Below the pieces are notes generated by a model. That model made no database searches, was not told the DNA's origin, and saw only the letters and a list, made by a program, of their open reading frames with translations. From Prosthecobacter debontii (GTDB lineage Bacteria; Verrucomicrobiota; Verrucomicrobiia; Verrucomicrobiales; Verrucomicrobiaceae): a stretch of DNA of 64,000 nt. The DNA is taken from assembly GCF_900167535.1 (NCBI RefSeq), contig NZ_FUYE01000006.1, positions 124,001 to 188,000 of the forward strand, written 5' to 3'. Position 1 is the stretch's first letter. Every line of letters begins with the position of its first letter. The translations under genes and the position numbers were made by a program. Below, in pieces: positions 1-64,000 of the stretch.

Positions 1-164
1 AAGCCGTGGCCAAGGCGGTGGAGCAGTCCCCCGGCACCGCCCATTTTGTGGATAATCGCAAGACCCTGCCCAAAGACCCGAAATGCTGGCACGACGAGTT
101 CCACCCCACCTCGGAATGGTTCGGCAAAGTCGCCGCCGGCATCAGTGCGCTGATCAAGAAGTGA
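1..164 (+). CDS. C-terminal end of an SGNH/GDSL-type hydrolase (partial)
   Basis: The window opens inside a + strand reading frame (first full codon at 3) that ends at TGA 162-164. The visible 53 residues contain WHDEFHPTSEWF; a D-x-x-H pair in this position is typical of the last catalytic block of SGNH/GDSL esterases and lipases, and the tail that follows (ISALIKK) is a usual C-terminal helix. The N-terminal Ser, Gly and Asn blocks lie outside the window, so the substrate cannot be judged. It ends 57 bp before the subtilase gene and may or may not share its transcript. Confidence 0.55.
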   Translation, partial: AVAKAVEQSPGTAHFVDNRKTLPKDPKCWHDEFHPTSEWFGKVAAGISALIKK

Positions 165-221
165 GGGGAGAAGAGTGAGTTTTCTGAAACCTGAACCTGA
201 AACCTGAAACCTCTGCTTTCG

Positions 222-2264
222 ATGTCTCTCTCGATTGATCCTTTCATCTCGATCCACTTTCAGGATCAAACCGAGTCTTTTGGGCCTGATGATGCGGCTG
301 AAGTCATCATCGAAGGTGAACGCAGTCAGGTTGCCGGTGCAGAGGCTTTCGCCGTTGCCCGGGAGTGCTACACCGAGAAGCTGACGCATGAGGAGCAAAG
401 AGCCCGGGCGGCGCAGCCGAATGTGGTCCGTATCACCTCGATGGTGAGAGAGGATCAGGTGGCCGTGCTGGTGCGCCTGCGCAGTCCGGATTGGAAGGTG
501 GATGTGCCGGGGTTCACTCGAAACTCTCAGTTAGGCGATGTGGTCGCGGGACAAGCGACGCAGGAGGCGATCAAAATTTTGGCCAAGGACCGCAATGTCA
601 TCGCCATCGAGGCCAGTCGGCCTGTGGCTGAGGATGGCGATTGCATTCACTCGATCCCCCATGTGAAGGCAACACTGGTGCATGCACCCCCCATTAAGGA
701 AACCGGGAGTGAAGCTCTGGTGGGGATCATCGATTCTGGCATTGATGTGCTGCATTGGGCTTTTCAGGTTCGGGATGCGAATGGGGAGTTCATTCGCAGC
801 CGGATCATCGGTATTTGGGATCAGCGGAGCAGTATGCCGGTCACGCCTCGATCAGCCACCTCAGCGGGGAACACGGCTGGGGCGGATTATCCCCAAGACT
901 ATGGTCGCTATCACTCGGCTGCCGACATCGATGGTTATGTCCGTAGTGGAACTGTGCCGGGGGACCTCGGGCGCAACGATTATCCGCAAGATGGGCATGG
1001 CACGCATGTGACCTCCATTGCGGCAGGCTCCAAGTTTAAGTCGGCGGGGTCTTATGACAGCAAGGATGATCAGCTGGACTTCCCAGGAGGGGTGGCTCCC
1101 GAAGCGGATATTGTCGTGGTGATCCCCAAGCTCACGGCTGCTCCAGGAGATCCCGCCAGTCTGGGTTATTCGGTCTCTCATGTGGATGCCCTAGCTTTCA
1201 TCAAGGAGACGGCCCGTGCGGCGGAGAAGCCGGTGGCGGTGAATGTGAGTCTGGGCATGAATGCCGGGGCTCACGATGGCACCTCCCTTTTGGAATTGGC
1301 GTTTGATCAGTTCAGCGGTGGCGGGCGTGAGCCGGGGCTGGTGATTGTGAAATCGGCCGGTAATGAGCAGACCCATGGAGGGCATGCAGAGGCGGTGGTC
1401 ACCACGGGAGCGACGGCAAGCATCGGGTGGAGTTCGAATTCGCGTCCGCGTGGGCGGGATTACTTGGAGTTTTGGTTCAGATCAGCAGATGATTTGGATT
1501 TTGAATTGTGGTACGCACCACCCACCTCTGGAGTGCTGACGCCCGTCGTTGCGGTGACTCGTGCCACCCCAATGGCCTCACATCCGCTACCGGGTGGGCT
1601 AGGCGTCTGTTACTTGGTTCTGGAGCGGCTGCATCATGACAATGGGGACAGCAGGCTGATCGTCTTGGTGCGTATGAACCAGAACAAGGCTCTGCAAGCC
1701 GCCGGGCAGTGGGAATTGAGGATCACGGGCAAGTCTGTCTTAACCGGTGGCGGGCAGGTGCATGGCTGGGTGGAGCGGGATAACGCGCGTGCGCTTCGAT
1801 TCACCACAGGTGCCGTGCCGGGGAAGGTGGTGAGCATCCCTGGGACAGCGCGCACGGTGATCAGTGTCGGGGCTTGTGATGTGAGCACTCCGCCCAATGT
1901 GCAGTCGTTTAGCAGCCAGGGCCCGGGCCGCGATGGCCGGGAGAAGCCGGAGGTAGCTGCGCCAGGGCATGACATCCTAGCGGCGCAGGCGGGCACCACC
2001 GTGGGTCTTGTGGCCATGCCCGGCACGAGCATGGCGGCCCCGCATGTGACGGGGGCGGTGGCGCTGCTGCTGTCTCATCGGCAGAAGCAGATCCAGGAAG
2101 AAATCAAAAAAGGGGTGCCGCTGCTGGCGCGGAAGCGCATGCTGAATGCGGCGCAGATCCGTGCGGGCCTGAGTCAATGCTCACCTCATTTCACGGGCCG
2201 ATGGGACCCGGGTCTAGGCTATGGCTGCCTGGATGTCGAGCGGTTGTTTCAGATCTTTTTCTGA
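222..2264 (+). CDS. Subtilisin-like serine protease (S8), no signal peptide
   Basis: 680 residues with the complete subtilase triad: Asp171 in GIIDSGID, His262 in GHGTHVTSIAAG and Ser603 in PGTSMAAPHVTG, plus the oxyanion Asn in KSAGNEQ. Residues 1-160 form an N-terminal region that resembles an inhibitor/propeptide fold rather than a secretion signal; there is no hydrophobic leader, so the enzyme is probably cytosolic. About 200 residues are inserted between the His/Asn blocks and the Ser block, including a beta-rich insert (residues ~400-540). It starts at ATG 222 and is followed after 9 bp by the caspase-like gene, so the two are very likely co-transcribed. Cytosolic subtilases beside caspase-like and trypsin-like genes are a recurring theme in bacterial conflict systems (family knowledge); a role in cleaving partner proteins is inference. 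Confidence 0.9.
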   Translation: MSLSIDPFISIHFQDQTESFGPDDAAEVIIEGERSQVAGAEAFAVARECYTEKLTHEEQRARAAQPNVVRITSMVREDQVAVLVRLRSPDWKVDVPGFTRNSQLGDVVAGQATQEAIKILAKDRNVIAIEASRPVAEDGDCIHSIPHVKATLVHAPPIKETGSEALVGIIDSGIDVLHWAFQVRDANGEFIRSRIIGIWDQRSSMPVTPRSATSAGNTAGADYPQDYGRYHSAADIDGYVRSGTVPGDLGRNDYPQDGHGTHVTSIAAGSKFKSAGSYDSKDDQLDFPGGVAPEADIVVVIPKLTAAPGDPASLGYSVSHVDALAFIKETARAAEKPVAVNVSLGMNAGAHDGTSLLELAFDQFSGGGREPGLVIVKSAGNEQTHGGHAEAVVTTGATASIGWSSNSRPRGRDYLEFWFRSADDLDFELWYAPPTSGVLTPVVAVTRATPMASHPLPGGLGVCYLVLERLHHDNGDSRLIVLVRMNQNKALQAAGQWELRITGKSVLTGGGQVHGWVERDNARALRFTTGAVPGKVVSIPGTARTVISVGACDVSTPPNVQSFSSQGPGRDGREKPEVAAPGHDILAAQAGTTVGLVAMPGTSMAAPHVTGAVALLLSHRQKQIQEEIKKGVPLLARKRMLNAAQIRAGLSQCSPHFTGRWDPGLGYGCLDVERLFQIFF

Positions 2265-2273
2265 GTTCCTCCT

Positions 2274-3467
2274 ATGGCGCTGCTTTCGATCCTTCCCGAT
2301 CATCCCGGCCCGGCGACCCATGTGATGGTCATCGGGGTGGGCAGCTACCCGCATCTCAATGGGGGAAGTGGGCCGCTCGCGGCAGAAAATTGGAATCTCA
2401 GGCAATTGAGCAGCGCACCTCTCTCGGCTCAGCACTTCATCCAATGGCTGGTAAAGGAGTATCAAAACCCGGCCGCGCCACTCGCCAGTATCGAGCACCT
2501 CATCTCCAGTCCGCATCAGGTGGCGGATGCCGCAGGGAACCTGCATGAGAGCCAGGAGCCCATCATGGCCAATCTCTACACGGCCTACAAGGATTGGAAA
2601 AAACGGGCGGGCAGTCATCCCGATAACATCGCGCTCTTCTACTTCTGCGGTCACGGTTTGTATAACAACAATGGCACCGCCTTACTCGCGACGGACTTTG
2701 CTGATCCTGAGGTGGATCGCATCGCGCTGAATGCGGTGCATGTGGAGGGTACGGTCAATGGCATGCTGTCCTGTGCCGCCCGGCGGCAGTGCTTTTTCAT
2801 CGATAGCTGCCGCTCGGTGAAGACCTCATGGCAGGAGATGATGGACAGCCCAGGGCAGCCGCTCGGGACGGCGGGGGTCAAAAACCTCTCTGCTGCTCAG
2901 CAGCCGATCTTCTATGCCACAGGCCCCACGCAGGTGGCGCTGGCCCCGGCGGGGGAGGTGAGCCTGTTTACCAAGTCGCTGGTGGAGGCGCTGCAATCTC
3001 TCGCGGCTGTGAACCCCGATGGGGATTTCATCAACGGGCAGTGGGTGGTGGACACCAGTCGGATTGAGGAGGGGGTCAATACGGCTATCAAGATGGACCT
3101 GGCGCTTCGCCCTTGGTTGGAGGGCCCCGAATGTTATTTCGGTGGCAGCGGGAAGCACTTCAATCTGCACCACCTCCCGGGCCGCCCTGCTGTGCCCGTG
3201 GTCATGGGTTGGGATCCCTCCGACCTCAATCAGCGCGCCTCGTTCGAGATTCATTGTGCGGGGGCCATGGTGGCTCAGCGGCCCTATGTGCCACCCACCC
3301 CGCAGCCGCTGGAGCCGTGGGAGTCACGCCAGCCGCCTGAGATCTATCAGGTCAAAGCCGTCCTCGATAACGGCTACATGGTGGCCCGGCAGTTGATCCT
3401 GCAGCCGCCGATGAAGCGGGCCATTTTTACCACGCCTGTTGTTCAGCCACCTCATCCCCCCGTCTGA
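2274..3467 (+). CDS. Caspase-like cysteine protease (C14, metacaspase-type)
   Basis: 397 residues. The first strand, HVMVIGVGSYPHL (16-28), is the usual start of the caspase fold. The catalytic dyad is visible as His127 in FYFCGHGLYNN and Cys179 in CFFIDSCRS. The C-terminal ~150 residues, after the p20-like core, are proline-rich and may be an adaptor or substrate-like segment. No signal peptide, so cytosolic. It lies 9 bp behind the subtilase and its stop is 4 bp before the ATG of the lipase. Bacterial caspase-like proteases act as effectors or activators in abortive infection systems; that this one activates or is activated by its neighbours is inferred from context only. Confidence 0.88.
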   Translation: MALLSILPDHPGPATHVMVIGVGSYPHLNGGSGPLAAENWNLRQLSSAPLSAQHFIQWLVKEYQNPAAPLASIEHLISSPHQVADAAGNLHESQEPIMANLYTAYKDWKKRAGSHPDNIALFYFCGHGLYNNNGTALLATDFADPEVDRIALNAVHVEGTVNGMLSCAARRQCFFIDSCRSVKTSWQEMMDSPGQPLGTAGVKNLSAAQQPIFYATGPTQVALAPAGEVSLFTKSLVEALQSLAAVNPDGDFINGQWVVDTSRIEEGVNTAIKMDLALRPWLEGPECYFGGSGKHFNLHHLPGRPAVPVVMGWDPSDLNQRASFEIHCAGAMVAQRPYVPPTPQPLEPWESRQPPEIYQVKAVLDNGYMVARQLILQPPMKRAIFTTPVVQPPHPPV

Positions 3468-3471
3468 TCTA

Positions 3472-6006
3472 ATGGCCCCTTCCTCTCCAGACCTGAATGC
3501 AACGCTGACCCTCGGTGTCAAAATGGGGGTCGAGGGGATGTCCACCACCGTCCAGGGCACCATCCTCGTGCGCCATGCCTCCGGGGGCTGGACGGAGCAA
3601 AAATCCATCCCGGCAGGACCGCAGCCGGATCTCGTTTCGGTGCCGATCCCCGCAGGGGTTTACTCAGTGGAGGCCACCTTGCCCTCGGGCCTTTCACTGT
3701 GTCTGGAGGGTGAGATCGCTCCGGGGGAGACACAGTCAGTGCTGCTGGCGGGTGAAGAGGCCATGCCTGAGTCCCTGGATTGGTCCAGCTTCGCTTTGTC
3801 GGGCGCGGTTTCGATCCTGGGTAAGGCTAAACGAAGCTTCAAAGAGAAGGTGATGCCGCGGCTCGAAGGGGTCTGGCAGGAGCAAGTGATGCCGAAGGTG
3901 ACTGAAACGATCAGCCGGGAAGGCGCGAAGGTGTATGAGCGCTATCAGTTGCCCATTCGGGAGCGTTTTTCCCTGATGAAAGGCACGGCGTCAGCCTGGG
4001 CCTCCTCCAGCGCGCTCGAGTCCTTGGGAACGGTGCCGACGATGGGCCATGCCTCCAGCATTGAGCTCCCGGAGGCCGTGGGAAATGAGACTTCATTGGA
4101 AGGTCTCGGTGGGGACTTTATGCCCAGCATTCCAGCCGGGACGGGTTTCTTCATGCGGTTTTGGCAGAAGAAAGGTGATGGGAATTGGGAGCCGGTGGGG
4201 GCTAACTGGCCGATCGAGCTTCCTGCGGAGCAGGGGGTGATACAGGTGCCAGTGCCGGTGCACACCCTACCGATCACCCAGGGGCTCATGTTTCTGGTGG
4301 AGATCGGCGGTTTCTCATCCGGCATCTCGGAATTCTGCATGCTGCCTCGGCACTGGAGCGACCGCATGGAGCGTGAGGTGCCAGTCACTTTGGTGATTGA
4401 TGCCCTCACCGAAAATCGACAGGAGACCAGCCTGCCCATCCGTGTGCGAGCCACTGTGCAAGATCCGGATCTCGCTCAGCTGATGAGTGCGATGAAAACG
4501 GCCGATCACCAGGTGGTGGACCATGTCGTGGCGGGCTTGGCGGATGAGTATCTGCACGAGAAAGTGCGCAATCCCCTCATGGCCGCAGCGGCAGCCTTGG
4601 CCTTGCTGAAGATGCGGCAGCTCGAGCTTCTGCGAGATTGGACTTACAATCTGGCCGCTTGGTTTCCCGAGCTGCCGGATGGCCCGGTGATCCGTGCCTG
4701 GCATCTGCTGTTTGGCGCTCCATCCAAAGAGGCCCACGATACCGCTCGGGCGTGGCTGCTGGAGTCCGAGCGGCGCGGGCTGCCCCTGTTTTTTGAAAGC
4801 CTGCGCCTCCTGGTGGATGGTCTTCAGCTCCTCAAATACCCCGAGGAATCTGAGGAGGCTGTCTCCCCTGAGCCCGATGAGGAAGTGACCCGCGCTTTGA
4901 GGCGCTGTCAGAGCTTCCTATGGGCTGCAGATGCCGATGAGGACTTCAATAGCTATCGCGGCACTCATCCGAATGAACCGGGAATAACCAAAAGAAAAAT
5001 CAAGGAATCAGCAGTCCCACGAATTCAACCTCAGCTCTCCCTTATGTCTAACGATACCTCCACTTGCCTTAAAACGAAAGGACTCGATCTCAAAGCCGCT
5101 GTCTTCCTGGCCGAAGCCAGTGCGGAAGCTTACAGCCGTGATCCGAAAACGACGAAAGAATGGGCTGCCGAGCGTGGCTTCACGAACTGCCAACCCTTTG
5201 ACCTGGGGAATATCCAGGGCTTTTGGACGGAGGGAGATGAGGTGGCCATGCTCAGCTTTCGTGGCACCAGCAACATCGGCCAATGGGTGCGGGATGCACG
5301 CATTCTACCCGCAGGGCATGAGTGGGGCTTGGTGCATCGCGGATTCAAAAAAGGGGTCGATATCGTCCACGGTTATGTGGATGCTTTTGCCGCAGTCGCC
5401 GCCACGAAGCCCTACGTCTGGATCACCGGGCACAGCTTGGGGGGAGCGCTGGCCGTCATCGCCGCCGCTAACTTGAAGCTGAAAGGGATCAATGCCAGCA
5501 CCTACACCTATGGGCAGCCCCGTGCCGGCTACATCAATTTTGCCGACAACTTTGATCGGAAGCTCTCGGGCCGCCTCTACCGCTTTATCAATCAAATGGA
5601 TATTGTGGCCCGGCTTCCCCCAGGGTTGCTGTTCAAACATTGCGGGATTCCTAAACGCATTGTTAGGCCTGGCGTGCTGGAGTCTGTCGAGGTCATGCTG
5701 AACGCCGAGTTACCGGTGGAGGCCTACGAGATGCCGGATCTCCTCTACCAGCCTGAGCGGAGGCCGGTGCTACTGGAGCGCCTTGAAGAAGCGGAGATGC
5801 TGGGGCGTCCCCAGATGATCGATTCGGATCTGCCTGCCTTGACGGAGCGTGAGTTTCTGCAATTGCAATTGCAGTTAGGTGTCGCCTCCGAAGGTTATGA
5901 GGAAGGCATTGAGTTCGAAGGCAGTGTGCATAGCCAGGGCCTCTTTGGCGACCATGCCATTGTGAACTACATCAACCTGCTGCGGGAGATCCGGGATCAG
6001 GCCTGA
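3472..6006 (+). CDS. Class 3 lipase-domain protein with long N-terminal region
   Basis: 844 residues from ATG 3472; an earlier TTG at 3439 would overlap the caspase gene and is less likely. The C-terminal third is a class 3 (fungal-type) lipase: nucleophile Ser655 in WITGHSLGGALAV, Asp710 in NQMDIVARLP and His828 in FGDHAIVNYI complete the triad. Residues 1-100 look like a beta-sandwich, followed by an amphipathic helical stretch (~110-180) and a mostly helical middle (~300-480). No signal peptide is present, so the substrate could be the cell's own membrane reached from inside. Placed between a caspase-like gene and a membrane protein gene, it is a plausible lipid-attacking effector that is held inactive until cleaved; this is inference. 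Confidence 0.85.
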   Translation: MAPSSPDLNATLTLGVKMGVEGMSTTVQGTILVRHASGGWTEQKSIPAGPQPDLVSVPIPAGVYSVEATLPSGLSLCLEGEIAPGETQSVLLAGEEAMPESLDWSSFALSGAVSILGKAKRSFKEKVMPRLEGVWQEQVMPKVTETISREGAKVYERYQLPIRERFSLMKGTASAWASSSALESLGTVPTMGHASSIELPEAVGNETSLEGLGGDFMPSIPAGTGFFMRFWQKKGDGNWEPVGANWPIELPAEQGVIQVPVPVHTLPITQGLMFLVEIGGFSSGISEFCMLPRHWSDRMEREVPVTLVIDALTENRQETSLPIRVRATVQDPDLAQLMSAMKTADHQVVDHVVAGLADEYLHEKVRNPLMAAAAALALLKMRQLELLRDWTYNLAAWFPELPDGPVIRAWHLLFGAPSKEAHDTARAWLLESERRGLPLFFESLRLLVDGLQLLKYPEESEEAVSPEPDEEVTRALRRCQSFLWAADADEDFNSYRGTHPNEPGITKRKIKESAVPRIQPQLSLMSNDTSTCLKTKGLDLKAAVFLAEASAEAYSRDPKTTKEWAAERGFTNCQPFDLGNIQGFWTEGDEVAMLSFRGTSNIGQWVRDARILPAGHEWGLVHRGFKKGVDIVHGYVDAFAAVAATKPYVWITGHSLGGALAVIAAANLKLKGINASTYTYGQPRAGYINFADNFDRKLSGRLYRFINQMDIVARLPPGLLFKHCGIPKRIVRPGVLESVEVMLNAELPVEAYEMPDLLYQPERRPVLLERLEEAEMLGRPQMIDSDLPALTEREFLQLQLQLGVASEGYEEGIEFEGSVHSQGLFGDHAIVNYINLLREIRDQA

Positions 6007-6028
6007 TCCCTCAACCCCACGAAAAGCC

Positions 6029-6484
6029 ATGAGTTCGTTCCTCTCTCAACCCGGCGCTCTCAGGGTCGCTCCCAGGCCGACCTTATCCTTGACGGAGGGA
6101 CTGGAATCGGCCGCGTCTCCAGCTCCAGAACCGGAAAAGCCCTACCTGGCGCGCCTGGTCCTGCTCGTCCCGGCGGAGGTCATCTCCTTTTACATGATGC
6201 TCAAGGCGGCTGCGGTGAATTTTCTGCCGTGGTTTGGCCTCATCTGTCTCGCTCTGGTCATTCTGGTGCGGGTCAAGGCGACGGCGGCAGACGGAAAGCC
6301 GGAGTGGATGGGCGTGGGCATCAGCACCGTTTCCTTTGGACTCTGGCTCTACGCTACCGGCGGCTCATTGCCGTGGATCCCGGCACCGACGGATGAGGGG
6401 ATCATCTCCGTCCTCGTCGGCGTCTGGACCTTCCTCGTGCCTTACTACTACACGGGCACTCCGTCGGTGAAGACGAATGTCTAG
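6029..6484 (+). CDS. Small multi-pass membrane protein with LVPAEVI motif
   Basis: 151 residues. The first ~45 are polar and Pro/Ala-rich; then comes a motif ARLVLLVPAEVISFYMMLKA, followed by three further hydrophobic segments (~70-86, ~103-118, ~128-145). Small proteins with a VPAEVI-like first helix are, in my recollection, found beside protease/nuclease conflict genes, but I cannot name the family. It starts 22 bp after the lipase stop and its TAG is part of a GCCTAAC motif region followed by a perfect hairpin. It could be a membrane anchor, pore or sensor for the cluster. Confident that it is a gene, not of its function. Confidence 0.75.
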   Translation: MSSFLSQPGALRVAPRPTLSLTEGLESAASPAPEPEKPYLARLVLLVPAEVISFYMMLKAAAVNFLPWFGLICLALVILVRVKATAADGKPEWMGVGISTVSFGLWLYATGGSLPWIPAPTDEGIISVLVGVWTFLVPYYYTGTPSVKTNV

Positions 6485-6506
6485 CCTAACTAACTTTTGA
6501 ATATGA

Positions 6507-6535
6507 GCCGATCAAATGGTGCCGGTTTGATCGGC
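6507..6535 (+). terminator. 10-bp perfect hairpin after the membrane-protein gene
   Basis: GCCGATCAAA (6507-6516) and TTTGATCGGC (6526-6535) are exact inverted repeats with a 9-nt loop, 22 bp after the stop of the membrane protein and 71 bp before the next gene. There is no T-run, so it could be an attenuator, mRNA-processing hairpin or operator rather than an intrinsic terminator. It divides the cluster into a subtilase-caspase-lipase-membrane unit and a trypsin/nuclease unit. Confidence 0.45.
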
Positions 6536-6606
6536 CTAGGGACACTCCGTTTTCCCCCCCACGCATCTGTCAATGAGCTCTGTATCCATCACATCATCAT
6601 CTCAAA

Positions 6607-8562
6607 ATGAATAAGAAATATCTACATCACTTGCTGAAAGACCAAGCCGTCATGGAGGAGATGGCCGGCCAAGCCTCCACGCTGGAGAGCCTGAATGAAT
6701 CCATTGATTCAGCTCAGTTCTACGAGCTTCTCAGCCAGAATGAAAGCGCCGTCAGCTCAGGATCACTGACCACGGCGGAGGCCATCATTCTGGAGAAGGG
6801 GCGGCCGCCGCTGCTCATTCAGGATGGCCAGTGGGAGGAGCCGAGCCTGACGGAGATTCGCAATTGGCTCAAGCCGACACGCCAGGCTTTGCTCACGGCG
6901 ATCCCGAAGGTGGGGCGGGTGGAGATTTTGAATTTCCAGTCCGACTACATCGGCACGGGCTGGATGATCACCGAGGACTTGCTGATTACCAATCGCCATG
7001 TGGCGAAGGAGTTTGGCAAGCGTGTGGGGCAGACCTTCCAATTCAAGCAGGACTCGGCCATCGGTGGGGAGATGAAGGTGCGGGTGGATTTCCTGCGTGA
7101 GCATGACCGCACCGCCACGGCTCAATTTGCTGTGGAGGAGATCATCTACATCGAAGAAGATAGCGCGGCCCGCCCGGACATGGCGCTGGTGCGGATGAAC
7201 AAATCCAGCGGGCATCTGCCGAAGCCTTTGGAGCTGGACAGTGAGCTGATCTCCAAGGAGCAGACCGTGGCTGTCATCGGCTACCCGGCCTATGATACCC
7301 GCAACGATACCTTTGTGATGCGCAATGTCTTCAAAGGCATCTACGATGTGAAGCGCCTGTGCCCGGGTAAGATCATCGGCTTACGCGGAGATGGGAAAGT
7401 GCTGGAGCATGATGCCTCCACCCTCGGCGGTGCCTCCGGATCTGCCGTGATGAATCTCACCACCGGGAAGATCTGCGGCCTGCACTTCGGGGGCGAATAC
7501 AAGGTGGCCAACGTCTGCGTCAGCGCCGCCTGGCTGCGCTCCCGCCTGGCGGAGCTGGAGCCTCTGCGCATCTCCGGCCTGCTGGCTCAGATGGAGAAGC
7601 GACTGGCAGGGACAGCCACGGAGACTGAACCTGTTCCAGAGGGAGCCGGCCAACCCCCTCCACCTGGAGGAGGCGGCGGTGCTGCAGCCGCAGCAGCGGG
7701 TAGCGGAGGAGGTGGTGGTGCTGGTGAAGAGGGCCGCCCCAGTGGTGGGGCGGGCTATGACCCCAAGTTTCTGGGAAAGAAAGCTGAATGGGAGGTGCCC
7801 CTGCCCGTTCTGAGCTCGAAGCAGGAAGAGCTGATCGCCCCGGTCAAAGACAGTCAGGATGGCCTGCTGCACTACACCCACTTTTCCATCCTCATGAACA
7901 GCGAGCGCCGTCTGCCGTTTTACACGGCGGTGAACATCGATGGTGGTCAGCTCTATAACTTCGTGCGTGGTAACGACCGCTGGTTTCTGGATCCGCGTCT
8001 GAAGAATATCAATCATCAAATCGGCGAGGATTTGTATGTGGGGAATAAGCTGGACCGCGGACACTTGGTGCGTCGTTTAGACCCCACCTGGGGAGCCACG
8101 CGGAAGGAGGCCAAGCAGGCGGAAGACGACACCTTCTTCTTCACCAACTGTAGCCCCCAGCACTCGAAGCTGAATCAGCGCACCTGGCTGAGTCTGGAGG
8201 AATATGTGCTGAGCAATGCCAATACACATGATCTGAAGGTCAGTGTCTTCACGGGTCCAGTGCTGGCTGAGACGGATCGTCCCTACCGGAAGGTGCTGTT
8301 GCCAGAGGACTTCTGGAAGGTGGTGGTCATGGTCAATAAGCACACAGGCACCCTCACAGCCACCGGTTACCTGCTGAGCCAGAGGGACCACATGGGAGAT
8401 CTGGAGTTCGTTTACGGTGCCTTTAAGACCTATCAGGTGGCGCTCTCCGTCATTGAGGAAGCCACGGGCCTGAGCTTCAACCTGTCCGAGTATGATCCCC
8501 TCACTCAGGCCGAGTCCAGAGCCGAGCGTGTGATCGAAGGGCCGGAGGATATGATGCTGTAA
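6607..8562 (+). CDS. Trypsin-like protease fused to DNA/RNA non-specific endonuclease
   Basis: 651 residues. Residues ~100-320 are a trypsin-like (S1/V8-type) protease with His131 (LLITNRHVAKEF), Asp191 (RPDMALVRM) and Ser277 (STLGGASGSAVMN), all intact. A Gly/Ala-rich linker (~352-382) leads to a NUC1-type nuclease (~395-640) with the metal/general-base motif DRGH at 483-486, Asn514 in FFFTNCSPQHS and Asn523 in KLNQRTWLSLE, the EndoG/Serratia-nuclease signature. Residues 1-95 are helical and acidic, possibly an effector-associated adaptor. No signal peptide. The architecture suggests a protease-gated nucleic-acid-degrading effector in the cytosol; the gate is inference. Confidence 0.9.
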   Translation: MNKKYLHHLLKDQAVMEEMAGQASTLESLNESIDSAQFYELLSQNESAVSSGSLTTAEAIILEKGRPPLLIQDGQWEEPSLTEIRNWLKPTRQALLTAIPKVGRVEILNFQSDYIGTGWMITEDLLITNRHVAKEFGKRVGQTFQFKQDSAIGGEMKVRVDFLREHDRTATAQFAVEEIIYIEEDSAARPDMALVRMNKSSGHLPKPLELDSELISKEQTVAVIGYPAYDTRNDTFVMRNVFKGIYDVKRLCPGKIIGLRGDGKVLEHDASTLGGASGSAVMNLTTGKICGLHFGGEYKVANVCVSAAWLRSRLAELEPLRISGLLAQMEKRLAGTATETEPVPEGAGQPPPPGGGGGAAAAAAGSGGGGGAGEEGRPSGGAGYDPKFLGKKAEWEVPLPVLSSKQEELIAPVKDSQDGLLHYTHFSILMNSERRLPFYTAVNIDGGQLYNFVRGNDRWFLDPRLKNINHQIGEDLYVGNKLDRGHLVRRLDPTWGATRKEAKQAEDDTFFFTNCSPQHSKLNQRTWLSLEEYVLSNANTHDLKVSVFTGPVLAETDRPYRKVLLPEDFWKVVVMVNKHTGTLTATGYLLSQRDHMGDLEFVYGAFKTYQVALSVIEEATGLSFNLSEYDPLTQAESRAERVIEGPEDMML

Positions 8563-8596
8563 CACGAGAACGTGGTTTCAGCCGACGTTCTTGAGG

Positions 8597-8628
8597 GGGA
8601 GAGGTGGTGGAGCATCGTCGCCTCTCCC
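8597..8628. other. Imperfect hairpin between the two nuclease genes
   Basis: GGGAGAGG (8597-8604) pairs with CCTCTCCC (8621-8628) across a 16-nt loop, in the 101-bp gap between the trypsin-nuclease gene and the next start at 8664. No T-run follows. It might modulate expression of the downstream gene or stabilise the upstream mRNA. Confidence 0.25.
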
Positions 8629-8663
8629 TCGCCAACGGGGAAGATTCCATTTTAACAGCGTCT

Positions 8664-11600
8664 ATGGCTCTACCGACCTACCCTGCAAATACCGTCTGGT
8701 ATCTGGAGGCCCGCCCCATGAATGTGGGATGGGCCCCGGAGAACCCCAGCAGCATGGGGAGTGCCGTCGCGGTGGAGCTGGAGCATCTGAATGAGCAGGG
8801 GCGGCCCCTACGGCCTGCCCGGGTGCGTAAATACCTGCTGACCTGTGCGCATGTCTGCCGTCAGCCTACCCATGATGGCGTGCTCGGCTGGGGGCCCTTG
8901 CTGGGGGAGCTGCTGTGTTTCCCCCCGGGCTCCAAATACCAGCGGACGACGCCAAATGGACGGAATAGTGGGCAGCTTCCTGGCCCTGAGGTCATGCTGG
9001 CTAAGGTTGTGGCGCAGTGCCCTTCAGGAGCGAGCATGGGCTCGGTGGATCTCTCGCTTCGAGAGGCGAAATACGATTGGGTGCTTCTGGATGTTCAAGA
9101 TCCTGACTTTCAGAAAGTGCCGGTGGTTCGACGTTGGGCTGCGACACTGATTGGTAAAAGGCTCGATATCATTGGTTATCCGGGCGGGGCCGGTATCGTC
9201 GTGCCGAAGGGACGAGGGGAATATTGGGAGACGGGAGACGCGGTGGAGAGTTACCTCGCCGAGGACTTTGCCCAGAAACGGACGCCGGACGAGGGGATGC
9301 TGAAGCCTGAAGGAAAGGATGAGACCCGGCCTGGAATGAGTGGCGGTGGCGTCTTTACCTCCACGGGGGAGTTAGCGGGCATTCATTGCTCTAGCACGGA
9401 CCAGACTCTCTCACGCGGAGCGGTGAGTGCGGAGTTTATTCAGCAATGGCTCAAGGATCAGCAGATACGCCCCGGTCGTGTGCCTCTCTGGGAGCGGGTG
9501 TGGGAGATGGATTTCCTGCCTAGCTTCACACTCCCGCGGGTGCCGCGGGGTGCGTGGTTCATGGGCGTGGCGGGTCTATTGAGCGTGGCCCTGCTGATCG
9601 AGCGGTATGCGCTGCCGCCGAAGACCTATGATTTGGCCATGCAGGTGGCTGCAAAGCGGGATGTGGATGATATCAAAAAGCTTCTGCCCGGGCTGCTAGT
9701 CTCCTTCGAGCCTGATCCGCCCCGACCGGAGCTGGTGGTAACACCCGGGACCACCGATCACACGGGCAAGGCCTCGATCCGTGTTTCCGTGCCGCGTGGG
9801 GCTTCGACAGATTCTCTGCGGGGTTACCTCGTTTGCAAAAATGCTCCTGGGCCGATGAACGATCATGCTCCGCTCATTCTTGAACCCTATGGCAGTGCGA
9901 CGCAGGGTATCCATTCTTATAAAAGCTCGGATGAACTGGATCTTGCCCAAATGGTCCCGACCCAGATCAAACTGCCTACTGTCGTCGCTACGGGACTCCG
10001 CGCTTGGTCTAAGGAGAGGTTTGGTAACCTCATGGGCACTCCGCCCGAGGACTTGTTGAAGCAAGCGCAGGCAACGGGCGAGGACTTGACCTTGCCTTCT
10101 TCAGCTTCGAGCTTTTCGGATAGGCTGGATGCCTCAAAGCTGCTGATGGCTAAGCAAGGCGTGGGTGAAGAGGAGTTTGTTCGGGTAGCGAAGGACTGGG
10201 TTAAGGCGCTGCTTACCCAGAGACCTGTGCTCAGGGTCCAGTCGCAGGTTCCTTATTATAATCGGGATCAAGCCGATAAAAATAAGCGTAGTGTCGCTTC
10301 TGTCGGTGTTATTTACGGTGCGCCAGACGCTTCTGGCCTTCGGCCCTTAGGCAGTGCCTTCGTTGTGGGTCGAGACGTGATTCTCACGGCTCAATCGGTG
10401 ATGACAATCCCCTCCGAAAGCGGTTTTGAAATTGCTTTCACGGATCAGGCGGAGCCGCCTGCTCGAGCCCGGTTAAAGCTGGGTGCGGTGTTGTGGCAGG
10501 ATCGCCAGCGGGAAGTCTGCCTCGTGGAGGTGGAGGGCACCTTACCGCCACCTTTACCGCTCGCTTCCAAACTTCCCAAGCTGCCAGTGGGGCGCTCCAT
10601 TTATGTCGCCGGATATCCTTTTCGTGACTCCCGGTTACCCGATGAGGTGAGTGACCTGTTCCGCAGCAGTTATGGCGCACGCTGTGTGATCCCAGGAGAG
10701 TTGATCGAGCCTCCTTTACGGCAAGCCACAGAGGCGCAGGATAGCCGGGCTGACTCCCACCTGCATTACGACGCCACGACGAGCGGCGGCACCGGTGGTA
10801 GCCCCGTGATTGACCTTCTAACGCAGGCCGTGTTCGCCATCCACTCTCAAGGCATCTGGGATGGCGATCACAAGAACAATCATGGCCCCAGCTTAGCGAC
10901 CTTGGCTCAGGATCAGAGTTTCAATCAACTCATCCTCCAGCATGGCGGGCGCTTCGTCACCGTGGGGGATGCGGTGCTGGCGGAGACGGCAGACTCAGGC
11001 CCGGTGGAGGCAGCGGCGGTGCAGCTCACCGTGCCGTATGATGCCGACTTTCTGGGGGTGAATATCCCGCTGCCGACCCATGCGGATGGCCCCTCCGAGG
11101 CCCCCCTGGACTATGTGTATTACTCTCTAGTCATGGCGCCGGAGAGACGCATGGCACGCTATGCGGTCTGCAATGTGGACCGGCATCGGATGTTGTCCCT
11201 CGCCCGCACAGGAGATCGTTGGTATAGAGACTCCCGCCTGCCGCTGGATCAGCAGATGGAGGCGGCCTTTTTTGTCGGGAATGAATGGGATCGCGGGCAC
11301 CTGTGCCGTGCCTCCAGTCTGCGATGGGGCGAGGTAGCGACCGCCCGCAGCGCCTATCAGAGCGCCTTCTTTCTGACCAATGCCACCCCTCAGCATGCCT
11401 ACTTTAACCAAGGCACATGGCTCCGACTGGAGCGGTCCATTTACGATGAGCTGCATCCCGACTCCGCTCGCATCACCGTCTTCTCAGGCCCGGTCTTCCG
11501 CGATAGCGACATCGAATACCGCGGCTACCGCATCCCCCGTTCTTACTGGATGGTGGCTCTTTATCAAAATGAGAGCGATCCGGCACATCCGCATGTGGAG

Positions 11601-11759
11601 GCCTGCCTGGCGCATCAATACACGCTCCAGCCCGACGGTGGCTATACCCCCCTCGCTCGGAGCATGACCGGAGAGTTCAAGGTTTATGCCACCTCCGTGC
11701 AAGCCATCGAGCAGGAGACAGGCCTGACCTTCACCCTCCCCACAAATTCCGGTCAGTGA
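8664..11759 (+). CDS. Trypsin - TM - pseudo-trypsin - NUC endonuclease protein
   Basis: 1031 residues from ATG 8664. This start is chosen because the beginning, YPANTVWYLEARP, aligns with the start of the paralogue at 11868 (YPRNTVWYIEARP); upstream starts give unrelated sequence. Domain order: an active-looking trypsin domain (His63 in LTCAHV, Asp138 in KYDWVLL, Ser226 in RPGMSGGGVF), a TM helix (~297-317), a linker (~320-540), a second trypsin fold (~545-735) whose catalytic His and Ser are replaced (TAQSV at 575-579; GGTGGSPV at 708-715), and a NUC nuclease with EWDRGH (875-879) and the FFLTNATPQH block intact. The single TM would put protease 1 and the nuclease on opposite sides of the inner membrane unless there is a second unrecognised segment. 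Part of the + strand enzyme cluster. Confidence 0.88.
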   Translation: MALPTYPANTVWYLEARPMNVGWAPENPSSMGSAVAVELEHLNEQGRPLRPARVRKYLLTCAHVCRQPTHDGVLGWGPLLGELLCFPPGSKYQRTTPNGRNSGQLPGPEVMLAKVVAQCPSGASMGSVDLSLREAKYDWVLLDVQDPDFQKVPVVRRWAATLIGKRLDIIGYPGGAGIVVPKGRGEYWETGDAVESYLAEDFAQKRTPDEGMLKPEGKDETRPGMSGGGVFTSTGELAGIHCSSTDQTLSRGAVSAEFIQQWLKDQQIRPGRVPLWERVWEMDFLPSFTLPRVPRGAWFMGVAGLLSVALLIERYALPPKTYDLAMQVAAKRDVDDIKKLLPGLLVSFEPDPPRPELVVTPGTTDHTGKASIRVSVPRGASTDSLRGYLVCKNAPGPMNDHAPLILEPYGSATQGIHSYKSSDELDLAQMVPTQIKLPTVVATGLRAWSKERFGNLMGTPPEDLLKQAQATGEDLTLPSSASSFSDRLDASKLLMAKQGVGEEEFVRVAKDWVKALLTQRPVLRVQSQVPYYNRDQADKNKRSVASVGVIYGAPDASGLRPLGSAFVVGRDVILTAQSVMTIPSESGFEIAFTDQAEPPARARLKLGAVLWQDRQREVCLVEVEGTLPPPLPLASKLPKLPVGRSIYVAGYPFRDSRLPDEVSDLFRSSYGARCVIPGELIEPPLRQATEAQDSRADSHLHYDATTSGGTGGSPVIDLLTQAVFAIHSQGIWDGDHKNNHGPSLATLAQDQSFNQLILQHGGRFVTVGDAVLAETADSGPVEAAAVQLTVPYDADFLGVNIPLPTHADGPSEAPLDYVYYSLVMAPERRMARYAVCNVDRHRMLSLARTGDRWYRDSRLPLDQQMEAAFFVGNEWDRGHLCRASSLRWGEVATARSAYQSAFFLTNATPQHAYFNQGTWLRLERSIYDELHPDSARITVFSGPVFRDSDIEYRGYRIPRSYWMVALYQNESDPAHPHVEACLAHQYTLQPDGGYTPLARSMTGEFKVYATSVQAIEQETGLTFTLPTNSGQ

Positions 11760-11867
11760 GCCCAAAAAATGCTTTATGGGCACACTAGGTGCGGCATAAA
11801 AGAGAGCGCGTGATCACTCCGGTGTGGCATCGAAGTGATAGTTTATCTTTTGAAGGTCTCTCGTGTA

Positions 11868-13166
11868 ATGGCTGCTTTGGAATATCCCCGCAACACCGTC
11901 TGGTATATCGAAGCTCGCCCTGCGGCGGTGAATGATGGCTATGCCCCTGCGGATGCGGCCTCCATGGGCAGCGCCGTGCTCATCGAGCTGCAGCAGGAGA
12001 TCGATCAGGCGGGTGGAAAAAAAGAGGTCCAAGTCACCAGGTATCTGCTGACCTGTGCGCATGTTGTCCGTGCTCCGAGTCAGCAACCGGGGATGCTGGG
12101 GCCCTTGTATGCGGAGATCTTGTGCTTTGAACCCGGAAAGGGCTACATGCGCACTCGGACCGACAGCCGGAAAAGTCTCACGGCTGACGGGGTGCCCTTG
12201 GCCAAAGTTTCTGAATACTCTCCCTGCAAGGGCGTGTCAGGCTCCGTGCCCATGACGCCCCAGACGGACTGGGTGCTGCTCAAAGTGGAGGGGGATAAGG
12301 CCTTCAAGTATAAGGAGGTGGCACGCTCTTGGACCAAAGACACGGTTGAGTATGGTGAGGTCACCATCATCGGGTATCCGGGTGGGGCGGGTCGGGAAGA
12401 TTATTTGGAAACGGGTGCAGCGTGGGACAATACCCGGATCGTGGAAAACCTACCCACGAAAAATTGGCAGCAAAACCGCACCCCGAAGCCAGGGCTGCTG
12501 ATGCTGGATGGTATCATGGCCGCCCCAGGGATGAGTGGAGGTGGAGTTTTTACTCAGGAGGAAAATCTGCTCGCAGGTATTCACCGGGCAAATACACCCG
12601 CAGTCCTTGCCCGCGAAGCCGTCAGTATTCAAAGCATCCGTGACTATCTGTGGAGCATGCATCGGCTGAGTCCCGTGCCACCTTCGCGTGACTTCGTGCC
12701 GATACCTCAACCCGAGTTGCCATGGAAGCATTGGGTAGGGCTTGGAGTGATCTTGATCCTACTCATTGGGGCTGTATGGGCATGGCCGTTTCAAACAAAG
12801 AAGCGGGATGATATAGTCTTGAAAGAGGAGGTGCCTCCACCCGTGATCCCCGCAGATGTCACTGCGCAGTTCACGGTCTACTCCAACCACAACAGTGCCG
12901 GAAACATCCTGGTCCGCCTGAAGGTCAAAGGTGAACAAAGTCAATGGCAGGAGGAGCGCAGATCCGATGAACTGGGGAAGGTGAGCTTCCCCATCCCTGG
13001 AGCCCTCAGCAAGGCGAAGTTTAAGGTCAGTCTGCCTGAGTATGGAGCGGCTTTTCAAGCCACGGATTATACCCTCCGAGAGAAGAGTTTTCCACTCAAT
13101 GTGCCGCCAAAGCCGGGTGAGTATCAACCCTTCAAAATTTCCGAACCCGCCGAACAAAAACCATGA
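11868..13166 (+). CDS. Membrane-anchored trypsin-like protease
   Basis: 432 residues from ATG 11868. The protease domain (1-270) is a close paralogue of the first domain of the preceding 1031-residue protein: His65 in LTCAHVVRAP, Asp134 in QTDWVLLKV, Ser223 in APGMSGGGVF. One TM helix follows (~288-307, VGLGVILILLIGAVWAW), then a ~110-residue beta-rich C-terminal domain that may face the periplasm. The stop overlaps the next start as ATGA (13163-13166), implying translational coupling to the secreted protein downstream. The cytosolic trypsin/periplasmic sensor arrangement, N-in, suggests a transmembrane signalling protease; orientation is inferred, not shown. Confidence 0.87.
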   Translation: MAALEYPRNTVWYIEARPAAVNDGYAPADAASMGSAVLIELQQEIDQAGGKKEVQVTRYLLTCAHVVRAPSQQPGMLGPLYAEILCFEPGKGYMRTRTDSRKSLTADGVPLAKVSEYSPCKGVSGSVPMTPQTDWVLLKVEGDKAFKYKEVARSWTKDTVEYGEVTIIGYPGGAGREDYLETGAAWDNTRIVENLPTKNWQQNRTPKPGLLMLDGIMAAPGMSGGGVFTQEENLLAGIHRANTPAVLAREAVSIQSIRDYLWSMHRLSPVPPSRDFVPIPQPELPWKHWVGLGVILILLIGAVWAWPFQTKKRDDIVLKEEVPPPVIPADVTAQFTVYSNHNSAGNILVRLKVKGEQSQWQEERRSDELGKVSFPIPGALSKAKFKVSLPEYGAAFQATDYTLREKSFPLNVPPKPGEYQPFKISEPAEQKP

Positions 13167-14455
13167 CATTGCGAGCCTTTCGATTCATTTTAACCTTGAG
13201 TTGGAGTCTGGTGGGGTTTGCCTCTTTTGCAGAGGACTATCGCCGGGTGGATTTGGAGTTTCAGGTGCTCTATGTCGAGTATGAAAACGGAGGTTTCGTA
13301 GAGCGTCCGCTCCCCCAGGTGTTTATCACGGTTCGCGGAGATGAATGGAAAGTCGGTCCAGGGACTCAGGTGGGTTATACGGAATTGAAAGGGAAGGTCT
13401 CCAACATCACGGATTTGGTCGTCGATGTGCCCAACTCAGTCCCCAAAGGAACCGCTAAAGCCTACTTGAAATTTGAAGGCAATCAGCCTTGGGGACTCTC
13501 CGAACAATATTTGATCTGGCGTCATGGATATCATGAATTCACTCATGATCTCCCCTTCGATGTGGAGCTAAACCCTCCTGATCTTGTGATATTGGTGCCC
13601 GTCAAACACGCTGCGGCATACTACGACGCTCATGTGGCCAAGGTTCACAACGACCGAAAGTTGCGAAACTACTTTGGTCAAGCCGTGATCGTGATGGGGG
13701 GGCTCGACTTGCCGCCGGGGGTCGAGCTGAGCACCTCATTGGATAAACAGAAAGAGCAGACCATCCATCAGATGGCTTCCTTTTGGGGCATCGAACCTCA
13801 ACGTGTCAAAAGCGATTTCGACGCTTGGGCGAAGCGGATCGAAAAAGCCGATGGGTCCGAAACCAGTTACCAGGATAAAATCCTCGCCCAAGTCTATCAA
13901 GGTCACTACGACCGAGCGGCGATGACCGCGCGGCTTTACGCTGATGCCGTGGGCATCGTGAGCCCCCAACAAACGATTGAAGCGGCTCAACTGACTCGTG
14001 GGGTGAACCTGGCTTGGAGTCGAGACCTTTACACGAATAACAAAGATTTTGCCAAAGCCGACGAGGTCAGGGAGGAAGCGTATCGAGCGGAGGCCAAACT
14101 CCAAGAGTATATCTCCCTTTACGAAGAAAAGGGGATCAAGAATTCGTCCCCTGATTCGACTCCATGGTTGATCCGCGATCTCGATCCCAAGCAGACGAAT
14201 CCGGACGATGACACCAAGCTCGATGCCCAATCATACAAGCAATGGCTGATCAATCCGAATGGCGGGCGCCAGCCGACGATTTGGATCGACCCAAGCAAAG
14301 AGAAGTATCAACTCCACAAAAAAGGCTGGGAGTTTGATGCATCGAATGAAGCGACTCCGATCACTCCGAAAACGGATAGTCCCTACCTCAAAAAGCAATG
14401 GCAGTTCGACTTCGACAAAAAGCTCCGATCTACAGAGGGCTTTCCATCCAAGTGA
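13163..14455 (+). CDS. Secreted protein of unknown function, coupled to the TM trypsin
   Basis: 430 residues. Residues 1-23 are a signal peptide (LTLSWSLVGFASFA followed by E), so the product is exported. Residues 24-165 look beta-rich (many alternating hydrophobics), and 200-340 are mainly alpha-helical with repeated Glu/Lys/Ala segments (TPR-like character but no clear repeat seen). No catalytic motif is recognised. Its ATG is embedded in the stop of the membrane-bound trypsin (4-bp overlap), so it most likely works with the periplasmic domain of that protein, for instance as ligand, sensor or inhibitor; this is inference from coupling. Confidence 0.75.
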   Translation: MTLRAFRFILTLSWSLVGFASFAEDYRRVDLEFQVLYVEYENGGFVERPLPQVFITVRGDEWKVGPGTQVGYTELKGKVSNITDLVVDVPNSVPKGTAKAYLKFEGNQPWGLSEQYLIWRHGYHEFTHDLPFDVELNPPDLVILVPVKHAAAYYDAHVAKVHNDRKLRNYFGQAVIVMGGLDLPPGVELSTSLDKQKEQTIHQMASFWGIEPQRVKSDFDAWAKRIEKADGSETSYQDKILAQVYQGHYDRAAMTARLYADAVGIVSPQQTIEAAQLTRGVNLAWSRDLYTNNKDFAKADEVREEAYRAEAKLQEYISLYEEKGIKNSSPDSTPWLIRDLDPKQTNPDDDTKLDAQSYKQWLINPNGGRQPTIWIDPSKEKYQLHKKGWEFDASNEATPITPKTDSPYLKKQWQFDFDKKLRSTEGFPSK

Positions 14456-14571
14456 TCCCGAGCAGGGCGCGGCTGTGACCGCCTCTGGATTATTGCACCA
14501 AGGGCAAACCGTGGGGCTGGGGTGAGGCACTTCTAGGGGGAGAACGAGCTCTTTATTTTTTCCTCCCTTCC

Positions 14572-15675
14572 TCACTCACTTGGGCTCACCACCACCCGCA
14601 TCACGCCGGGCTTGATGATGTGGCTGAGGTAAAGGTGACCGCCATGAGGGATGGCGGTGCTGGTGCAGCGTTTGTCCCCCCGCATCGTTTCCCGCCAGCA
14701 GCGGGTGCGTTGAGCCTGGGCGTGGCCTGGGGTGTAGGTGAAGCTTACGGCGGAGCCGCCCGTGGGATAGGTGGCCACGGTCAGGAAATGCAGGGCGGTG
14801 GTGATGAAGTTCGTCTGGCCGGCGGCGCAGTATTCTCCACTCGGCAGGAGCTTCAGGTTATCGGGAAAGAACGCGAGTTTGTCGAAGACGATGTCACCGT
14901 TGGTTAGGCGGCCTGTCGCTGGATCGCGGGTGAAGTCCAGCACCTGCTTGGCATGGTAGGCATTGCAGAGCAGGTGCTTTTCATCCGGGGTCAGGCACAG
15001 GCCGTTGGCACCATTGATGCCGGTGGCCACCACCCGCCAGGTCTGCTCCTGCGGGCGGTAGCAGACGAGGGTGTTTCTCTCCGGCTTTTCCGGCGCGGCG
15101 GCCTCCGGTGTGATCTGGGTATTGACCTTCAGTTTGCGATTTCCGAAGAGGTTAAAATTACTGATGTAAACCGTGCCGTCCCGAGTGGCCACGAGGCTGT
15201 TGGGTGAGGTGAGCAGGGGGGAGGGGCCGAGCGTGCGCAGGTGGGTCAGGGTTTTGGTGGCGGCCTGCAGCTCGAAGATCTCCACCTGGCTTCCCTTCAT
15301 GCCTTTAGGCACGGTGGCATTGACGACATAGAGTAGATCTTTCACCTGCCCTGGGGAGCCGGGTAGCGTGGCACCCTGCACCCGCCAGACGGCCAGCGGT
15401 TTCCACGCGCCGTGAGGATACACACCGGGCAGCGGGGTAAAGGTGGGCGCACCGCCGATCTCGTGGATCTCCAGCGCCCCCTGCGGCTGCTTTTGCCAGG
15501 GGAGCCGCCGGGCCGTGGCGGTGATGAGCGCCTGCCCACCCGCAGGGCCCCAGGGGATCAGCTCCATGTCCTCCGGCCCTGGGCCCGTGGGCAGCAGGGT
15601 CTGGCTAGGGGTGGCCGCGTGAGCCGGGGTGGCTCCGCTGAGGCCGATGAGCGAGAGTAGGGACAGCGTTTTCAT
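14572..15675 (-). CDS. Secreted SMP-30/gluconolactonase- or arylesterase-like beta-propeller protein
   Basis: Using the ATG at 15675 gives 367 residues with a clean signal peptide (KTLSLLSLIGLSGATPAHA); an upstream ATG at 15759 would add 28 residues ahead of it. The mature protein has repeated propeller-like segments: GPEDMELIPWG, SPNSLVATRDGTVYISNFNLFG, GANGLCLTPDEKHLLCNAYHAKQVLDF and GRLTNGDIVFDKLAFFPDNLKLLPSGEYCAAG. The N-S/N-G-L metal-ligand pattern and final HLYLSHI match paraoxonase/arylesterase or SMP-30-like hydrolases. It is convergent with the enzyme cluster to its left (117 bp gap) and appears unrelated to it. Confidence 0.75.
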   Translation of the reverse strand: MKTLSLLSLIGLSGATPAHAATPSQTLLPTGPGPEDMELIPWGPAGGQALITATARRLPWQKQPQGALEIHEIGGAPTFTPLPGVYPHGAWKPLAVWRVQGATLPGSPGQVKDLLYVVNATVPKGMKGSQVEIFELQAATKTLTHLRTLGPSPLLTSPNSLVATRDGTVYISNFNLFGNRKLKVNTQITPEAAAPEKPERNTLVCYRPQEQTWRVVATGINGANGLCLTPDEKHLLCNAYHAKQVLDFTRDPATGRLTNGDIVFDKLAFFPDNLKLLPSGEYCAAGQTNFITTALHFLTVATYPTGGSAVSFTYTPGHAQAQRTRCWRETMRGDKRCTSTAIPHGGHLYLSHIIKPGVMRVVVSPSE

Positions 15676-15840
15676 GGTCAGGGCGAGCACTGGAGCGAGG
15701 CATGGGGGTGAGCATCGGGAAAGGAGGCGTGGGTGAGTGGATGCGCTCGGGGGTTTCATGGATCAGTCCTCAGGATTTCTCTGTAGGCTAGCAATCCCGG
15801 GGCCATTTGGGAACTGTGATTTGTGAGGGGCTTGGGTTTC

Positions 15841-15917
15841 TTGGTTCTTGGTTCTTGGTTCTTGGTTCTTGGTTGGTCATTGGTTCCCGCATGCGGGATC
15901 ATTGGTCATTGGTTCTA
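15841..15917. repeat. Heptanucleotide tandem repeat (TTGGTTC)n with GGTCATT copies and CCCGCATGCGGG palindrome
   Basis: About 4.5 copies of TTGGTTC (15841-15872) run into TTGGTCATTGG, then the perfect 12-bp palindrome CCCGCATGCGGG, then GGTCATTGG again. The same ordering recurs near 46979 and 49598. The spacer 15676-16038 holds nothing else that I can recognise. Confidence 0.8.
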
Positions 15918-16038
15918 AGCCCCGCCAGCCTCTCGCTTGCGTGAGGCATCCAACTATCCCTTCATCCACTCATCCTGAGGCTCAGCTCCCCACAGCCAAA
16001 GCCCCGCTTCAGCGCGAATCCTTCCGACCCACTCCGCC

Positions 16039-16275
16039 ATGAAGACCTATCATCTCAGCCCCACAGAACTCGGATGGAAACTCACGCTCGAAGGCTTTGA
16101 CGACCCCGTGGAGACCTACCCCGACCACACCAAGGCCGATGCCCTGAGCCGCAGCATCGACATCATCACCTCCACCAGCGCTGCCGCATCCCTGCGCATC
16201 CACCGCACCGACGGCACCTTCGAGGAAGAACGCACCTACCCCCGCGCCGCCGACCCTGTCGCGAGTGTGGGGTGA
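16039..16275 (+). CDS. Small DUF2188-like protein
   Basis: 78 residues beginning KTYHLSPTELGWKLTLEG, with a predicted beta-beta-alpha-beta layout: two strands with an aromatic/Gly turn, an Ala/Asp/Ser helix (TKADALSRSIDIITS) and a last strand with ASLRIHRTDGTFEEERTYP. This matches small DUF2188-type proteins (W-x-L followed by helix, then IH..DG.I..E.TYP). The function of that family is unknown. The single gene stands between a repeat array and the convergent - strand island; its stop is 17 bp from the end of the kinase-like gene. Confidence 0.7.
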   Translation: MKTYHLSPTELGWKLTLEGFDDPVETYPDHTKADALSRSIDIITSTSAAASLRIHRTDGTFEEERTYPRAADPVASVG

Positions 16276-16291
16276 AGGGGGAGAGCAGAAA

Positions 16292-17428
16292 TCATGGTGA
16301 CTGCAGTAGCTGGTTTTGGGGGAGACAAATTGCGATTGAAAGATCGATGGGGACGACTCGACCTGTTTCCAGTACCACGAAATTGTCTGTATAGGCATCA
16401 CCAACGATGACGTCTGTTTCCTCGTGTTTCCAAAAGGTGCCGAGCTCAGGAATGTCGATTTCGGTAAATCCTAAGTCCTTGAGATACTCTTCGATTTCAT
16501 CTTCGGTGGCAGGCTTTCCGGGCATGTAAGGCTGGGTGCTGACGATGCGTGGCAGGCCTTGAGGATCGATCCAGATGCCTTGGAAATCCCAAGGCATCCC
16601 AAAGATCTCAGTGAAGAGATAGAGCCTATCCAGGTAATCGATCGCGTTTGCCGGGCGGGGTTGGCCAGCCACTAAGCCCCATTTACTCGCTTTGGTGATT
16701 TTCCAAACGGTGGGGCGTTCCGCCTCTAGATCAAACCAGACCTCATGCTCCTGATTCCCTGCCTTACAGGGAATCTTCTTGAAGGGAACGTCGATGACGA
16801 GTCCCTGATTTTGGGCCTCCTCGACTAGGATTTCGCTGATGATGCGAATGGCTTCTCGAGGGGCTGCAGGAAGCGGCTTCTTCAGGGCCTGGATGGCATT
16901 ACGAATACTTTGGGCAAACCGCAGAGAGAGCGGCTCTGGGGCTTCAGTCGGGGGGGGGGAGTCCTCAGGGAGACTCTGGCTAAAAGATACATTCCCTTGA
17001 ATCAGGACATTTTGGTCAGGTGGTAGGGAAGGCGAGGGTGCCTCTGGCGTAAGGTCGTCGGCATGGCGCGACAGGATCTTTTGAACTGCTGCAAGAGTGT
17101 CCTCGTCACACTCCGCGAGGTTAGTGAGAGAGCTTGCCAGGGAGTTCAAATAGCCACAAAAGCCATCCAAGGCTAAAGCGGCGGGCGAGCGTTGGTTGTC
17201 GAGGTCGAATGTAGGAATGTCGAGTCTTCGAATCTCGCTCACTGCCCACCCTATGACATGCGCTGTTTGGCGGATTTTTGCGGATTCGCTTTTTGGAAGC
17301 TCTTCAATTGTTTTGACAAGGCTCCGGAGGTGATTGGCGACCGCATTTGAAATGTGGCTTGAAGTGTCTCGAGGGCCTTCTTGTGATGTGCCGGGCTGAG
17401 CCGATTCGGGAGTGTCTTGAGGCGGCAT
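16292..17428 (-). CDS. Protein with C-terminal polyvalent-type kinase-like domain
   Basis: Up to 378 residues. The last ~180 residues carry the blocks QEHEVWFDLEAERPTVWKITK, YLDRLYLFTEIFG, STQPYMPGKPATEDEIEEYL, then VIVGDAYTDNFVVLE and VVPIDLSI. This order (E/K-like start, QP hinge, D-x-x-x-x-N, PID) agrees with the Ser/Thr/Tyr kinase-like domain described from polyvalent proteins of phages and conjugative elements. Two other copies occur in this window (32901-33728 and 51915-52577). The N-terminal half is helical and unassigned. The first ~178 bp overlap the preceding gene in another frame, so the true start could be internal (for example a GTG near 17240). Last gene of the - strand array that begins with the KAP NTPase. 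Confidence 0.6.
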   Translation of the reverse strand: MPPQDTPESAQPGTSQEGPRDTSSHISNAVANHLRSLVKTIEELPKSESAKIRQTAHVIGWAVSEIRRLDIPTFDLDNQRSPAALALDGFCGYLNSLASSLTNLAECDEDTLAAVQKILSRHADDLTPEAPSPSLPPDQNVLIQGNVSFSQSLPEDSPPPTEAPEPLSLRFAQSIRNAIQALKKPLPAAPREAIRIISEILVEEAQNQGLVIDVPFKKIPCKAGNQEHEVWFDLEAERPTVWKITKASKWGLVAGQPRPANAIDYLDRLYLFTEIFGMPWDFQGIWIDPQGLPRIVSTQPYMPGKPATEDEIEEYLKDLGFTEIDIPELGTFWKHEETDVIVGDAYTDNFVVLETGRVVPIDLSIAICLPQNQLLQSP

Positions 17429-17820
17429 TCAATTTCGGGAGTGATAGACGCAACCCATGCTTGGCCTTCTTGCCAGACGCTAGCGGCCAGTTTTTTCACG
17501 CTTTCTTCAGGCATTTTTGCTTGGGCATCAGCATAGCGGAGACAATCATCCCAAAACGCAGAGATTTCAGAGACCTGAGTGAGGCTCTCACGGAAAGATT
17601 TGATGGTCTTGCTGACAAGTTGAGTCGCTATCTGAGAGACAGATTGAACTTGTCCTTCTCCTGCAGGTTCCATCATGCGATGCGTTCCCGTGAAAGGCTT
17701 TTGGGGTTTGGACTGCGGCAGCTTGAAATTCGGGCCCAGATGTTCAATGATGGCCTGACGTGCTTCGGCCCGCAACTGAGCGCTCGGCACCGAGAGGAAG
17801 ATGGTAAACGCAGGGTCCAT
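17251..17820 (-). CDS. Hypothetical helical protein overlapping the kinase-like gene
   Basis: 189 residues, predicted mostly helical, with a conserved-looking start TIFLSVPSAQLRAEARQAI that could be a short strand-helix of a TIR-like or nucleotide-binding fold (speculative). The C-terminal end is Lys/Gln/Ser-rich. Its last 59 codons overlap the start of the kinase-like gene in a different frame. It lies 51 bp behind the 101-residue gene and is part of the same run of - strand genes. No function assigned. Confidence 0.5.
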   Translation of the reverse strand: MDPAFTIFLSVPSAQLRAEARQAIIEHLGPNFKLPQSKPQKPFTGTHRMMEPAGEGQVQSVSQIATQLVSKTIKSFRESLTQVSEISAFWDDCLRYADAQAKMPEESVKKLAASVWQEGQAWVASITPEIECRLKTLPNRLSPAHHKKALETLQATFQMRSPITSGALSKQLKSFQKANPQKSAKQRMS

Positions 17821-17871
17821 AGTTTGATGTGATCTAGGGGGGTGATCCGATCAAGGGGATGCAGTATAGCG

Positions 17872-18177
17872 CTAGCGCGTGCGATAAGCAAGGCTTCTCC
17901 ACGTGTCACTGCGGGAAGCTGCGTTGGATTTGACTACCTTCGGCTGATGAGCAGGCAAAGAGGATTTCGAGCGCACTCTCATTGGGCGATTCGACTCGCT
18001 CTGATTTTGGCGCTCAATGTCGTAGTACCGGCTGCGCTGGTCATCTGATAGCGAGCGTCCCAGCAGTTGTTCGAGTTGAGCGTCGGACATAGCTAATTGA
18101 GTTATTTGCTGGGTGATTAGGGATTGGTCAAGGGCGATAAAGCCGATGGCTGAGAAAAATTGAGAGAAAATCCCCAT
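17872..18177 (-). CDS. Hypothetical 101-residue protein
   Basis: Begins GIFSQFFSAIGFIALDQ, a short hydrophobic stretch that could be a membrane-associated helix, then a helical segment ITQLAMSDAQLEQLLGRSLSDDQRSRYYDIERQN, and ends in a basic Arg/Ser/Lys tail. It starts 9 bp after the stop of the HEFGH protein, so it is almost certainly in that operon. No family recognised. Confidence 0.5.
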   Translation of the reverse strand: MGIFSQFFSAIGFIALDQSLITQQITQLAMSDAQLEQLLGRSLSDDQRSRYYDIERQNQSESNRPMRVRSKSSLPAHQPKVVKSNAASRSDTWRSLAYRTR

Positions 18178-18186
18178 GATTTACAT

Positions 18187-21078
18187 TCAGGATTTCTTAA
18201 TTAACGCCTCATTCAAATTTAATTTATCATTAAATTTATAATTATTGTAAAGATAAAACGAGAGAGCGACTCGTGCAGCGGGGGGCACGCGGTTACCCTG
18301 GCCTTCGTAGTGCTTGGCCAGCAGGCTCGGCAGATATTCGATGTGGTTGATAGCACCGGAGGGAATGCTGTTTTGGCTAAGAGCCTCAACGATGCGATTT
18401 ATTTCCGCAGATTCATCAGTATCAGGCGATGCTGAATTTTGCAGGCGATTGACGTCGATGAGGCGGCCCCAGATTTGCGTGGCTTTGTAGCCGGAGACTT
18501 CGTTTTTATCCTCCACTGGAGGAACGCTCAAGGCGAGCGTGATCACGATGCTGGAATAGAGGAAGGCTCCCTCTAAATCATTGGCCTGCCGGGGTAAAAG
18601 AACGGGGGCGTTCACGAGGTTGATGAGCCGGTCGATGGCTGCCGCTAGCCCGCGCAAGACATAAGGCGGGAGCGGATACTGCTGCCGTGTCAGCTTGTCC
18701 TGCCACTGTGCCAATTCAAAGCCAAAGTCTATGGCGATGTCACTCATTTCCGTCTGGATCTGGCGCAATGTTTTGAGTCGAGCCGAGTCTGGCTCGAAGA
18801 TGCCTTGGCGAAGCAGGCGAATGGCGATGAATGCAGAGAGCAGACGCAAGAGGCGTGTTTCAATGGTGTCCGGCTCGTTGCGGCCTGCAAAGGGCAGGAT
18901 GTATTCAAAGGTATCCAGCAGCCAGCGACGATCCCACTCTGGCCCTGGTGGATAGGCGAGGGATCGGGAAACGATGTCGCAGGCGATTTCCTCCATTTCA
19001 TCGCTGGTCGTGGGCTGCACTTTCGGAGGCTCTCCATCTTCATTGGGGATGAGCACCTCGTTGGTGATGAAGTGATAGCATGTGCGCTCGGCTTTCTTTT
19101 TGTGATCCAGCAGCGGGGTGAGAAAGTCTAATTGAGCCTGCATGGTGGCGGAGTTACGAGCGCCCTGACCACCGAGCATATAAAGGACAGATCTCAGCAG
19201 GTAGCTCAGTGTGCCGATGGAGGCTAAGGTGTGCCCAAACTCATGCATGAGGTGGCATGAGGCCGAAGGATACCAAAGCGCCCAGCGGGGAATGCGCAGC
19301 AGAGCCATGGAGGCTTTAATGGAAAAACCCTGTTCATGGCTGGCATAGACCGTGGGGTATTGCATGTCCCGCAGTGAGTCCTTGAGCTGATTGAGAATGT
19401 TATCTTGATCTGCATCTCCACAGCCTTCAGGCAGGGCCTCCAGCATCCGTTGGGCGGCGCTTTGAAACATGGCTCCCATCCCCAAACTGAGCCCGACTTC
19501 AGAGCCGATGTGCTCCGACCCTCGAGCTTGGCTGGCGGGGTGCAGCAGGAGAGCGACGACGCCTTTGGAGTGATGGGAGAAAGCTTGATCCATGGCCATG
19601 CCTGAGTCCAGAAGGGCATTGCGTTTCATCCGGATATCGATGCAGATTTCTTCGATCTGGCGTTCGATGGCCGCCTTTTCCTGGATGGCTGCGGTGGGAA
19701 TGGCTTCCTCTTTTTGGATCAAATCCTTGAGGGCATTCTCCAGCTCATGGATCTCCCGAGAGCACCGGACGATCCGCTCCAGTGCTTGGGCAGTCATGTG
19801 CCTGATCTCCCGGCTTAGGCTGGGGGACTTTTGGAGTGTCACGCAGCGTTCTACCATACGCTCGATAATTCGCACATCCTCGCGCCATCGGTTGTTAGAA
19901 AGATTAGTAATGCATTCTCGCACGAGATGGAGATCCACCGAGGCGAAGCTGGGAGTGAAGGAGGCGGGTGGTTTCTCAGTCGTCGGAGCTCGCTGAGGGA
20001 CGCCATAAAGGCAGGTGGCCGTTAGGTCGCTGGTCCGCCCGACCGCCTCCATCACACCTAAGTGCAAAGATGATCGGCGTGGAAAGCCTGGATGATCAGC
20101 CTTCACTTCCAAGCGAGAGATAAGGTGGATGATTTCGCCAAAGCTCAACGCTCGGCCGCCTTCCGCCGCCAGCACGAGATCCTCTCCCCCAAAAACGGCG
20201 CGCTCCTCCCAGCCAGGGGCATTTTTTTTGAGTCCATCCTTCAACGCGCTGAGAGAGCCGCGTCCCCGAGCCAACCCGACCTCGGCGAAGAGCTTTCCCG
20301 TGAAGCAGGCGTCCAGCCGTTGAGACAGATCCTCGGCGGTGGTCCCACTCCGGGCTGCTTCCCGAGCCTCCAGATGCAGGTGTAGGTCCAGCGCCATCTC
20401 TGTCTGGGTGGCGCGGCACACGGGCCATTGGGGACCTTCGACTGTTCTCCCTAATTTCATCGCCAGGGCATCCGTCTCCATGACGCTCAGTGCCAGGAGG
20501 AGCGCATCTAACTCAGTGGAATCATTCGTCCAGCTATACAAAATGAGATTGGCATCTCCCGCTGAGGCGGTTAGCAGCAGCGGTGGGATGGTGGAAAGAA
20601 GCCCCGCTTCTTGCACGTTGGGCAGCGCCTTGATCAAGCAGCCACGGAAGGCTTCTAAAATCTCACTGCGTGTGGGTGGAGCCTGCCCGCCCCATGTATC
20701 CGGGCAATACAGGGTATCCCAATCCGGCCAGATGAACGTGGCGCAAAGCACCCCTGGGCCCTGCAGCCGTGCGCTGAAGGTCTCCCAGTCTGGCAAGAGT
20801 GCCCCTGGCTCATCCCCGGTCATGGGGAAATTGATCAGTTCTGCCACATCGGTAACCCCGGCTAGGCCATGGTCATCGAATAAAAAAAGATCAAGCCCGC
20901 TGGTGCGTCGCACGGAGCGGATGGCCCAGATGGCGGGGCGGTCTAACCAACTGAACAACCGCCATTCGTCGGCATGCTTCAGGCTGGGCTGGTGGGTGAG
21001 TGTCTCGTAAACAGCTTCTAACGCAGTGGGATCAACCTCTAAAAAGTAGTGTTGGACGAGAGAGGTGGCAATGCGCAT
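18187..21078 (-). CDS. Large protein with HEFGH zinc-metalloprotease motif
   Basis: About 963 residues from ATG 21078 (a TTG at 21096 is the alternative). The only clear catalytic signature is HLMHEFGHTLASIG near residues 609-622, an HExxH zinc site; the third ligand could lie in the acidic helices ~60 residues later (DEMEEIACDIVSRSLAYPP), typical of gluzincin-like enzymes, but I cannot fix it. The N-terminal 300 residues look alpha/beta; 400-520 are long helices with Glu/Arg/Lys heptad character. No signal peptide or TM. It follows the KAP NTPase gene (244 bp gap) and precedes small genes and a kinase-like gene, all - strand. A cytosolic metalloprotease partnered with a KAP ATPase suggests a conflict or quality-control role (inference). 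Confidence 0.65.
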   Translation of the reverse strand: MRIATSLVQHYFLEVDPTALEAVYETLTHQPSLKHADEWRLFSWLDRPAIWAIRSVRRTSGLDLFLFDDHGLAGVTDVAELINFPMTGDEPGALLPDWETFSARLQGPGVLCATFIWPDWDTLYCPDTWGGQAPPTRSEILEAFRGCLIKALPNVQEAGLLSTIPPLLLTASAGDANLILYSWTNDSTELDALLLALSVMETDALAMKLGRTVEGPQWPVCRATQTEMALDLHLHLEAREAARSGTTAEDLSQRLDACFTGKLFAEVGLARGRGSLSALKDGLKKNAPGWEERAVFGGEDLVLAAEGGRALSFGEIIHLISRLEVKADHPGFPRRSSLHLGVMEAVGRTSDLTATCLYGVPQRAPTTEKPPASFTPSFASVDLHLVRECITNLSNNRWREDVRIIERMVERCVTLQKSPSLSREIRHMTAQALERIVRCSREIHELENALKDLIQKEEAIPTAAIQEKAAIERQIEEICIDIRMKRNALLDSGMAMDQAFSHHSKGVVALLLHPASQARGSEHIGSEVGLSLGMGAMFQSAAQRMLEALPEGCGDADQDNILNQLKDSLRDMQYPTVYASHEQGFSIKASMALLRIPRWALWYPSASCHLMHEFGHTLASIGTLSYLLRSVLYMLGGQGARNSATMQAQLDFLTPLLDHKKKAERTCYHFITNEVLIPNEDGEPPKVQPTTSDEMEEIACDIVSRSLAYPPGPEWDRRWLLDTFEYILPFAGRNEPDTIETRLLRLLSAFIAIRLLRQGIFEPDSARLKTLRQIQTEMSDIAIDFGFELAQWQDKLTRQQYPLPPYVLRGLAAAIDRLINLVNAPVLLPRQANDLEGAFLYSSIVITLALSVPPVEDKNEVSGYKATQIWGRLIDVNRLQNSASPDTDESAEINRIVEALSQNSIPSGAINHIEYLPSLLAKHYEGQGNRVPPAARVALSFYLYNNYKFNDKLNLNEALIKKS

Positions 21079-21322
21079 GATCTTGAGGGAAAACAACCCC
21101 TAACCAAAAGATGGAAATTAGGTCTAAAGTCCTAGATGAAGGGGTGGAGCTAAGTGGCTAAACTGGAAAAGTCACTTATAAGAGGAAAGGGGCTCTGCTT
21201 GTCAATGTGTAAGTCAACTGCTTTTGAGTCACAATTTGTGCGAAGTTACAAACTCTGGATTCGTGATGGTTTTCCAGAAGTTGGGAGAGGATCTTACGCT
21301 CGTCATACCCCAGGGCAGGCCA

Positions 21323-23596
21323 TCAGGCTTGCCCCTTCTTCATTCGATGGGGCAGTGAATCGCTTTCGTTTGGGGTGTGCGTAGACTCCATGTAGATCCA
21401 CCCTAGCTCTTGAAGGGTTAAATGATCGAAGTCGTGCGAAGGCACTCGAAGGGGCTTCGGTGGGGGAGGTAAAGCTTTCATCAAAGCTCGCTGAAGCACT
21501 GTGCGCGGAACCAGTTTTTCGATTTTGGCGATGCTGTCGCGACCTTTCCAACTCCAGCAAGCCGGTTTGTGGCTTTGACTTGAACCAAAATTACAGCCCG
21601 CGACAAGAAGTTGCGGGGCTACCTCAGGCTTCTCTTCTGCCAGGGACTGAACGCGCTTGAGGAGATCGGGCAGATGGCGGTTGCGATAGATGGTCCAGAT
21701 CATACCACAAATGAGGTCATTGGCTTGAGGCATAAAGCCCTGCTCATAAGCGGTTAGACTCTGGCGGGCGAGTTCTTCATCGAAGGGGGAAGGGGCGCGC
21801 CCTTCCTTGTCTGGCCATGTGAAGTAGTCTTCCGGCGTCGCCACATAATCTGTAAAGATAAAACTCCAGTAAAGATTCGTGCTGGCGCGGACCACCTCGG
21901 TCGAGGCAGCGATCTGTTTTTGCAACTCGTTCAGGCGATGAATGGTAGCAGCCATCATGGAGGCTGCCTGGTGCCATAGGTTTTTGAGTGAATCGGCTTG
22001 CTCCGCTTCTGGCCAAGCGGACACGACTTGGGCGATGATCGTTAAAGCGGGCACGTTATCGGGTTCGGCAGCGAGGCGATCCCCCAGTTTCTTGATGAAG
22101 GCGCGGGTGTAAGGTTGGCTCAAGTGATGCTTCAGAGTCGCGCTGGCCTGGGGTTTCTGCTGAAGATCAAGGGCGGTGCGTAGCCAAGCTGCGACCGCGG
22201 CATCGGGCACGTCCCGCTTATGCACGGCACCGGAGTAGTAACGCCAAAAGTAGTTCGGGGAGCAGATGCGCTTAGCCTGCTCGTTCCTCTGCATTTCTTC
22301 CTCGAAGTAAAAGTTGCCTAGCTGTGGGAACCATGTGGTCAAGGCCGCCTCGATCTGTGTTTTTGGGCTGAACGTGGAGGTCTTAATGAGGGCACTGAGC
22401 TGCTGAACGATCTCGGCTTTTTTGGTGCGAATCTTTTCATCACTCCTTCCGTCCTGGATATCGATGGGTAGTAGCTTGCCCAGATTCGGAATCACCTCGG
22501 GTAGGGCCAGATAAAGCTGAGGGTGGAGGAGACGGGTGGCCTCCAGAAGTAGGACATCCCCGGCATCCACTTCCTCCGGTAACAGTCCCAGGGCGAAAGC
22601 GAAGGCGTTCTCGATGGACTTCACCGTGCGTGGGGTCAGCAGGTAGGGCAGATGCAGGTCGCGGAAGATGCCGACCATGCGCTCCACCTCGTGAGGATTC
22701 GGCTCTGCGGGCATAGCTTGTGTGTCGAGACCCGCTCTATCGGCCCGCCCCTTCCGCTCCTTGAGCTCCCGCTGCCAGATGGTGATGAAGCGGCGCATGG
22801 CGTAATCTTCCAGAACATCATCTGGGATCTTGGGCACGCCCAGACGCACATTGACGATCTTTTCAATATATCGGCGGCCGCTTTCGATATGGCCTCCGAT
22901 ACGCTGGCCGATGACCTCGCTGACGTGTTCCTCATCCATCGCGATGATGAATGTCGTGTTAGGCAAATCGGCGATCAACTTCAGTGCACGGAAGAGCAGC
23001 AGGATTTCATCCGGGTCGAGGCGGTCCACATCGTCCAGCAGCATGATGACCCGGGTGCCTGTCTTCGCCAAATACTCGCGCGTCGTCCGGCGCACTTCAT
23101 CCAGGTGCACTTCGAATTGCTCAGGAGAAATCGTGCTGAAGACGGCATCCAGCACTGCCCCTGAACCGGGCGCCAGCCAGTCGCAGACGATGGAGAACCG
23201 CTTCATCCATGTCGGTAAAAGCTTTAAAAGCCGTTGTCCGGTCGTCAGGGGGGTGCCGTCATGGATGGCCTGGATCAGGCTCTCAAACATTCGGTAGAGG
23301 AGCTGATCCTCCCCGGCGTAACGCCAAAGATTGAAGCTGGTGATGCGGCAATCCTTAATGCGGATACCTTCGTCACGAGTCGTGGCGGCGAGGGCATCGT
23401 GGATGTATTGTAGGATGGTGCTCTTACCACCACCCCAGGGGTTGACGATCGAAATGACGAGGGGCTTACCGCCTTTTTCCTCCATGATGATGCGTGTTAG
23501 GCGATCTGAAAAGAGGCGACGCTCAAACTCATCCTTCGCTGCCACATCATCGTAGCTAAAAAAGGTGTCCTCATCAGGGCTTCTTAAGATGTCCAT
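21323..23596 (-). CDS. KAP-family P-loop NTPase
   Basis: 757 residues. Walker A is NPWGGGKST at 52-60 and Walker B is RVIMLLDDVDRLDPDEI at 182-198, both in the form and spacing of KAP NTPases (STAND-like class, VNPWGxGKS and DDVDR signatures). The block FIIAMDEEHVSEVIG is the following sensor strand. The usual KAP transmembrane insert between Walker A and B is missing: residues 100-180 have only one mildly hydrophobic helix, so this version appears soluble. The C-terminal 350 residues are helical and unassigned. It is the first gene of the - strand array reaching to 16292. KAP NTPases are known in phage-exclusion and other defence loci; the pairing with a HEFGH protein is not one I recognise. 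Confidence 0.85.
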   Translation of the reverse strand: MDILRSPDEDTFFSYDDVAAKDEFERRLFSDRLTRIIMEEKGGKPLVISIVNPWGGGKSTILQYIHDALAATTRDEGIRIKDCRITSFNLWRYAGEDQLLYRMFESLIQAIHDGTPLTTGQRLLKLLPTWMKRFSIVCDWLAPGSGAVLDAVFSTISPEQFEVHLDEVRRTTREYLAKTGTRVIMLLDDVDRLDPDEILLLFRALKLIADLPNTTFIIAMDEEHVSEVIGQRIGGHIESGRRYIEKIVNVRLGVPKIPDDVLEDYAMRRFITIWQRELKERKGRADRAGLDTQAMPAEPNPHEVERMVGIFRDLHLPYLLTPRTVKSIENAFAFALGLLPEEVDAGDVLLLEATRLLHPQLYLALPEVIPNLGKLLPIDIQDGRSDEKIRTKKAEIVQQLSALIKTSTFSPKTQIEAALTTWFPQLGNFYFEEEMQRNEQAKRICSPNYFWRYYSGAVHKRDVPDAAVAAWLRTALDLQQKPQASATLKHHLSQPYTRAFIKKLGDRLAAEPDNVPALTIIAQVVSAWPEAEQADSLKNLWHQAASMMAATIHRLNELQKQIAASTEVVRASTNLYWSFIFTDYVATPEDYFTWPDKEGRAPSPFDEELARQSLTAYEQGFMPQANDLICGMIWTIYRNRHLPDLLKRVQSLAEEKPEVAPQLLVAGCNFGSSQSHKPACWSWKGRDSIAKIEKLVPRTVLQRALMKALPPPPKPLRVPSHDFDHLTLQELGWIYMESTHTPNESDSLPHRMKKGQA

Positions 23597-23783
23597 CGGC
23601 TATGACTTGGCTGGTTTTTGACGAGAAAAATAAAGACGCCATGGCAGCTCTTTTTTAAACACGTCGTCCGCGTCATGCATAAAAAACCACCGTTTTTGTG
23701 GATGTCCGAGCGAGGTGTCGGGACGGTTTAAAACCACCGCCAACCACCGCACAGCCAAAAGCATCAAACCCCCCACCTCCTCC

Positions 23784-24068
23784 TCATAGCTTATCTTCAC
23801 CCTTGAGGATGCGTTTGAGAAGCTGGCCACGGACGCCGATGCCGTTTTCGGTGAGTTTGAGGAGCTTGGCGTCGATCTTGTCTTGCTCGGGCAGGGGCAG
23901 GTTTGCCCAGGGGAGGGTGATGCTGTGGGGGCCCTGGCAGAGGGCATCGTAGCGGATGAGGCCTTTCACATAGGCGGACCAGGAGGGATAACCGAGGGAT
24001 TTGGCGCGTTTTTCCGCCACATCGAGCAGGTCGGGCGGGAGTTTCAGGGAGCGGACGCTGGAGGCCAT
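23784..24068 (-). CDS. Small ribbon-helix-helix-like DNA-binding protein next to a LexA-like box
   Basis: 94 residues starting SSVRSLKLPPDLLDVAEKRAKSLGYPSWSAYVKGLIRYD: a basic strand followed by two helices with the G-Y-x-S-x-S-A-Y-V turn typical of CopG/Arc-type (RHH) proteins. The rest is a helical tail with a Leu/Lys pattern. Its start lies 72 bp from the TGTTC-N4-GAACA palindrome at 24140, which could place it under SOS control. Another frame over the same span gives an Arg/Pro-rich product and is rejected. Confidence 0.7.
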   Translation of the reverse strand: MASSVRSLKLPPDLLDVAEKRAKSLGYPSWSAYVKGLIRYDALCQGPHSITLPWANLPLPEQDKIDAKLLKLTENGIGVRGQLLKRILKGEDKL

Positions 24069-24139
24069 AGGACAAGGATTTTATCGGGCAATCGGTATTA
24101 CCGCTACAGCGTTGCGCGGATTTTTCCTCTGTCTAGTAT

Positions 24140-24153
24140 TGTTCTTGTGAACA
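24140..24153. promoter_or_regulatory. LexA-like operator TGTTC-TTGT-GAACA
   Basis: A perfect palindrome TGTTC TTGT GAACA with a 4-bp spacer; a further GAACAG half-site follows at 24162. TGTTC-N4-GAACA is, from memory, the LexA-binding consensus described for Verrucomicrobia. It lies upstream of the - strand RHH-like gene. The rest of the 24069-24347 gap is GC-rich with no other feature seen. Confidence 0.65.
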
Positions 24154-24347
24154 GTCTTGCTGAACAGTTAAGCATCGCCCGCAGGGGAAAGTGGCCTGAG
24201 GAGGTGCGGGTGAAGTCCGCACAGGCCGACGCTGGCCGGGGTGAAACGGGCGGTGCAGGTGCTGGCTCGGCTGCGCCGGTGAGCTTAGCTACCGGCGGGG
24301 TGACGAGCGTGGGGGGGCGTGGGGAGGATCGTGGACGCGGGTGTCGT

Positions 24348-24854
24348 TTAGGCTCCCGCTCCGGCTTCGTCGGGACTGGCCCCGGGTTCCGGGGGCTCGC
24401 CGCTACCGCGTGGGGTGCTGGGGCGTCCGCGGCGGCGCTTGGTGGGCGGCTCGGCGCTGAGATTGAGATCGGCCGGGGCGGATGCGGGGGCGTCGCTGCT
24501 GCTTCGACTGGTGCTGGTCTCGGCCTCGCGGGTGGCGGCCTCTTTCAGCATGTCCTGGCGCACGAGCCAGATCATGTAGTCGCGCACGGTGAGGAAGCCG
24601 GTGCGCACGCGGCGGCGCTCCAGCTCCTCCCATTCCTTCAGGGTCAGGGGCATGTCCCAGTCGGCATCACCGGCGGCGCTGAAGAGGGGCGTGCCCTCGA
24701 TGAGGTGCTCCAGCAGCAGGGAGGCGGGGCCGGAGGGCACCTGGCCCTTTTCCCACTGCGTCACCGCTGTGGGGGAGACGCGCAGGAGGGAGGCAAACTG
24801 GCTCTGCGTGAGCCCCTTGGACTCTCGATAGTTGCGGATTTGCTCGGCTGTCAT
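24348..24854 (-). CDS. XRE-type HTH regulator with C-terminal AT-hook-like tail
   Basis: 168 residues. Residues 1-60 are a helix-turn-helix of the XRE/Cro type: IRNYRESKGLTQSQFASLLRVSPTAVTQWEKGQVPSGPA, similar to the HTH found in MqsA/HigA-type antitoxins. Residues ~85-110 form a helical region (RVRTGFLTVRDYMIWLVRQDML) that could dimerise. The tail is Ser/Ala/Pro-rich and includes KRRRGRPSTPRG, an AT-hook-like RGRP core. It is divergent from the 24940 gene, and its ATG lies 3 bp from a palindromic CTGAATCATTCAG, so autoregulation is likely. Probably the phage-type switch repressor. Confidence 0.8.
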   Translation of the reverse strand: MTAEQIRNYRESKGLTQSQFASLLRVSPTAVTQWEKGQVPSGPASLLLEHLIEGTPLFSAAGDADWDMPLTLKEWEELERRRVRTGFLTVRDYMIWLVRQDMLKEAATREAETSTSRSSSDAPASAPADLNLSAEPPTKRRRGRPSTPRGSGEPPEPGASPDEAGAGA

Positions 24855-24856
24855 GA

Positions 24857-24957
24857 CTGAATCATTCAGCTAAAAACGAATCATTGCAACTTTTCTCTTG
24901 CTCAAGCTTTTCTATTCAGTTAAAACTCACCCATTCAGGATGAACGCAATCATTCAG
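24857..24957. promoter_or_regulatory. Operator cluster with four ATTCAG sites in a divergent promoter
   Basis: A perfect palindrome CTGAAT-C-ATTCAG occupies 24857-24869. ATTCAG recurs at 24864, 24914, 24933 and 24952, the last three exactly 19 bp apart. Two copies are extended: ATTCAGCTAAAAAC (24864) and ATTCAGTTAAAAC (24914). The set covers both divergent starts (24854 on -, 24940 on +), the layout of a phage-like lysogeny switch. Confidence 0.65.
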
Positions 24958-25257
24958 CAATTTCAAAACGAACTCACCGCCGAGGAACGCCGCCTGTTCG
25001 AGGCGAATGCGGCCCTCGCCGGTCGGCGGCCGGGGGTTCATTTGAAATGCATCCTGTTCGGCGAGCGCCCCCCTGAACGCCGAGGCCGTCCACGGCGGAC
25101 AGAGGCGAAGCCGAAGCCGAAGCCGAAGCCGAAGTCGAAGTCGAAAGCTAAGCCGAAAGGGAAGGCGGAAGACGGAGGACGAAGGCCAGGGGACGGAGAT
25201 CGGAAGACGGCACCCAGAAGTCAGAAGCCGAGAGGAGGGCGGAAAACTGAAAACTGA
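24940..25257 (+). CDS. Small basic AT-hook-like protein
   Basis: 105 residues if started at ATG 24940, which sits inside the ATTCAG operator array; a longer version from 24898 would run through the promoter. Residues 1-30 are a helix pair (NAIIQQFQNELTAEERRLFEANAALAG); then RRGRPRRTE is an AT-hook-like RGRP core, followed by a run of Lys-Pro and Lys-Ser dipeptides and a Gly/Arg-rich tail. The highly charged low-complexity tail suggests nucleic-acid binding. Divergent from the HTH regulator and therefore probably the first gene of the early phage region. Confidence 0.6.
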   Translation: MNAIIQQFQNELTAEERRLFEANAALAGRRPGVHLKCILFGERPPERRGRPRRTEAKPKPKPKPKSKSKAKPKGKAEDGGRRPGDGDRKTAPRSQKPRGGRKTEN

Positions 25258-25409
25258 ACTGCGGCCTAACGACAAGAATAACTAACGACCTCTGCCCTCT
25301 CTGCCCTCAGCGGCAAAACCCACGCCTCCCGACCCCATCCTCTTTTTCCAATCAACGCTCCGCCACCGCAAACCACTGCCAACCACCGCAAATTTTCCCT
25401 CCTTTTCCC

Positions 25410-25697
25410 ATGACGCTCATCCTTCTCATCATCACACACTTTGTTTTCATCGGCTGGGGCATCGGCCTGTCGCAGCGCCTGCAGCATGAGGTGCCGTGGT
25501 GGAGCCGCCGGTTTCGCCTAGCCTGTCTGCCGCATCAGGATCATGTCTTCTGGATCACACGCATGCGCCGTGGGTTCACCTGGGAGCGGGCGGAGTGCAG
25601 CGCGCATACCTTCACGCTCTGGCAGCTCCCCTCCGCCTTCTTCATGGCCCTGCGCCTGGGCGCCCGCTGGCGCGAGATCTGGGTGCGGTGGGTTTAG
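25410..25697 (+). CDS. Small membrane-associated hypothetical protein
   Basis: 95 residues. Residues 1-20 (TLILLIITHFVFIGWGIGL) form one hydrophobic helix, followed by an Arg/Trp-rich region (WWSRRFRLACLPHQDHVFWITRMRRGF) and a short amphipathic C-terminus. No family recognised. It follows the AT-hook gene by 150 bp in the same direction. It could be a small phage membrane protein; coding status is supported mainly by length and composition. Confidence 0.4.
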   Translation: MTLILLIITHFVFIGWGIGLSQRLQHEVPWWSRRFRLACLPHQDHVFWITRMRRGFTWERAECSAHTFTLWQLPSAFFMALRLGARWREIWVRWV

Positions 25698-26095
25698 TTC
25701 TTGGTCATTGGTCATTGGTTCGTGGGTTGGTTGGACAGGATTTACAGGATGGCAGGATTCACATGATTTTTTTCTCCTGAGGCCTGGGTTCGAAGCCTTC
25801 CTCGCGCTAGCTCAATCACCCTCCTATCAATCCTGTGAATCTTGTCAATCCTGTCCAAAAAAGGACCGCAGCGGGGCTGAGGAGCTAAGGGCGCAGAGAA
25901 TGGATTTTAGAAAGACAACGAGACCTCGAATCACCCCTCCAAGACCCCCGGCATTTAATCCTGACCATCTTGTCAGTCCTGTCTCAAAAACCGCTGCTCT
26001 ACCCAAGGATCATCATTTGCCCCAAGCGGCTCATTTAAAACCCCCGCACCCTCTGCGGTGAAACAAAGAACCCTTCCACAGCCCTTTTTGATCAA
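25698..26095. repeat. Spacer with heptad repeats and an inverted pair of the 'AATCCTGT' repeat
   Basis: Contains GGTCATTGGTCATTGGTTC (25705-25723), then the repeat GACAGGATTTACAGGATGGC from about 25735, and its opposite-strand partners at about 25829-25861 and 25959-25992 (AATCCTGTGAATCTTGTCAA type). The two orientations could form a stem-loop of more than 100 nt. No gene is seen between them. Confidence 0.7.
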
Positions 26096-26140
26096 ATGTG
26101 CCTAACAATAAGTATGATAAGTAATAAACGCCCCACCCCT

Positions 26141-26677
26141 ATGGACATCCAAACCTGTGACAATCCCCGTGCGAAGATCGCCGAATACCTCGCTGAGCGG
26201 GGGCTGGAACTGCATCGCTTTGATCCTAGCTCCGTCCTGCATCGTCCCAATCAGAGCCGCTGGGCGTGGTTTCTACAGGCCCGCAGCCTATGGCCCCAGT
26301 GCCTGGTGTGGGAGCAGCCCTTCGATATCAAGCTGAGCCGCGATCGTGGCTTCTACGTCCCCGATGTCATGGTGGTGAATGCCGATGGCACGGTGAAGGC
26401 CGTCTATCATGTCCACGGCACCGGCTGGCAGCACGACGTGCGCTATGCCGCCTATCAAAGGGCCCGCCAGGCTCTGCCCGAGTGGGATTTCCAATACGCC
26501 CGCCGCACCCGCCAGGGCTGGGTGCTCAGCGACGACGCCGAGGACACCTACAGTGAGCCGGATCAGGGACCGAGCGACGGCGGAAGCCGGAAAGGCAGAG
26601 GACAGAGGTCGGAAGCCGAGAGGAGCGCGGACACTCCTGTCCGCAGGGACAGCGGTGGGACAAAAGCCCGAAACTAA
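26141..26677 (+). CDS. DUF1064-like phage nuclease-fold protein with altered active site
   Basis: 178 residues from ATG 26141 (earlier ATG at 26096 possible). The core, WEQPFDIKLSRDRGFYVPDV followed by MVVNADGTVKAVYHVHGTG and ARQALPEWDFQYARR, has the order of DUF1064/PD-(D/E)xK phage endonucleases: Y-x-PD-x-x-V, a strand ending normally in E-V-K-G, and a helix with PE-x-x-F. Here the E-x-K pair is replaced by H-x-H (YHVHG). So the fold is probably retained but the chemistry may be lost or changed. The C-terminal 45 residues are Ser/Arg/Gly-rich. Located between the switch and the DUF669-like gene, as expected for early phage DNA metabolism. Confidence 0.5.
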   Translation: MDIQTCDNPRAKIAEYLAERGLELHRFDPSSVLHRPNQSRWAWFLQARSLWPQCLVWEQPFDIKLSRDRGFYVPDVMVVNADGTVKAVYHVHGTGWQHDVRYAAYQRARQALPEWDFQYARRTRQGWVLSDDAEDTYSEPDQGPSDGGSRKGRGQRSEAERSADTPVRRDSGGTKARN

Positions 26678-26899
26678 AAACGGAATCCGCCTAACAAACT
26701 CAATAACCACCATGTCTCCGCGATCTCCACCCTAAGCCCCTCGGCGGCAAAAAACGAACAAGTGAGGTGGGCATTCGCTTCGCGGCTTCGCAGCCTGCCC
26801 GCCCTATCCGATTTCGCCACGCTGGAAACTCACTCCAAACCCTGCGGCCAAGAGTGGCCGCATCACTCAAGAACCACTGCCAACTCAAAAGACACACTT

Positions 26900-27304
26900 A
26901 TGCCTATTACATTCGCTGCCCAAGAACCCCGAGATACCATCCCCGTGCTGTTGGAGCCGGGGGAATACGACTTTGAAATCGTGGATGCCCGCGAGGGCCG
27001 CACCGACCGCGACAGCCTGAAGCTGAAGGCTGGCACGCCGAAGCTGGACCTGAAACTGCGCATCGCCGGTCAGGTCCATGTCTATGACCACCTCTTCTTT
27101 GCCCAGACCACCTATTGGAAGATCGACCACCTGCTGAAGAGCATTGGTAAGCATCCTGGCGATGGCGAGGTGATCGAGCTGGATGCCTTTGACCTCATCG
27201 GCGAGCGCGGCCTGGCCCGCATCAAGCTCGGCAAATCCACCTCCACCGGCCAACCGCGCAACGAAGTGGACGCCTACGTCTGGCTGCACGACGGGGATGA
27301 GTGA
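26900..27304 (+). CDS. DUF669-like phage ssDNA-binding protein
   Basis: 134 residues from ATG 26900. It shows the typical order of DUF669 proteins: PGEYDFEIVDAREGRTDRDS (OB-like first strands), LDLKLRIAGQVHVYDHLFF, WKIDHLLKSIGKHPGDGEV and GERGLARIKLGKSTSTGQPR then NEVDAYVW. DUF669 proteins of phages sit next to replication genes and are thought to bind DNA. Compared with the family the acid-rich C-terminal tail is very short (DGDE). Downstream lies a long repeat-filled spacer before the next replication gene. Confidence 0.75.
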   Translation: MPITFAAQEPRDTIPVLLEPGEYDFEIVDAREGRTDRDSLKLKAGTPKLDLKLRIAGQVHVYDHLFFAQTTYWKIDHLLKSIGKHPGDGEVIELDAFDLIGERGLARIKLGKSTSTGQPRNEVDAYVWLHDGDE

Positions 27305-28051
27305 CGTGGAAGCGGGCGGCTTTTAGACAGGATTTACAGGATGGCAGGATTGACAAGATTTTGAGGATGAAGTGAGCTTGATGCACAGTTTGTTAATCTT
27401 GAAATATTGTTAATCCTGTCAAGAAACACGCCGCTAGATCAAATTCTAGACCTTTCTCCGGAGACCCTGCCCCTTCTCATGAACGATGCGTCACTGATCT
27501 CCATCATCCCATCCCCAGCGGCTGAACTGCTGGAAACAGGCACCGCTCGAAACAAGTCAGGGAGCCGCCTGGGGATCAAGCCTGATGGAGGTGAAGATCG
27601 TCATGACGGGGCAGGGAAATCGGGATGATCAAGTCTCTCAATTCTCTTCAAGCCTAACTAACAAGATCATAATCATGAGTGGTTGGTAAAACTTTGAGAT
27701 CAGTGGGGTATTCGAGGATGGATTTCATGAGCCGAACAGAAGATTCAACTCTGAAGCTCCTTCGCGGAAAGCCGAAGCTGAAGACCGATCACTGATCACT
27801 GAAAACGGATTGCCTCACCCCGAACCCTCGGGAGTGCGGTGGCAGAAGACACGATACCCTTCATCACGAGACTGGAACGCTGGGCGTGGGAAGTCCAAGC
27901 CTAACTAAAAATGAGCCTGGAAATAAAACGATGCGGACTCGGGAAACTGCATCGGGGTCGCCAGCCTCCAGTCTGCCGGACCAGAAACACCTCTGGCACC
28001 GCTGGGACGTGTCATTCATGGCCTGCCACCGCACTCTCGAGGGTTTGGGGT
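27305..28051. repeat. Spacer with AATCCTGT repeat pair and two GCCTAAC motifs
   Basis: GACAGGATTTACAGGATGGC lies at about 27335 and an opposite-orientation partner (TTGTTAATCCTGTCAAG) at about 27407, so the ends could pair. GCCTAAC occurs at 27652 and 27899. A 73-codon open frame at 27407-27628 begins inside the repeat and is not convincing. No other gene seen. Confidence 0.55.
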
Positions 28052-28126
28052 TGGTTCTTGGTTCTTGGTCATTGGTCATTGGTCATTGGTCATTGGTCAT
28101 TGGTCATTGGTCATTGGTCATTGGTT
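28052..28126. repeat. Heptanucleotide tandem array (GGTTCTT)2-(GGTCATT)8
   Basis: Two GGTTCTT units pass directly into about eight perfect GGTCATT units. The change of unit within one array suggests slippage after point mutation. Same heptamer family as at 15841, 25705, 46965, 49565 and 61803. Confidence 0.9.
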
Positions 28127-28163
28127 CACGGCGCGGCAGCGTCTTCGCATGCCGATGCCTCAC

Positions 28164-28262
28164 CATAGGGCGGGTTTGTTCGGCTATCGATCTGACACGC
28201 TCACCCATCTCATGGCCGAATAACCCGCCTTTGTCTGGAAAGGCTGACGCGCGGGCGCCCTA
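28164..28262. mobile_element. Short inverted-repeat element, partial (MITE-like)
   Basis: Starts ATAGGGCGGGTTTGTTCGGC, contains GAATAACCCGCC (about 28218) as internal inverted copy, and ends near GGGCGCCCTAC. The ends and internal repeats match the larger elements at 28369-28598 and 31771-32008. No coding capacity. Confidence 0.45.
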
Positions 28263-28368
28263 CGGACGGTCCTCTTTCACCTTAGCTCCTATCGGCGTTC
28301 ACCACGTCATTTAAGGCCCTCCTCAAACCCTGCTCCTCAACACATGGCGATGAACGGCAAGCCCCATC

Positions 28369-28598
28369 GTAGGACGGATGTGTCCGGCGGAAGTGCACCT
28401 CGAAAGTTCTTCAAGGTCCATCGCCGGATTATCCGTCTGGCTCGGGAGGGGGTGGGTATCGTCGCCCCTTTGCAAACTCGATCCAGAGGTCTCACGGCCT
28501 GCATCATTTCATCATTCACCTCATCCCAGGGGCCGGGTAGTCCGGCGATGGTCGCCGAGAGCCTTCGAGGTCGCCACCGCCGGACACACCCGGCCTAC
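28369..28598. mobile_element. 230-bp inverted-repeat element (MITE-like)
   Basis: The left end GTAGGACGGATGTGTCCGGC at 28369 and the right end at 28577-28598 are inverted repeats, about 20 of 22 positions identical (right end reads GTAGGCCGGGTGTGTCCGGC on the opposite strand). A second, internal inverted pair (CGCCGGATTATCC near 28420) gives a nested hairpin. No open frame of interest. Confidence 0.55.
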
Positions 28599-29098
28599 AG
28601 GCCTCTGGCGGGAAACCGTTGTGGTGGGCCGTCATGTCGGCGTTGGAGTCCATGTCACCATGCAGTGGCGGAGCGTCTCTGCGGATCTTTTTCATTCATT
28701 CATCAGCGCCTCAGAAATCCAAGCCGAGCGGTGTCGCCGAGGCAAGGCATTGCCCTTGCCTCTCTGCCACCGCACTCCGGGACGCTGCCGCGCCTTCACG
28801 ACACCTCCATCCCTACAGGCCTCTGGCGGGAAACCGTTGTGGTGGGCCGTCATGTCGGCGTGGGAGTCCATGCCGGCATGCAGTCGCGGAGCGTCCCGGA
28901 GTGCGGTGGTCCCGCATGCGGGACTGCAGCGCGACACCGCTCCGCTCCGGTGGGCGAGCGTCTCTGCGGATCTTTTTCATTCATTCATCAGCGCCTCAGA
29001 AACCCAAGCCGAGCGGTGTCGCCGAGGCAAGGCATTGCCCTTGCCTCTCTGCCACCGCACTCCGGGACGCTGCCGCGCCTTCACGACACCTCCATCCC
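28596..29098. repeat. Two overlapping sets of duplicated modules (85 bp and 143 bp)
   Basis: 28596-28680 recurs at 28814-28898 (module with TCTGGCGGGAAACCGTTG) and 28671-28813 recurs at 28956-29098 with a single difference (a T/C at the AGAAAYCCAAG position). A part of the first module also occurs near 47082. Open frames running through this area on both strands simply repeat with the modules and are not credible genes. Confidence 0.8.
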
Positions 29099-29198
29099 TC
29101 CGCGTCCTCTGCGGACTATCGCTTTCCCCTTTCCGTCGCCGCCTCGCGACTGCCGTCACGCATCCCAACCCTGAACCTTTGACCCCTCAGCCTCTCCC

Positions 29199-30182
29199 AT
29201 GAAAACCTCCCCTTACGTTGCCTTTTATCCATCCGACTTCCTGCTGGGCACCATGTGCATGACCAGTGAGGAGGTGGGGGCCTACATGCGTTTGCTTTGT
29301 TTTCAATGGCAGCAGGGCGGTATCCCGCAGGAGGAGGATAAGCTGGCGCGTATCTCCGGCATCCCGGCGAAAAAGCTGAGCGCCGTGCTGACCAAATTTG
29401 AGCTCCACGAAGACGGCCTGCTGAAAAACCGTCGCATGGAGGCGGAGCGTGTGAAGGTGGAATCCTTTCGCGATAAACAGGCTGAAAGAGGTAAAAAAGG
29501 GGGGCGTCCACGTCGGTCCGTAGAAAGCCCAACCCAACCCGTAGAGACCCCGCAGGTGACGTCCGAGTTAAGCCCAACAAAAGCCACGGAAAACCCGCGG
29601 CTTTTCTGCGGGTTAAGCCAAACGAAATCCGGAAAAAGCCAATCAGAAACAGAATCAGAAACAAAAACAGAATCATCTCTCCCCCTGAACCCCCCAGGGG
29701 GAAGGGTGGAGGAGAGCGAGAGAAGGGAGGGCTTTTCAGCCGATGAATCCCCAACCCTAAGCCAAGCTCAGACAGCCTCTCAGGCCCATCCACCTCCGCA
29801 TGATGATCTCGATCCAGCGCATGTCGATGTCCATGCCCATGCCAACGCTCCGGAAACCAGCCTAACGACAAGGGTGGTATCGAAGGTGGAGCCTGGCCCA
29901 CCACCGCAAACGCGAACCCACACCCCAGGCTGGCATCCCTGTGCGGAGCAGATCCAGATCGGCTCATGGTTCAATCGCCGCCCCAGCACGGTGTGGAGTG
30001 ACAAGGAGCAAAAGGTCTGGAAGGCCCTGCGCCTGGAGGAAGAGGACCTGGAGATCCTGCAATGGTTCTACACCGAGAGCGGCTGCCGTTACCTGCGTCA
30101 GGACCTCCTGACCCTGCTGAACAACTGGCGTGGCGAGGTGGATCGCGGCCGCAATTTCAACCCCGAGGAAAACCGCCGATGA
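29199..30182 (+). CDS. DUF1376-type phage replication protein
   Basis: 327 residues. Residues 1-90 are the DUF1376 domain found in phage replication initiators: YVAFYPSDFLLGTMCMTSEE followed by VGAYMRLLCFQWQQGGIPQE and ARISGIPAKKLSAVL. Then comes a basic helix (RDKQAERGKKGGRPRRS), a long Ser/Thr/Pro/Glu-rich linker, and a C-terminal helical region (KVWKALRLEEEDLEILQWFYTE) that may contact the helicase. The stop overlaps the DnaB start as ATGA (30179-30182), showing translational coupling; DUF1376 plus DnaB/DnaC-like pairs are standard phage replication modules. Confidence 0.85.
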   Translation: MKTSPYVAFYPSDFLLGTMCMTSEEVGAYMRLLCFQWQQGGIPQEEDKLARISGIPAKKLSAVLTKFELHEDGLLKNRRMEAERVKVESFRDKQAERGKKGGRPRRSVESPTQPVETPQVTSELSPTKATENPRLFCGLSQTKSGKSQSETESETKTESSLPLNPPGGRVEESERREGFSADESPTLSQAQTASQAHPPPHDDLDPAHVDVHAHANAPETSLTTRVVSKVEPGPPPQTRTHTPGWHPCAEQIQIGSWFNRRPSTVWSDKEQKVWKALRLEEEDLEILQWFYTESGCRYLRQDLLTLLNNWRGEVDRGRNFNPEENRR

Positions 30183-31636
30183 TCCCCCAGCCCGCCAACC
30201 CCTACGGACGCACCCGTTTTGAAACCGCCAGTGCCGAGGAGTTGCTCCAGCGCATCCACAGCCCGCAGCCGCTGCCGCATAGCGAGGAGGCCGAGATCGC
30301 CGTCATCGCCGCCTGGATGTGGCATCCGCATCTGCTGGATGAAGGCGGCGTGCAGCCCAGCGCCTTTTACCATCAGCCGCGCCGCATCATCGCCATGGAG
30401 CTCATGGCCCTGCATCATGCGGGGAAGCTGCCTGTGCATGAGGGCCAGTTTGATGCTGCCCTCTTCACCCATCACCTGCGCAGCCGGGGCCTGCTGGATC
30501 AGGCCGGAGGCGCCACCGCCATCATCGAGCTGGCCACCGCGCTACCCGTGCCAGGGCACTACCCGCACTATCGGAAAATCCTCACCGAATGCTTCCAGCG
30601 TCGCCAGCTCATCCATCGCTTGTTGTTAGGCATCGATCGCTTGCAAAACCTTGGTCGCCTGGGTCAGGCCGAGCATGAAACCGTGGCCTCCATCACGGCC
30701 GACCTTCACACCCAGCTCTCCGAGATCGAGACCGATGACGACAGCGCCGATCTCCCCTGCCGACCCATCTCCGAGATCATCCACAGCGTCGTGGACAAGG
30801 CCGAGTTCCGCGCCAGCAACCCCGGCGTTCTCCCCGGCCTCTCCACCGGACTTGCGCGGCTGGATGAGCTCACCGGCGGCTTGCAGAGGGGCCGACTCTG
30901 GGCCGTGCTGGCGGAGAGTAGCGAGGGCAAAAGCTCCCTGTGCCGCCAGATCGTGGAAGAGGCCTGTAAGCAAGGCCACGTCGGCGTCATCTACACCTAC
31001 GAGATGATGGATGACGAGGAAGCGGGCCGCATGATTTGCAGTCAGGGCATCGTCCGCAGCAGCACCCTGAAGAGCGGTCAATTCACCCGTGCCGAACTGC
31101 AAGGATTTCAACAGGCCTGCCAAGACATCCAGGGCTGGAGCGTCGCCATCGTGGATGTCGCCGGCCGTTACATCGAGGACATCCAGCGGGACATCCTGCG
31201 CCGTCGCCGCCGCTTGCGTGAGGGGCAGGAGCTCGTGGTCATGATCGACTACATCCAGCTCGCCCTCACGCGTAAGGATTGCAGCAGCCGTCAGCGCGAG
31301 ATCGCCCACATCACCGGCAGCACCAAGCAATGCGCCAAACGCGCCCAATGCACCATCCTCATGCCCAGCCAGGTGAACAAAGACGGCGAGGCCCGCGAGG
31401 CCATGGACATCGAGCAAGACGCCGATGTCGAGCTGAAGATCCTGAACCCCATGAAGAACCAGGTCAAACAAGAGCACTGGAAAAAAGGCCGCCCCGATGC
31501 CCCACCGCCCGTCCCCGAGGACGACCCCACCCGCCGCCTCATTCAGCTCGCCAAAAACCGCGACGGCCCCCGCGGCGATGCCTTCCCTGCGCGGTTAGTC
31601 GGCCAGCACTTCCGCTTTCAAGCGATGGGGGAGTGA
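30179..31636 (+). CDS. DnaB-type replicative helicase (phage)
   Basis: 485 residues from the ATG that overlaps the previous stop. An N-terminal DnaB helical domain begins HSEEAEIAVIAAWMWHPHLLDEGG. The RecA-like core has Walker A in AVLAESSEGKSSL (243-254; Ala in first position as in DnaB) and Walker B with the DnaB signature VVMIDYIQLA (353-362), followed by the linker R-x-x-E-I-A-x-I-T-x-S-T-K-x-x-A-K-x-A segment and an S-Q-V-N motif. Length agrees with phage DnaB proteins. Function: unwinds the phage fork with the product of the coupled upstream gene. A TTG-TTA-GGC (Leu-Leu-Gly) triplet at 30622-30630 carries one GTTAGGC motif. Confidence 0.9.
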   Translation: MIPQPANPYGRTRFETASAEELLQRIHSPQPLPHSEEAEIAVIAAWMWHPHLLDEGGVQPSAFYHQPRRIIAMELMALHHAGKLPVHEGQFDAALFTHHLRSRGLLDQAGGATAIIELATALPVPGHYPHYRKILTECFQRRQLIHRLLLGIDRLQNLGRLGQAEHETVASITADLHTQLSEIETDDDSADLPCRPISEIIHSVVDKAEFRASNPGVLPGLSTGLARLDELTGGLQRGRLWAVLAESSEGKSSLCRQIVEEACKQGHVGVIYTYEMMDDEEAGRMICSQGIVRSSTLKSGQFTRAELQGFQQACQDIQGWSVAIVDVAGRYIEDIQRDILRRRRRLREGQELVVMIDYIQLALTRKDCSSRQREIAHITGSTKQCAKRAQCTILMPSQVNKDGEAREAMDIEQDADVELKILNPMKNQVKQEHWKKGRPDAPPPVPEDDPTRRLIQLAKNRDGPRGDAFPARLVGQHFRFQAMGE

Positions 31637-31699
31637 AGGGCGCGGTAAGCAGTGTTCAGTGATCGGTTTTCAGTGTTCAGTGTTGTTGGAATGCGAGAA

Positions 31700-31770
31700 G
31701 GGTTTTTAGACAGGATGGACACGATTTTCAGGATTAACAGGAAGTGTAGAATGGTAAAAGCATGTGAAAC
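31700..31770. repeat. Degenerate AATCCTGT-family repeat
   Basis: GACAGGATGGACACGATTTTC followed by AGGATTAACAGG is a diverged member of the family seen at 25735, 27335 and 62921, single and without its opposite partner. It follows the helicase gene by about 65 bp. Confidence 0.45.
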
Positions 31771-32008
31771 GTAGGGTGGGTTTGTTATGCATTCGAGGCG
31801 GCATGCATCTCGAAGCCCGTTGCAGAATAACCCGCCTATCAGGGAGGGTGACACGCTCTCGCCTCCACGCCCAAGGAACGATGTGCTCAAGGGACTCTTC
31901 CTCCCATGCCCCATCTGAGAGCTGCACGATCTTCTCCGCCAGGCGGGTTATCCGGCTACGAGATCCTGCGTGTTAAGGTGCCTCCCATGCCGGACAAACC
32001 CGCCCTAC
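31771..32008. mobile_element. 238-bp inverted-repeat element (MITE-like)
   Basis: Left end GTAGGGTGGGTTTGTTATGC and right end GGACAAACCCGCCCTAC are imperfect inverted repeats; inside, AATAACCCGCC (about 31826) and GGCGGGTTAT (about 31942) form a second inverted pair. Related by its ends to 28164 and 28369. No coding capacity seen. Confidence 0.55.
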
Positions 32009-32116
32009 CGTTTTGCGTGTAAGGCCTCATTGGAAGGGATGAAAATGATGAAACACATCACGTTAGACTTGATTCATTTGAGGTCTGGGTTTAGTCTCGG
32101 CCTCGAGTGAGGTTGG

Positions 32117-32303
32117 GGTGGACGCGGAGCGAAAGTGGTCCGCTCCCACCGTGTGCGGGTTATCGTGCGGAAGGCCAGGGCGGCTGATGATGCACACGAC
32201 TCCAGCATGGCTCAGTCTTCAGCCCCGGAGAGGTCTGCGAGCGCGGTGGCACCTTCGAAACAGCTATCCGCACACGGTGGGGGCGGGCCACTTCGCGTCG
32301 AGG
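32117..32303. repeat. Inverted-repeat element with CACCGTGTGCGG ends
   Basis: GCTCCCACCGTGTGCGG near 32144 and its inverse CCGCACACGGTGGGGGC near 32268 lie in ~34-bp imperfect inverted repeats (AAGTGGTCC outward on the left, GGGCCACTTCGC on the right). A related arrangement with CGTGTGCGGG and CACACGGAGTGTGCGGGCC exists at 47120-47280. The rest of the spacer up to 32532 holds another CCCGCATGCGGG palindrome (about 32411) and nothing else recognised. Confidence 0.5.
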
Positions 32304-32532
32304 TGCGGTTTTCGGTGCGAGTGAGACCGCTGAGTTCATTCATTATTCATCATTCACATGTAACAACAACCACCCCACGGGCGGTGTCGCCGAAACCTCA
32401 CGGTTCCGTCCCGCATGCGGGACACCGCACTCAGGGACGCTCCGCGACTTCAAACTTCCCTCGGCTTCCTCCCTTCATCCTTTCCCCTTCGTCTTCACCA
32501 ACCACCGCAAACAACTGCAAACCCCATTCACC

Positions 32533-33006
32533 ATGTCACCCACCGATCTCCTTCTCTTCGCCCAGACCAGCGGCCTGGCTTTGCGTTACGATACTTCCGG
32601 TTATGAATGGCAGGCAAACCTGGGTCGAGATATTGCCACGGGACCCACCCCGAGTGAGGCGATCGAGGCCCTGCACGCCAAGATCACCTATCGCCCCCCA
32701 CCGCCGAAATACACCTGGATGCGCAGCCTGCATCACGACTGGGCCCACTTGGTCGGCGAGGAGGACGGCATCGCCCTCTGCAGCGCCCGCATCCCCCACG
32801 CCAGTCTCTGGCACCCCGCTGAGGAAACCCGCCGCTGCAAACGCTGCCAAGGCCAAGCCAAAGAGCAGGGCGTGACCGTGGTGGGGGAGGGGGAAACCTC
32901 TCAGCAGCTGGAGGGCAAAGTCCAAGGTTCATCTGCAGGCGGCAGCAATTTTGAGCTTCCTAGTGGCACAAGCGAGACGACGAGATCAATCGGCACAAGG
33001 GCATGA
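32533..33006 (+). CDS. Small phage-region protein with possible zinc ribbon
   Basis: 157 residues from ATG 32533. Residues 1-60 suggest two strands and a helix (LRYDTSGYEWQANLGRDIATGPTPSEAIEALHAKI). Residues ~82-108 carry Cys and His in CSARIPHASLWHPAEETRRCKRCQ, fitting one half of a zinc-binding knuckle. The last ~35 residues (Gly/Ser-rich) run into the 3' end of the convergent kinase-like gene, overlapping it by 106 bp, so the original C-terminus may have been altered by insertion of that gene. Function unknown. Confidence 0.5.
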   Translation: MSPTDLLLFAQTSGLALRYDTSGYEWQANLGRDIATGPTPSEAIEALHAKITYRPPPPKYTWMRSLHHDWAHLVGEEDGIALCSARIPHASLWHPAEETRRCKRCQGQAKEQGVTVVGEGETSQQLEGKVQGSSAGGSNFELPSGTSETTRSIGTRA

Positions 33007-33728
33007 GTCCCTGCATGTTTACGGAAGTTTCGGGGGAATGCATCCGTGATGAGGATGCCATCCCTCTGGCGATACCACGTGACGTTTTGGATCTCTGGCA
33101 CGGCGATTTTTTCTGTCGGCACTTTCACAAAGTCATAGGCCTCCATGAAGGCGGTGACATCCTCCAAGGTCGGTGGATCATTTTCATCCTGGTCAATGTA
33201 AGGCTGCGCCACCGTGAGACAGGCATCCCCAGAGGTTCCAGGCAGTTGTCCTCGGTAAAAGGTGGGTAGCTTGAAAAGATCGTAAAGGATCAGCCAGCGC
33301 AGCAGATACTCTGAAGGCAAGGCGGGGCGCAGGGCAAGCTGGCGATGGTTTTGAAAGGTCCGGGGATTGAGCAGGACCTTTTCATCCAGAAACTGGCCGT
33401 AAATGGCTTCCTGGGTCTTTTTGAAGACCTCGGTTGCCGGGTCTCCCACCACCCACACCTCGTGTTCCCCGCCAGTGAAATTAGGTGAGCGGTCAGGAGC
33501 TTCGCTTAGCGGCTCTTGGCAGGCGCGTTGGAGTTCGATTTCGCGGGCTGCGATGCGGGCACCTTGTCGTTCTGGACCAAAATAGAACGGATCGCCATCT
33601 CCCGAGATTGTGTCCCAGGCTGTGCGTAAACTTTCGCCAGTTCGCTGGAGGTTTTCAGAATGACCGTTGGAGTTCGCATCCGTTTTAAGATCGCTTGAAT
33701 GGAGGCTTGGGTCAAGTGGCATACTCAT
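32901..33728 (-). CDS. Polyvalent-type kinase-like protein
   Basis: 275 residues from ATG 33728 (TTG 33791 possible). The N-terminal 70 residues are polar. The domain begins GGEHEVWVVGDPATEVFKKT and continues with SEYLLRWLILYDLF, CLTVAQPYIDQDENDPPTLE, GILITDAFPRNFRKHAG and LVPIDLVVSL: the same order as the C-terminus of the 16292-17428 product, with the D-x-x-x-x-N and PID blocks intact. Such domains occur in mobile-element polyvalent proteins. It is isolated among + strand phage genes, overlaps the end of its convergent neighbour, and has a 13-bp-arm palindrome about 130 bp upstream, which points to an independently transcribed cargo gene. Confidence 0.6.
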   Translation of the reverse strand: MSMPLDPSLHSSDLKTDANSNGHSENLQRTGESLRTAWDTISGDGDPFYFGPERQGARIAAREIELQRACQEPLSEAPDRSPNFTGGEHEVWVVGDPATEVFKKTQEAIYGQFLDEKVLLNPRTFQNHRQLALRPALPSEYLLRWLILYDLFKLPTFYRGQLPGTSGDACLTVAQPYIDQDENDPPTLEDVTAFMEAYDFVKVPTEKIAVPEIQNVTWYRQRDGILITDAFPRNFRKHAGTHALVPIDLVVSLVPLGSSKLLPPADEPWTLPSSC

Positions 33729-33857
33729 GCTTGGCTCCTCGGTGTCAAATGAGGTTTGAGCTAAGGTGGCGAGGAGGTGGAGAGGGATCAATCACAGTAA
33801 CTGTGAGAATAACCCAGTAAAAAGCGTATTCGTGAGCTCGGAGACTAATGTGGGCTG

Positions 33858-33887
33858 ACCATTTGTGAACTTGTGTTCACAAATGGT
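33858..33887. promoter_or_regulatory. Perfect inverted repeat, 13-bp arms, GAAC-N4-GTTC centre
   Basis: ACCATTTGTGAAC (33858-33870), TTGT spacer, GTTCACAAATGGT (33875-33887). Lies upstream of the - strand kinase-like gene. Either an operator (long arms, 4-bp spacer) or a hairpin; there is no T-run. The remainder of 33888-34045 holds no feature that I see. Confidence 0.55.
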
Positions 33888-34045
33888 GATGAGTCGCATG
33901 CCCCCCTTCTTCATTGATTGAGAAGCAGTCATGGAATTTGATCCGTGGGAGGAACTCGCTTCAAGTCCCTGAATTAGGAGGGAAAAGCGGCTCAAGAACC
34001 GCCTCCGCCCGTTCCTGTCGTAGCACGGCTGCATGCGGAGAGGAC

Positions 34046-34123
34046 GCGGCGGTTGGGTGCGGCGGTTGGGTGCGGCGGTTGGGTGCGGCGGTTGGGTGCG
34101 GCGGTTGGGTGCGGCGGTTGGGT
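34046..34123. repeat. Six tandem copies of a 13-bp unit GCGGCGGTTGGGT
   Basis: The unit GCGGCGGTTGGGT is repeated perfectly six times. Open frames of about 60-90 codons cross it only because the unit lacks stop codons; three units encode a 13-residue repeat. It lies just upstream of the 34174 gene. Confidence 0.9.
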
Positions 34124-34173
34124 GTTGCAACTGGTTGCAAATGGTGGAGAATGGAGATGCAACCACTTTTCTT

Positions 34174-34392
34174 ATGAAACGAGTCACCACCTTGCCTTCC
34201 GCACCTGCTGCAGGGATTCGTGGTTCGAGCACGAGTTCGGGGTGGAACTACAATGACGCGCTTGCCAACGTGGTGAAGCGCATCGTTGTGGATTACAAAG
34301 GGGACAACGTGAAGTTTTTCTCCGACATGCGTGCGCGCCACGGCCTGCGTGATCCTGAGGCCGGGGCAAAAAAAGCAGTTGCCAAACGGTAA
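34174..34392 (+). CDS. Small hypothetical protein before the ClpP-like gene
   Basis: 72 residues from ATG 34174 (ATG 34141 is possible). Composition is ordinary after the repeat ends: SGWNYNDALANVVKRIVVDYKGDNVKFFSDMRARHGL suggests an amphipathic helix pair, ending in a Lys/Ala-rich tail. It is 21 bp upstream of the ClpP-like gene and probably co-transcribed. Function unknown. Confidence 0.45.
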   Translation: MKRVTTLPSAPAAGIRGSSTSSGWNYNDALANVVKRIVVDYKGDNVKFFSDMRARHGLRDPEAGAKKAVAKR

Positions 34393-34413
34393 ATCGGCAG
34401 GCTGTGGTGGCGT

Positions 34414-35541
34414 ATGTCTACCTTAGCTTATAAGGAAAACCCCGAGCGCTGTGTTTACATTACGGGGCGTATTGACGATGCCCTGACGGCAATGCTTTTT
34501 CCGCAGATCAATCAACTGCGGGTGGCCAGCAATGAGCCGATCACCTTTTACATTGATTCATTGGGTGGGGATATCCGAGCGGCGGATATGATCCGCAGTT
34601 TGGCGAAGGCCCCTGATCCTGACGGGAACTCTCGGGAGTTGGTTACGGTGGTCATCGGAACCGCTGCCAGTGCGGCTGCCGATACCCTCATTTTGGGAGA
34701 TTATTCCATCGCCTACGATCACACTCTCGTTGGCTGCCATGGCACACGGCAGAATCCACGCGATGATCTGACGTATGAAGCGGCGACTTCGATGGCCTCT
34801 GCCCTGCGGCAGACCAATGAAATGTATGCGCTGAGATTGGCGCGACGCTGTTTCCCGAGGCTGCTGTTCGCTTTTTCGCAGATGAAGGAACTGGAGGATT
34901 ATTGCGCCTCTGAGGCTCATTCCATTGATCCGTTGGCGACAAGCCTCGCTCAGAGATTGAGCCTATCGACTGGGCGTTTAGTCAGTAAAGCTCAGGTGCG
35001 CTGTAGTGAGATCACTCAGATGTCTAACTATGTATTTGATCGAATCTCAAAGCCTTCTAAAGCTAAATCGAAAAGTCAGACAAAAAATGCAGACAAAGAA
35101 GTTTTGGACGCAGTTATTGCCTATAAGACCCAGCAATACAAAGGCAGTGCCTGGCGGCTATCAGGTGGTATTGAAGAGGTGACGCAGGATTATCAAGTGT
35201 TCTATGACTATCACATCGGAGAGCATAGTAGTGAAGAAGAAGCCTGGATTCATCGTTTTGGGACTTTGCTGCTTACCGATGATTCCCTTAAGGCACATCA
35301 GATGCTGCCAGAAGAAACCGCTGAAGAACAAAACGAAAAGGCTGAATGGCTAATGAGTAAGGTTGGGTGGAAAATGAAACAGCTCTGGTATTTCTGCGTC
35401 TCCCTGGCGCGCATTCTCCAAACGGATGATTTCTGGCTCCAACCCGAGGAGGCTTACTGGCTGGGGCTGGTGGATGAGGTGCCGGGCTCTCAGCTTTTGC
35501 CTCTCAGGAAGCTGAATGGAGACACTGATAAGGAGGCATGA
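34414..35541 (+). CDS. ClpP-like serine protease with a large insertion
   Basis: 375 residues. The N-terminal ~125 residues follow the ClpP fold: ITFYIDSLGGDIRAADMI (strand and SxGG loop), nucleophile Ser86 in IGTAASAAADTLIL and His109 in YDHTLVGCHG. The matching C-terminal element, TDDFWLQPEEAYWLGLVDEV, normally directly follows the His block with the catalytic Asp, but here it is about 225 residues later, after a helical Lys/Glu-rich insertion (~170-320). Phage ClpP-like proteins usually process prohead protein; this one is far from head genes. It could instead be a host-takeover or cargo protease. Triad looks complete. Confidence 0.75.
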   Translation: MSTLAYKENPERCVYITGRIDDALTAMLFPQINQLRVASNEPITFYIDSLGGDIRAADMIRSLAKAPDPDGNSRELVTVVIGTAASAAADTLILGDYSIAYDHTLVGCHGTRQNPRDDLTYEAATSMASALRQTNEMYALRLARRCFPRLLFAFSQMKELEDYCASEAHSIDPLATSLAQRLSLSTGRLVSKAQVRCSEITQMSNYVFDRISKPSKAKSKSQTKNADKEVLDAVIAYKTQQYKGSAWRLSGGIEEVTQDYQVFYDYHIGEHSSEEEAWIHRFGTLLLTDDSLKAHQMLPEETAEEQNEKAEWLMSKVGWKMKQLWYFCVSLARILQTDDFWLQPEEAYWLGLVDEVPGSQLLPLRKLNGDTDKEA

Positions 35542-35693
35542 TCTCTTTCTGATTCAGAGAGACTTTGAGTGGGATTCGAGGTTCTCACCCAGAGCGCCTG
35601 TCCTCACATTTTTCTCCTCCATCTCTCGGGCGAGGTAGAGGGGGCCGTCTTCAGTGGGGGCGTGGCCGGGGAGGCGAATGTCGCAATCCGTGG

Positions 35694-36020
35694 TTAGGGG
35701 GGCTGGGGGAGCTGGCCCAGGGGCTCGCGGCCATCAGGGGTGCGGAGCTGGAGGAAGCGCTGGGCGATGCTGCGTTCGCTCGTGGTGGAAAAGTGGCTGT
35801 GAGCGGTTCTGCGGCAGTCCAGCACGCCCAGGCCCTGGCCGTGAAAGTGATTTTCGGGGTCATCAGCCTCGATCCAGCGGACGTGCTCATCGTCGGTGAT
35901 GGAGGCTTCCGATGCGGGGGCGGGTATCGGGGCGGGGCCTGGGGCGGCGGTGGCAGCCGGTGCCGATGCAGGGACGGCGACGGGGCCGGAGGTTTTCCTG
36001 CGAAAGAGCCAGCGGAGCAT
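35694..36020 (-). CDS. Hypothetical Ala/Pro-rich protein
   Basis: 108 residues. A basic hydrophobic start (LRWLFRRK) is followed by an Ala/Pro stretch and a more globular C-terminal half: DDEHVRWIEADDPENHFHGQG then VLDCRRTAHSHFSTTSERS. The opposite strand has a longer Gly/Arg-rich frame that I judge to be a shadow. It is oriented with the paralogue genes that follow on the - strand. No family recognised. Confidence 0.45.
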   Translation of the reverse strand: MLRWLFRRKTSGPVAVPASAPAATAAPGPAPIPAPASEASITDDEHVRWIEADDPENHFHGQGLGVLDCRRTAHSHFSTTSERSIAQRFLQLRTPDGREPLGQLPQPP

Positions 36021-36073
36021 GGGGAAGGGGAAAGCAGAAAGGGGAAATCGGAAAGCAGAAACTAACGACGCGA

Positions 36074-36145
36074 ACGAATGACGAATGACGAATGACGAAT
36101 GACGAATGACGAATGACGAATGACGAATGACGAATGACGAATGAG
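36074..36145. repeat. Heptanucleotide tandem array (GAATGAC)10
   Basis: About ten perfect copies of GAATGAC. Same period (7) but different unit from the GGTCATT family. A GCCTAAC motif follows immediately at 36149. Confidence 0.9.
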
Positions 36146-36189
36146 TGGGCCTAACGGGAAGTTTGGGTAATTGGCAGCGAACTGGGGGC

Positions 36190-37662
36190 TCAGGAGTTGC
36201 TTAGGCCTTGACCCTGGCCCTGGCCGTGAGCTTGGTTGTTTTGGGGCTGGTAGTCGGCGCCGACGCTGTTGCTGCGGGCGCGGCGCGGTGGGTTGGGGGT
36301 GTTTTGGGCCTGGAGTTCGTCCCGCAGGCTGTTGCTGCGCGTGCGTTGGGGGCCGGAGCTGTGGCTGAGGGCGTCGGAGTCGGGCTCGGGAGAGAGCTCG
36401 GGCGCGGGGTGGGAGAGGATGGGTTTGCTATCCCGGGAGGGTAGGGGGGGCGGCGGGCCGTGGGGGAGGGAGGCGTCGAGCGGGGGGAGGTCGTTGAGAA
36501 AGCTGAGTTCGGGTGGGGGCTGAATGATTTGCTGGGCTTTGTGGTCGCGGCCGGGTTTTTCCAGATCACGCATCTGGGCGCAGAGGTCGCGGATGCGCTG
36601 CTCATTGCTGTCCAGACCGGCTTGGGCGGTTTGCCATTCGAGGCTGTCGGGCAGGGCGGCTTCTTTTTGGGCCTGGAACTGGATGTTTTCCTCAATGATG
36701 AGGTTGAGGGTTTTGATGTGCTCTTGGACCTGGGGCCATTGGTCGGCTCCGACGAGGACATGCTTGCCGAGGCTGAGGCCGATGAAGGGGTGGTCGCTGA
36801 CGCTGAGCATGCTGTCGTGCTCAGGGCCGGGCTGCGGGAGGCCGACTTCGGAAAGCGGTGTCTCGAAGCCGTAGGCGATGACTTTGACGCCGGTGTAGGT
36901 GCCATCGAGGGTGGCGGTCGCAGAAAAGCTGCTTTGGAATTGGTTGCGGCCGCCGCAGCTCTCCAGATTGATCTTGGCGATGGTCTCGGGGATGTAGGGC
37001 CGCATGCGCTCGAGGAGCTGGTGGGCGTCTAAGGTGGTCTGGCCATCGCGGGTGCTGAGGAGGGGGCTGTCATAGGAGCCGTGGGCGGTGATGAAGACGG
37101 TGTCGCCTGGGCCAGGGCGGGGCTGGTCGGGCTGGAGCAAGTCCGGTGGGTGATACTGGATGAGCTGGGGCGACTTGGGGGCGGCCTGTTGGAGGAAAGC
37201 TTGTTGCTGGGGGCTGGCATTGAATTTTTGGAGAAATTCGGCGTCGGTCCAGGTATCATGGTTTGTTAGGCTGGGGTCGCTTTGGACCTCGGCCCGGTAG
37301 AGCTGGATGGCGAGCTTGCGCAGGGCGTAGGTGTCCACTTTGTCCGTGGCCATTTTGAGGAGGTCTTCCTCTTGGTTATTGAGCTCGTCCGGGCTGAAGG
37401 GGAGGAAGACGTAGTCGCGCCCGGTGCCGTCGGGGTTTTTGCCCGTGGTGGTGGCCTGTCGTTGGAGCAGCTCTTTCACCTGGTCCACGCTGTGGGCGGT
37501 GTAGTGCCCGTTAGCATCCTGCTGCAGAGGCAGAGGCGGGGGTGCGGGCGGCCGTTGGGGAAGGGGCGGGGGGCTCAGGTCGGGCTTGAGCGCACGGGAG
37601 GGGATGGGGGGCGGCGGGCCACCGAGGGGTGGACCGGAGGAGGGCTGGGAGTCTGGGTCCAT
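36190..37662 (-). CDS. Putative clan CD (C80-like) cysteine peptidase, paralogue 1
   Basis: 490 residues. The N-terminal block DGTGRDYVFLPFSPDELNNQ is shared by all four paralogues in this window. The core has GDTVFITAHGSYDSPLL (candidate catalytic His), then LLERMRPYIPETIAKINLES and CGG (candidate catalytic Cys). A conserved A-H-G...L..RM...I..I.L-S-C-G-G order fits clan CD peptidases and resembles the C80 autoprocessing domain of large toxins. Residues ~290-360 are helical. The tail is Pro/Ser/Arg-rich with R-R-A-R-S-N-S-V. No signal peptide. Cargo between the ClpP-like gene and endolysin; substrate unknown. Confidence 0.55.
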   Translation of the reverse strand: MDPDSQPSSGPPLGGPPPPIPSRALKPDLSPPPLPQRPPAPPPLPLQQDANGHYTAHSVDQVKELLQRQATTTGKNPDGTGRDYVFLPFSPDELNNQEEDLLKMATDKVDTYALRKLAIQLYRAEVQSDPSLTNHDTWTDAEFLQKFNASPQQQAFLQQAAPKSPQLIQYHPPDLLQPDQPRPGPGDTVFITAHGSYDSPLLSTRDGQTTLDAHQLLERMRPYIPETIAKINLESCGGRNQFQSSFSATATLDGTYTGVKVIAYGFETPLSEVGLPQPGPEHDSMLSVSDHPFIGLSLGKHVLVGADQWPQVQEHIKTLNLIIEENIQFQAQKEAALPDSLEWQTAQAGLDSNEQRIRDLCAQMRDLEKPGRDHKAQQIIQPPPELSFLNDLPPLDASLPHGPPPPLPSRDSKPILSHPAPELSPEPDSDALSHSSGPQRTRSNSLRDELQAQNTPNPPRRARSNSVGADYQPQNNQAHGQGQGQGLSNS

Positions 37663-37735
37663 GGCATGGGGGAGGAAAATGAAAGCGGGAGCTGATGGAA
37701 TGGCCTAACAGGAAGTAGGTAGGAATGAGGATGGC

Positions 37736-39253
37736 CTAGCCAGCTTTTTGGCGGGGACTGCTGGCAGGCGGAGGCGTCGGGGATTGAGACGGGGTGTTGG
37801 TGTCAGCCTGTTGGAGCCTGCGGTGACTGCCGATCTTTTTTTGGTCGGCGAGTTCTTCTTTGACGCTGCGGCGTTTCTCGGTGTGGGGCTGGGCCAGTGA
37901 GGGGTCGGCTGAGGAGGATGAGCTGAGGCCGCTCGCGAGAGAGTTGTCGGGCTTGGTCTCGGGGGCCGGGGCGGGCGTGGTGCCTGGCACCCAGGGGGTG
38001 TTGGGACGGGGTGGGGGATCCAGGCGACTGTGATCCGCACGCTGGCGGGTGCTCAGAGCTGCGGGGGCGGGATCTGGATCCGCGGAGGATGAGCTGCTAC
38101 CGCCGGTGAGGTGGCTGGGGATGTGGCCGGTTTTTTTGATGGCGGGCGTGCTCATCCCACTGGGGACTTTGGTGGTGAGGGCGTCGATGACGGTGGCGCG
38201 GCGCTGGTTCGCTAACTGTTCTTCCTGCTTTTGGATCGTTGCCTTGGTTTGAGCGAGGGTCGCATCCATCTCGGCGCTCGGCGGCATGTGGGTCTGGAGG
38301 GACTGGAGGAGCTGCTTTTGTTGTTTGATCAGGAGATTCTGTGTGTGTTCTTCGATGAGATACTCTTGGTAGAGCTGGATTTCGTCTTTCCCTGCGATGA
38401 TGGCGTGCATGCCTTTGTCCAGGTCGTTGAGAGGCTGGGTGAAGCGGATGAGGAGGCTAGGCGTCTGGTCTTGTCCGTAGGTGATGATTTCAGTGTCGGG
38501 ATAGCGGCCCTGTTGAGTGCAGGCTTGCTGAAAACTGTCGTGCAATTGGTTAGACCCGCCGCACGATTGGAAATTCAGTTTGGCGATTCCATCCGGGATC
38601 TGGCTTTCCCGCATGCGGTCCAGGAGCAGGTCAGGAGTGAGGGTGGTGGCGGAGGTCTCCATGCGCAGGAGGTTATCCGTGTGGCTACCGTGGGCCTCGA
38701 TGAAGACGGTGTCCCCGGGGCCAGGCAGCACGGTGGCGGGGGTGGGTTGGTCGTATTGCAGCAGGATGGGCTGCTTGGTGGCGGCGCGGTGGATGAGTTC
38801 ATCCTGCCGCTGTGGACTGGCGGCATTGAAGGCATCGACAAGCTGCTGCTCGCTCCAGCTGTAGCCATTTGGGTGCTGGCTCTGGCCGGCGAGAGCTGGG
38901 TTGGGGTGGGGCTTGGCCGTGTCCTGATACAGAGCGGTGGCGATGCTGCGGAGACCGTTGTTTTTGAGGAGAGCATCGGCCTCTTCTCGGAGGGTGGAGT
39001 TTCCGGTCGTGATTTCAGTGGGGGAAAAGGGGAGATACATGAAGTCTCGCCCGGTGCCGTCGGCGTTTTTACGCGCGGTGTCGGTCTGCTGCTGGATGAG
39101 ATCTCGAATGTCCTGCACGCTGCTCACCCGTGGAGGTGCGGCTGAGGAGGATGCAGGCGCTGGCACGGGCACCGACGACGACGACGATGACGAGGAGGAA
39201 GAGGAAGACGACGACGACGACGACGAGGATGTGGAAGCGGGCTCTTTAGCCAT
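37736..39253 (-). CDS. Putative clan CD (C80-like) cysteine peptidase, paralogue 2
   Basis: 505 residues. Starts with a run of about 19 serines (TCG/TCC repeats at 39175-39230), probably a flexible linker or phase-variable tract. The shared blocks follow: NADGTGRDFMYLPFSPTEI, GDTVFIEAHGSHTDNLL with the candidate His, then LLLDRMRESQIPDGIAKLNF and QSCGGSNQLHDSF with the candidate Cys. A helical region follows (~310-360). The C-terminus has HLTGGSSSSS, EKRRSVKEELADQ and IGSHR, motifs also present at the end of paralogue 4. No signal peptide. Enzymatic activity is inferred from motif order only. Confidence 0.55.
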   Translation of the reverse strand: MAKEPASTSSSSSSSSSSSSSSSSSSSVPVPAPASSSAAPPRVSSVQDIRDLIQQQTDTARKNADGTGRDFMYLPFSPTEITTGNSTLREEADALLKNNGLRSIATALYQDTAKPHPNPALAGQSQHPNGYSWSEQQLVDAFNAASPQRQDELIHRAATKQPILLQYDQPTPATVLPGPGDTVFIEAHGSHTDNLLRMETSATTLTPDLLLDRMRESQIPDGIAKLNFQSCGGSNQLHDSFQQACTQQGRYPDTEIITYGQDQTPSLLIRFTQPLNDLDKGMHAIIAGKDEIQLYQEYLIEEHTQNLLIKQQKQLLQSLQTHMPPSAEMDATLAQTKATIQKQEEQLANQRRATVIDALTTKVPSGMSTPAIKKTGHIPSHLTGGSSSSSADPDPAPAALSTRQRADHSRLDPPPRPNTPWVPGTTPAPAPETKPDNSLASGLSSSSSADPSLAQPHTEKRRSVKEELADQKKIGSHRRLQQADTNTPSQSPTPPPASSPRQKAG

Positions 39254-39668
39254 GACGTAGGTGCGGTGAATGGATGTGACTGCTGAGGGACCTCGTTGGG
39301 GTTAGATGAAATCCACGGGTTTGTGACGCAGGAAGGGGAGGTCCGATGTCTTGGATAGGGATAACAAAAGGAGAGACTGACTGGATGAGGCTTGATCCTT
39401 TGAAAAAAGATAAGCCGCTGCTGCCGGATCAGCTCAACTCCGGCTTGACATCGTCTTCCGTGATCCCCCCCGGAAGGGGCATGAACAGGGAACATTCATC
39501 GAGAGGGTATAAGGTGGTCACTGGCATGAGCGAGGTGGAAGCCTGCTTGCACACGCAAAAGTCCGCATCGCGCTGAGACGGCGGACGGTGCCCAAGCCCG
39601 TATCTCAGGGAGGCAGGGAGGAGGAGGATGAGAGTGTTTTGTTGGAAATAATGTTAGGCTTGGCCGGG

Positions 39669-41801
39669 TCAGTGACCATGGCTGTTGCCGTGGGCATCGG
39701 CTGCCTGACCGGGGGCGGATTGGCGTTTGAAGAGGTCTCGCACTTTGTTGCCTTTGGCAGGGCTGGGGTTGTCTAGGGCCGGTTGGCGATCCAGTTGCTC
39801 TTGCAGATTCTGGACTAATTGTTGCTGGTCGAGGATGTCAATATCGATCCACGCGGAGTCGTTTTCCAATTCAAGGATGTGTTCTTGCAGATAGGCTGCA
39901 TCGGGCAGGCCTTGGTCATTGCCGAGCACTATTTGAAGCATGTCGGCTTGGAGCATTTTGAGCAGGCGGGCGGCTTGCTCTTCGGAAGGCATTTGTTGGA
40001 TGTCCTGGAGCTTATCGAGTCGTTCCTGGGCTTTGGTTAGGCTTTGCTGCAAATTAGCGATTCGGGCTGCTTGGGCCTGCCGTTCGGGGCTATTGGGAGG
40101 GCTGACGCTGCGGTTTCCGAGATGGAGATCTTGGAGGGGGGCTTTGTGGGTGAGCTTGAGGGTGCTATCTTGGCCCTCCAGGCCGTAGGAGGTGAGGCTG
40201 GCCTGCTGGTAGAGATCCCGGCTCTGGCAGTGCTGGAGCAGGCTCTGGTGAAAGGCACCGCGACCGCCATCCACCTGGAGCTTGATCTGCTTGATACTGG
40301 GCAGGTGAGCCTGGTCATTTTCTAAGCGGTTAACCAATTCTGCGGCAGAGATTTCAGGTTGGCCTGCGGCGGCTTTCTGGGGCCGGATCAAATCGCTCTG
40401 CGGATCACCATTGGCGAGGATGTGCACGGTGCCGCTGAAGGGGCGTGGATTCTCCGGCTGCTGGCCGTTGGGATCGTATTGGAGGATGGCGGGTTTTTTA
40501 CTCAGGGCATCGTGCAGGTGGCGCTGCCAGTTGGGGCTTTCGTTGAGGTGCTGGACGAGCTCCTCTGGGGTCCAGGGGATGGTTTGTTCTTGGTCCCCAT
40601 ATTTTTCTTCGTAGAGGGAGGTGGCCAGCTTACGCAGGGTGGTTTGATCGACGATGTCCTGGGCCTGCTGCAGGAGTTGGTCACTGCCGGGCTCGTCGGG
40701 GCTGAAGGGGACGTAGATGATGTCCTGCGGGGTATTCATTTCATCCGCGCGGTCTTGCAGGAAGGTGTGAAGCTCGGCGGCATTGGTAAACTCAGCCAGA
40801 TTTGCATAATCGGCCATGGGGGCGCGGATGAGGGTTTCCCTCTGCCGGTGCTCCGGCTGGATGGGGATGTTGGCGGCCTCGATCTGTCGTTTGACGGTGA
40901 GGATCTGCGCTTTGTGATCATCGATTTGGGTCTGTAGCTCATGGACTGTGCGCTGGGCCTCGGCGGCGACGTTGGAGTCGGCAGAGTTTGTTAGGTCTTT
41001 CGCTTGTTTGAGCTGGGTTTCCAGGCCTCGTGTTCTGCGGTTCAGGCTGTCCAGGTCGTGGCGTGCGCGTGAGCCGTCTTTGGTGACGACGTTTTGCATG
41101 CCGAGGTCGAGCTTTTGCAGAGGCTTTTTTTGGATGTAGAGAGAGCTGTTTTCCTGGGGTAGGCCGTAGGAGATGACATCTACCCCGGCATAGCTTCCGC
41201 TGCTCTGGCTGGCCCGGCTGATGTCTTGGTGGAACTTCAGGTTAGCGCCGCAAGTCTGGAGGCTGATGGCGCCGATATTCTGGGGGATGCCGGTTTCGTC
41301 CAGACGGTCTAGGAGCTTCTGCCCACCGACATAGGTGCCCGGCCCGTGGCCAGAGGCGATGTAGGGCACGGTGCCATCCCCATGCCCGGCAATGACGACG
41401 GTGGTGCCCGCAGGGATGGGCTGCTGGGTGGGGGTGCCATCGTATTCGACGATGTAAGGCGTCTCTAGCACGGCCTGTTGGAGGATCTCTTTTCGCTTTG
41501 GCTCATCCACACCGTTCAGGGCGTTGATCAGCTCATCGGTTGTGGGGTTGGGACCCACTTTCCCATCCTGGTAGAGGGCGACGCCGACGCTCCGCAGGCC
41601 GCTATTTTGCGCCTGCTTTTCCATCTGCTGGCGCATCGTTTCTTTGTCATTGCCATCATCCACATGCCGCTGCTGCTCTGCGGTGGTGAAGGGGATGAAG
41701 ATGCAGGGCCGGGGTTGGGGTGATTTTTGGCTGTTGGCATGATCCCTGGCTCCATCGGCCAGGATCTGTTGCAGGTGCGGGATGTCCTTGATCGGTTTCA
41801 T
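39669..41801 (-). CDS. Tandem-duplicated C80-like protein with one degenerate domain, paralogue 3
   Basis: 710 residues with two copies of the family module. Copy 1 (1-250) has PCIFIPFTTAEQQ, GTTVVIAGHGDGTVPYIASG with the candidate His, and IGAISLQTCGANLKFH with the candidate Cys. Copy 2 (~345-600) has DIIYVPFSPDEPGSDQ but the His block reads SGTVHILANGDPQSD (His replaced by Asn) and the Cys block reads IKQIKLQVDGGRGAFH (Cys replaced by Asp), so it is a pseudo-enzyme. Long helices follow (~600-690). A GCCTAAC motif lies ten bp after its stop. The active/inactive pairing recalls regulatory tandem domains; inference. Confidence 0.55.
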   Translation of the reverse strand: MKPIKDIPHLQQILADGARDHANSQKSPQPRPCIFIPFTTAEQQRHVDDGNDKETMRQQMEKQAQNSGLRSVGVALYQDGKVGPNPTTDELINALNGVDEPKRKEILQQAVLETPYIVEYDGTPTQQPIPAGTTVVIAGHGDGTVPYIASGHGPGTYVGGQKLLDRLDETGIPQNIGAISLQTCGANLKFHQDISRASQSSGSYAGVDVISYGLPQENSSLYIQKKPLQKLDLGMQNVVTKDGSRARHDLDSLNRRTRGLETQLKQAKDLTNSADSNVAAEAQRTVHELQTQIDDHKAQILTVKRQIEAANIPIQPEHRQRETLIRAPMADYANLAEFTNAAELHTFLQDRADEMNTPQDIIYVPFSPDEPGSDQLLQQAQDIVDQTTLRKLATSLYEEKYGDQEQTIPWTPEELVQHLNESPNWQRHLHDALSKKPAILQYDPNGQQPENPRPFSGTVHILANGDPQSDLIRPQKAAAGQPEISAAELVNRLENDQAHLPSIKQIKLQVDGGRGAFHQSLLQHCQSRDLYQQASLTSYGLEGQDSTLKLTHKAPLQDLHLGNRSVSPPNSPERQAQAARIANLQQSLTKAQERLDKLQDIQQMPSEEQAARLLKMLQADMLQIVLGNDQGLPDAAYLQEHILELENDSAWIDIDILDQQQLVQNLQEQLDRQPALDNPSPAKGNKVRDLFKRQSAPGQAADAHGNSHGH

Positions 41802-42073
41802 GACGTGAGGGTGGTTGTCTGGGTGAGCTGGATGGGGATGAATCTCGAATCCAGCAGAGCGAGGTGATCAATAGCTCTTAAGGAGGAACTAGGATATTGC
41901 GGTCAAAGTGTAACAAAAAGGATGAGTTTAGGGCTGCGTGAAGCTCATCGTGTCACGCGACGCTTTGCTGGGAAGGGGGAGGGAATGCGTGGGACTTTTC
42001 CTGTCACGCCCTTTTCGTCTCGGTGCAGTTCGCTCTGATAAGGTCTCAGACGAGGCGACGGGCACGGGGCTGA
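41802..42073. other. Spacer without recognised gene
   Basis: No open frame with protein-like composition. AT-rich part near 41870-41935 (CGGTCAAAGTGTAACAAAAAG) may hold the promoter of paralogue 3, read on the - strand. Confidence 0.4.
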
Positions 42074-42126
42074 GGCATCAACACAGAGGCGTGTAGCGGC
42101 TGCCCGCTACACGCCTCTCTGATGCC
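42074..42126 (-). terminator. Strong long hairpin downstream of the endolysin gene
   Basis: A perfect 15-bp stem, AGAGGCGTGTAGCGG (42085-42099) with CCGCTACACGCCTCT (42104-42118), is extended by GGCATCA (42074-42080) and TGATGCC (42120-42126). It begins 19 bp after the endolysin stop on the - strand. No U-tract follows, so efficiency as an intrinsic terminator is uncertain. Confidence 0.5.
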
Positions 42127-42144
42127 GCTAGGGTGTAGAGTTGG

Positions 42145-43725
42145 TTAGGCCCACACCGTCAGGGTCTTTTCATACCACGCCTTGCGCTTGGCGATGCCGG
42201 TCTGCCCGCCATTGATCTTTTGGGTGATGCCCGTGATGTTATCGGCATCCGCGAGGGCGTTGCAGCCTTTGGACTTCCACTCTTCGGCGGCGATTTTCAG
42301 CGTGTAGGCGGCGGCAAAGGCGAGGTCGGGATCGGCCTCAAGATTCGCACCCACGAGGGCTCCGTATTTGCGGTAATCCTCACGGCCCGTCACCTGCATG
42401 AGACCGCGCCCGCGATAGCGCCAGCCATCACCAGACGCCTCATCACCATTGCCCATGCGATTCGAATAGACATGATTGGCCAGCTTTTCCGGTTTGTATT
42501 CATAGGGCTTTGCGGAGGCCTCGGTAGGGAATCGGTCTTTCCAGGTTTTCATCATCCCTTGGACGCTATAGCCCATGTCTTCCTCCTGCACCCTGAGGCC
42601 GCCGCTCTCATGCAGCACCTGGGCCATGAAGTGGCGCAGCCGCAGCTTGCTGGCATTGATCTGGTAGGGGGCTAGCACGGCGTCGGCATTGACGAAGGCC
42701 TGGAGATACTCGGCTTTGGCATTGGGAGCCAGCGTGCGGATCTGATCCATCGTGATGCGGACCACATTGAGAGGAGCAGCCGCCGGAGCGGGTGCGGCAC
42801 CGCCTGCAAGGGCTGGGGCCAGCGGGGCATCCATGCGGTTTTCCAGGATGGCGATGACCTGCACTTGTTTGGGGTCGGTGATATCGACGTAGCCCTGAGG
42901 GGTCAGTTTGAAGGTCTTTTCGGAGACATCATTGTTCACATTCCCGCCGATGGTCTTGATGGTGCTGCCGTTGTGAGCCACGACGATGTCGCAATGAGAG
43001 GGATATCCGTCCTTTCCGGCCACGACTTCCTCAAAGGTGGTTTTCTCCACGGCTGTGGTGTCAGGGTCATCTCTCCAAGCGGCGATGAGGTCTCCCACCT
43101 GCGGTTTATAGGCATTCACGGCATGCCCCCAGAAGCCGTAATCGGGGTCGTCCTGAGGCTTGAGTTTTGCCTTCACGGCACGGTTGATGTATTTCCAGTG
43201 GGCTGTGCTGCCCTTAAAGCGGTTGCCGCCACCGCTTTTGATCACGAGGTAGGAGATGAAGGCGGCGGACCAAGGTTGTTTGGTATTCTTCCCTGATATT
43301 CCTTGCGTCTCGGTACCCTCCACCCAGTAGGTGCGCACGCGTTCAGAGGCGTCATTGTCGGTTTCCTTTTTGCCGCGAAACCACTCCGCCTCGACGATGG
43401 CCTGCTTCACCATGAGGTCGGAGACGGATGTGTCACTCGTGGGCACATACGCCTTGCGCAGCATGGCCACCGGAACTTCGCCGCTTTTCAGCAGTATTTT
43501 TTGAAAACAAAAGACGCCGGGTAGAGCGCTCGCCTCTTCGAAGGTGGCTACCTGCTGGGCCTCCACAGCGCCGCGGAGCTTGCTATCCGTGGTGACGCTG
43601 AAGAGAAACGTGTTTTTGCCATTTTCGAAACCCATGTCCACCAACTCTTGAGTCGGGGATTCTTTGGAGTTCACGAAGGCGGCCAGTTGCTCGATGCTTT
43701 CCGGGGGATCTTGGGTGAGGGTCAT
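42145..43725 (-). CDS. Endolysin-like protein: DUF2272-like plus GH19/lysozyme-like domain
   Basis: 526 residues. Residues ~110-300 show the DUF2272-type layout: EAEWFRGKKETDNDASERVRT (helix), PWSAAFISYLVIKSGGGNRF (Cys replaced in the PWCA-like start), HWKYINRAV and PQVGDLIAAWRD, SHCDIVV. Residues ~340-526 are a GH19 chitinase-like lysozyme domain as in phage endolysins, with the catalytic Glu in FMAQVLHESGGL, the GWRYRGRGLMQVTGREDYRKYG block, and the TQKINGGQTGIAKRKAW end. No signal peptide: release would need a holin, or it acts with the lipoprotein gene next to it. Its stop codon is part of a GCCTAAC motif. Confidence 0.75.
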   Translation of the reverse strand: MTLTQDPPESIEQLAAFVNSKESPTQELVDMGFENGKNTFLFSVTTDSKLRGAVEAQQVATFEEASALPGVFCFQKILLKSGEVPVAMLRKAYVPTSDTSVSDLMVKQAIVEAEWFRGKKETDNDASERVRTYWVEGTETQGISGKNTKQPWSAAFISYLVIKSGGGNRFKGSTAHWKYINRAVKAKLKPQDDPDYGFWGHAVNAYKPQVGDLIAAWRDDPDTTAVEKTTFEEVVAGKDGYPSHCDIVVAHNGSTIKTIGGNVNNDVSEKTFKLTPQGYVDITDPKQVQVIAILENRMDAPLAPALAGGAAPAPAAAPLNVVRITMDQIRTLAPNAKAEYLQAFVNADAVLAPYQINASKLRLRHFMAQVLHESGGLRVQEEDMGYSVQGMMKTWKDRFPTEASAKPYEYKPEKLANHVYSNRMGNGDEASGDGWRYRGRGLMQVTGREDYRKYGALVGANLEADPDLAFAAAYTLKIAAEEWKSKGCNALADADNITGITQKINGGQTGIAKRKAWYEKTLTVWA

Positions 43726-43776
43726 GAGCGGGAGCGGGGTGAGTTTTCTAAATCATGGGTTAGGTGATTGGCGGAC

Positions 43777-44814
43777 TCACTGAGCAGGCGGCAGCACGTG
43801 ATAGGCCCTGTAGGCGCTTTCCAGCTTCGCCGTCTGAGCCTCCGTCGTGGCGTTTTTGCGGTAAAAGGTGAGGCCTTCTAGGGCGTCTTTTCCGGCAGGA
43901 ATCGGCAGGTCAGCCTTTGCGAGAATGAGGGTCGCCAAATGTTGCTTCAGCGTGGAGCCTGGTGGGATGATGATCGGGTGCGCCTTGCTGTATTCCACCT
44001 CATTCATGGCCGTGAAGGCGGTCTCCAGGCGTTCGTTACGCGGCTTTAAGACGGCAGGTATTTCAGTGGCGGCGGCGGCTTGTTGATTAGGAGGCGTCGG
44101 AGGCGTCGGGGCCTTGGATGTTGCTTGTCCTGCAGTGCCTTCACCGCGAGCTTCCTTCAGGTCCTGGAGATCAGGGATTTTACCCGCGAGGGAGTCGTAG
44201 AGAACATTCAGCACCTTGGTCACGCGGTAGTAGAGCACCTCCCCCTCATAGGTGAGGTGGGTGGCTGATGGAATGCCATTGGCGGGCTCCGGTGTCCCAT
44301 TCGCCCTGCCGCCCAGTCGGTAGAAGAAGTAGGAGGCCTCTGCCGCCTGCACGTCGGCCAAGCATTGCTCATAGGCCTGCGCATGGGATTTGGAATTGAA
44401 GATCTGCCCCAGGCCAAAGACATAGGTGGCGCCTAAACCCAGCGCACTGGCCGTGCCGGTGGACCAGCCGACCGTTTTCGCCGCTCCTGCGAGGCCACCT
44501 AGCGTGGCCATCGTGGTGGCGGAGCCGTAGCGCAGGTTGGTGTGGATGCTGGATCGCCTGTCCAAGTGGTTTTTCACCCCGTTGGTGAAGTTCAGCACAT
44601 CAAGGTCGGTCACTGTGTATTGCAGCGTGATGTCTGTCGCCGCAGCGCGCCGGTTGAATCGGTCTTGCTTCTGCCCCGTTTTCCCTGCACCGCCAGGCTC
44701 AAGCTTAGCTGCGGCTCGCATGCGGGAGATTTCGATCAGGGAGTCAAAGGATCGACAGCTCGAAAAGGTCACGGAACATCCGAGGAGGAGGGCAAGGTGA
44801 GGTTTAAGGATCAT
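43777..44814 (-). CDS. Putative lipoprotein next to the endolysin
   Basis: 345 residues. The start ILKPHLALLLGCSVTFSSC is a lipoprotein signal, with a lipobox-like VTFSSC ending at Cys20. Residues ~100-140 (TMATLGGLAGAAKTVGWSTG then TASALGLGATYVFGLG) are a Gly/Ala-rich hydrophobic hairpin that might insert into a membrane. The remainder is helical with a Pro/Ala-rich linker (~235-255). It is 51 bp upstream of the endolysin-like gene in the same direction; a spanin- or holin-like role is conceivable but the size is unusual. No family recognised. Confidence 0.6.
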   Translation of the reverse strand: MILKPHLALLLGCSVTFSSCRSFDSLIEISRMRAAAKLEPGGAGKTGQKQDRFNRRAAATDITLQYTVTDLDVLNFTNGVKNHLDRRSSIHTNLRYGSATTMATLGGLAGAAKTVGWSTGTASALGLGATYVFGLGQIFNSKSHAQAYEQCLADVQAAEASYFFYRLGGRANGTPEPANGIPSATHLTYEGEVLYYRVTKVLNVLYDSLAGKIPDLQDLKEARGEGTAGQATSKAPTPPTPPNQQAAAATEIPAVLKPRNERLETAFTAMNEVEYSKAHPIIIPPGSTLKQHLATLILAKADLPIPAGKDALEGLTFYRKNATTEAQTAKLESAYRAYHVLPPAQ

Positions 44815-45204
44815 GATCGACGGGAGGAGTGCAGGGTGAATGCGTTTGGGTATCGCCTACGGGAGAGATGCAGGAGGTGAGCGAAAGGGAGCGATCAACT
44901 GAGGAACTCGACTCACGCGTGAGGTGTTTTTGGCTCCGCGTTAATGCGGAGATTTAGTTTGGTGCATAATGCATTGCAATGTAAATATTAAATAAGAGAT
45001 CCAAGTTGTTTGCCCAGATTAGTTAGCAATAATTAACAATACAATTTTGATATGATTAAGAATATCAACGTGAACTACGGTTACTATTCGGTCTAGGCCC
45101 GTGGACCCCTGGAATGAGGTGAGTCAGGAAGGCGTCGGCCCTGGCTAGTGTGTCACATGCCTTACCGCCGAGGGGGAACGTGTTCACCCTGTGGCGGCTT
45201 TTGT
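44815..45204. other. AT-rich spacer, probable promoter area
   Basis: 44940-45065 is much more AT-rich than its surroundings (ATGCATTGCAATGTAAATAT and AATACAATTTTGATATG). It probably carries the promoter for the - strand lipoprotein/endolysin pair. No gene seen. Confidence 0.4.
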
Positions 45205-45335
45205 TTTGGCTTTGACGTCTTTGTTGTTAGTCCCCCACATCCATTTGTGTTTAAGGGACCGCAGAGTAGATTGGATGAAGGAGCCGTCCCGGGGATGACG
45301 ATGGACGCCAAGGGAAGCTGCCTTTAGAACTGTGA
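45205..45335 (+). pseudogene. Degenerate fragment of the terminase small-subunit start
   Basis: The stretch aligns with 48998-49130: TTGACGTCTTTGTTGTTAGT matches TTGACATCCTTATTGTTAAT, and further on GGGACCGCAGAG, GATGAAGGAGCCGTCC and GGGGATGACG match GGGACCGCAGAG, TGTGAAGGAGTCGTCC and GGGGATGACG. Its + frame reads KGPQSRLDEGAVPGMT where the intact gene reads TGPQRKFCEGVVQGMT, then loses similarity. It is a partial duplicate of the terS 5' end. The 89-codon open frame on the - strand here is its shadow. Confidence 0.65.
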
Positions 45336-45374
45336 AAAGCTCTTCAAGCGTGTGAATGCAACGGCCAAAAAGAA

Positions 45375-45405
45375 AGAGGCGAAGTGAACTTTTCACTTCG
45401 CCTCT
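45375..45405 (-). terminator. Intrinsic terminator of the SDR gene
   Basis: AGAGGCGAAGTGAA (45375-45388) and TTCACTTCGCCTCT (45392-45405) form a perfect 14-bp stem with a 3-nt loop. Read on the - strand it is followed by CTTTCTTTTTGG, a U-rich tract, and lies 64 bp after the SDR stop. A GCCTAAC motif sits at its other side (45409). Confidence 0.75.
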
Positions 45406-45468
45406 GAAGCCTAACAAAAAGAGTGCTAATGGAGTCAGGGGTGTTTTTCCCATTTACTCCACGCCCCC

Positions 45469-46209
45469 TCACGCATTCGCACCGCCATCCACGGTGATCG
45501 TGGTGCCGGTGATTTGCTTGGCGGCGGGGCTGGCGAGGAAGACGACGGCGGAGGCAATGTCTTCGGGGGTGCCGTAGTGGCTCAGGGCCATGAGGCTTTT
45601 CTGCGCGTCCGAGCCTTCGCCATCGGCGGGGTTCATGTCGGTATCGGTGGAGCCGGGCTGCACGAGATTCACGGTTACGCCACGGGGGCCAAGCTCGCGG
45701 GCGAGGCCGGCATTGAAGGAGCGCAGGGCGGATTTCGTGGCGGAATAGACGGTGACACCGCCAAAGGGCACGCGCTCACCGAGGCAACTGCCGATGTTGA
45801 TGATGCGTCCGCCACTGGGCAGGTGAGGGAGGGCGGCCTGGCTGGCCAGGATGACGCCGCGCACGTTTACATTCAGCAGGGCGTCGATGTCCTCCAGGGT
45901 GATGTCGGCCACGGGGCCATGACGGGCGATGCCGGCGTTGTTCACGAGGATGTCCAGGCCACCGAGCTCGGCGACGGTCTGGCTGACGGCGCTGCGGATG
46001 GCCTGGGGATCGGCACTGTTCGCGGCGAGGGCCACGGCTTGGCCTCCGGCGTCCTGGATCTGCTGGACGACCTCGGCGGCTTTGTCGGCGGATCGTTCAT
46101 AGGTGATGGCGACGGTGGCTCCCTCAGCGGCGAGGGCTTTGGCGATGGCGGCGCCGATGCCTCGGCTAGCTCCGGTGACGAGGGCACGTTTGCCTTGAAG
46201 TGTTTTCAT
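45469..46209 (-). CDS. Short-chain dehydrogenase/reductase (FabG-like)
   Basis: 246 residues from ATG 46209. All classical SDR marks are present: TGASRGIG (nucleotide-binding Gly motif), NNAGIA, the catalytic Ser in IINIGSCLG, and Y-S-A-T-K with Tyr and Lys. The end, TGTTITVDGG, is typical of 3-oxoacyl-ACP reductase-like SDRs. Likely an NADP-dependent oxidoreductase; substrate unknown. It is divergent from a TetR regulator with a 126-bp shared promoter, a common arrangement where TetR controls the SDR. This pair looks like ordinary bacterial cargo within the phage-like region, bounded on the left by the terS fragment. Confidence 0.9.
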   Translation of the reverse strand: MKTLQGKRALVTGASRGIGAAIAKALAAEGATVAITYERSADKAAEVVQQIQDAGGQAVALAANSADPQAIRSAVSQTVAELGGLDILVNNAGIARHGPVADITLEDIDALLNVNVRGVILASQAALPHLPSGGRIINIGSCLGERVPFGGVTVYSATKSALRSFNAGLARELGPRGVTVNLVQPGSTDTDMNPADGEGSDAQKSLMALSHYGTPEDIASAVVFLASPAAKQITGTTITVDGGANA

Positions 46210-46250
46210 AAGAGGAGGGGTGGGTGTGAGGTTAAAGTCGGATTTGGATA

Positions 46251-46268
46251 TGTGTAACGAACGACACA
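46251..46268. promoter_or_regulatory. Candidate TetR operator TGTGT-N8-ACACA
   Basis: TGTGT AACGAACG ACACA lies in the divergent TetR/SDR promoter, about 42 bp from the SDR start and 15 bp before the TetR -35. Spacing is within the range of TetR-family operators, but the arms are short. Confidence 0.35.
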
Positions 46269-46282
46269 GAATGGATAACAGG

Positions 46283-46311
46283 TTGCGAAACGGCGTCAAC
46301 TGATTTATAGA
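46283..46311 (+). promoter_or_regulatory. Sigma70-like promoter for the TetR gene
   Basis: TTGCGA (46283-46288), a 17-bp spacer and TATAGA (46306-46311), 24 bp before ATG 46336. Good match to -35/-10 with ideal spacing. Confidence 0.5.
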
Positions 46312-46335
46312 TTGATCATTACAAAATTTGATTTG

Positions 46336-46947
46336 ATGAGCCCCACCGCCCTCCCTGCCCCTCGCGGACGCCCGCGCTCCTTTGACCGGACCGCTGCGCT
46401 GGAGGCGGCCATGCGGGTGTTTTGGCAAAAGGGCTACACCGCCGCCTCCATGACGGATCTGTGCGAGGCCATGGGCATCGGCTCCCCCAGCCTCTACGCG
46501 GCCTTTGGCAGCAAGGAGCAGCTCTATGCCGAGGCCCTCCGTCACTATGCAGAGATCGGCGGCACGCAGCTTTTTCAGGCCTTGGAGTCCGCCCCCACCG
46601 CGCGGGAGGGCATCGAGGCCTTTCTGCGTTTTTCGGCTCGCTCGCTGGCCTGTCCGGAGCGGCCCCTGGGCTGCATGGTGGTGCTCTCCGCCGTGGCCAG
46701 TGAAGGCGTCACCGGTCTGGCGGAGTTGGTGCTGGAAGAGCGGCGGCAATCCCTGCATAAAGTGCAAGCCCGCCTCCAGCGTGGCATCGCGGAGGGGGAT
46801 CTCCCGGCGAAGACCGATGTGAAAACTCTGGCACGATTTTTCGTCACGGTGCAGCAGGGCATGTCCATCCAGGCCCGCGATGGCGCGACGCCCGAAGAGC
46901 TGGAGGCCGTGGCCCTGACGGCGATGAAAGCCGGGCCGTGGGGGTGA
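46336..46947 (+). CDS. TetR/AcrR family repressor
   Basis: 203 residues from ATG 46336. Residues ~10-60 form the HTH: RGRPRSFDRTAALEAAMRVF, then YTAASMTDLCEAMGIGSPSLYAAFGSKEQLY, a canonical TetR signature. The C-terminal region (SLACPERPLGCMVVLSAVAS, LARFFVTVQQGMSIQARDGA) matches the ligand/dimer domain of the AcrR-like group that often pairs with SDR genes. Divergent from the SDR gene, so probable local repressor. Ends just before the first copy of the 84-bp direct repeat. Confidence 0.9.
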   Translation: MSPTALPAPRGRPRSFDRTAALEAAMRVFWQKGYTAASMTDLCEAMGIGSPSLYAAFGSKEQLYAEALRHYAEIGGTQLFQALESAPTAREGIEAFLRFSARSLACPERPLGCMVVLSAVASEGVTGLAELVLEERRQSLHKVQARLQRGIAEGDLPAKTDVKTLARFFVTVQQGMSIQARDGATPEELEAVALTAMKAGPWG

Positions 46948-46964
46948 GGCAGAGTTCTTGCTGG

Positions 46965-47438
46965 TTGGTCATTGGTCATTGGTTCCCGCATGCGGGATGA
47001 TTGGTCATTGTTTGGGGCGCGGCAGCGTCTGCTCTTCCTGGAGCGCACGCGTCTCGCGTGCTGTTTCCTGCCTCTGGCGGGAAACCGTTCTGGTGTGTCG
47101 TCATATCATTGGGCTCCGCCCCCTGCGTGTGCGGGATACCGCGTGAAAGGCTGAGCGGGGCACGCCTGCTCTCAGACTCGGTGGTCGAGTCCCCAGTGCC
47201 CTCTGCATGAGGTGGATATGACATGCATCTCGTTAGGTCTGCTGAACGGAAATTCGCACACGGAGTGTGCGGGCCACTTCCAGTGCCATCCAACTGTTTA
47301 GGACTGACACCAGCCAGGAAAGCGAGTGGGCAAAAGCATTGAATCCACTCTCCCTCTTGGCCGTGATCAGGGCCAAGGGGTTCTCATGAATGAAGGAAAT
47401 GACCTCGGAAGGGGAGGCGTTGTATCAACGTTTTCCTA
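46965..47438. repeat. Repeat-filled spacer: heptads, 84-bp direct repeat (copy 1), module fragments
   Basis: GGTCATT units (46968-46982) lead into a segment (46979-47063) that contains CCCGCATGCGGG, a GGTCATTG, and GGCGCGGCAGCGTCTGCTC. This is almost identical to 49598-49682. After it come a fragment of the TCTGGCGGGAAACCGTT module (about 47083) and inverted GTGTGCGGG elements (47120-47280). No credible gene. Confidence 0.75.
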
Positions 47439-48851
47439 TTATCTCAACCGGGGGCTGCTGGGTGGGGTGGGATCTTTCTGGAGAGGAGCTGGAGGGAGGC
47501 GGTGGCTGCCGATCTGGATGGGCGGGCGCACGGCTCCGCTGACCAGAACGTCTTTCACACTGAGGCGTTTTTTCTCCTTGGGCGCGGCGATGTCAGCGTC
47601 GGCTTCGGGCGTGGCCGAGGAGCTGCTGCTCCCGCCTGTGAGATGGCCAGGGCTGACGGAGGCGGCGGTATCGGCGGGGCGTGCCTGGGTCTTGTGGGTG
47701 GCGTTGATTTTTTGGGAGTTGGCAAAGCCGAGGCCTGCCAATGATTTTCTCCATTCTTCTTGCTGATCCCAAAGATTGATCCTGAGCTTTTTCCTGCCGG
47801 CATCATCCTGGAACCGCATTTCAGCAGCAGCTTTTAATTGGGTGTTGGCTTCGCGAATTAAATCATCAAGCTGTTTTATGTTTGCGGCATCGGTGCCCGG
47901 TTTTGACAGGAAATCTTGTTTGAGGTTGTGGAGTGTCTCGACATGCATCCAAAGACTCTCTGCGGTGATGCCGAGCGCTTCCGAGCTTTTCTGGGCATGG
48001 TCTTGGTAAAACTTCATGGTGATGGCACTGGCCTTGAGCTTCTCTTCCAGTCGTGACATCTCATGGGAGGGGGGCGGGGGGCCGTCCACAGAGCGCAAGC
48101 CTTTATCCAGATGGGCTAAAGGAGAGTTGTTGTGCCAGATTTGGCTGTCCTGATCCTTCATGCCATAGGCGGTGACCATGCTCTGGCCATAAACGTTGTT
48201 GGCCTGGCATTGGGCGATGAAGTCGGGGTGCAGGGTGTGGTCTCCGCCACAAGAGATCAGCTTGATGCGGCCTGTATCGGCAGGCACGAGGCCGTCTCCG
48301 CGCATGCGGTTCAACAGCGTCTGGGCATCGATCTGGCTGCTGCCGCAGGAGATTTGCGCGGAGTCGGTGCGGCCATGGCCGAGGACGAAGACGATGTCCT
48401 GGGGGCCGGGCGGCGGCTGCCCATAATCCTGCGGCGGGTAGGGCAGGCGGAGGGGGATCTTGGCGGCGGCATCTGCAACGAGGCTCTGCTTCTCCTCAGC
48501 CGTGAGGGCATTGAAGCGCTTTACCAGATCGTCCTCAGACCAGTTCGGGGAGGGTCCGGGATCTTGGGCGTAAAGTTGCAGGGCGAGCTTGCGCAGGCCG
48601 GTATCCTCCGTGGCTCCGCGGAGAATGTTTTGCAGGGCTGCATCAGTCTGGATCTCCGCCTCAGTAAACGGCACCAGGAGGAAGCGGCGGGGGGCGGTGG
48701 CGGTAGGATCAGGGGCGAAGCTCGGGGGGCCCCAATGGCGCGCCTGGGCCTGATCAATGAGGGCCTGAATCTCCGCCATGGTCTGCACACGGGCTGGGGC
48801 CTCCGGCTCGGGAGCGGAGGACGAGGAGGAGGAAGTGGTGTCGTTTGCCAT
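47439..48851 (-). CDS. Putative clan CD (C80-like) cysteine peptidase, paralogue 4
   Basis: 470 residues from ATG 48851; this start is chosen because it gives ANDTTSSSSSSAPEPEA, comparable to the poly-Ser start of paralogue 2, while upstream extension overlaps the terS region. The shared blocks are RRFLLVPFTEAEIQ, QDIVFVLGHGRTDSAQISCG (candidate His), LLNRMRGDGLVPADTGRIKL and ISCGGDHTLHPDF (candidate Cys). A helical middle (~260-390) follows. The tail has HLTGGSSSSSATPEAD, KEKKRLSVKDVL and IGSHR, as in paralogue 2. It is separated from the other three by 5.6 kb, sits directly before terS, and is bracketed by the 84-bp direct repeats. Confidence 0.55.
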   Translation of the reverse strand: MANDTTSSSSSSAPEPEAPARVQTMAEIQALIDQAQARHWGPPSFAPDPTATAPRRFLLVPFTEAEIQTDAALQNILRGATEDTGLRKLALQLYAQDPGPSPNWSEDDLVKRFNALTAEEKQSLVADAAAKIPLRLPYPPQDYGQPPPGPQDIVFVLGHGRTDSAQISCGSSQIDAQTLLNRMRGDGLVPADTGRIKLISCGGDHTLHPDFIAQCQANNVYGQSMVTAYGMKDQDSQIWHNNSPLAHLDKGLRSVDGPPPPSHEMSRLEEKLKASAITMKFYQDHAQKSSEALGITAESLWMHVETLHNLKQDFLSKPGTDAANIKQLDDLIREANTQLKAAAEMRFQDDAGRKKLRINLWDQQEEWRKSLAGLGFANSQKINATHKTQARPADTAASVSPGHLTGGSSSSSATPEADADIAAPKEKKRLSVKDVLVSGAVRPPIQIGSHRLPPAPLQKDPTPPSSPRLR

Positions 48852-48975
48852 GATGCGTGGGCAGGGAAGGCGCTTGTCTAGGGTCCGAGGGACCCGGTTG
48901 GGCGCTGAAGGCAGATACTTGGGGAACTGGATGAAATCTACCGAGGTGTGACAAAGATCCTCTTGGGATGAACCT

Positions 48976-49557
48976 GTGGATTCGTTGTTTTTTTGTCGGT
49001 CTTTGATTGACATCCTTATTGTTAATCCATCGCGTCCATCTGTGCTGACGGGACCGCAGAGGAAATTTTGTGAAGGAGTCGTCCAGGGGATGACGGCCAC
49101 GCAGGCCTATGCCGAGGCGTATCCGCAGGCGGGGGAGGCATCGGCCCGCAGGAGTGGATCTCGCCTGCTGGGGCGGGCGGAGATCCAGGCGGAGGTCGCC
49201 GCTCTGCGGGAGAAGGCGGACACACTGGCGGGCTCCGCCGTGATGACGCTGCTGGAGCGCCGGGCCTTCCTGGCCGCGATCGTGCGCACGCCGGTGGGGC
49301 AGGTGAAGGAAGACTCGGCTCTGGCCGAGGAGATGCGCGTGGATAGCAAGGGCGGCGTGACGGTGAAGCTGCCGTGCAAGCTGCGCGCCATCGAGCTGGA
49401 TGCCAAGCTGGCTGGCGAACTCACCCCAGAACGGGATAAGGAGCGTGAGCGCGATAAGGAACGCGAGCGCCTGAAGGCCGAGGGTAATGCCTTCGCCGGT
49501 CCCCTGGAGCACGCCCTGCGCCAGATCTGGGATCTCACGCATGCGGGGGAGGGGTGA
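48976..49557 (+). CDS. terS: Terminase small subunit (phage DNA packaging)
   Basis: Up to 193 residues. The start is uncertain: GTG 48976, TTG 49006 or GTG 49042, since the conserved N-terminal helix LTGPQRKFCEGVVQGMTATQ precedes the first ATG (49089). TATQAYAEAYPQAGEASARR plus LLGRAEIQAEVAALRE is the DNA-binding HTH of Terminase_2/P27-like small subunits. The C-terminal part includes a strongly charged run (RDKERERDKERERLKAEG) and a last helix. It recognises phage DNA and loads the large subunit encoded 500 bp downstream. A partial copy of its 5' end lies at 45205-45335. Confidence 0.85.
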   Translation: MDSLFFCRSLIDILIVNPSRPSVLTGPQRKFCEGVVQGMTATQAYAEAYPQAGEASARRSGSRLLGRAEIQAEVAALREKADTLAGSAVMTLLERRAFLAAIVRTPVGQVKEDSALAEEMRVDSKGGVTVKLPCKLRAIELDAKLAGELTPERDKERERDKERERLKAEGNAFAGPLEHALRQIWDLTHAGEG

Positions 49558-50060
49558 GTGCGGGGTTCTTGGTCAGTGGTCAGTGGTCAGTGGTCAGTGG
49601 TTCCCGCATGCGGGATCATTGGTCATTGTTTGGGGCGCGGCAGCGTCTGCTCTTCCTGGAGCGCACGCGTCTCGCGTGCTGTCGGCGGTGTCTCGCCGCC
49701 GACCGTTCTCTGAGTCACGCCACCCTCTTGCGCCGGTCCTTTCACGAACGGGTCCGTGGAGAGGGAAAGGAACGTCCGAGAACGGTTTCCCGCGAGGACG
49801 CGTGAAACGGCAGGCGAGACGCCCACGCTCCAGGAATGCCGCTGCCGCGCTTTATCTAGCCTAACAAACAAAACGAAAGAATCCCGCGAGCCTGCCCACC
49901 TCGGCCTCTTCAAACCAAGAACGAAGAACCAAAAACACCTCACCTCGAACTCTGTCCCCTCCGCCTCTCACCTCCTCTGCGGCTCATTTTTTACCTCTCC
50001 CAACAACGGCTCAACCACAGTTCAGCCATCGCTCAGCAACCACCACCCACCCTTTTTCCC
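49558..50060. repeat. Spacer with (GGTCAGT)n heptads and 84-bp direct repeat (copy 2)
   Basis: Four GGTCAGT units (49571-49598) are followed at 49598-49682 by the segment shared with 46979-47063. The rest contains a GCCTAAC at 49860 and no credible gene, although two open frames of 80-130 codons cross it; their composition follows the repeats. Confidence 0.7.
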
Positions 50061-51794
50061 ATGCCCCGAGCACGCTCCCCGAAACGCACCGCTTCCCCCA
50101 AACCCGCTGTTTACATCCCGCAGACGGAGGCCGATCTCGCCGGGCCACCGCTGGACCCGAAGGTGAAGGAAAAACTGGCGCTGCTGCAGGACCGGAACTG
50201 GCGCTTGGAAAACCTCTACCTCATCCTCGTCCAGGGGCAGCCCGTGCCCTTCCAGGCGCGGCCTGAGCAGCTCCAGTTTCGCCGCCACCGGCATCGGCGT
50301 AACTTCGTGCCCAAGGCGCGTAAGCTGGGCATCTCCACCGAGATCGTGCTGGAGAATGGCGATGAATGTGTCTTCTCGCCTAACTTCAAGTCTGCCATCA
50401 TCGATGAAACCGAAGTCGCCGCCTGGGAAAAGCTGGAGATCTTCCGCTTTGCCTGGCTCAATGGCCCGAATCATCCCGACCCCTTCATCGCCGCGCTGTG
50501 GCGGCTGATCCAGGCGGCCAATCCGCTGCTCACCAACAATCACAGCGAGATGGCCTGGGCCAATGGCAGCAGTTACCAGGCCGGCACCTCCTTCACTGGC
50601 CGCACCCCGCAGCGGCTGCACGTCTCCGAGTTCGGCCCCATCTGCGATGCCTCCCTGGAAAAGGGTCGGAAGATCCGCCGAGGCTCCATCAATGCCGTGC
50701 TGCCGGAGGACATCGTGGATGTGGAGACCACCATGCGCGGGGGCCGCGTGGGGCCTTGCTACGAGCTCTTTCGCCTGGCCAAGGAGAGTGTCGGTCGCCC
50801 GCTCACATCCGGGGATTGGCGGCTGCATTTCTTCTCCTGGCTCCAGCATCCCGATTATCGTTTGTTAGGCCAAGAGGCCCACAATGCCGAGGTCCTCCGC
50901 TACTTTAAAAAACTGCGTGAGGAGCATGCCCTGGACGTGCCGCCAGAGCGCCAGGCCTGGTATGAAAAGAAACGCCGCGAGCAGGGGGATGACATGCTGC
51001 AGGAGTTTCCCACCACCATCGAGGAGTGTGATCAAGCCATCGTTCTGGGCGCCATCTATCCGCAGATGGCCAGCGTGCGTGCCCAGGGCCGCGTGCGGGA
51101 GTTCAATCCCGAGCCGCATCTGCCGCTCTACACCTTCTGGGACTGCGGTGGCGATAGCTTGGCCGGCTGGCTCGTGCAACCCACCGCCAAGGACATCAAC
51201 ATCCTCGACTGGGCCGCCGGAGAGGGCGGCGGTGCCGCAGGCCTCGTGGCGCAAGTCCGCCGCTGGGAGGCCCTGCATGGCCCCATCGCCAAAAACTACG
51301 TGCCGCACGATGCCCATCAGCGGGATAAAGGCAGCAACAAAACCTTCTACACCCAAATGCTGGAGGCCGGTCTTCAGCCTAACCAAGTGTGTGTCGTTTC
51401 ACGCATCCCCGATGTCTGGACCGGCATCGGCTACCTGCGCCGCCTGCTCCCCCAGTGCTGGTTTCACCGCCGCTGCGATGCCGAGCCCGAGGCTGCGGGC
51501 GATCCCCAACCCTCCGGCATCGCCCGTCTGGAGAACTATCGCCGCGCGCTCAATAAGACCACCGGTCATTACCTCGAGCACCCCCTGAAAGACGGCCTCT
51601 GCGACCACACCGCCGATGCCCTCCGCACCTTCGCCGAAGCCAGCGCCCTGAACCTCATCCCCACCCAATCCAGCGCCACCGCCCGCGGCCGCTCTCGCAC
51701 CTCTCTCGATGACGACGACGACGATTTAGGGGGTCGCGGAACCCAGAGGCGGGGGAGACGGGAAGTGGCGAGGTTTGGGTTTGTGGGGAGGTGA
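50061..51794 (+). CDS. terL: Terminase large subunit (packaging ATPase-nuclease)
   Basis: 577 residues. ATPase: Walker A in FVPKARKLGISTE (82-94), the K-A-R-x-L-G-I-S-T form typical of terminases, and Walker B in RLHVSEFGPI (185-194). Nuclease: FWDCGGDSLAGW gives the first acidic site, and the end LKDGLCDHTADALRTFAE gives the D-H-x-A-D-A block. This is a complete two-domain terminase. It pumps DNA into the prohead. It is in phage order behind terS, but the next expected genes (connector/portal) appear only at 63116-64000, after 12 kb of cargo. Contains three GCCTAAC/GTTAGGC motifs. Confidence 0.9.
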   Translation: MPRARSPKRTASPKPAVYIPQTEADLAGPPLDPKVKEKLALLQDRNWRLENLYLILVQGQPVPFQARPEQLQFRRHRHRRNFVPKARKLGISTEIVLENGDECVFSPNFKSAIIDETEVAAWEKLEIFRFAWLNGPNHPDPFIAALWRLIQAANPLLTNNHSEMAWANGSSYQAGTSFTGRTPQRLHVSEFGPICDASLEKGRKIRRGSINAVLPEDIVDVETTMRGGRVGPCYELFRLAKESVGRPLTSGDWRLHFFSWLQHPDYRLLGQEAHNAEVLRYFKKLREEHALDVPPERQAWYEKKRREQGDDMLQEFPTTIEECDQAIVLGAIYPQMASVRAQGRVREFNPEPHLPLYTFWDCGGDSLAGWLVQPTAKDINILDWAAGEGGGAAGLVAQVRRWEALHGPIAKNYVPHDAHQRDKGSNKTFYTQMLEAGLQPNQVCVVSRIPDVWTGIGYLRRLLPQCWFHRRCDAEPEAAGDPQPSGIARLENYRRALNKTTGHYLEHPLKDGLCDHTADALRTFAEASALNLIPTQSSATARGRSRTSLDDDDDDLGGRGTQRRGRREVARFGFVGR

Positions 51795-51914
51795 GGAGGG
51801 TAAAGGCTCCGCAGCTGTATTTCTGGAGAGGCGGACGGATGGCGGAGTCACCTCGGTTCTTCCCGTTGCGATTGGGGTTGAATCTCACCGGAACGATGGT
51901 TTCTTCCCTTCGAG

Positions 51915-52577
51915 TTGAACTCGTTCTATGTCTCAGGTCCAGCCAGCCTCAAAAACGCTCATGTCTTATACGGAGGTGCGCAAGCTCTTCTCCGCCGGGC
52001 GGCTGAAGCTGCGCAGGCAAAAAGCCATGACGGGGAAGAAAGTGCGCGCTCAGCAGGCCACGATGAAGTCGCGGCACTGAAGCGCTTCGCTGACGAGGCA
52101 GGCCTCTGGATGGAGGGTGCGGCGGTCCGTGCTTACATGCGCATGAAGGAGCATGTCATGAAAGGCGGCAGTGAGCACCGCGTCGCTCTTTGGCGCGGCA
52201 CACGTGTCTTGAAAGATCTGGCCGTGCAGGCCCAGGCTACCGAATCACTGTTCGACTATCTGACAGATCATTTGTTAGCGAATCACCTGTTTGGCGATGA
52301 TGTCTGCCTGGAAGGTTTCTTTGAGGACGACCGCATGCTGCACATCGTGGTGTCTCAGCCCCTGGTGGTGGGGCGGCACCCCGTTTGGCGAGAGCTTGTG
52401 GAAGGACTGAGCCGTCAGGGCCTGATCCTCGAAAATCCAGGGTCCAAGCTCCCCGTCTTCAATGTGATTGTGGCCAAAGAAGGCGGATTCATCCACCCCA
52501 TCGATGCGCATTTTTATTTCGATGACCAAGCGGCGCGGATCGATGCGCTGAAAAGGCTCGGAATTTTGGGTCCATGA
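51915..52577 (+). CDS. Divergent polyvalent-type kinase-like protein
   Basis: Up to 220 residues from TTG 51915; the well-supported part starts near 52060 (EVAALKRFADEAGLWMEGAAV). It then follows the same block order as the other two kinase-like proteins: GGSEHRVALWRGTRVLKDLA, DYLTDHLLANHLFGDDVCLE, HIVVSQPLVVGRHPVWRELV, FNVIVAKEGGFIHPIDAHF. The Asp of the D-x-x-x-x-N block aligns with Lys here, so catalysis is doubtful. It lies 120 bp after terL; polyvalent-type domains are common near packaging and head genes of phages. The start is unsettled because of the overlapping frame at 51928-52080. Confidence 0.5.
   Translation: MNSFYVSGPASLKNAHVLYGGAQALLRRAAEAAQAKSHDGEESARSAGHDEVAALKRFADEAGLWMEGAAVRAYMRMKEHVMKGGSEHRVALWRGTRVLKDLAVQAQATESLFDYLTDHLLANHLFGDDVCLEGFFEDDRMLHIVVSQPLVVGRHPVWRELVEGLSRQGLILENPGSKLPVFNVIVAKEGGFIHPIDAHFYFDDQAARIDALKRLGILGP
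51928..52080 (+). CDS. Possible 50-codon basic protein overlapping the next frame
   Basis: ATG 51928 opens a frame ending at TGA 52078-52080 with SYTEVRKLFSAGRLKLRRQK and AMTGKKVRAQQATMKSRH. It is Arg/Lys-rich and has a better start codon than the longer overlapping frame. It may be a separate small gene upstream of the kinase-like domain or the true N-terminus before a frameshift. Confidence 0.35.
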   Translation: MSQVQPASKTLMSYTEVRKLFSAGRLKLRRQKAMTGKKVRAQQATMKSRH

Positions 52578-52677
52578 GGAGGCGGGATCCCTTCACTCTG
52601 GACGCCGATCTCAGCCGTGATGCCAGCAGTAAAGGTGGTCACCGAGAGGTGGCCCGGTTTGGGTTGGTAAGGGGAGA

Positions 52678-53535
52678 TTAATTTGAGGCGGTGTTCGAAG
52701 CCTTTTCAGCGAAGTTTCTCAATTTAGTATGGTCACCATATAAAGCAGTTTGGACATCAAGACCCTGAATATTGCTGCAGACATCCATCGCAATCTCATG
52801 CGTCTTTGTTGTAGATTTGGGGGCTTTTACAACAATCATACAATCATCTGGTAAAACATGAGCATTACGTAAGCGAGTGAGGCCGCCGACTACTTCATCA
52901 TTCCTTCTGAGGATATCCGTCGATTCATTAAAATTGAGATTGAGGACACGAATCGCTCGCTCGACCCGAGAATGTGTTTGATGCACAAAGGGAAACTTCA
53001 TTCGATAAATGTCGGTTCCTACGTCCAGCGCGTGGTAGAATCTATGAAGGTTCCACTGTTTGAGACTATTGGAAATGGCTTCACGCATAAGTTGCTCTTG
53101 ATACTCCTTAGGCTGCGCAAACTGCCGTCTAACATAGTCCGCGAAAAGGCGCTTGAGAGCCGCGACTGGATCTGCATCTAGCAACACCCGTGGCTCGCTA
53201 AAATAAAAAAGCGTTTTGCGTGGCCTTGTTAGAAACTGGAAGGCTGCACTGAGATTGGGTGCTCCACCAGCTAGTGACAGGCAGCCATCAATGTCCGTTG
53301 ATTTAGGATTTAACCGTTTGATTTCCTGTTCCAATGCTAGAATGCCATGTCGATAAATGGAGGCATCCAGCTCATTGAAAAAATGGGTGACCCGGGTCGA
53401 TCTCTTTTTCTCGAGTAAAAAGCCTAAATAACCGAGTTCCTCACACAAGACTAGAACACCAATATTCACAAACTCTTCCGTTTCCCTGTAGGGCAGGAAA
53501 CGAATAATCGAGTATTTGCAGAGGTGTGGTTTCAT
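52678..53535 (-). CDS. DUF3037-like protein
   Basis: 285 residues from ATG 53535 (TTG 53544 possible). The beginning, YSIIRFLPYRETEEFVNIGVLVL, is the hallmark of DUF3037 proteins, and residues further on (FYFSEPRVLLDADPVAALKRLF) also fit. DUF3037 proteins are typically encoded next to a HipA-like kinase, as is the case here (27 bp gap). The pair is presumably a toxin-antitoxin or stress module. Lower GC than its surroundings and - strand orientation against + strand phage genes indicate a separately acquired cassette. Confidence 0.75.
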   Translation of the reverse strand: MKPHLCKYSIIRFLPYRETEEFVNIGVLVLCEELGYLGFLLEKKRSTRVTHFFNELDASIYRHGILALEQEIKRLNPKSTDIDGCLSLAGGAPNLSAAFQFLTRPRKTLFYFSEPRVLLDADPVAALKRLFADYVRRQFAQPKEYQEQLMREAISNSLKQWNLHRFYHALDVGTDIYRMKFPFVHQTHSRVERAIRVLNLNFNESTDILRRNDEVVGGLTRLRNAHVLPDDCMIVVKAPKSTTKTHEIAMDVCSNIQGLDVQTALYGDHTKLRNFAEKASNTASN

Positions 53536-53562
53536 TGAAATCAATGTATAATACGTTTTGGG

Positions 53563-54264
53563 TCAAGGCAGTCTTCGTGTCAGCAATGCGCGAGTTTTTG
53601 TGAGAAAATCCTCCTGAGCATTTAACCACTCTGGCGGTATCGCGGCAAATATACCATCAAGTTCATCGAGTCCCCCTCTCAGCCACTCAATGATTTCGTC
53701 AGCGTTGTTGTTTCCCCAGCACGTGTTCCAATCTTCTCGAAAGATATGTGTGTCAGAGGACTTGCGAACGGGATCTGGAGATAAGGTTAAATGATGATCG
53801 ATTAACCATAGCTGTTTTTCGCGTGCCTGCCATAAAAGATTCGGATTTTGATCGCGGCGGTCACTATTATGAATCCAGTGATCAAATGCCAGAACACGCA
53901 GCCGTAAATCATCCGGAATTTGATTTGCGACCGCTTTGGGAAAGGTATCGGCAAAATCTACGGCTAAAGAGCCGAATGACCAGCCTGCGACCAAGTCATA
54001 ATCTGAGTGGTTTGATTCATCCAAAAGCTCTTTAGGCAACCAAGCAATACAGACTGGCGGGCAAGGGAGTTCTAGTGCTTGAGCTAATTTGCTGCATACC
54101 CATTCACAAAGTAAGGGATTTTTATCAGAACGGCGTGTCTTAATGAAATAACGATTTCCATCCGAGGCTCGACATTCCAAGGGGCGTAAAATGCTACTTG
54201 TCTCACGGCCTTGGATCTCTGTGATGCGAATGCTCTCTTCTGTAGGTTGAGTCTCATGTTGCAT
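53563..54264 (-). CDS. HipA-like kinase (HipA_2 type)
   Basis: 233 residues from ATG 54264. The first lobe is short: SDGNRYFIKTRRSDKNPLL with a candidate ATP Lys42, then ELPCPPVCIAWLPKEL. The catalytic block is LAFDHWIHNSDRRDQNPNLLW with Asp135 and Asn140, followed by LWLIDHHLTL with the metal-binding Asp156. These mark the small HipA-like kinase family that accompanies DUF3037. No separate antitoxin of HipB type is adjacent. Likely a cargo TA-like pair transcribed leftward. Confidence 0.75.
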   Translation of the reverse strand: MQHETQPTEESIRITEIQGRETSSILRPLECRASDGNRYFIKTRRSDKNPLLCEWVCSKLAQALELPCPPVCIAWLPKELLDESNHSDYDLVAGWSFGSLAVDFADTFPKAVANQIPDDLRLRVLAFDHWIHNSDRRDQNPNLLWQAREKQLWLIDHHLTLSPDPVRKSSDTHIFREDWNTCWGNNNADEIIEWLRGGLDELDGIFAAIPPEWLNAQEDFLTKTRALLTRRLP

Positions 54265-54380
54265 GATCAAAATCCTGGCTCAGCGCTTCTGAGGGTTTTA
54301 CCCAAAAGAAATTTTACCGCAATAGTGATTTGAGATTATTTGGTTTCTTTAATCGGAGCTCACTATCAAGTTGCCCCATC

Positions 54381-54396
54381 TTGAACACGTGTTCAA
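54381..54396. promoter_or_regulatory. Perfect 16-bp palindrome TTGAACAC/GTGTTCAA
   Basis: TTGAACACGTGTTCAA, between the divergent HipA-like and Fic genes, 156 bp upstream of the Fic ATG. Contains GAAC-N4-GTTC, the core of Gram-positive-type SOS boxes, but this is the everted form relative to the TGTTC-N4-GAACA site at 24140. It is most likely an operator for one of the two genes. Confidence 0.5.
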
Positions 54397-54551
54397 CCTC
54401 ATGCCAGAAAAAGTCATGCATGGACACCTATGGACAGGCTTGGTCATGAATGAGACAAAAAACTGGACATTTTTTCAGACTTTTTGCGCGATATCTGTTT
54501 ACTTATACCCGTATTTACAAGTCAGAGAGCGTTTTTTGAATCTGGACATTT

Positions 54552-55733
54552 ATGCGGAAATATGAGCAGACACATCCTTGGCTGAAATTCCACATTCGCT
54601 TGTGGGAGATCGGGCATGAGTTTTGGTTGCATCTGGGGGAGGCGGTGTCGAAGTGCGAGCACCTCTCCAAGGTGCCGCTGCGGCCTGCCACGGCTCAGCT
54701 ATTGCATCAGGTCTATATGGCCAAGGGAGCGGCGGCTACGACGGCGATCGAGGGGAATACGCTTTCTGAGGAGGAGGTGCTGCGGGCGGTGGAGGGGCGG
54801 CTGGAGGTGGCGCCCTCTCGTGAGTATCTGAAGCAGGAAGTGGATAATGTGATCGCGGCTTTCATGCGGATCAGCAGTCAGATCTCCAGCCAGACACTGC
54901 CGCCGCTTTCCGTGTCTTTGATGAAGCAGTTCAATGCGCAGGTGCTGCAGGATGTGCCGAAGGAAGAGTGGGTGGTGCCGGGGGAATACCGGGATCGCTC
55001 CGTCATCGTGGGGAGAGTGTATCGTGGAGCTCCGGCGGAGGATTGTGATTACCTGATGGATCGCCTGTGTGAGTGGCTGAATGGGCCTGACTTTGCCCTC
55101 AGCAAGCCGGGCATGGAGATGGTGTCTGCGATCATCAAGGCAGTGCTGGCGCATGTGTATCTGGCCTGGATCCACCCTTTTGGTGATGGCAATGGCCGCA
55201 CGGCTCGGCTGGTGGAGTTTTATCTGCTGATGTCGGCGGGTATGCCTGCGCCTGCGGCTCATCTCATGAGCAATCATTACAACCAGACGAAGGAGGAATA
55301 TTATCGTCAGCTCGATCACGCCAGTAAGTCGGGTGGGGATCTGATGCCCTTTCTCTGCTATGCGGTGCGTGGGCTGGTGGATGGGCTGCGCGGGCAGCTG
55401 GAGTATGTGTGGACGCAACAGTGGGACATGACATGGAGAAACCATGTGCATGAGCTGTTTCAAAATCGCACACGCCCAGGGGATGTGCGTCAGCGGCATC
55501 TGGCGCTGGATCTGGGGCAGAAGAATGATTGGGTGGAGCTGAGTCAGGTGGATGAACTGACGCCGCGGCTCGCCAAAGCCTATGCCACCAAGACAACCAA
55601 GACCCTGCAACGTGATTTAGCTGAACTCGAGGAAATGGGGCTGATCGTGCGGGAGGGACGAAAGGTGCGAGCCAAGCGAGAGCTGATCTTTGCCTTCCTA
55701 CCCCTGAGACATCGTTCTGAGGTGGATGTGTGA
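54552..55733 (+). CDS. Fic-domain AMP-transferase with N-terminal inhibitory helix
   Basis: 393 residues. The catalytic loop HPFGDGNGRTARL begins at His208, fully intact. The inhibitory motif TTAIEGN (63-69) in an N-terminal helix matches [ST]xxxE[GN] and makes this a class II, self-inhibited Fic protein. The C-terminal region (LTPRLAKAYATKTTKTLQRDLAELEEMGLI) is a winged helix, probably DNA-binding. Predicted to transfer AMP to target proteins; target unknown. It is divergent from the HipA-like/DUF3037 pair, so two post-translational-modification enzymes sit back to back in the terL-connector gap. Confidence 0.9.
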   Translation: MRKYEQTHPWLKFHIRLWEIGHEFWLHLGEAVSKCEHLSKVPLRPATAQLLHQVYMAKGAAATTAIEGNTLSEEEVLRAVEGRLEVAPSREYLKQEVDNVIAAFMRISSQISSQTLPPLSVSLMKQFNAQVLQDVPKEEWVVPGEYRDRSVIVGRVYRGAPAEDCDYLMDRLCEWLNGPDFALSKPGMEMVSAIIKAVLAHVYLAWIHPFGDGNGRTARLVEFYLLMSAGMPAPAAHLMSNHYNQTKEEYYRQLDHASKSGGDLMPFLCYAVRGLVDGLRGQLEYVWTQQWDMTWRNHVHELFQNRTRPGDVRQRHLALDLGQKNDWVELSQVDELTPRLAKAYATKTTKTLQRDLAELEEMGLIVREGRKVRAKRELIFAFLPLRHRSEVDV

Positions 55734-55743
55734 TGAATGCGCG

Positions 55744-55859
55744 CGATCCTATCGAAGCCGTAAGCATTTCCGTCGGAAAAAGGCCTCCAAATAAGGATTT
55801 TCGTCGGTCCGTAAGTGTTTTCGTCGAAAACGGGGCTGGTGGGAGGTGAAATAGGATCG
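55744..55859. mobile_element. 116-bp element with 9-bp inverted ends and two covarying hairpins
   Basis: CGATCCTAT (55744-55752) and ATAGGATCG (55851-55859) are exact inverted ends. Inside, CCGTAAG recurs at 55758 and 55809, each followed by a mini-hairpin: TTTCC-GTC-GGAAA (55767-55779) and TTTTC-GTC-GAAAA (55818-55830). The C-G to T-A change between copies keeps pairing. Just after the Fic stop, so it could also act at the 3' end of that mRNA. Confidence 0.45.
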
Positions 55860-55955
55860 GGTGGCGGCGTGAGGATGTGGCGATAGCGATGAGCCCTTTT
55901 TCTATCCTCAACACCACTTTCACCTTACCTGCCTATCCGACGTATCTTTAGCCTC

Positions 55956-56753
55956 ATGGGCATGTTCGGATTCTTCAAAAAGCGGCAAGAGCAGAAAGCA
56001 GTGCGAGATGCGGAGGCGATGGCGCTGGGGGAACTTCTGCGGGAGGTGGATGAGGGGCGGGCTGGCAAGCTGGACCTGGCGCTGGTGATCCATGATCGGG
56101 AAGGCAGCAAGGAGTCGCTGAGCCGGGTCTTCATGGAGCTGCCGCAGGCGGAGCTGTATGTGGCGAATGCGAGTGCGGAGCGTCTGGAGGATCCGGCGGT
56201 GATGCTGATGGGGGAGCCGCCGCAGCCGTTCGTGGTGGTCTTCACCCGTCAGGAGTGGGCGGTGGCCGGTGCGCATCCGCCCTTTGATCGTGTGGAGGCG
56301 GTGTCGGCCATGGAGTTGGCGCTGAAGATGCCGGCGTCGGCCGGGATGGTTTTCAATCCCGAAACACCGCTGGTGACCGGGGTGCTGACGGCGCCGATGC
56401 TGGACGCCTTTCGCCAAATCCTGGAGCACGATCCACTGATGGAGGGCACGCTCTACACGGTGTGGACGAGCGGGGCGTATCGGGTGGTGAAGCTGCTGAA
56501 AGTGGATGCCGGAGGCGTGCACATCCGCCTGTATGCCGGCGGCCATGCCGAGCGCCCTCAGAAGGTAGAAGCTGGGATGCTGACGCTCTCGGGTGCCGAT
56601 GAGAAACATCGCAGCATGGGCCATCTGCCCTTCACCCGCCGCAGCTTCCTGGCCATGGGCCCGCGCTTGCTGACGGTGCAACCGGTGCAGGAGGATGAGC
56701 TGGAGGGCTATCGCCTGTGGGCGGAGAGCCAGGGCGGGTATTTTGGCGGGTGA
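55956..56753 (+). CDS. SseB-like protein
   Basis: 265 residues. Residues ~25-150 resemble the SseB N-terminal domain: SLSRVFMELPQAELYVANAS, QPFVVVFTRQEWAVAGAHPP, VEAVSAMELALKMPASAGMV and FNPETP. The C-terminal ~110 residues (TLYTVWTSGAYRVVKLLKVD and GGVHIRLYAGGHAERP) are beta-rich and may be a second module common in stand-alone SseB homologues. In non-pathogens the role of SseB-like proteins is not established. No signal peptide. Starts 222 bp after Fic in the same direction. Confidence 0.65.
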   Translation: MGMFGFFKKRQEQKAVRDAEAMALGELLREVDEGRAGKLDLALVIHDREGSKESLSRVFMELPQAELYVANASAERLEDPAVMLMGEPPQPFVVVFTRQEWAVAGAHPPFDRVEAVSAMELALKMPASAGMVFNPETPLVTGVLTAPMLDAFRQILEHDPLMEGTLYTVWTSGAYRVVKLLKVDAGGVHIRLYAGGHAERPQKVEAGMLTLSGADEKHRSMGHLPFTRRSFLAMGPRLLTVQPVQEDELEGYRLWAESQGGYFGG

Positions 56754-57047
56754 GTGACGGATGACGGATGATCCCGCGGGCGGAAATGGAGGCGGTGGTC
56801 CCAAATGACTTTCACTGAAATCGCTGTTTTTACTCGTGGGTGAAAATTGTGTTTGGATTGAAATCGAACCCCGCATGAGCCCTTCGAATCACTTTGCGGC
56901 GATTTGGGAGGGCCTGAGAGCTGGGCTACGATTCATGCAGGACGCGGATCTGAAGGATCGGCTCTGCGGGTCTCCAGCAAGGAAATCAAAAATTGATGTC
57001 ACAGCTTTACGAGATTGCGCCTAGTCTTAGCACAAGCTCAAATCACG
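56754..57047. other. Spacer without recognised gene
   Basis: About 290 bp with no protein-like frame apart from a 62-codon one (56836-57024) of uncertain value. Probably contains the promoter of the coiled-coil gene. Confidence 0.35.
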
Positions 57048-58181
57048 ATGACTACTCCTCCTTCCGCGAATTCAAACGACTCGTCAGATGCCATTAGACC
57101 CGCTGTGGACAGTTGGCTCGCGGAAGCTCAGCGACACTTGAAGGCAGAAGTGCGGGAAACGCTCACAAGGCTCAGCAGCGTGCCGCAGGGGAGCCCGGAA
57201 CATCAGGATCTGGTCACCAAGTTTGAAGCGCTGACGGAGAAAAATAAGGACATCAATACCCTGAAAGACGACCTGGATAACGGGGTGGATCCGCTTTTGG
57301 TTTTAAATGAAATGGGGTTCAATGAAATCGTTAGCCTGGCACCCGATGTTCAGGCTCAACTTTCAGCTGCCATCCAGCAAAAGTATCCGAGCATCGTGGG
57401 GAATAAGCAAAACGCATCTTTGGAGGAGTTGCTTAGCAAGCTCAATGACGAAGGTCGGCTGCGCGATCTGGATCAAGGCATCAAAGATCAATACAACGAT
57501 CTAAAAGCCAAGTTCAACGATCCTGCTTTGACGCAGAATGAGAAGATTCAGATCAAGCAGCAGATGTATGATATGAAGGAGCAGCATCCAGAATTGAAGC
57601 AACTGGATCGCAGCACCTTGGGCAGGAACCTGCACAGCGGCCTAAGAGACGCCGTGCAAATGGCGGACAGCCTCAAAGATAAAGTGACTCAGTCAGCAGG
57701 CAGTGTGAAGAGTCACCTCAGTGATGGACTCAAGTCACTGAAGCAAGGGGTGACAAGTCTGTCTGACCGCCTCAAGATCATGGAGAATAAACATGAACTG
57801 GATAAGCTCGATAAAAAGCTGGGGGATCTGAATCAGGGAGCCGACCAACTGAATCAGGATAAGCAAGCCTTCGAGAGGCAGGTCATGATGGCGAACGTGG
57901 TTTCCGGGCCAGGTAGCGTGGATCCAGCCCGCCGAGAGCAGATCGTCCAAGATAATCTCAAACAGTTGTTAGGTCAAACTCAGGATCTGAGCGTCGATGA
58001 CCTGAATAAAATGGCGCAGCAGAAGCTGGCAGACTTCGACGCCAAGATCAAAGACGTGAATGTGAAAGCGGATGAGATCAAGGCCAAGGTCCAAAAAGTG
58101 ACGGATCAGCAGAATGACCTTCAAAACAAAAAGAACACCCCTCAACAAAGCGCCTCGCAGACCGTGAAGCAGAAGGTGTGA
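57048..58181 (+). CDS. Coiled-coil protein of unknown function
   Basis: 377 residues from ATG 57048. Nearly all helical, rich in Asp, Lys, Gln and Leu with heptad spacing: KLDKKLGDLNQGADQLNQDK and VKADEIKAKVQKVTDQQNDL are clear coiled coils. A DUF-like middle (NEMGFNEIVSLAPDVQAQLS, YPSIVGNKQNASLEELLSKL) breaks the pattern. There is no signal peptide or TM. In a phage region such proteins can be scaffolds or tail-associated; position between terL and the connector would allow a scaffold role, but there is no homology I recognise. Confidence 0.55.
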   Translation: MTTPPSANSNDSSDAIRPAVDSWLAEAQRHLKAEVRETLTRLSSVPQGSPEHQDLVTKFEALTEKNKDINTLKDDLDNGVDPLLVLNEMGFNEIVSLAPDVQAQLSAAIQQKYPSIVGNKQNASLEELLSKLNDEGRLRDLDQGIKDQYNDLKAKFNDPALTQNEKIQIKQQMYDMKEQHPELKQLDRSTLGRNLHSGLRDAVQMADSLKDKVTQSAGSVKSHLSDGLKSLKQGVTSLSDRLKIMENKHELDKLDKKLGDLNQGADQLNQDKQAFERQVMMANVVSGPGSVDPARREQIVQDNLKQLLGQTQDLSVDDLNKMAQQKLADFDAKIKDVNVKADEIKAKVQKVTDQQNDLQNKKNTPQQSASQTVKQKV

Positions 58182-58263
58182 TATCCATCCACACCCAGGT
58201 GATGGACTCAAATAGCTGTGATTTCCTCTTGCCATCCTTCCTGTTAGTCCCTGCGCTGCGGGA

Positions 58264-58671
58264 ATGAAGGCGGAAGCGATTTCAATTCCTGAGCTGAACA
58301 GCCCCCAGAGTGTCGTAGGTGACCCACCTCTCACGCCCTACCAACTTGCGCAGCGGGTGTATGCCACGGAGCCGTGTGCGCGGTCGCTGGAGGAAGACAT
58401 CGTACTGCATCTGGCGCATGGGTATGTGGTCGCGCGGCCGGATGCCCTGGCGATGGCGAGGCCGGTGTGGAAGCACTGGCCGTATGAAAAGCTGGCGTCA
58501 CCCTGGATCGTGGCACCGGAGGGGGATGCGTGGTGGATCTGGCTGCTGGCGGGGGATCTGAAAACGGCGATGACCTGGCTGCCGGATGCGCAGCGCCCAT
58601 GGATCGGCTATGAGCGGGTGAATGTGCCCCGGTGGGTGAGGAGGGAGAGGTTGGTGAGGGGAGGTTTTTGA
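58264..58671 (+). CDS. Hypothetical protein
   Basis: 135 residues. A helix-rich first part (LTPYQLAQRVYATEPCARSLEED) is followed by a Trp-rich second half (WKHWPYEKLASPWIVAPEGDAWWIWLLAGD). No signal peptide. The layout (proline, short helix, many Trp) occurs in small phage or effector-immunity proteins, but I recognise no family. It follows the coiled-coil gene by 82 bp in the same direction. Confidence 0.5.
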   Translation: MKAEAISIPELNSPQSVVGDPPLTPYQLAQRVYATEPCARSLEEDIVLHLAHGYVVARPDALAMARPVWKHWPYEKLASPWIVAPEGDAWWIWLLAGDLKTAMTWLPDAQRPWIGYERVNVPRWVRRERLVRGGF

Positions 58672-59045
58672 CAGGATGAAGGCTATTGAGGAGTGGACCC
58701 TGTATTCTAGATCTTTAGCCTTCAGGGTGCTTGAATGCAGGCTTCCGCGCTGTTGAGCTCCTTCCAGGTATTCCATTCATTTTGTCAGGGGAATGTGCGA
58801 CGGGGCAGTGCACGACTACGCGGTAGGCAGTGCGGGCTTCAATGAATAAAAGTAACCTAAATACTTAGGTTTTAATTTTTGTTGAAATCGTTCTAGACCC
58901 TAGATGATGAGGTGGAATAGCGTGTTTATGTTGAGAATAATGATGCGATTATCCGTGTTTATTTTCTCATCACACGGCCCCATTTGTTTTCAGGGATCTT
59001 CGTTTTGGATTTCTGGGGTTTCGGATAGTCAACTAAACCATTGAT
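58672..59045. other. AT-rich spacer, probable promoter of the ASH/delta-60 gene
   Basis: GC content drops from 58840 on. CGTGTTTAT occurs twice (about 58921 and 58953) around AATAATGATGCGATTATCC. No gene seen. A promoter for the 59046 gene is expected here but no clear -35/-10 pair stands out. Confidence 0.4.
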
Positions 59046-61598
59046 ATGAGAATACCTACCTATCGCACTCTTCTAGCGACTCTATGCACAGCATCTTTAT
59101 GGGCTGCGGCTCTCCCTGGCGCGGCTCAGGGGACGGCTCCAGATATCCAGGTCACGGGCAATAATGTGGTGATCGCCAACGGGGATACCACTCCCAGTCC
59201 GGCTGATTATACGGATTTTGGAGATCGCTCTCTGTCAGCGGGGACTCACTACGGAATGTATAAGATCACCAACACTGGCGATGCGGATCTGGTGCTGTCA
59301 GGCATTTCCATTACGGGCACTCATGCCTCGGACTTTAGCTACAGCGGGACTTTCTACTCCTTTCCGGTGACCCTGGTGCCGAACGCCAGCGGCATGGTCT
59401 ACATTGAGTTTCAGCCGACCGCGATCGGCACACGGAATGCCACACTCACGATCAACAGCAATGATGCTGATGCAGGAGTTTACAGTTTTGATCTGAAGGG
59501 TGAGGGCATCGAACCGGAGATCAGTGTGACGGGTAATGGGGTGGATATCCCGCATAATAGCTACTACCCCAGTCTAACTAACCACACCCACTTCGGTTAT
59601 CCCGCGACCCCGGGGGGGAATGTGGTCAGGACCTACACCATCTCCAACAGTGGCGTGACGGATTTGAAGATCTTCCAAATTTCACTCAATAGCACCGTTG
59701 GAACGCCGATTCCTTTTACGATTGGCGGGATCAGTTTGCCGACGGTCATACCGCCATCTTCCAGCACGACTTTTACGATCACTTACGCGCCAATGAGCGT
59801 TGGGCAGAATGGCACTTTCTCCGGTGAGATCAGCATTTCTAACAATGACTTCGATGAGCAGTTTTTTAGATTTAGAATTCAGGGTTCTGCGGCGACGGAG
59901 ATCAATCTTCAGGGCAATGGAATCGATATCGCGGATGGGGATCTGACTCCATCTCCAGCGGATCACACGGATTTTGGGGTGGCGGTGAATGGATCGGAGC
60001 AGGTGGTGGCTGCCTTCACCATCCAGAGCGTGGGAAGTGCTCCGTTGAAAATCAATTCCATCGAGAAATCCTCAGGGAACCCCGGGGCTTTTGTCATTAG
60101 CGGGATCACGACGCCGTTGATCATTCCTGCCGGCGCCAGCCATACCTTTAATGTCACGTTTGTCCCCAATGGGATCGGTGTCCGCACGACGAACATCGTC
60201 CTCTGGAACGATGATATAAATGAGGCGACCTATGAGTTTGCCCTCCGTGGGGTCGGTATTGCGGCAGGGGGGCTGGATACGGCCTATCACCCGAATGCGA
60301 ACCGGGCGGTGCATACGACCGTGGAACAACCGGATGGGAAAGTCCTCGCTGGGGGCGCCTTCGTCACGGTGGGGGGGAGCAGTCAGGTGCGGGTGGTCCG
60401 CACGCTGGCAGATGGCACGGTGGATCCGACCTTCAATGCGGCCATCACTTGGCCTGGGGCTACAGATGTGGCGTCGGTTTATGTCTCTACGCTGGTGGTG
60501 CTGCCTGATGGGAAGATCCTGGTCGGGGGAAATTTTACCCGCACGGATAATGTGGTGCAAAACCGCCTAGCTCGTTTGAATAGCGATGGCTCCCGAGATA
60601 GCAGCTTCACGCCAGAGGCCAACGGCGGCATTGTGCATGCGCTCTGCCTGCAACCCGATGGCAAGATCCTGGTGGGCGGGCACTTTACCAACATCAGCGG
60701 CACGACCCGCACGCGCCTGGCCCGCCTGCATGCCAATGGCACATTGGACACGGGGTTTACCCCCACGGCGAATGGCATGGTGCACGGCATGGCTCTGCAG
60801 CCTGATGGTAAGGTGATCATCGTGGGGCGATTCAGCACGGTGAATGGCACGACGAGAAACCGCATCGCACGCTTGAACAGTAACGGCACTTTGGATACGG
60901 GCTTCAGCATTCCGGCCAATAACAACGTCTATGCCGTGGCTCTGCAGCCCGATGGTAAGATTGTGATCGGTGGGGCCTTCACCACGGTCAATGGCGTCAC
61001 CCGCACGCGTCTGGCCCGCCTGAATGCAAATGGCACGCTGGACACCGGTTTCACAGCGACCGCCAATGACCCTGTCTATGGCCTCACGCTGCAAGCTGAT
61101 GGGAAGATCCTGGTGAGCGGTGACTTCAATCAGCTCAACAGCACGGCCATCGGATACTGTGGCCGCCTCAACAGCGATGGAACTTTGGACAGCGGATTCA
61201 ATGCGGGCGCCAGCAGCGATGTGCTGGGCAGCCACCTGAAGGCTGATGGTCGGGTGATCATCGGGGGGGAATTCACCTCCGTGCAGTCCACCGCGCGTGG
61301 CCGGATCGCCATGCTGAATAACAATCTGGCGACGGAAAGCCTGACGGTCACGGATGCCCTGACACGGGTGGAATGGCTGCGCGGCGGCTCGTCTCCCGAG
61401 GCCTCTCGGGTCATCTTTGAGTTGTCGACAGATGGCGGTAGCACCTGGAGCAGCCTCGGGAACGGCACCCGTATCACGGACGGCTGGGAGCTCACAGGAC
61501 TGAGCCTGACGAGTGGCCAGATCCGTGCCCGCGCCTTCACACCTTCTGGCAAGCTCGGGTCTTCCGCAGGGCTGGTGGAAAGCATCGTGACTTTCTAA
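59046..61598 (+). CDS. Secreted protein with three ASH-like domains and seven delta-60 repeats
   Basis: 850 residues. Residues 1-28 are a signal peptide (LLATLCTASLWAAALPGAAQG). Three 'choice-of-anchor D'/ASH-like Ig domains follow (~32-150, ~155-285, ~287-400), each starting like IQVTGNNVVIANGD or INLQGNGIDIADGD. From ~415 to ~770 there are seven delta-60 (DUF5122) repeats with LQPDGKILVGGHFT and RLARLNANGTLDTGF signatures, expected to form a beta-propeller. A C-terminal Ig-like domain (TDALTRVEWLRGGSSPEASR) closes the protein. Typical of large exported proteins in Verrucomicrobiota; likely an adhesin or extracellular structure. An intrinsic terminator follows 47 bp later. Confidence 0.85.
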   Translation: MRIPTYRTLLATLCTASLWAAALPGAAQGTAPDIQVTGNNVVIANGDTTPSPADYTDFGDRSLSAGTHYGMYKITNTGDADLVLSGISITGTHASDFSYSGTFYSFPVTLVPNASGMVYIEFQPTAIGTRNATLTINSNDADAGVYSFDLKGEGIEPEISVTGNGVDIPHNSYYPSLTNHTHFGYPATPGGNVVRTYTISNSGVTDLKIFQISLNSTVGTPIPFTIGGISLPTVIPPSSSTTFTITYAPMSVGQNGTFSGEISISNNDFDEQFFRFRIQGSAATEINLQGNGIDIADGDLTPSPADHTDFGVAVNGSEQVVAAFTIQSVGSAPLKINSIEKSSGNPGAFVISGITTPLIIPAGASHTFNVTFVPNGIGVRTTNIVLWNDDINEATYEFALRGVGIAAGGLDTAYHPNANRAVHTTVEQPDGKVLAGGAFVTVGGSSQVRVVRTLADGTVDPTFNAAITWPGATDVASVYVSTLVVLPDGKILVGGNFTRTDNVVQNRLARLNSDGSRDSSFTPEANGGIVHALCLQPDGKILVGGHFTNISGTTRTRLARLHANGTLDTGFTPTANGMVHGMALQPDGKVIIVGRFSTVNGTTRNRIARLNSNGTLDTGFSIPANNNVYAVALQPDGKIVIGGAFTTVNGVTRTRLARLNANGTLDTGFTATANDPVYGLTLQADGKILVSGDFNQLNSTAIGYCGRLNSDGTLDSGFNAGASSDVLGSHLKADGRVIIGGEFTSVQSTARGRIAMLNNNLATESLTVTDALTRVEWLRGGSSPEASRVIFELSTDGGSTWSSLGNGTRITDGWELTGLSLTSGQIRARAFTPSGKLGSSAGLVESIVTF

Positions 61599-61645
61599 TC
61601 TCGACAGCCCGGATCGTCAGAGATCCTGAAAAAAGATCGATCTGG

Positions 61646-61681
61646 GAGCGGGCTCTGGGGAGGAGAGCCCGCTCTTTTTTT
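61646..61681 (+). terminator. Intrinsic terminator
   Basis: GAGCGGGCTCT (61646-61656) and AGAGCCCGCTC (61664-61674) form a perfect 11-bp stem with a 7-nt loop, followed by TTTTTTT (61675-61681). Ends the transcript of the ASH/delta-60 gene. Confidence 0.95.
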
Positions 61682-62030
61682 GAGGTGGTGGCTGGGGGGA
61701 AGGAATCGTTGGGTTGGCGATCTTTTGGGGAAACAGAGTGTGGGGCACCTCAGGGAATTTTTCAGTTATTGACATTCTTTTGGTTAATCACTGGTTTTGG
61801 GGTGGTCATTGGTCATTTGGATGTCTGGTCATAGGTGCGCTGTGGATGTGGTTAGGCGGGGTTTTGATGGGTGCTAAAGAGTTGGTTTTCAGGGCTTGGC
61901 ATGGGGGATGCTCATTCATGTGGTGATCACCTAGCTCGGGCTGGATGAGGTGGCGCTTGGCACCTCATTAACCCTGAGCCCGTTTGATCATTCCCCCCGA
62001 ACTCCCCCCCTTTGATTTTTCTTCCTCGCT
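61682..62030. other. Spacer with GGTCATT heptads and one GTTAGGC motif
   Basis: A short GGTCATT pair lies at 61803-61816 and GTTAGGC at 61851. A 70-codon Trp/Gly-rich frame (61714-61926) crosses the repeat and is not credible. Near 61769 TTGACATTCTTTTGGTTAAT resembles the sequence before terS (TTGACATCCTTATTGTTAAT), which may be coincidental. Confidence 0.4.
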
Positions 62031-62831
62031 ATGCGTGATTCGTTGTCCACGCCCGTGAATCGGGCCTCCTCTGCACGAGGCCGTGATGTTACGCTTTCCT
62101 TATTGCCGTCGTCGTTGCGGGTTCGTCGTGCAGCGCGGGTGGCTTGTGCGATGACGCTTTTGGTTAGTCTCGGGCTGGTTTTGACCGGTCAAGTGCAGGC
62201 GGCGACGGTGATCTACAGCAGTGATTTCAGCAGCACCTCAGGGGCCAATAGCGTGACGGGCTGGACCTACGTAGGGGAAGGCGGTGGAAACCTGAGCCGC
62301 AATGCGACTGCCTACGACAACTACGACCTCGGCGGCGGTGTCTTCGGCGGGGATGGGGTGAAGGGGGATGGATCTCTGCTGCTGAATACGGGCAATAACA
62401 CACCTCAGGATGAGCTGTGGACCTACACGCTGGTCTCGACGTTGAGTGAAGGAATGGTGCTGAATCTGGTGGGCGCAGCCTTCAATGGCAACAGCAGTCA
62501 CAACAGCACCTTCACCATCGCCCTGTATAATGTGACGGATGATCGGGTGCTGATCACCTCGGCCAACATGGGCGGCACGCGCCTGGGGCTGGTGGATGAG
62601 AACATCAACCCGTTCTATAACTTTAATCTGAGCTACACCACCACGGCTGCGGATGAGGGCGATGTGTTTCAGATCCGTGTGGCGGAGAATCTCCAGAATA
62701 CTGCCCGCGATATCTTTGTGGATTACGTCACGCTCACCTCCAGCCCTGCGGCCATCCCCGAGCCGAGCCGGGTGTTGCTGGCAGGGCTGGGACTCGGGGT
62801 GGTGATGCTGAGGAGGAGGAGGAGAGTTTAG
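62031..62831 (+). CDS. PEP-CTERM sorting-domain protein
   Basis: 266 residues. A signal peptide ends near residue 60 (VACAMTLLVSLGLVLTGQVQA). The middle is a beta-sandwich-like region with GWTYVGEGGGNLSRN, LLLNTGNNTPQDELWTYTL and ILQ-like alternation. The C-terminus is a complete PEP-CTERM signal: IPEPSRVLLAGLGLGVVMLR then RRRRV, i.e. PEP motif, TM helix, and Arg cluster. The protein is presumably sorted by an exosortase and linked to the exopolysaccharide surface. Not phage-related. Confidence 0.85.
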   Translation: MRDSLSTPVNRASSARGRDVTLSLLPSSLRVRRAARVACAMTLLVSLGLVLTGQVQAATVIYSSDFSSTSGANSVTGWTYVGEGGGNLSRNATAYDNYDLGGGVFGGDGVKGDGSLLLNTGNNTPQDELWTYTLVSTLSEGMVLNLVGAAFNGNSSHNSTFTIALYNVTDDRVLITSANMGGTRLGLVDENINPFYNFNLSYTTTAADEGDVFQIRVAENLQNTARDIFVDYVTLTSSPAAIPEPSRVLLAGLGLGVVMLRRRRRV

Positions 62832-62920
62832 AGGTCGGAATGCTGTTGGTGAGGAGTGCCTTTTTGCCGCAGAGGGGCGTAGAGACAGAGGGCGCGGAGG
62901 TTTGGAGTGATCTGGTTTTT

Positions 62921-63056
62921 TTTGACAGGATTTACAGGATGACAGGATTCACATGATTTTTTAAGGAGGTGGGGAAAATGCGCGGATTGTTTGTCCCTGA
63001 TCTCTGAAATCATCCATCTGTAAATCCTGTGAATCTTGTTAATCCTGTCGAAAAAA
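62921..63056. repeat. Inverted pair of the AATCCTGT repeat family
   Basis: GACAGGATTTACAGGATGAC begins at about 62924 and its inverse (AAATCCTGTGAATCTTGTTA) ends near 63050. The arms enclose about 60 bp and could form a long hairpin. A GCCTAAC follows at 63061. Confidence 0.75.
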
Positions 63057-63115
63057 GACAGCCTAACAAAAAATAACACTTGCGCCGGGGCGGGTTAATC
63101 AATCCCACCTTGAGC

Positions 63116-63436
63116 ATGCACAGTGAAACCTTTGATTTGCTACCGGGTGGTGGGGCACAGTGGAGTGCCGATTTGATCGGACCGAATGGACGGCTGACCC
63201 GTCTCTGCAAGGGGGCGAAGGAGCCTGATCAGCCGCCTCCACCGACGGCTCCTTTTCGTCAAGACATTGCTGCCGAAGGCGAGGCTGCGCGCCGCGCGAG
63301 TCGGAAGAAGGGCATTCAGAAGACCATTCTGACGCAGGATAACGATGCGACTGCTCCAGCTCAAACGTTGGGCCGGACGACTCAGCTCGGTGTGGTGAAT
63401 CCGCTGCTGACGCCGAAGAATGGCGGGGAAATGTGA
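63116..63436 (+). CDS. Small phage protein preceding the head-tail connector
   Basis: 106 residues from ATG 63116. Residues ~45-105 (FRQDIAAEGEAARRASRKKG, then IQKTILTQDNDATAPAQTLG) and a last VVNPLLTPKNGG resemble short proteins that lie before the connector in podovirus-like phages, with a R-x-x-G-x-x-K-T-I-L-T segment. Function unknown; probably virion assembly. Restores phage synteny after the cargo block. Confidence 0.6.
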   Translation: MHSETFDLLPGGGAQWSADLIGPNGRLTRLCKGAKEPDQPPPPTAPFRQDIAAEGEAARRASRKKGIQKTILTQDNDATAPAQTLGRTTQLGVVNPLLTPKNGGEM

Positions 63437-63828
63437 ATGGGTGATGGCAGTATTCAGTGAACGGTGCGGTGTTCCGCTTTCAATGAGCCGTGGCTGAGTG
63501 CTGAGATGGGGTGGAGTGACTTGGAGCGCGAAGCGTCCCGGAGTGCGGTGGCAAGCGATAGCGCGACACCGCTCGGATGGGGGAGTGGATGAGGGGATGA
63601 AGGAGCTTAGCTCACCACTAATGGGCACTCATGGACACTAATGATCTGAAGCTCTGAATGGAAACCATTAGTGACTATTAGTGGGTATGAGTGGTTTCCA
63701 TCGGGGGAGTTGGTTTCCCTAGCATGGCGCTAGGGCCTAGAGGGGAACCATTGCGGGCAGGAGTGCCCGCATCACTTGAAAACCGAACACTGATAACTGA
63801 ACAATTTTCAATGAAGCCTAACAAAAAG
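63437..63828. repeat. Spacer with module fragment and inverted CACTAATG repeats
   Basis: 63526-63590 holds a fragment of the CCGGAGTGCGGTGG module seen at 28888. At 63615-63642 and 63665-63694, CACTAATGGGCACTCATGGA and CATTAGTGACTATTAGTGGG are inverted copies, the central part of which forms a hairpin. GCCTAAC lies at 63816, just before the connector start. No gene seen. Confidence 0.6.
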
Positions 63829-64000
63829 ATGTCTAAAGAAGAGCGTGCGGAGCCTGAGAAGGCCTGTCCGGTGAAGCAGCAGCGGACGCGGGATCTGTGC
63901 GCGCGCTGGCAGAAGATGCAGACGGTGATGCAGCCGTGGAAGACGCAGTGGCAGGAGATTGCGGATCTGATGATGCCACGCAAGGCGGGGATCACCTCCA
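63829..64000 (+). CDS. Head-tail connector/portal protein (partial, 5' end)
   Basis: 57 residues are visible to the window edge. After a charged start, RTRDLCARWQKMQTVMQPW followed by KTQWQEIADLMMPRKAGI match the N-terminus of T7-like head-to-tail connecting proteins, which begin with a helix R-x-x-x-L..W.....W...W.EIAD...PR. This suggests a podovirus-type portal. The rest is outside the window. Confidence 0.7.
   Translation, partial: MSKEERAEPEKACPVKQQRTRDLCARWQKMQTVMQPWKTQWQEIADLMMPRKAGITS

Follow-up and report, generated by a model that had tools for sequence, protein, structure and literature searches.

The window analysed here is a 64,000-nucleotide stretch of the Prosthecobacter debontii genome (contig NZ_FUYE01000006.1, positions 124,001 to 188,000). 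Between its positions 222 and 14,455 lie eight open, closely packed reading frames, all on the plus strand (Table 1). Reading frames, Pfam matches and motifs agree with the eight genes listed for this interval in the initial annotation; all but two of the eight proteins fall into Pfam families, and subsets of the gene set recur jointly in other loci. The cluster probably starts earlier than was first described, with a GDSL-lipase-like gene as its first member: its stop (position 164) precedes the start of the S8 gene by 57 bases. Paralogue alignment and gene overlap suggest that the true starts of g3, g6 and g7 are likely at 3472, 8664 and 11868. If these inferred starts are correct, the g4/g5, g5/g6 and g6/g7 gaps measure about 100-120 bases; the g8 start overlaps the g7 stop. 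A scan for promoter- and terminator-like sites returned 6 and 18, against 5.5 and 13.2 expected, respectively, and we base no inferred operon structure on it. SIR2-like, TIR-bearing and PifA-like genes are found around the window, and phage-like genes (DnaB-like, Clp protease) occur at 30-36 kb of it.

Table 1. Features of the gene cluster (window coordinates)
Feature	Position	Strand	Description
GDSL-lipase-like gene, 3' end	1..164	+	Whole gene L181:17119-18165, begins upstream of the window
g1	222..2264	+	Subtilisin-like protease (S8), 680 aa
g2	2274..3467	+	Caspase-family protease (C14), 397 aa, CanA-like position
g3	3439..6006	+	g3N (approximately residues 1-530) fused to class 3 lipase
g4	6029..6484	+	Small membrane protein
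g5	6607..8562	+	Trypsin-like protease, linker, Endonuclease_NS (NUC); LypC-type architecture
g6	8604..11759	+	Trypsin, transmembrane (TM) segment, pseudotrypsin, NUC
g7	11835..13166	+	Trypsin, one TM segment
g8	13163..14455	+	Protein without family match, perhaps secreted (judged by eye)

The g1 protein matches Pfam S8 (1.9e-34) and has all of its D, H and S motifs, and g2 matches C14 over the curated cut-off (6.9e-8), its catalytic H127 and C179 being invariant in the three sequences aligned (g2 and two relatives). Searching the PDB with g2 gave no meaningful match. In g5, which combines Trypsin_2 (2.2e-15) with Endonuclease_NS (1.2e-49), trypsin and NUC motifs are intact and the active-site residues are invariant across 31 aligned sequences; the linker (approximately residues 319-376), modelled at pLDDT 27-45, is probably disordered. 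The g6 protein carries two Trypsin_2 domains (9.4e-24) and an Endonuclease_NS domain (1.3e-32). Its first trypsin and its NUC are intact, and the second trypsin has lost all three catalytic motifs, as expected of the pseudotrypsin initially annotated. A candidate relationship between the TM-pseudotrypsin part and a 731-aa protein of another locus (L144) was rejected, no similarity being detected. The g7 trypsin (9.4e-11, motifs intact) is a paralogue of the first g6 trypsin (1.2e-55).

Hydrophobic segments were predicted in g4 (residues 40-58 and 62-80), g6 (319-337) and g7 (301-319), with none in g1, g2, g3 or g5 and, at the threshold used, none in g8, for which a signal peptide is possible as judged by eye only. 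Neither g4 nor g8 matches a Pfam family above cut-off. A g4-type gene also follows the lipase in Luteolibacter ambystomatis; no g8 homologue was found among the loci searched. Among the eight reading frames we detected no Pfam match to AAA, STAND or other ATPase families, no MBL nuclease and, in Pfam and PADLOC scans, no gasdermin. The GDSL-lipase-like gene scores below the Lipase_GDSL_2 cut-off (2.7e-6, 28.5 bits against 32.9) and shows the motifs EGDSWF, GGNDL and DEFHPT; homologues are fused to trypsin-AAA_16-TPR (6.1e-135) and trypsin-NUC (1.2e-57) proteins.

The lipase part of g3 matches Lipase_3 at residues 605-728 (6.1e-23), with motifs GHSLGG at 664, MDIVAR at 720 and FGDH at 836. Homologues of the region preceding it, g3N, match PF27295. 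The closest relative of g3N (P0001, 81%) stops without a lipase, so that the g3N-lipase fusion is either recent or dispensable. The g3N structure model is poor (mean pLDDT 48) and shows beta-sandwich and helical parts; Foldseek hits were confined to weak beta-sandwich matches, none of them reaching E <= 0.001, and we left them out of the family evidence. Our g3N profile was built from eight sequences, none plasmid-derived, and the best non-family reading frame among 17,130 sequences reached 0.0027. With at most four candidates scored per genome, g3N is rare: two of 387 genomes of the phylum have it, the host included. A further match, in G618, proved to be a HEAT/DUF7133/cytochrome c protein and was rejected as false; it is absent from the later profile list. 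Neither the caspase alignment nor the g3N alignment had a relative among viral contigs.

Plasmid searches reported 9 records for g3N, 72 for MBL nucleases and 55 for the caspase, and 22 loci were examined in detail (L183, the same record as L173, was counted once); several of the 22 are closely related and their counts are not independent. A caspase match lies just upstream of the g3N match in all nine records found by tblastn. In 18 of the 22 loci the g3N profile picks out a gene that follows the caspase or forms one chain with it; of the 12 loci that came from the caspase lists, 8 show this arrangement. In Rhizobium and Streptomyces the profile matches the gene that separates the caspase from the MBL nuclease, and in Bosea a part fused to the caspase; g2 is similar to the caspases of loci with an MBL nuclease over as much as 96% of its length (Streptomyces). 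Judged by sequence, caspase and g3N are a conserved core. By its position next to the caspase g3N is CanB-like, and its sequence kinship with CanB is putative.

These pairs also occur beside defence genes. In a verrucomicrobial locus (G158), GajA (2.6e-222) and GajB (1.5e-203) are followed by caspase, g3N and MBL nuclease, and on Sinorhizobium meliloti pAK76 the pair sits beside genes annotated as TrlF-family and restriction endonuclease. Such defence neighbours argue against an extracellular role of the cluster, in which secreted protease, lipase and nuclease would serve degradation, predation or feeding. That set of activities would fit, and g8 is perhaps secreted, but g1, g2, g3 and g5 have no hydrophobic N-terminal segment, and we regard this explanation as highly improbable.

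What accompanies the core varies. In the 18 g3N loci we counted eight MBL nucleases, eight hydrolase-like genes and two fusions of g3N with a trypsin and a phospholipase D (g3N-trypsin-PLD), with zero overlap. The MBL nuclease is immediately downstream in 8 of 18 loci and each copy matches PADLOC LmuA at 1.8e-51 or better; nucleases of this LmuA/Avs1a type make up the Canu layout. The hydrolase-like family lies upstream of caspase-g3N, again in 8 of 18. Four of its nine members overall lack the GHSLG motif, so that these proteins are perhaps something other than lipases. In two MBL loci there is, in addition, a neighbouring gene for a Tle1-like phospholipase (2.3e-71) or for a patatin (5.2e-18). 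Within the stretch examined, no window-type NUC or class 3 lipase was matched in any of the 22 plasmid loci. Tentatively, and at somewhat less than even odds, Canu may be one branch of a wider family in which a constant caspase-g3N trigger is combined with an exchangeable effector: MBL nuclease, hydrolase-like protein, trypsin-PLD, Endonuclease_NS or class 3 lipase. The window version would then kill on two fronts, with a caspase-released lipase acting on the membrane and a trypsin-released nuclease on nucleic acid, and would be a bacterial counterpart of the caspase-driven death in which cells lyse and their DNA is fragmented.

Fusion proteins tie the caspase-g3N core to the trypsin-nuclease arm: g3N-trypsin-NUC (P0002) and g3N-trypsin-PLD. 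In addition, S8, NUC, caspase and g3N genes are contiguous in G037, and a Bradyrhizobium plasmid carries S8, trypsin, caspase, g3N-trypsin-PLD and trypsin-NUC within 21 kb. Of 15 genomes of the order, 3 have a lipase no more than 10 kb from a g5 relative, where 0.024 would be expected. In family-wide counts (43 loci/genomes used out of at least 80 loci), at least six genomes have an S8 gene at most 10 kb away from a g5 relative, against 0.9 expected, and two have a caspase that close (expected 0.32, P 0.04). The latter is too weak for us to claim a general caspase-trypsin-NUC coupling across bacteria, and we claim none for Lipase_3 and trypsin-NUC either (1 of 43, expected 0.1, P 0.1).

We may also hypothesize that two separate, independently triggered systems adjoin here, a Canu-like caspase-g3N-lipase operon and an operon of the NucA-trypsin type. 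Consistent with this, g5 relatives are widespread and rarely have a caspase within 10 kb, the 22 plasmid loci lack a NUC match in the stretch examined, and a g5-type trypsin occurs in L173 and L193 only (in the L173 record the trypsin-NUC gene lies farther out than that stretch). The gaps flanking g5 and g6 would also suit two operons if the inferred starts hold. The fusions, the contiguous G037 set and the five parts on one Bradyrhizobium plasmid argue for a single system, however, and we consider a mere juxtaposition unlikely. The initial annotation had suggested a search for a conserved neighbourhood and had set homologues scattered singly against its own proposal. Each description captures part of the data: caspase with g3N, lipase with g4, the G037 set and lipase near trypsin-NUC recur; trypsin-NUC, in contrast, mostly lies away from caspases (2 of 43 genomes have the two within 10 kb), and no locus outside the window, among those examined, has all eight genes.

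The LypC architecture of g5 raises another possibility, a LypABC-type module for controlled lysis, serving phage-like particle release or development, with the nucleases as accessories. LypABC is required for gene-transfer-agent-releasing lysis (PMC13236601). In L. flavescens, trypsin-amidase, trypsin-AAA and trypsin-AAA-GDSL proteins adjoin trypsin-NUC, and the phage-like genes of the window would also be in keeping with such a role. Against it, the eight reading frames lack an AAA or STAND match, and the SIR2-like, TIR-bearing and PifA-like surroundings, like the MBL nucleases and Gabija of relatives, suggest defence; a lysis module appears quite unlikely.

The reading that we favor, with a probability of about 0.6, is that the cluster causes abortive infection (cell suicide) and combines Canu with NucA-trypsin in a hybrid, the lipase being released by the caspase and the nucleases by the trypsins. 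Catalytic motifs, the conserved caspase-g3N pair, the Canu-type layout and the g3N fusions are the sequence-level features that point to it, and defence would presumably proceed through cell death. By analogy with CanAB, caspase and g3N would form an infection-sensing complex. Once activated, the caspase would free the lipase by cleavage between g3N and the lipase domain and would set off the trypsins, which would release the nucleases, with cleavage of the trypsin-NUC linker. The lipase with g4, and the GDSL enzyme, would damage the membrane; NUC would damage DNA or RNA. As the endonuclease of LypC is not needed for lysis, killing here may be due to something other than the nuclease. The proteolytic cascade initially proposed appears largely right, the protease sites being intact and a NucA-trypsin cascade having been predicted in the literature (PMC7159879); immunity through protease-activated effectors likewise has a precedent in the caspase-activated nuclease of Canu. 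Assignment of the TM trypsin and the secreted protein to a sensor branch found no support, and caspase with g3N would be a better sensor candidate on the CanAB model. If the favored reading is true, Canu and NucA-trypsin, described separately, would be joined in one modular caspase-run family, and lipases would be added to the effectors expected under bacterial caspase control. This raises a testable question: whether a bacterial caspase activates a lipase, with membrane attack and DNA cutting acting jointly as in animal cell death.

Among known systems, as presented in the available portions of the papers, Canu (CanABC; Tuck et al. 2025, PMC12799240) is a caspase-nuclease antiphage system for which defence through a caspase-activated nuclease has been demonstrated. 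As in Canu, the gene after the caspase in the window occupies the place of CanB, as judged by position and g3N profile, and relatives have the same caspase-g3N pair ahead of MBL nucleases of the LmuA type. The low-confidence g3N model, with its beta-sandwich and helical parts, may correspond to the Ig-like and TPR parts described in Canu loci. In contrast to Canu, the window effectors are a g3N-fused lipase and trypsin-NUC proteins, and an MBL nuclease is absent; the word 'lipase' does not occur in the main text of the Canu paper. In the Hachiman, AVAST, Lamassu and DRT nuclease-protease pairs (same source), a protease also frees a gated nuclease, but that nuclease is of MBL fold and encoded by a separate gene, whereas Endonuclease_NS in the window is on the trypsin chain.

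The other half resembles the NucA-trypsin 'System 3' of Kaur et al. 2020 (PMC7159879), for which a proteolytic cascade was predicted. Trypsins, some with TM segments, are there fused to or beside Endonuclease_NS in several copies, like g5, g6 and g7, and some loci have an S8 protease, as does the window with g1. The available text of that study does not describe a caspase, g3N, class 3 lipase, g4 or GDSL enzyme, and it reports EAD1 or a STAND NTPase in a subset of loci; the eight window genes have no STAND match. In LypABC (PMC13236601), LypC is a trypsin-linker-endonuclease like g5; its trypsin is needed for lysis and its endonuclease is dispensable. According to the same paper, CARD-NLR variants use phospholipases or endonucleases. 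These systems have NLR-like ATPase and CARD-trypsin-ATPase genes, and the window differs from both in that its eight reading frames have no ATPase/NLR match. We found no description of caspase, lipase, trypsin and Endonuclease_NS combined, among the titles and beginnings of abstracts listed. The initial impression of an unrecognised combination is reasonable for the cluster as a whole, but each of its halves is of a published kind.

The eight-ORF cluster proposed in the initial annotation is borne out. Pfam scans place all claimed domains as stated: S8 (g1), C14 caspase (g2), Lipase_3 (g3), Trypsin_2 (g5 to g7) and Endonuclease_NS, hereafter NUC (g5 and g6); g4 encodes a small membrane protein and g8 a possibly secreted one. 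Judging from motif positions, the second trypsin of g6 is indeed a pseudotrypsin devoid of His, Asp and Ser motifs, and catalytic motifs are intact in the rest of the cluster. In PADLOC, the protease domains match caspase, subtilase, nacht and RT-protease models, with weaker matches to, for example, IetS and LmuA; g3, g4 and g8 have no PADLOC match. The cluster is likely longer than first described. A GDSL-lipase-like gene directly upstream, whose Pfam match is under the family cut-off, is a likely member because its homologues are fused to trypsin-AAA_16-TPR in Luteolibacter flavescens (6.1e-135) and to trypsin-NUC in genome G547 (1.2e-57). The host (6.29 Mb genome; the window is C6:124001-188000) probably acquired the cluster: the N-terminal half of g3 (g3N) was not found in any same-genus genome searched, and two of these, G005 and G034, match g5 in the NUC part only.

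Sequence comparison identifies the caspase and g3N as a pair. g3N covers the first ~530 residues of g3 and is the counterpart of Pfam family PF27295 as given for homologues; PF27295 is absent from the matches of our own scans. Using tblastn, we found g3N in 9 of 72,556 plasmid records, with a caspase match directly upstream in 9/9. We then built a g3N profile from eight sequences (the window, proteins P0001, P0003, P0124 and P0125, the P0002 N-terminus, and loci L168 and L163). Among 22 plasmid loci, chosen via g3N (7), the MBL nuclease gene (3) or caspase lists (12), the profile detects g3N in 18, next to the caspase or fused, including 8 of the 12 from caspase lists; in the other four, the caspase is broken (L180, L197) or distant (L198, L199). 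A search of 17,130 sequences with the profile listed none of three chosen negatives, and the top ORF outside the family scored 0.0027. In genome G158, from the host's family, the gene order is GajA (2.6e-222), GajB (1.5e-203), caspase (1e-27 to g2), g3N and a 366-aa MBL nuclease (LmuA 8.4e-66, Avs1a 5e-47); in G037 it is S8, NUC, caspase (7e-33), g3N and a C25-like peptidase.

Each of the 18 caspase-g3N plasmid loci carries exactly one of three associates (see table). With 8 MBL nuclease and 8 hydrolase-like loci distributed randomly over the 18, zero overlap between them has a chance of 0.001, although the loci are not independent. A ninth hydrolase-like member occurs at L197. Describing this family as lipases is unproved, since the GHSLG motif is present in five of the nine proteins and missing from four, and two members scanned with Pfam gave only sub-threshold alpha/beta-hydrolase matches. 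The four proteins without GHSLG, encoded upstream of caspase-g3N genes or fusions (L189, L194, L196) or of the broken caspase (L197), may be regulators or have another activity. Besides the MBL nuclease, L177 has an upstream Tle1-like phospholipase (2.3e-71) and L178 a divergent patatin (5.2e-18); in the window, a class 3 lipase is fused to g3N. Differing predicted hydrolytic enzymes are thus seen to recur next to, or fused with, one constant caspase-g3N pair. This recurrence is the strongest argument, of a comparative kind, that the window lipase may be an effector under caspase control.

The lipase and g4 look like a unit, because they also adjoin in L. ambystomatis: there, a lipase with a gene of its own (48% over 316 residues) precedes a g4 homologue (59% over 156) that overlaps it by a few bases, and a trypsin-NUC gene and a g7-type trypsin lie upstream of the two. 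In the window, this putative unit is linked to g3N by fusion. Protein P0001 is 81% identical to g3N and lacks the lipase; the fusion is therefore either recent or optional.

The trypsin-NUC protein g5 has at least 910 homologues, among them P0005 (90%). Its trypsin triad (H131, D191, S277) and NUC residues H486 and N514 are invariant in 31 aligned sequences, and its PDB matches are V8-type proteases and NucA. The AlphaFold2 model comprises two better-modelled domains and a linker at ~333-376 with pLDDT 27-45, which is consistent with release by cleavage. The conserved neighbourhood that the initial annotation proposed to look for is found in part, relative to expected counts that rest on random placement and are rough. 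Within 10 kb of g5 relatives, S8 occurs in at least 6 of 43 genomes (0.9 expected, P 3e-4), and a window-lipase homologue lies within 10 kb of a g5 match in 3 of 15 genomes of the host's order (0.024 expected, P 2e-6); caspase and Lipase_3, however, are near g5 relatives in only 2/43 (0.32 expected) and 1/43 (0.1 expected). The L. flavescens genes listed in the table may form a separate cell-lysis arsenal.

We may also hypothesize that two neighbouring systems merely stand side by side, given that no NUC match occurs in the stretches fetched for all 22 plasmid loci. We consider this rather unlikely. P0002 is a single chain of g3N, trypsin and NUC, L173 and L193 carry g3N fusions, and a Bradyrhizobium plasmid holds, within 21 kb, S8 + trypsin, caspase + g3N-trypsin-PLD (phospholipase D), two M12 peptidases and a trypsin-NUC gene; this sequence evidence favours a single system.

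Features of the window and of related loci
Feature	Location	Strand	Observation
GDSL-lipase-like gene	directly upstream of cluster, ends at 164	+	348 aa
Cluster g1-g8	222-14455	+	
969-aa protein	18187-21096	-	by eye, HEFGH motif resembling that of zinc proteases; nothing above cut-off in Pfam and nothing in PADLOC
KAP NTPase	21323-23596	-	7 kb downstream of cluster; PADLOC PifA match 8e-46
DnaB-like helicase and Clp protease genes	30062-35541		
Four ORFs	36190-41801, 47439-49100	-	apparent paralogues by eye, one of which contains two repeats; HG and SCGG patterns resembling the His/Cys dyad of clan CD; nothing in Pfam
LRR-Roc-COR-TIR (1235 aa) and SIR2-like (1519 aa) proteins	L181:8386-16851, upstream of window	same as cluster	
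Bryobacter ORF	L028:14360-15838	+	weak g3N profile match (0.0027) near trypsin-NUC gene and divergent class 3 lipase
Trypsin-beta-helix-amidase, trypsin-AAA_16-TPR-GDSL and trypsin-AAA_22 proteins	L. flavescens L145, L170		alongside trypsin-NUC (2 genes) and class 3 lipase
LmuA-type MBL nuclease	directly downstream; L176, L177, L178, L184, L185, L186, L190, L191		n=8; PADLOC 1.8e-51 or better
Hydrolase-like family	directly upstream; L174, L175, L179, L189, L192, L194, L195, L196		n=8
g3N-trypsin-PLD fusion	L173, L193		n=2; M12 peptidase gene before caspase

In the surroundings, the LRR-Roc-COR-TIR and SIR2-like proteins are likely further immune genes and suggest a defence island. PifA is the phage-exclusion protein of F. 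The four apparently paralogous ORFs are possibly new caspase-like peptidases, and the DnaB-like/Clp stretch may be a prophage or its remnant.

CanAB forms a complex that activates CanC in Canu, a caspase-nuclease system that defends against T4 (PMC12799240). By analogy with CanAB, the caspase with g3N would act as trigger. Cleavage between g3N and the lipase would release the latter, perhaps kept at the membrane with g4, while the trypsins g5-g7, triggered directly or via the caspase, would cleave the g5 and g6 linkers and free NUC; the g6 pseudotrypsin may dock substrate. The predicted outcome is membrane damage and nucleic acid loss, with death of the infected cell. No description of the caspase-g3N-lipase combination was found in the literature searched. 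The trypsin-NUC architecture and the idea of a cascade have already been published (Kaur 2020, PMC7159879), and Caulobacter LypC has the same kind of architecture as g5. According to the published account of LypC, lysis needs the protease and not the endonuclease (PMC13236601), which by analogy counts against NUC as sole killer. Unlike Canu, the window cluster has no MBL nuclease, and for this reason we do not class it as Canu; its components suggest that it works like both Canu and NucA-trypsin.
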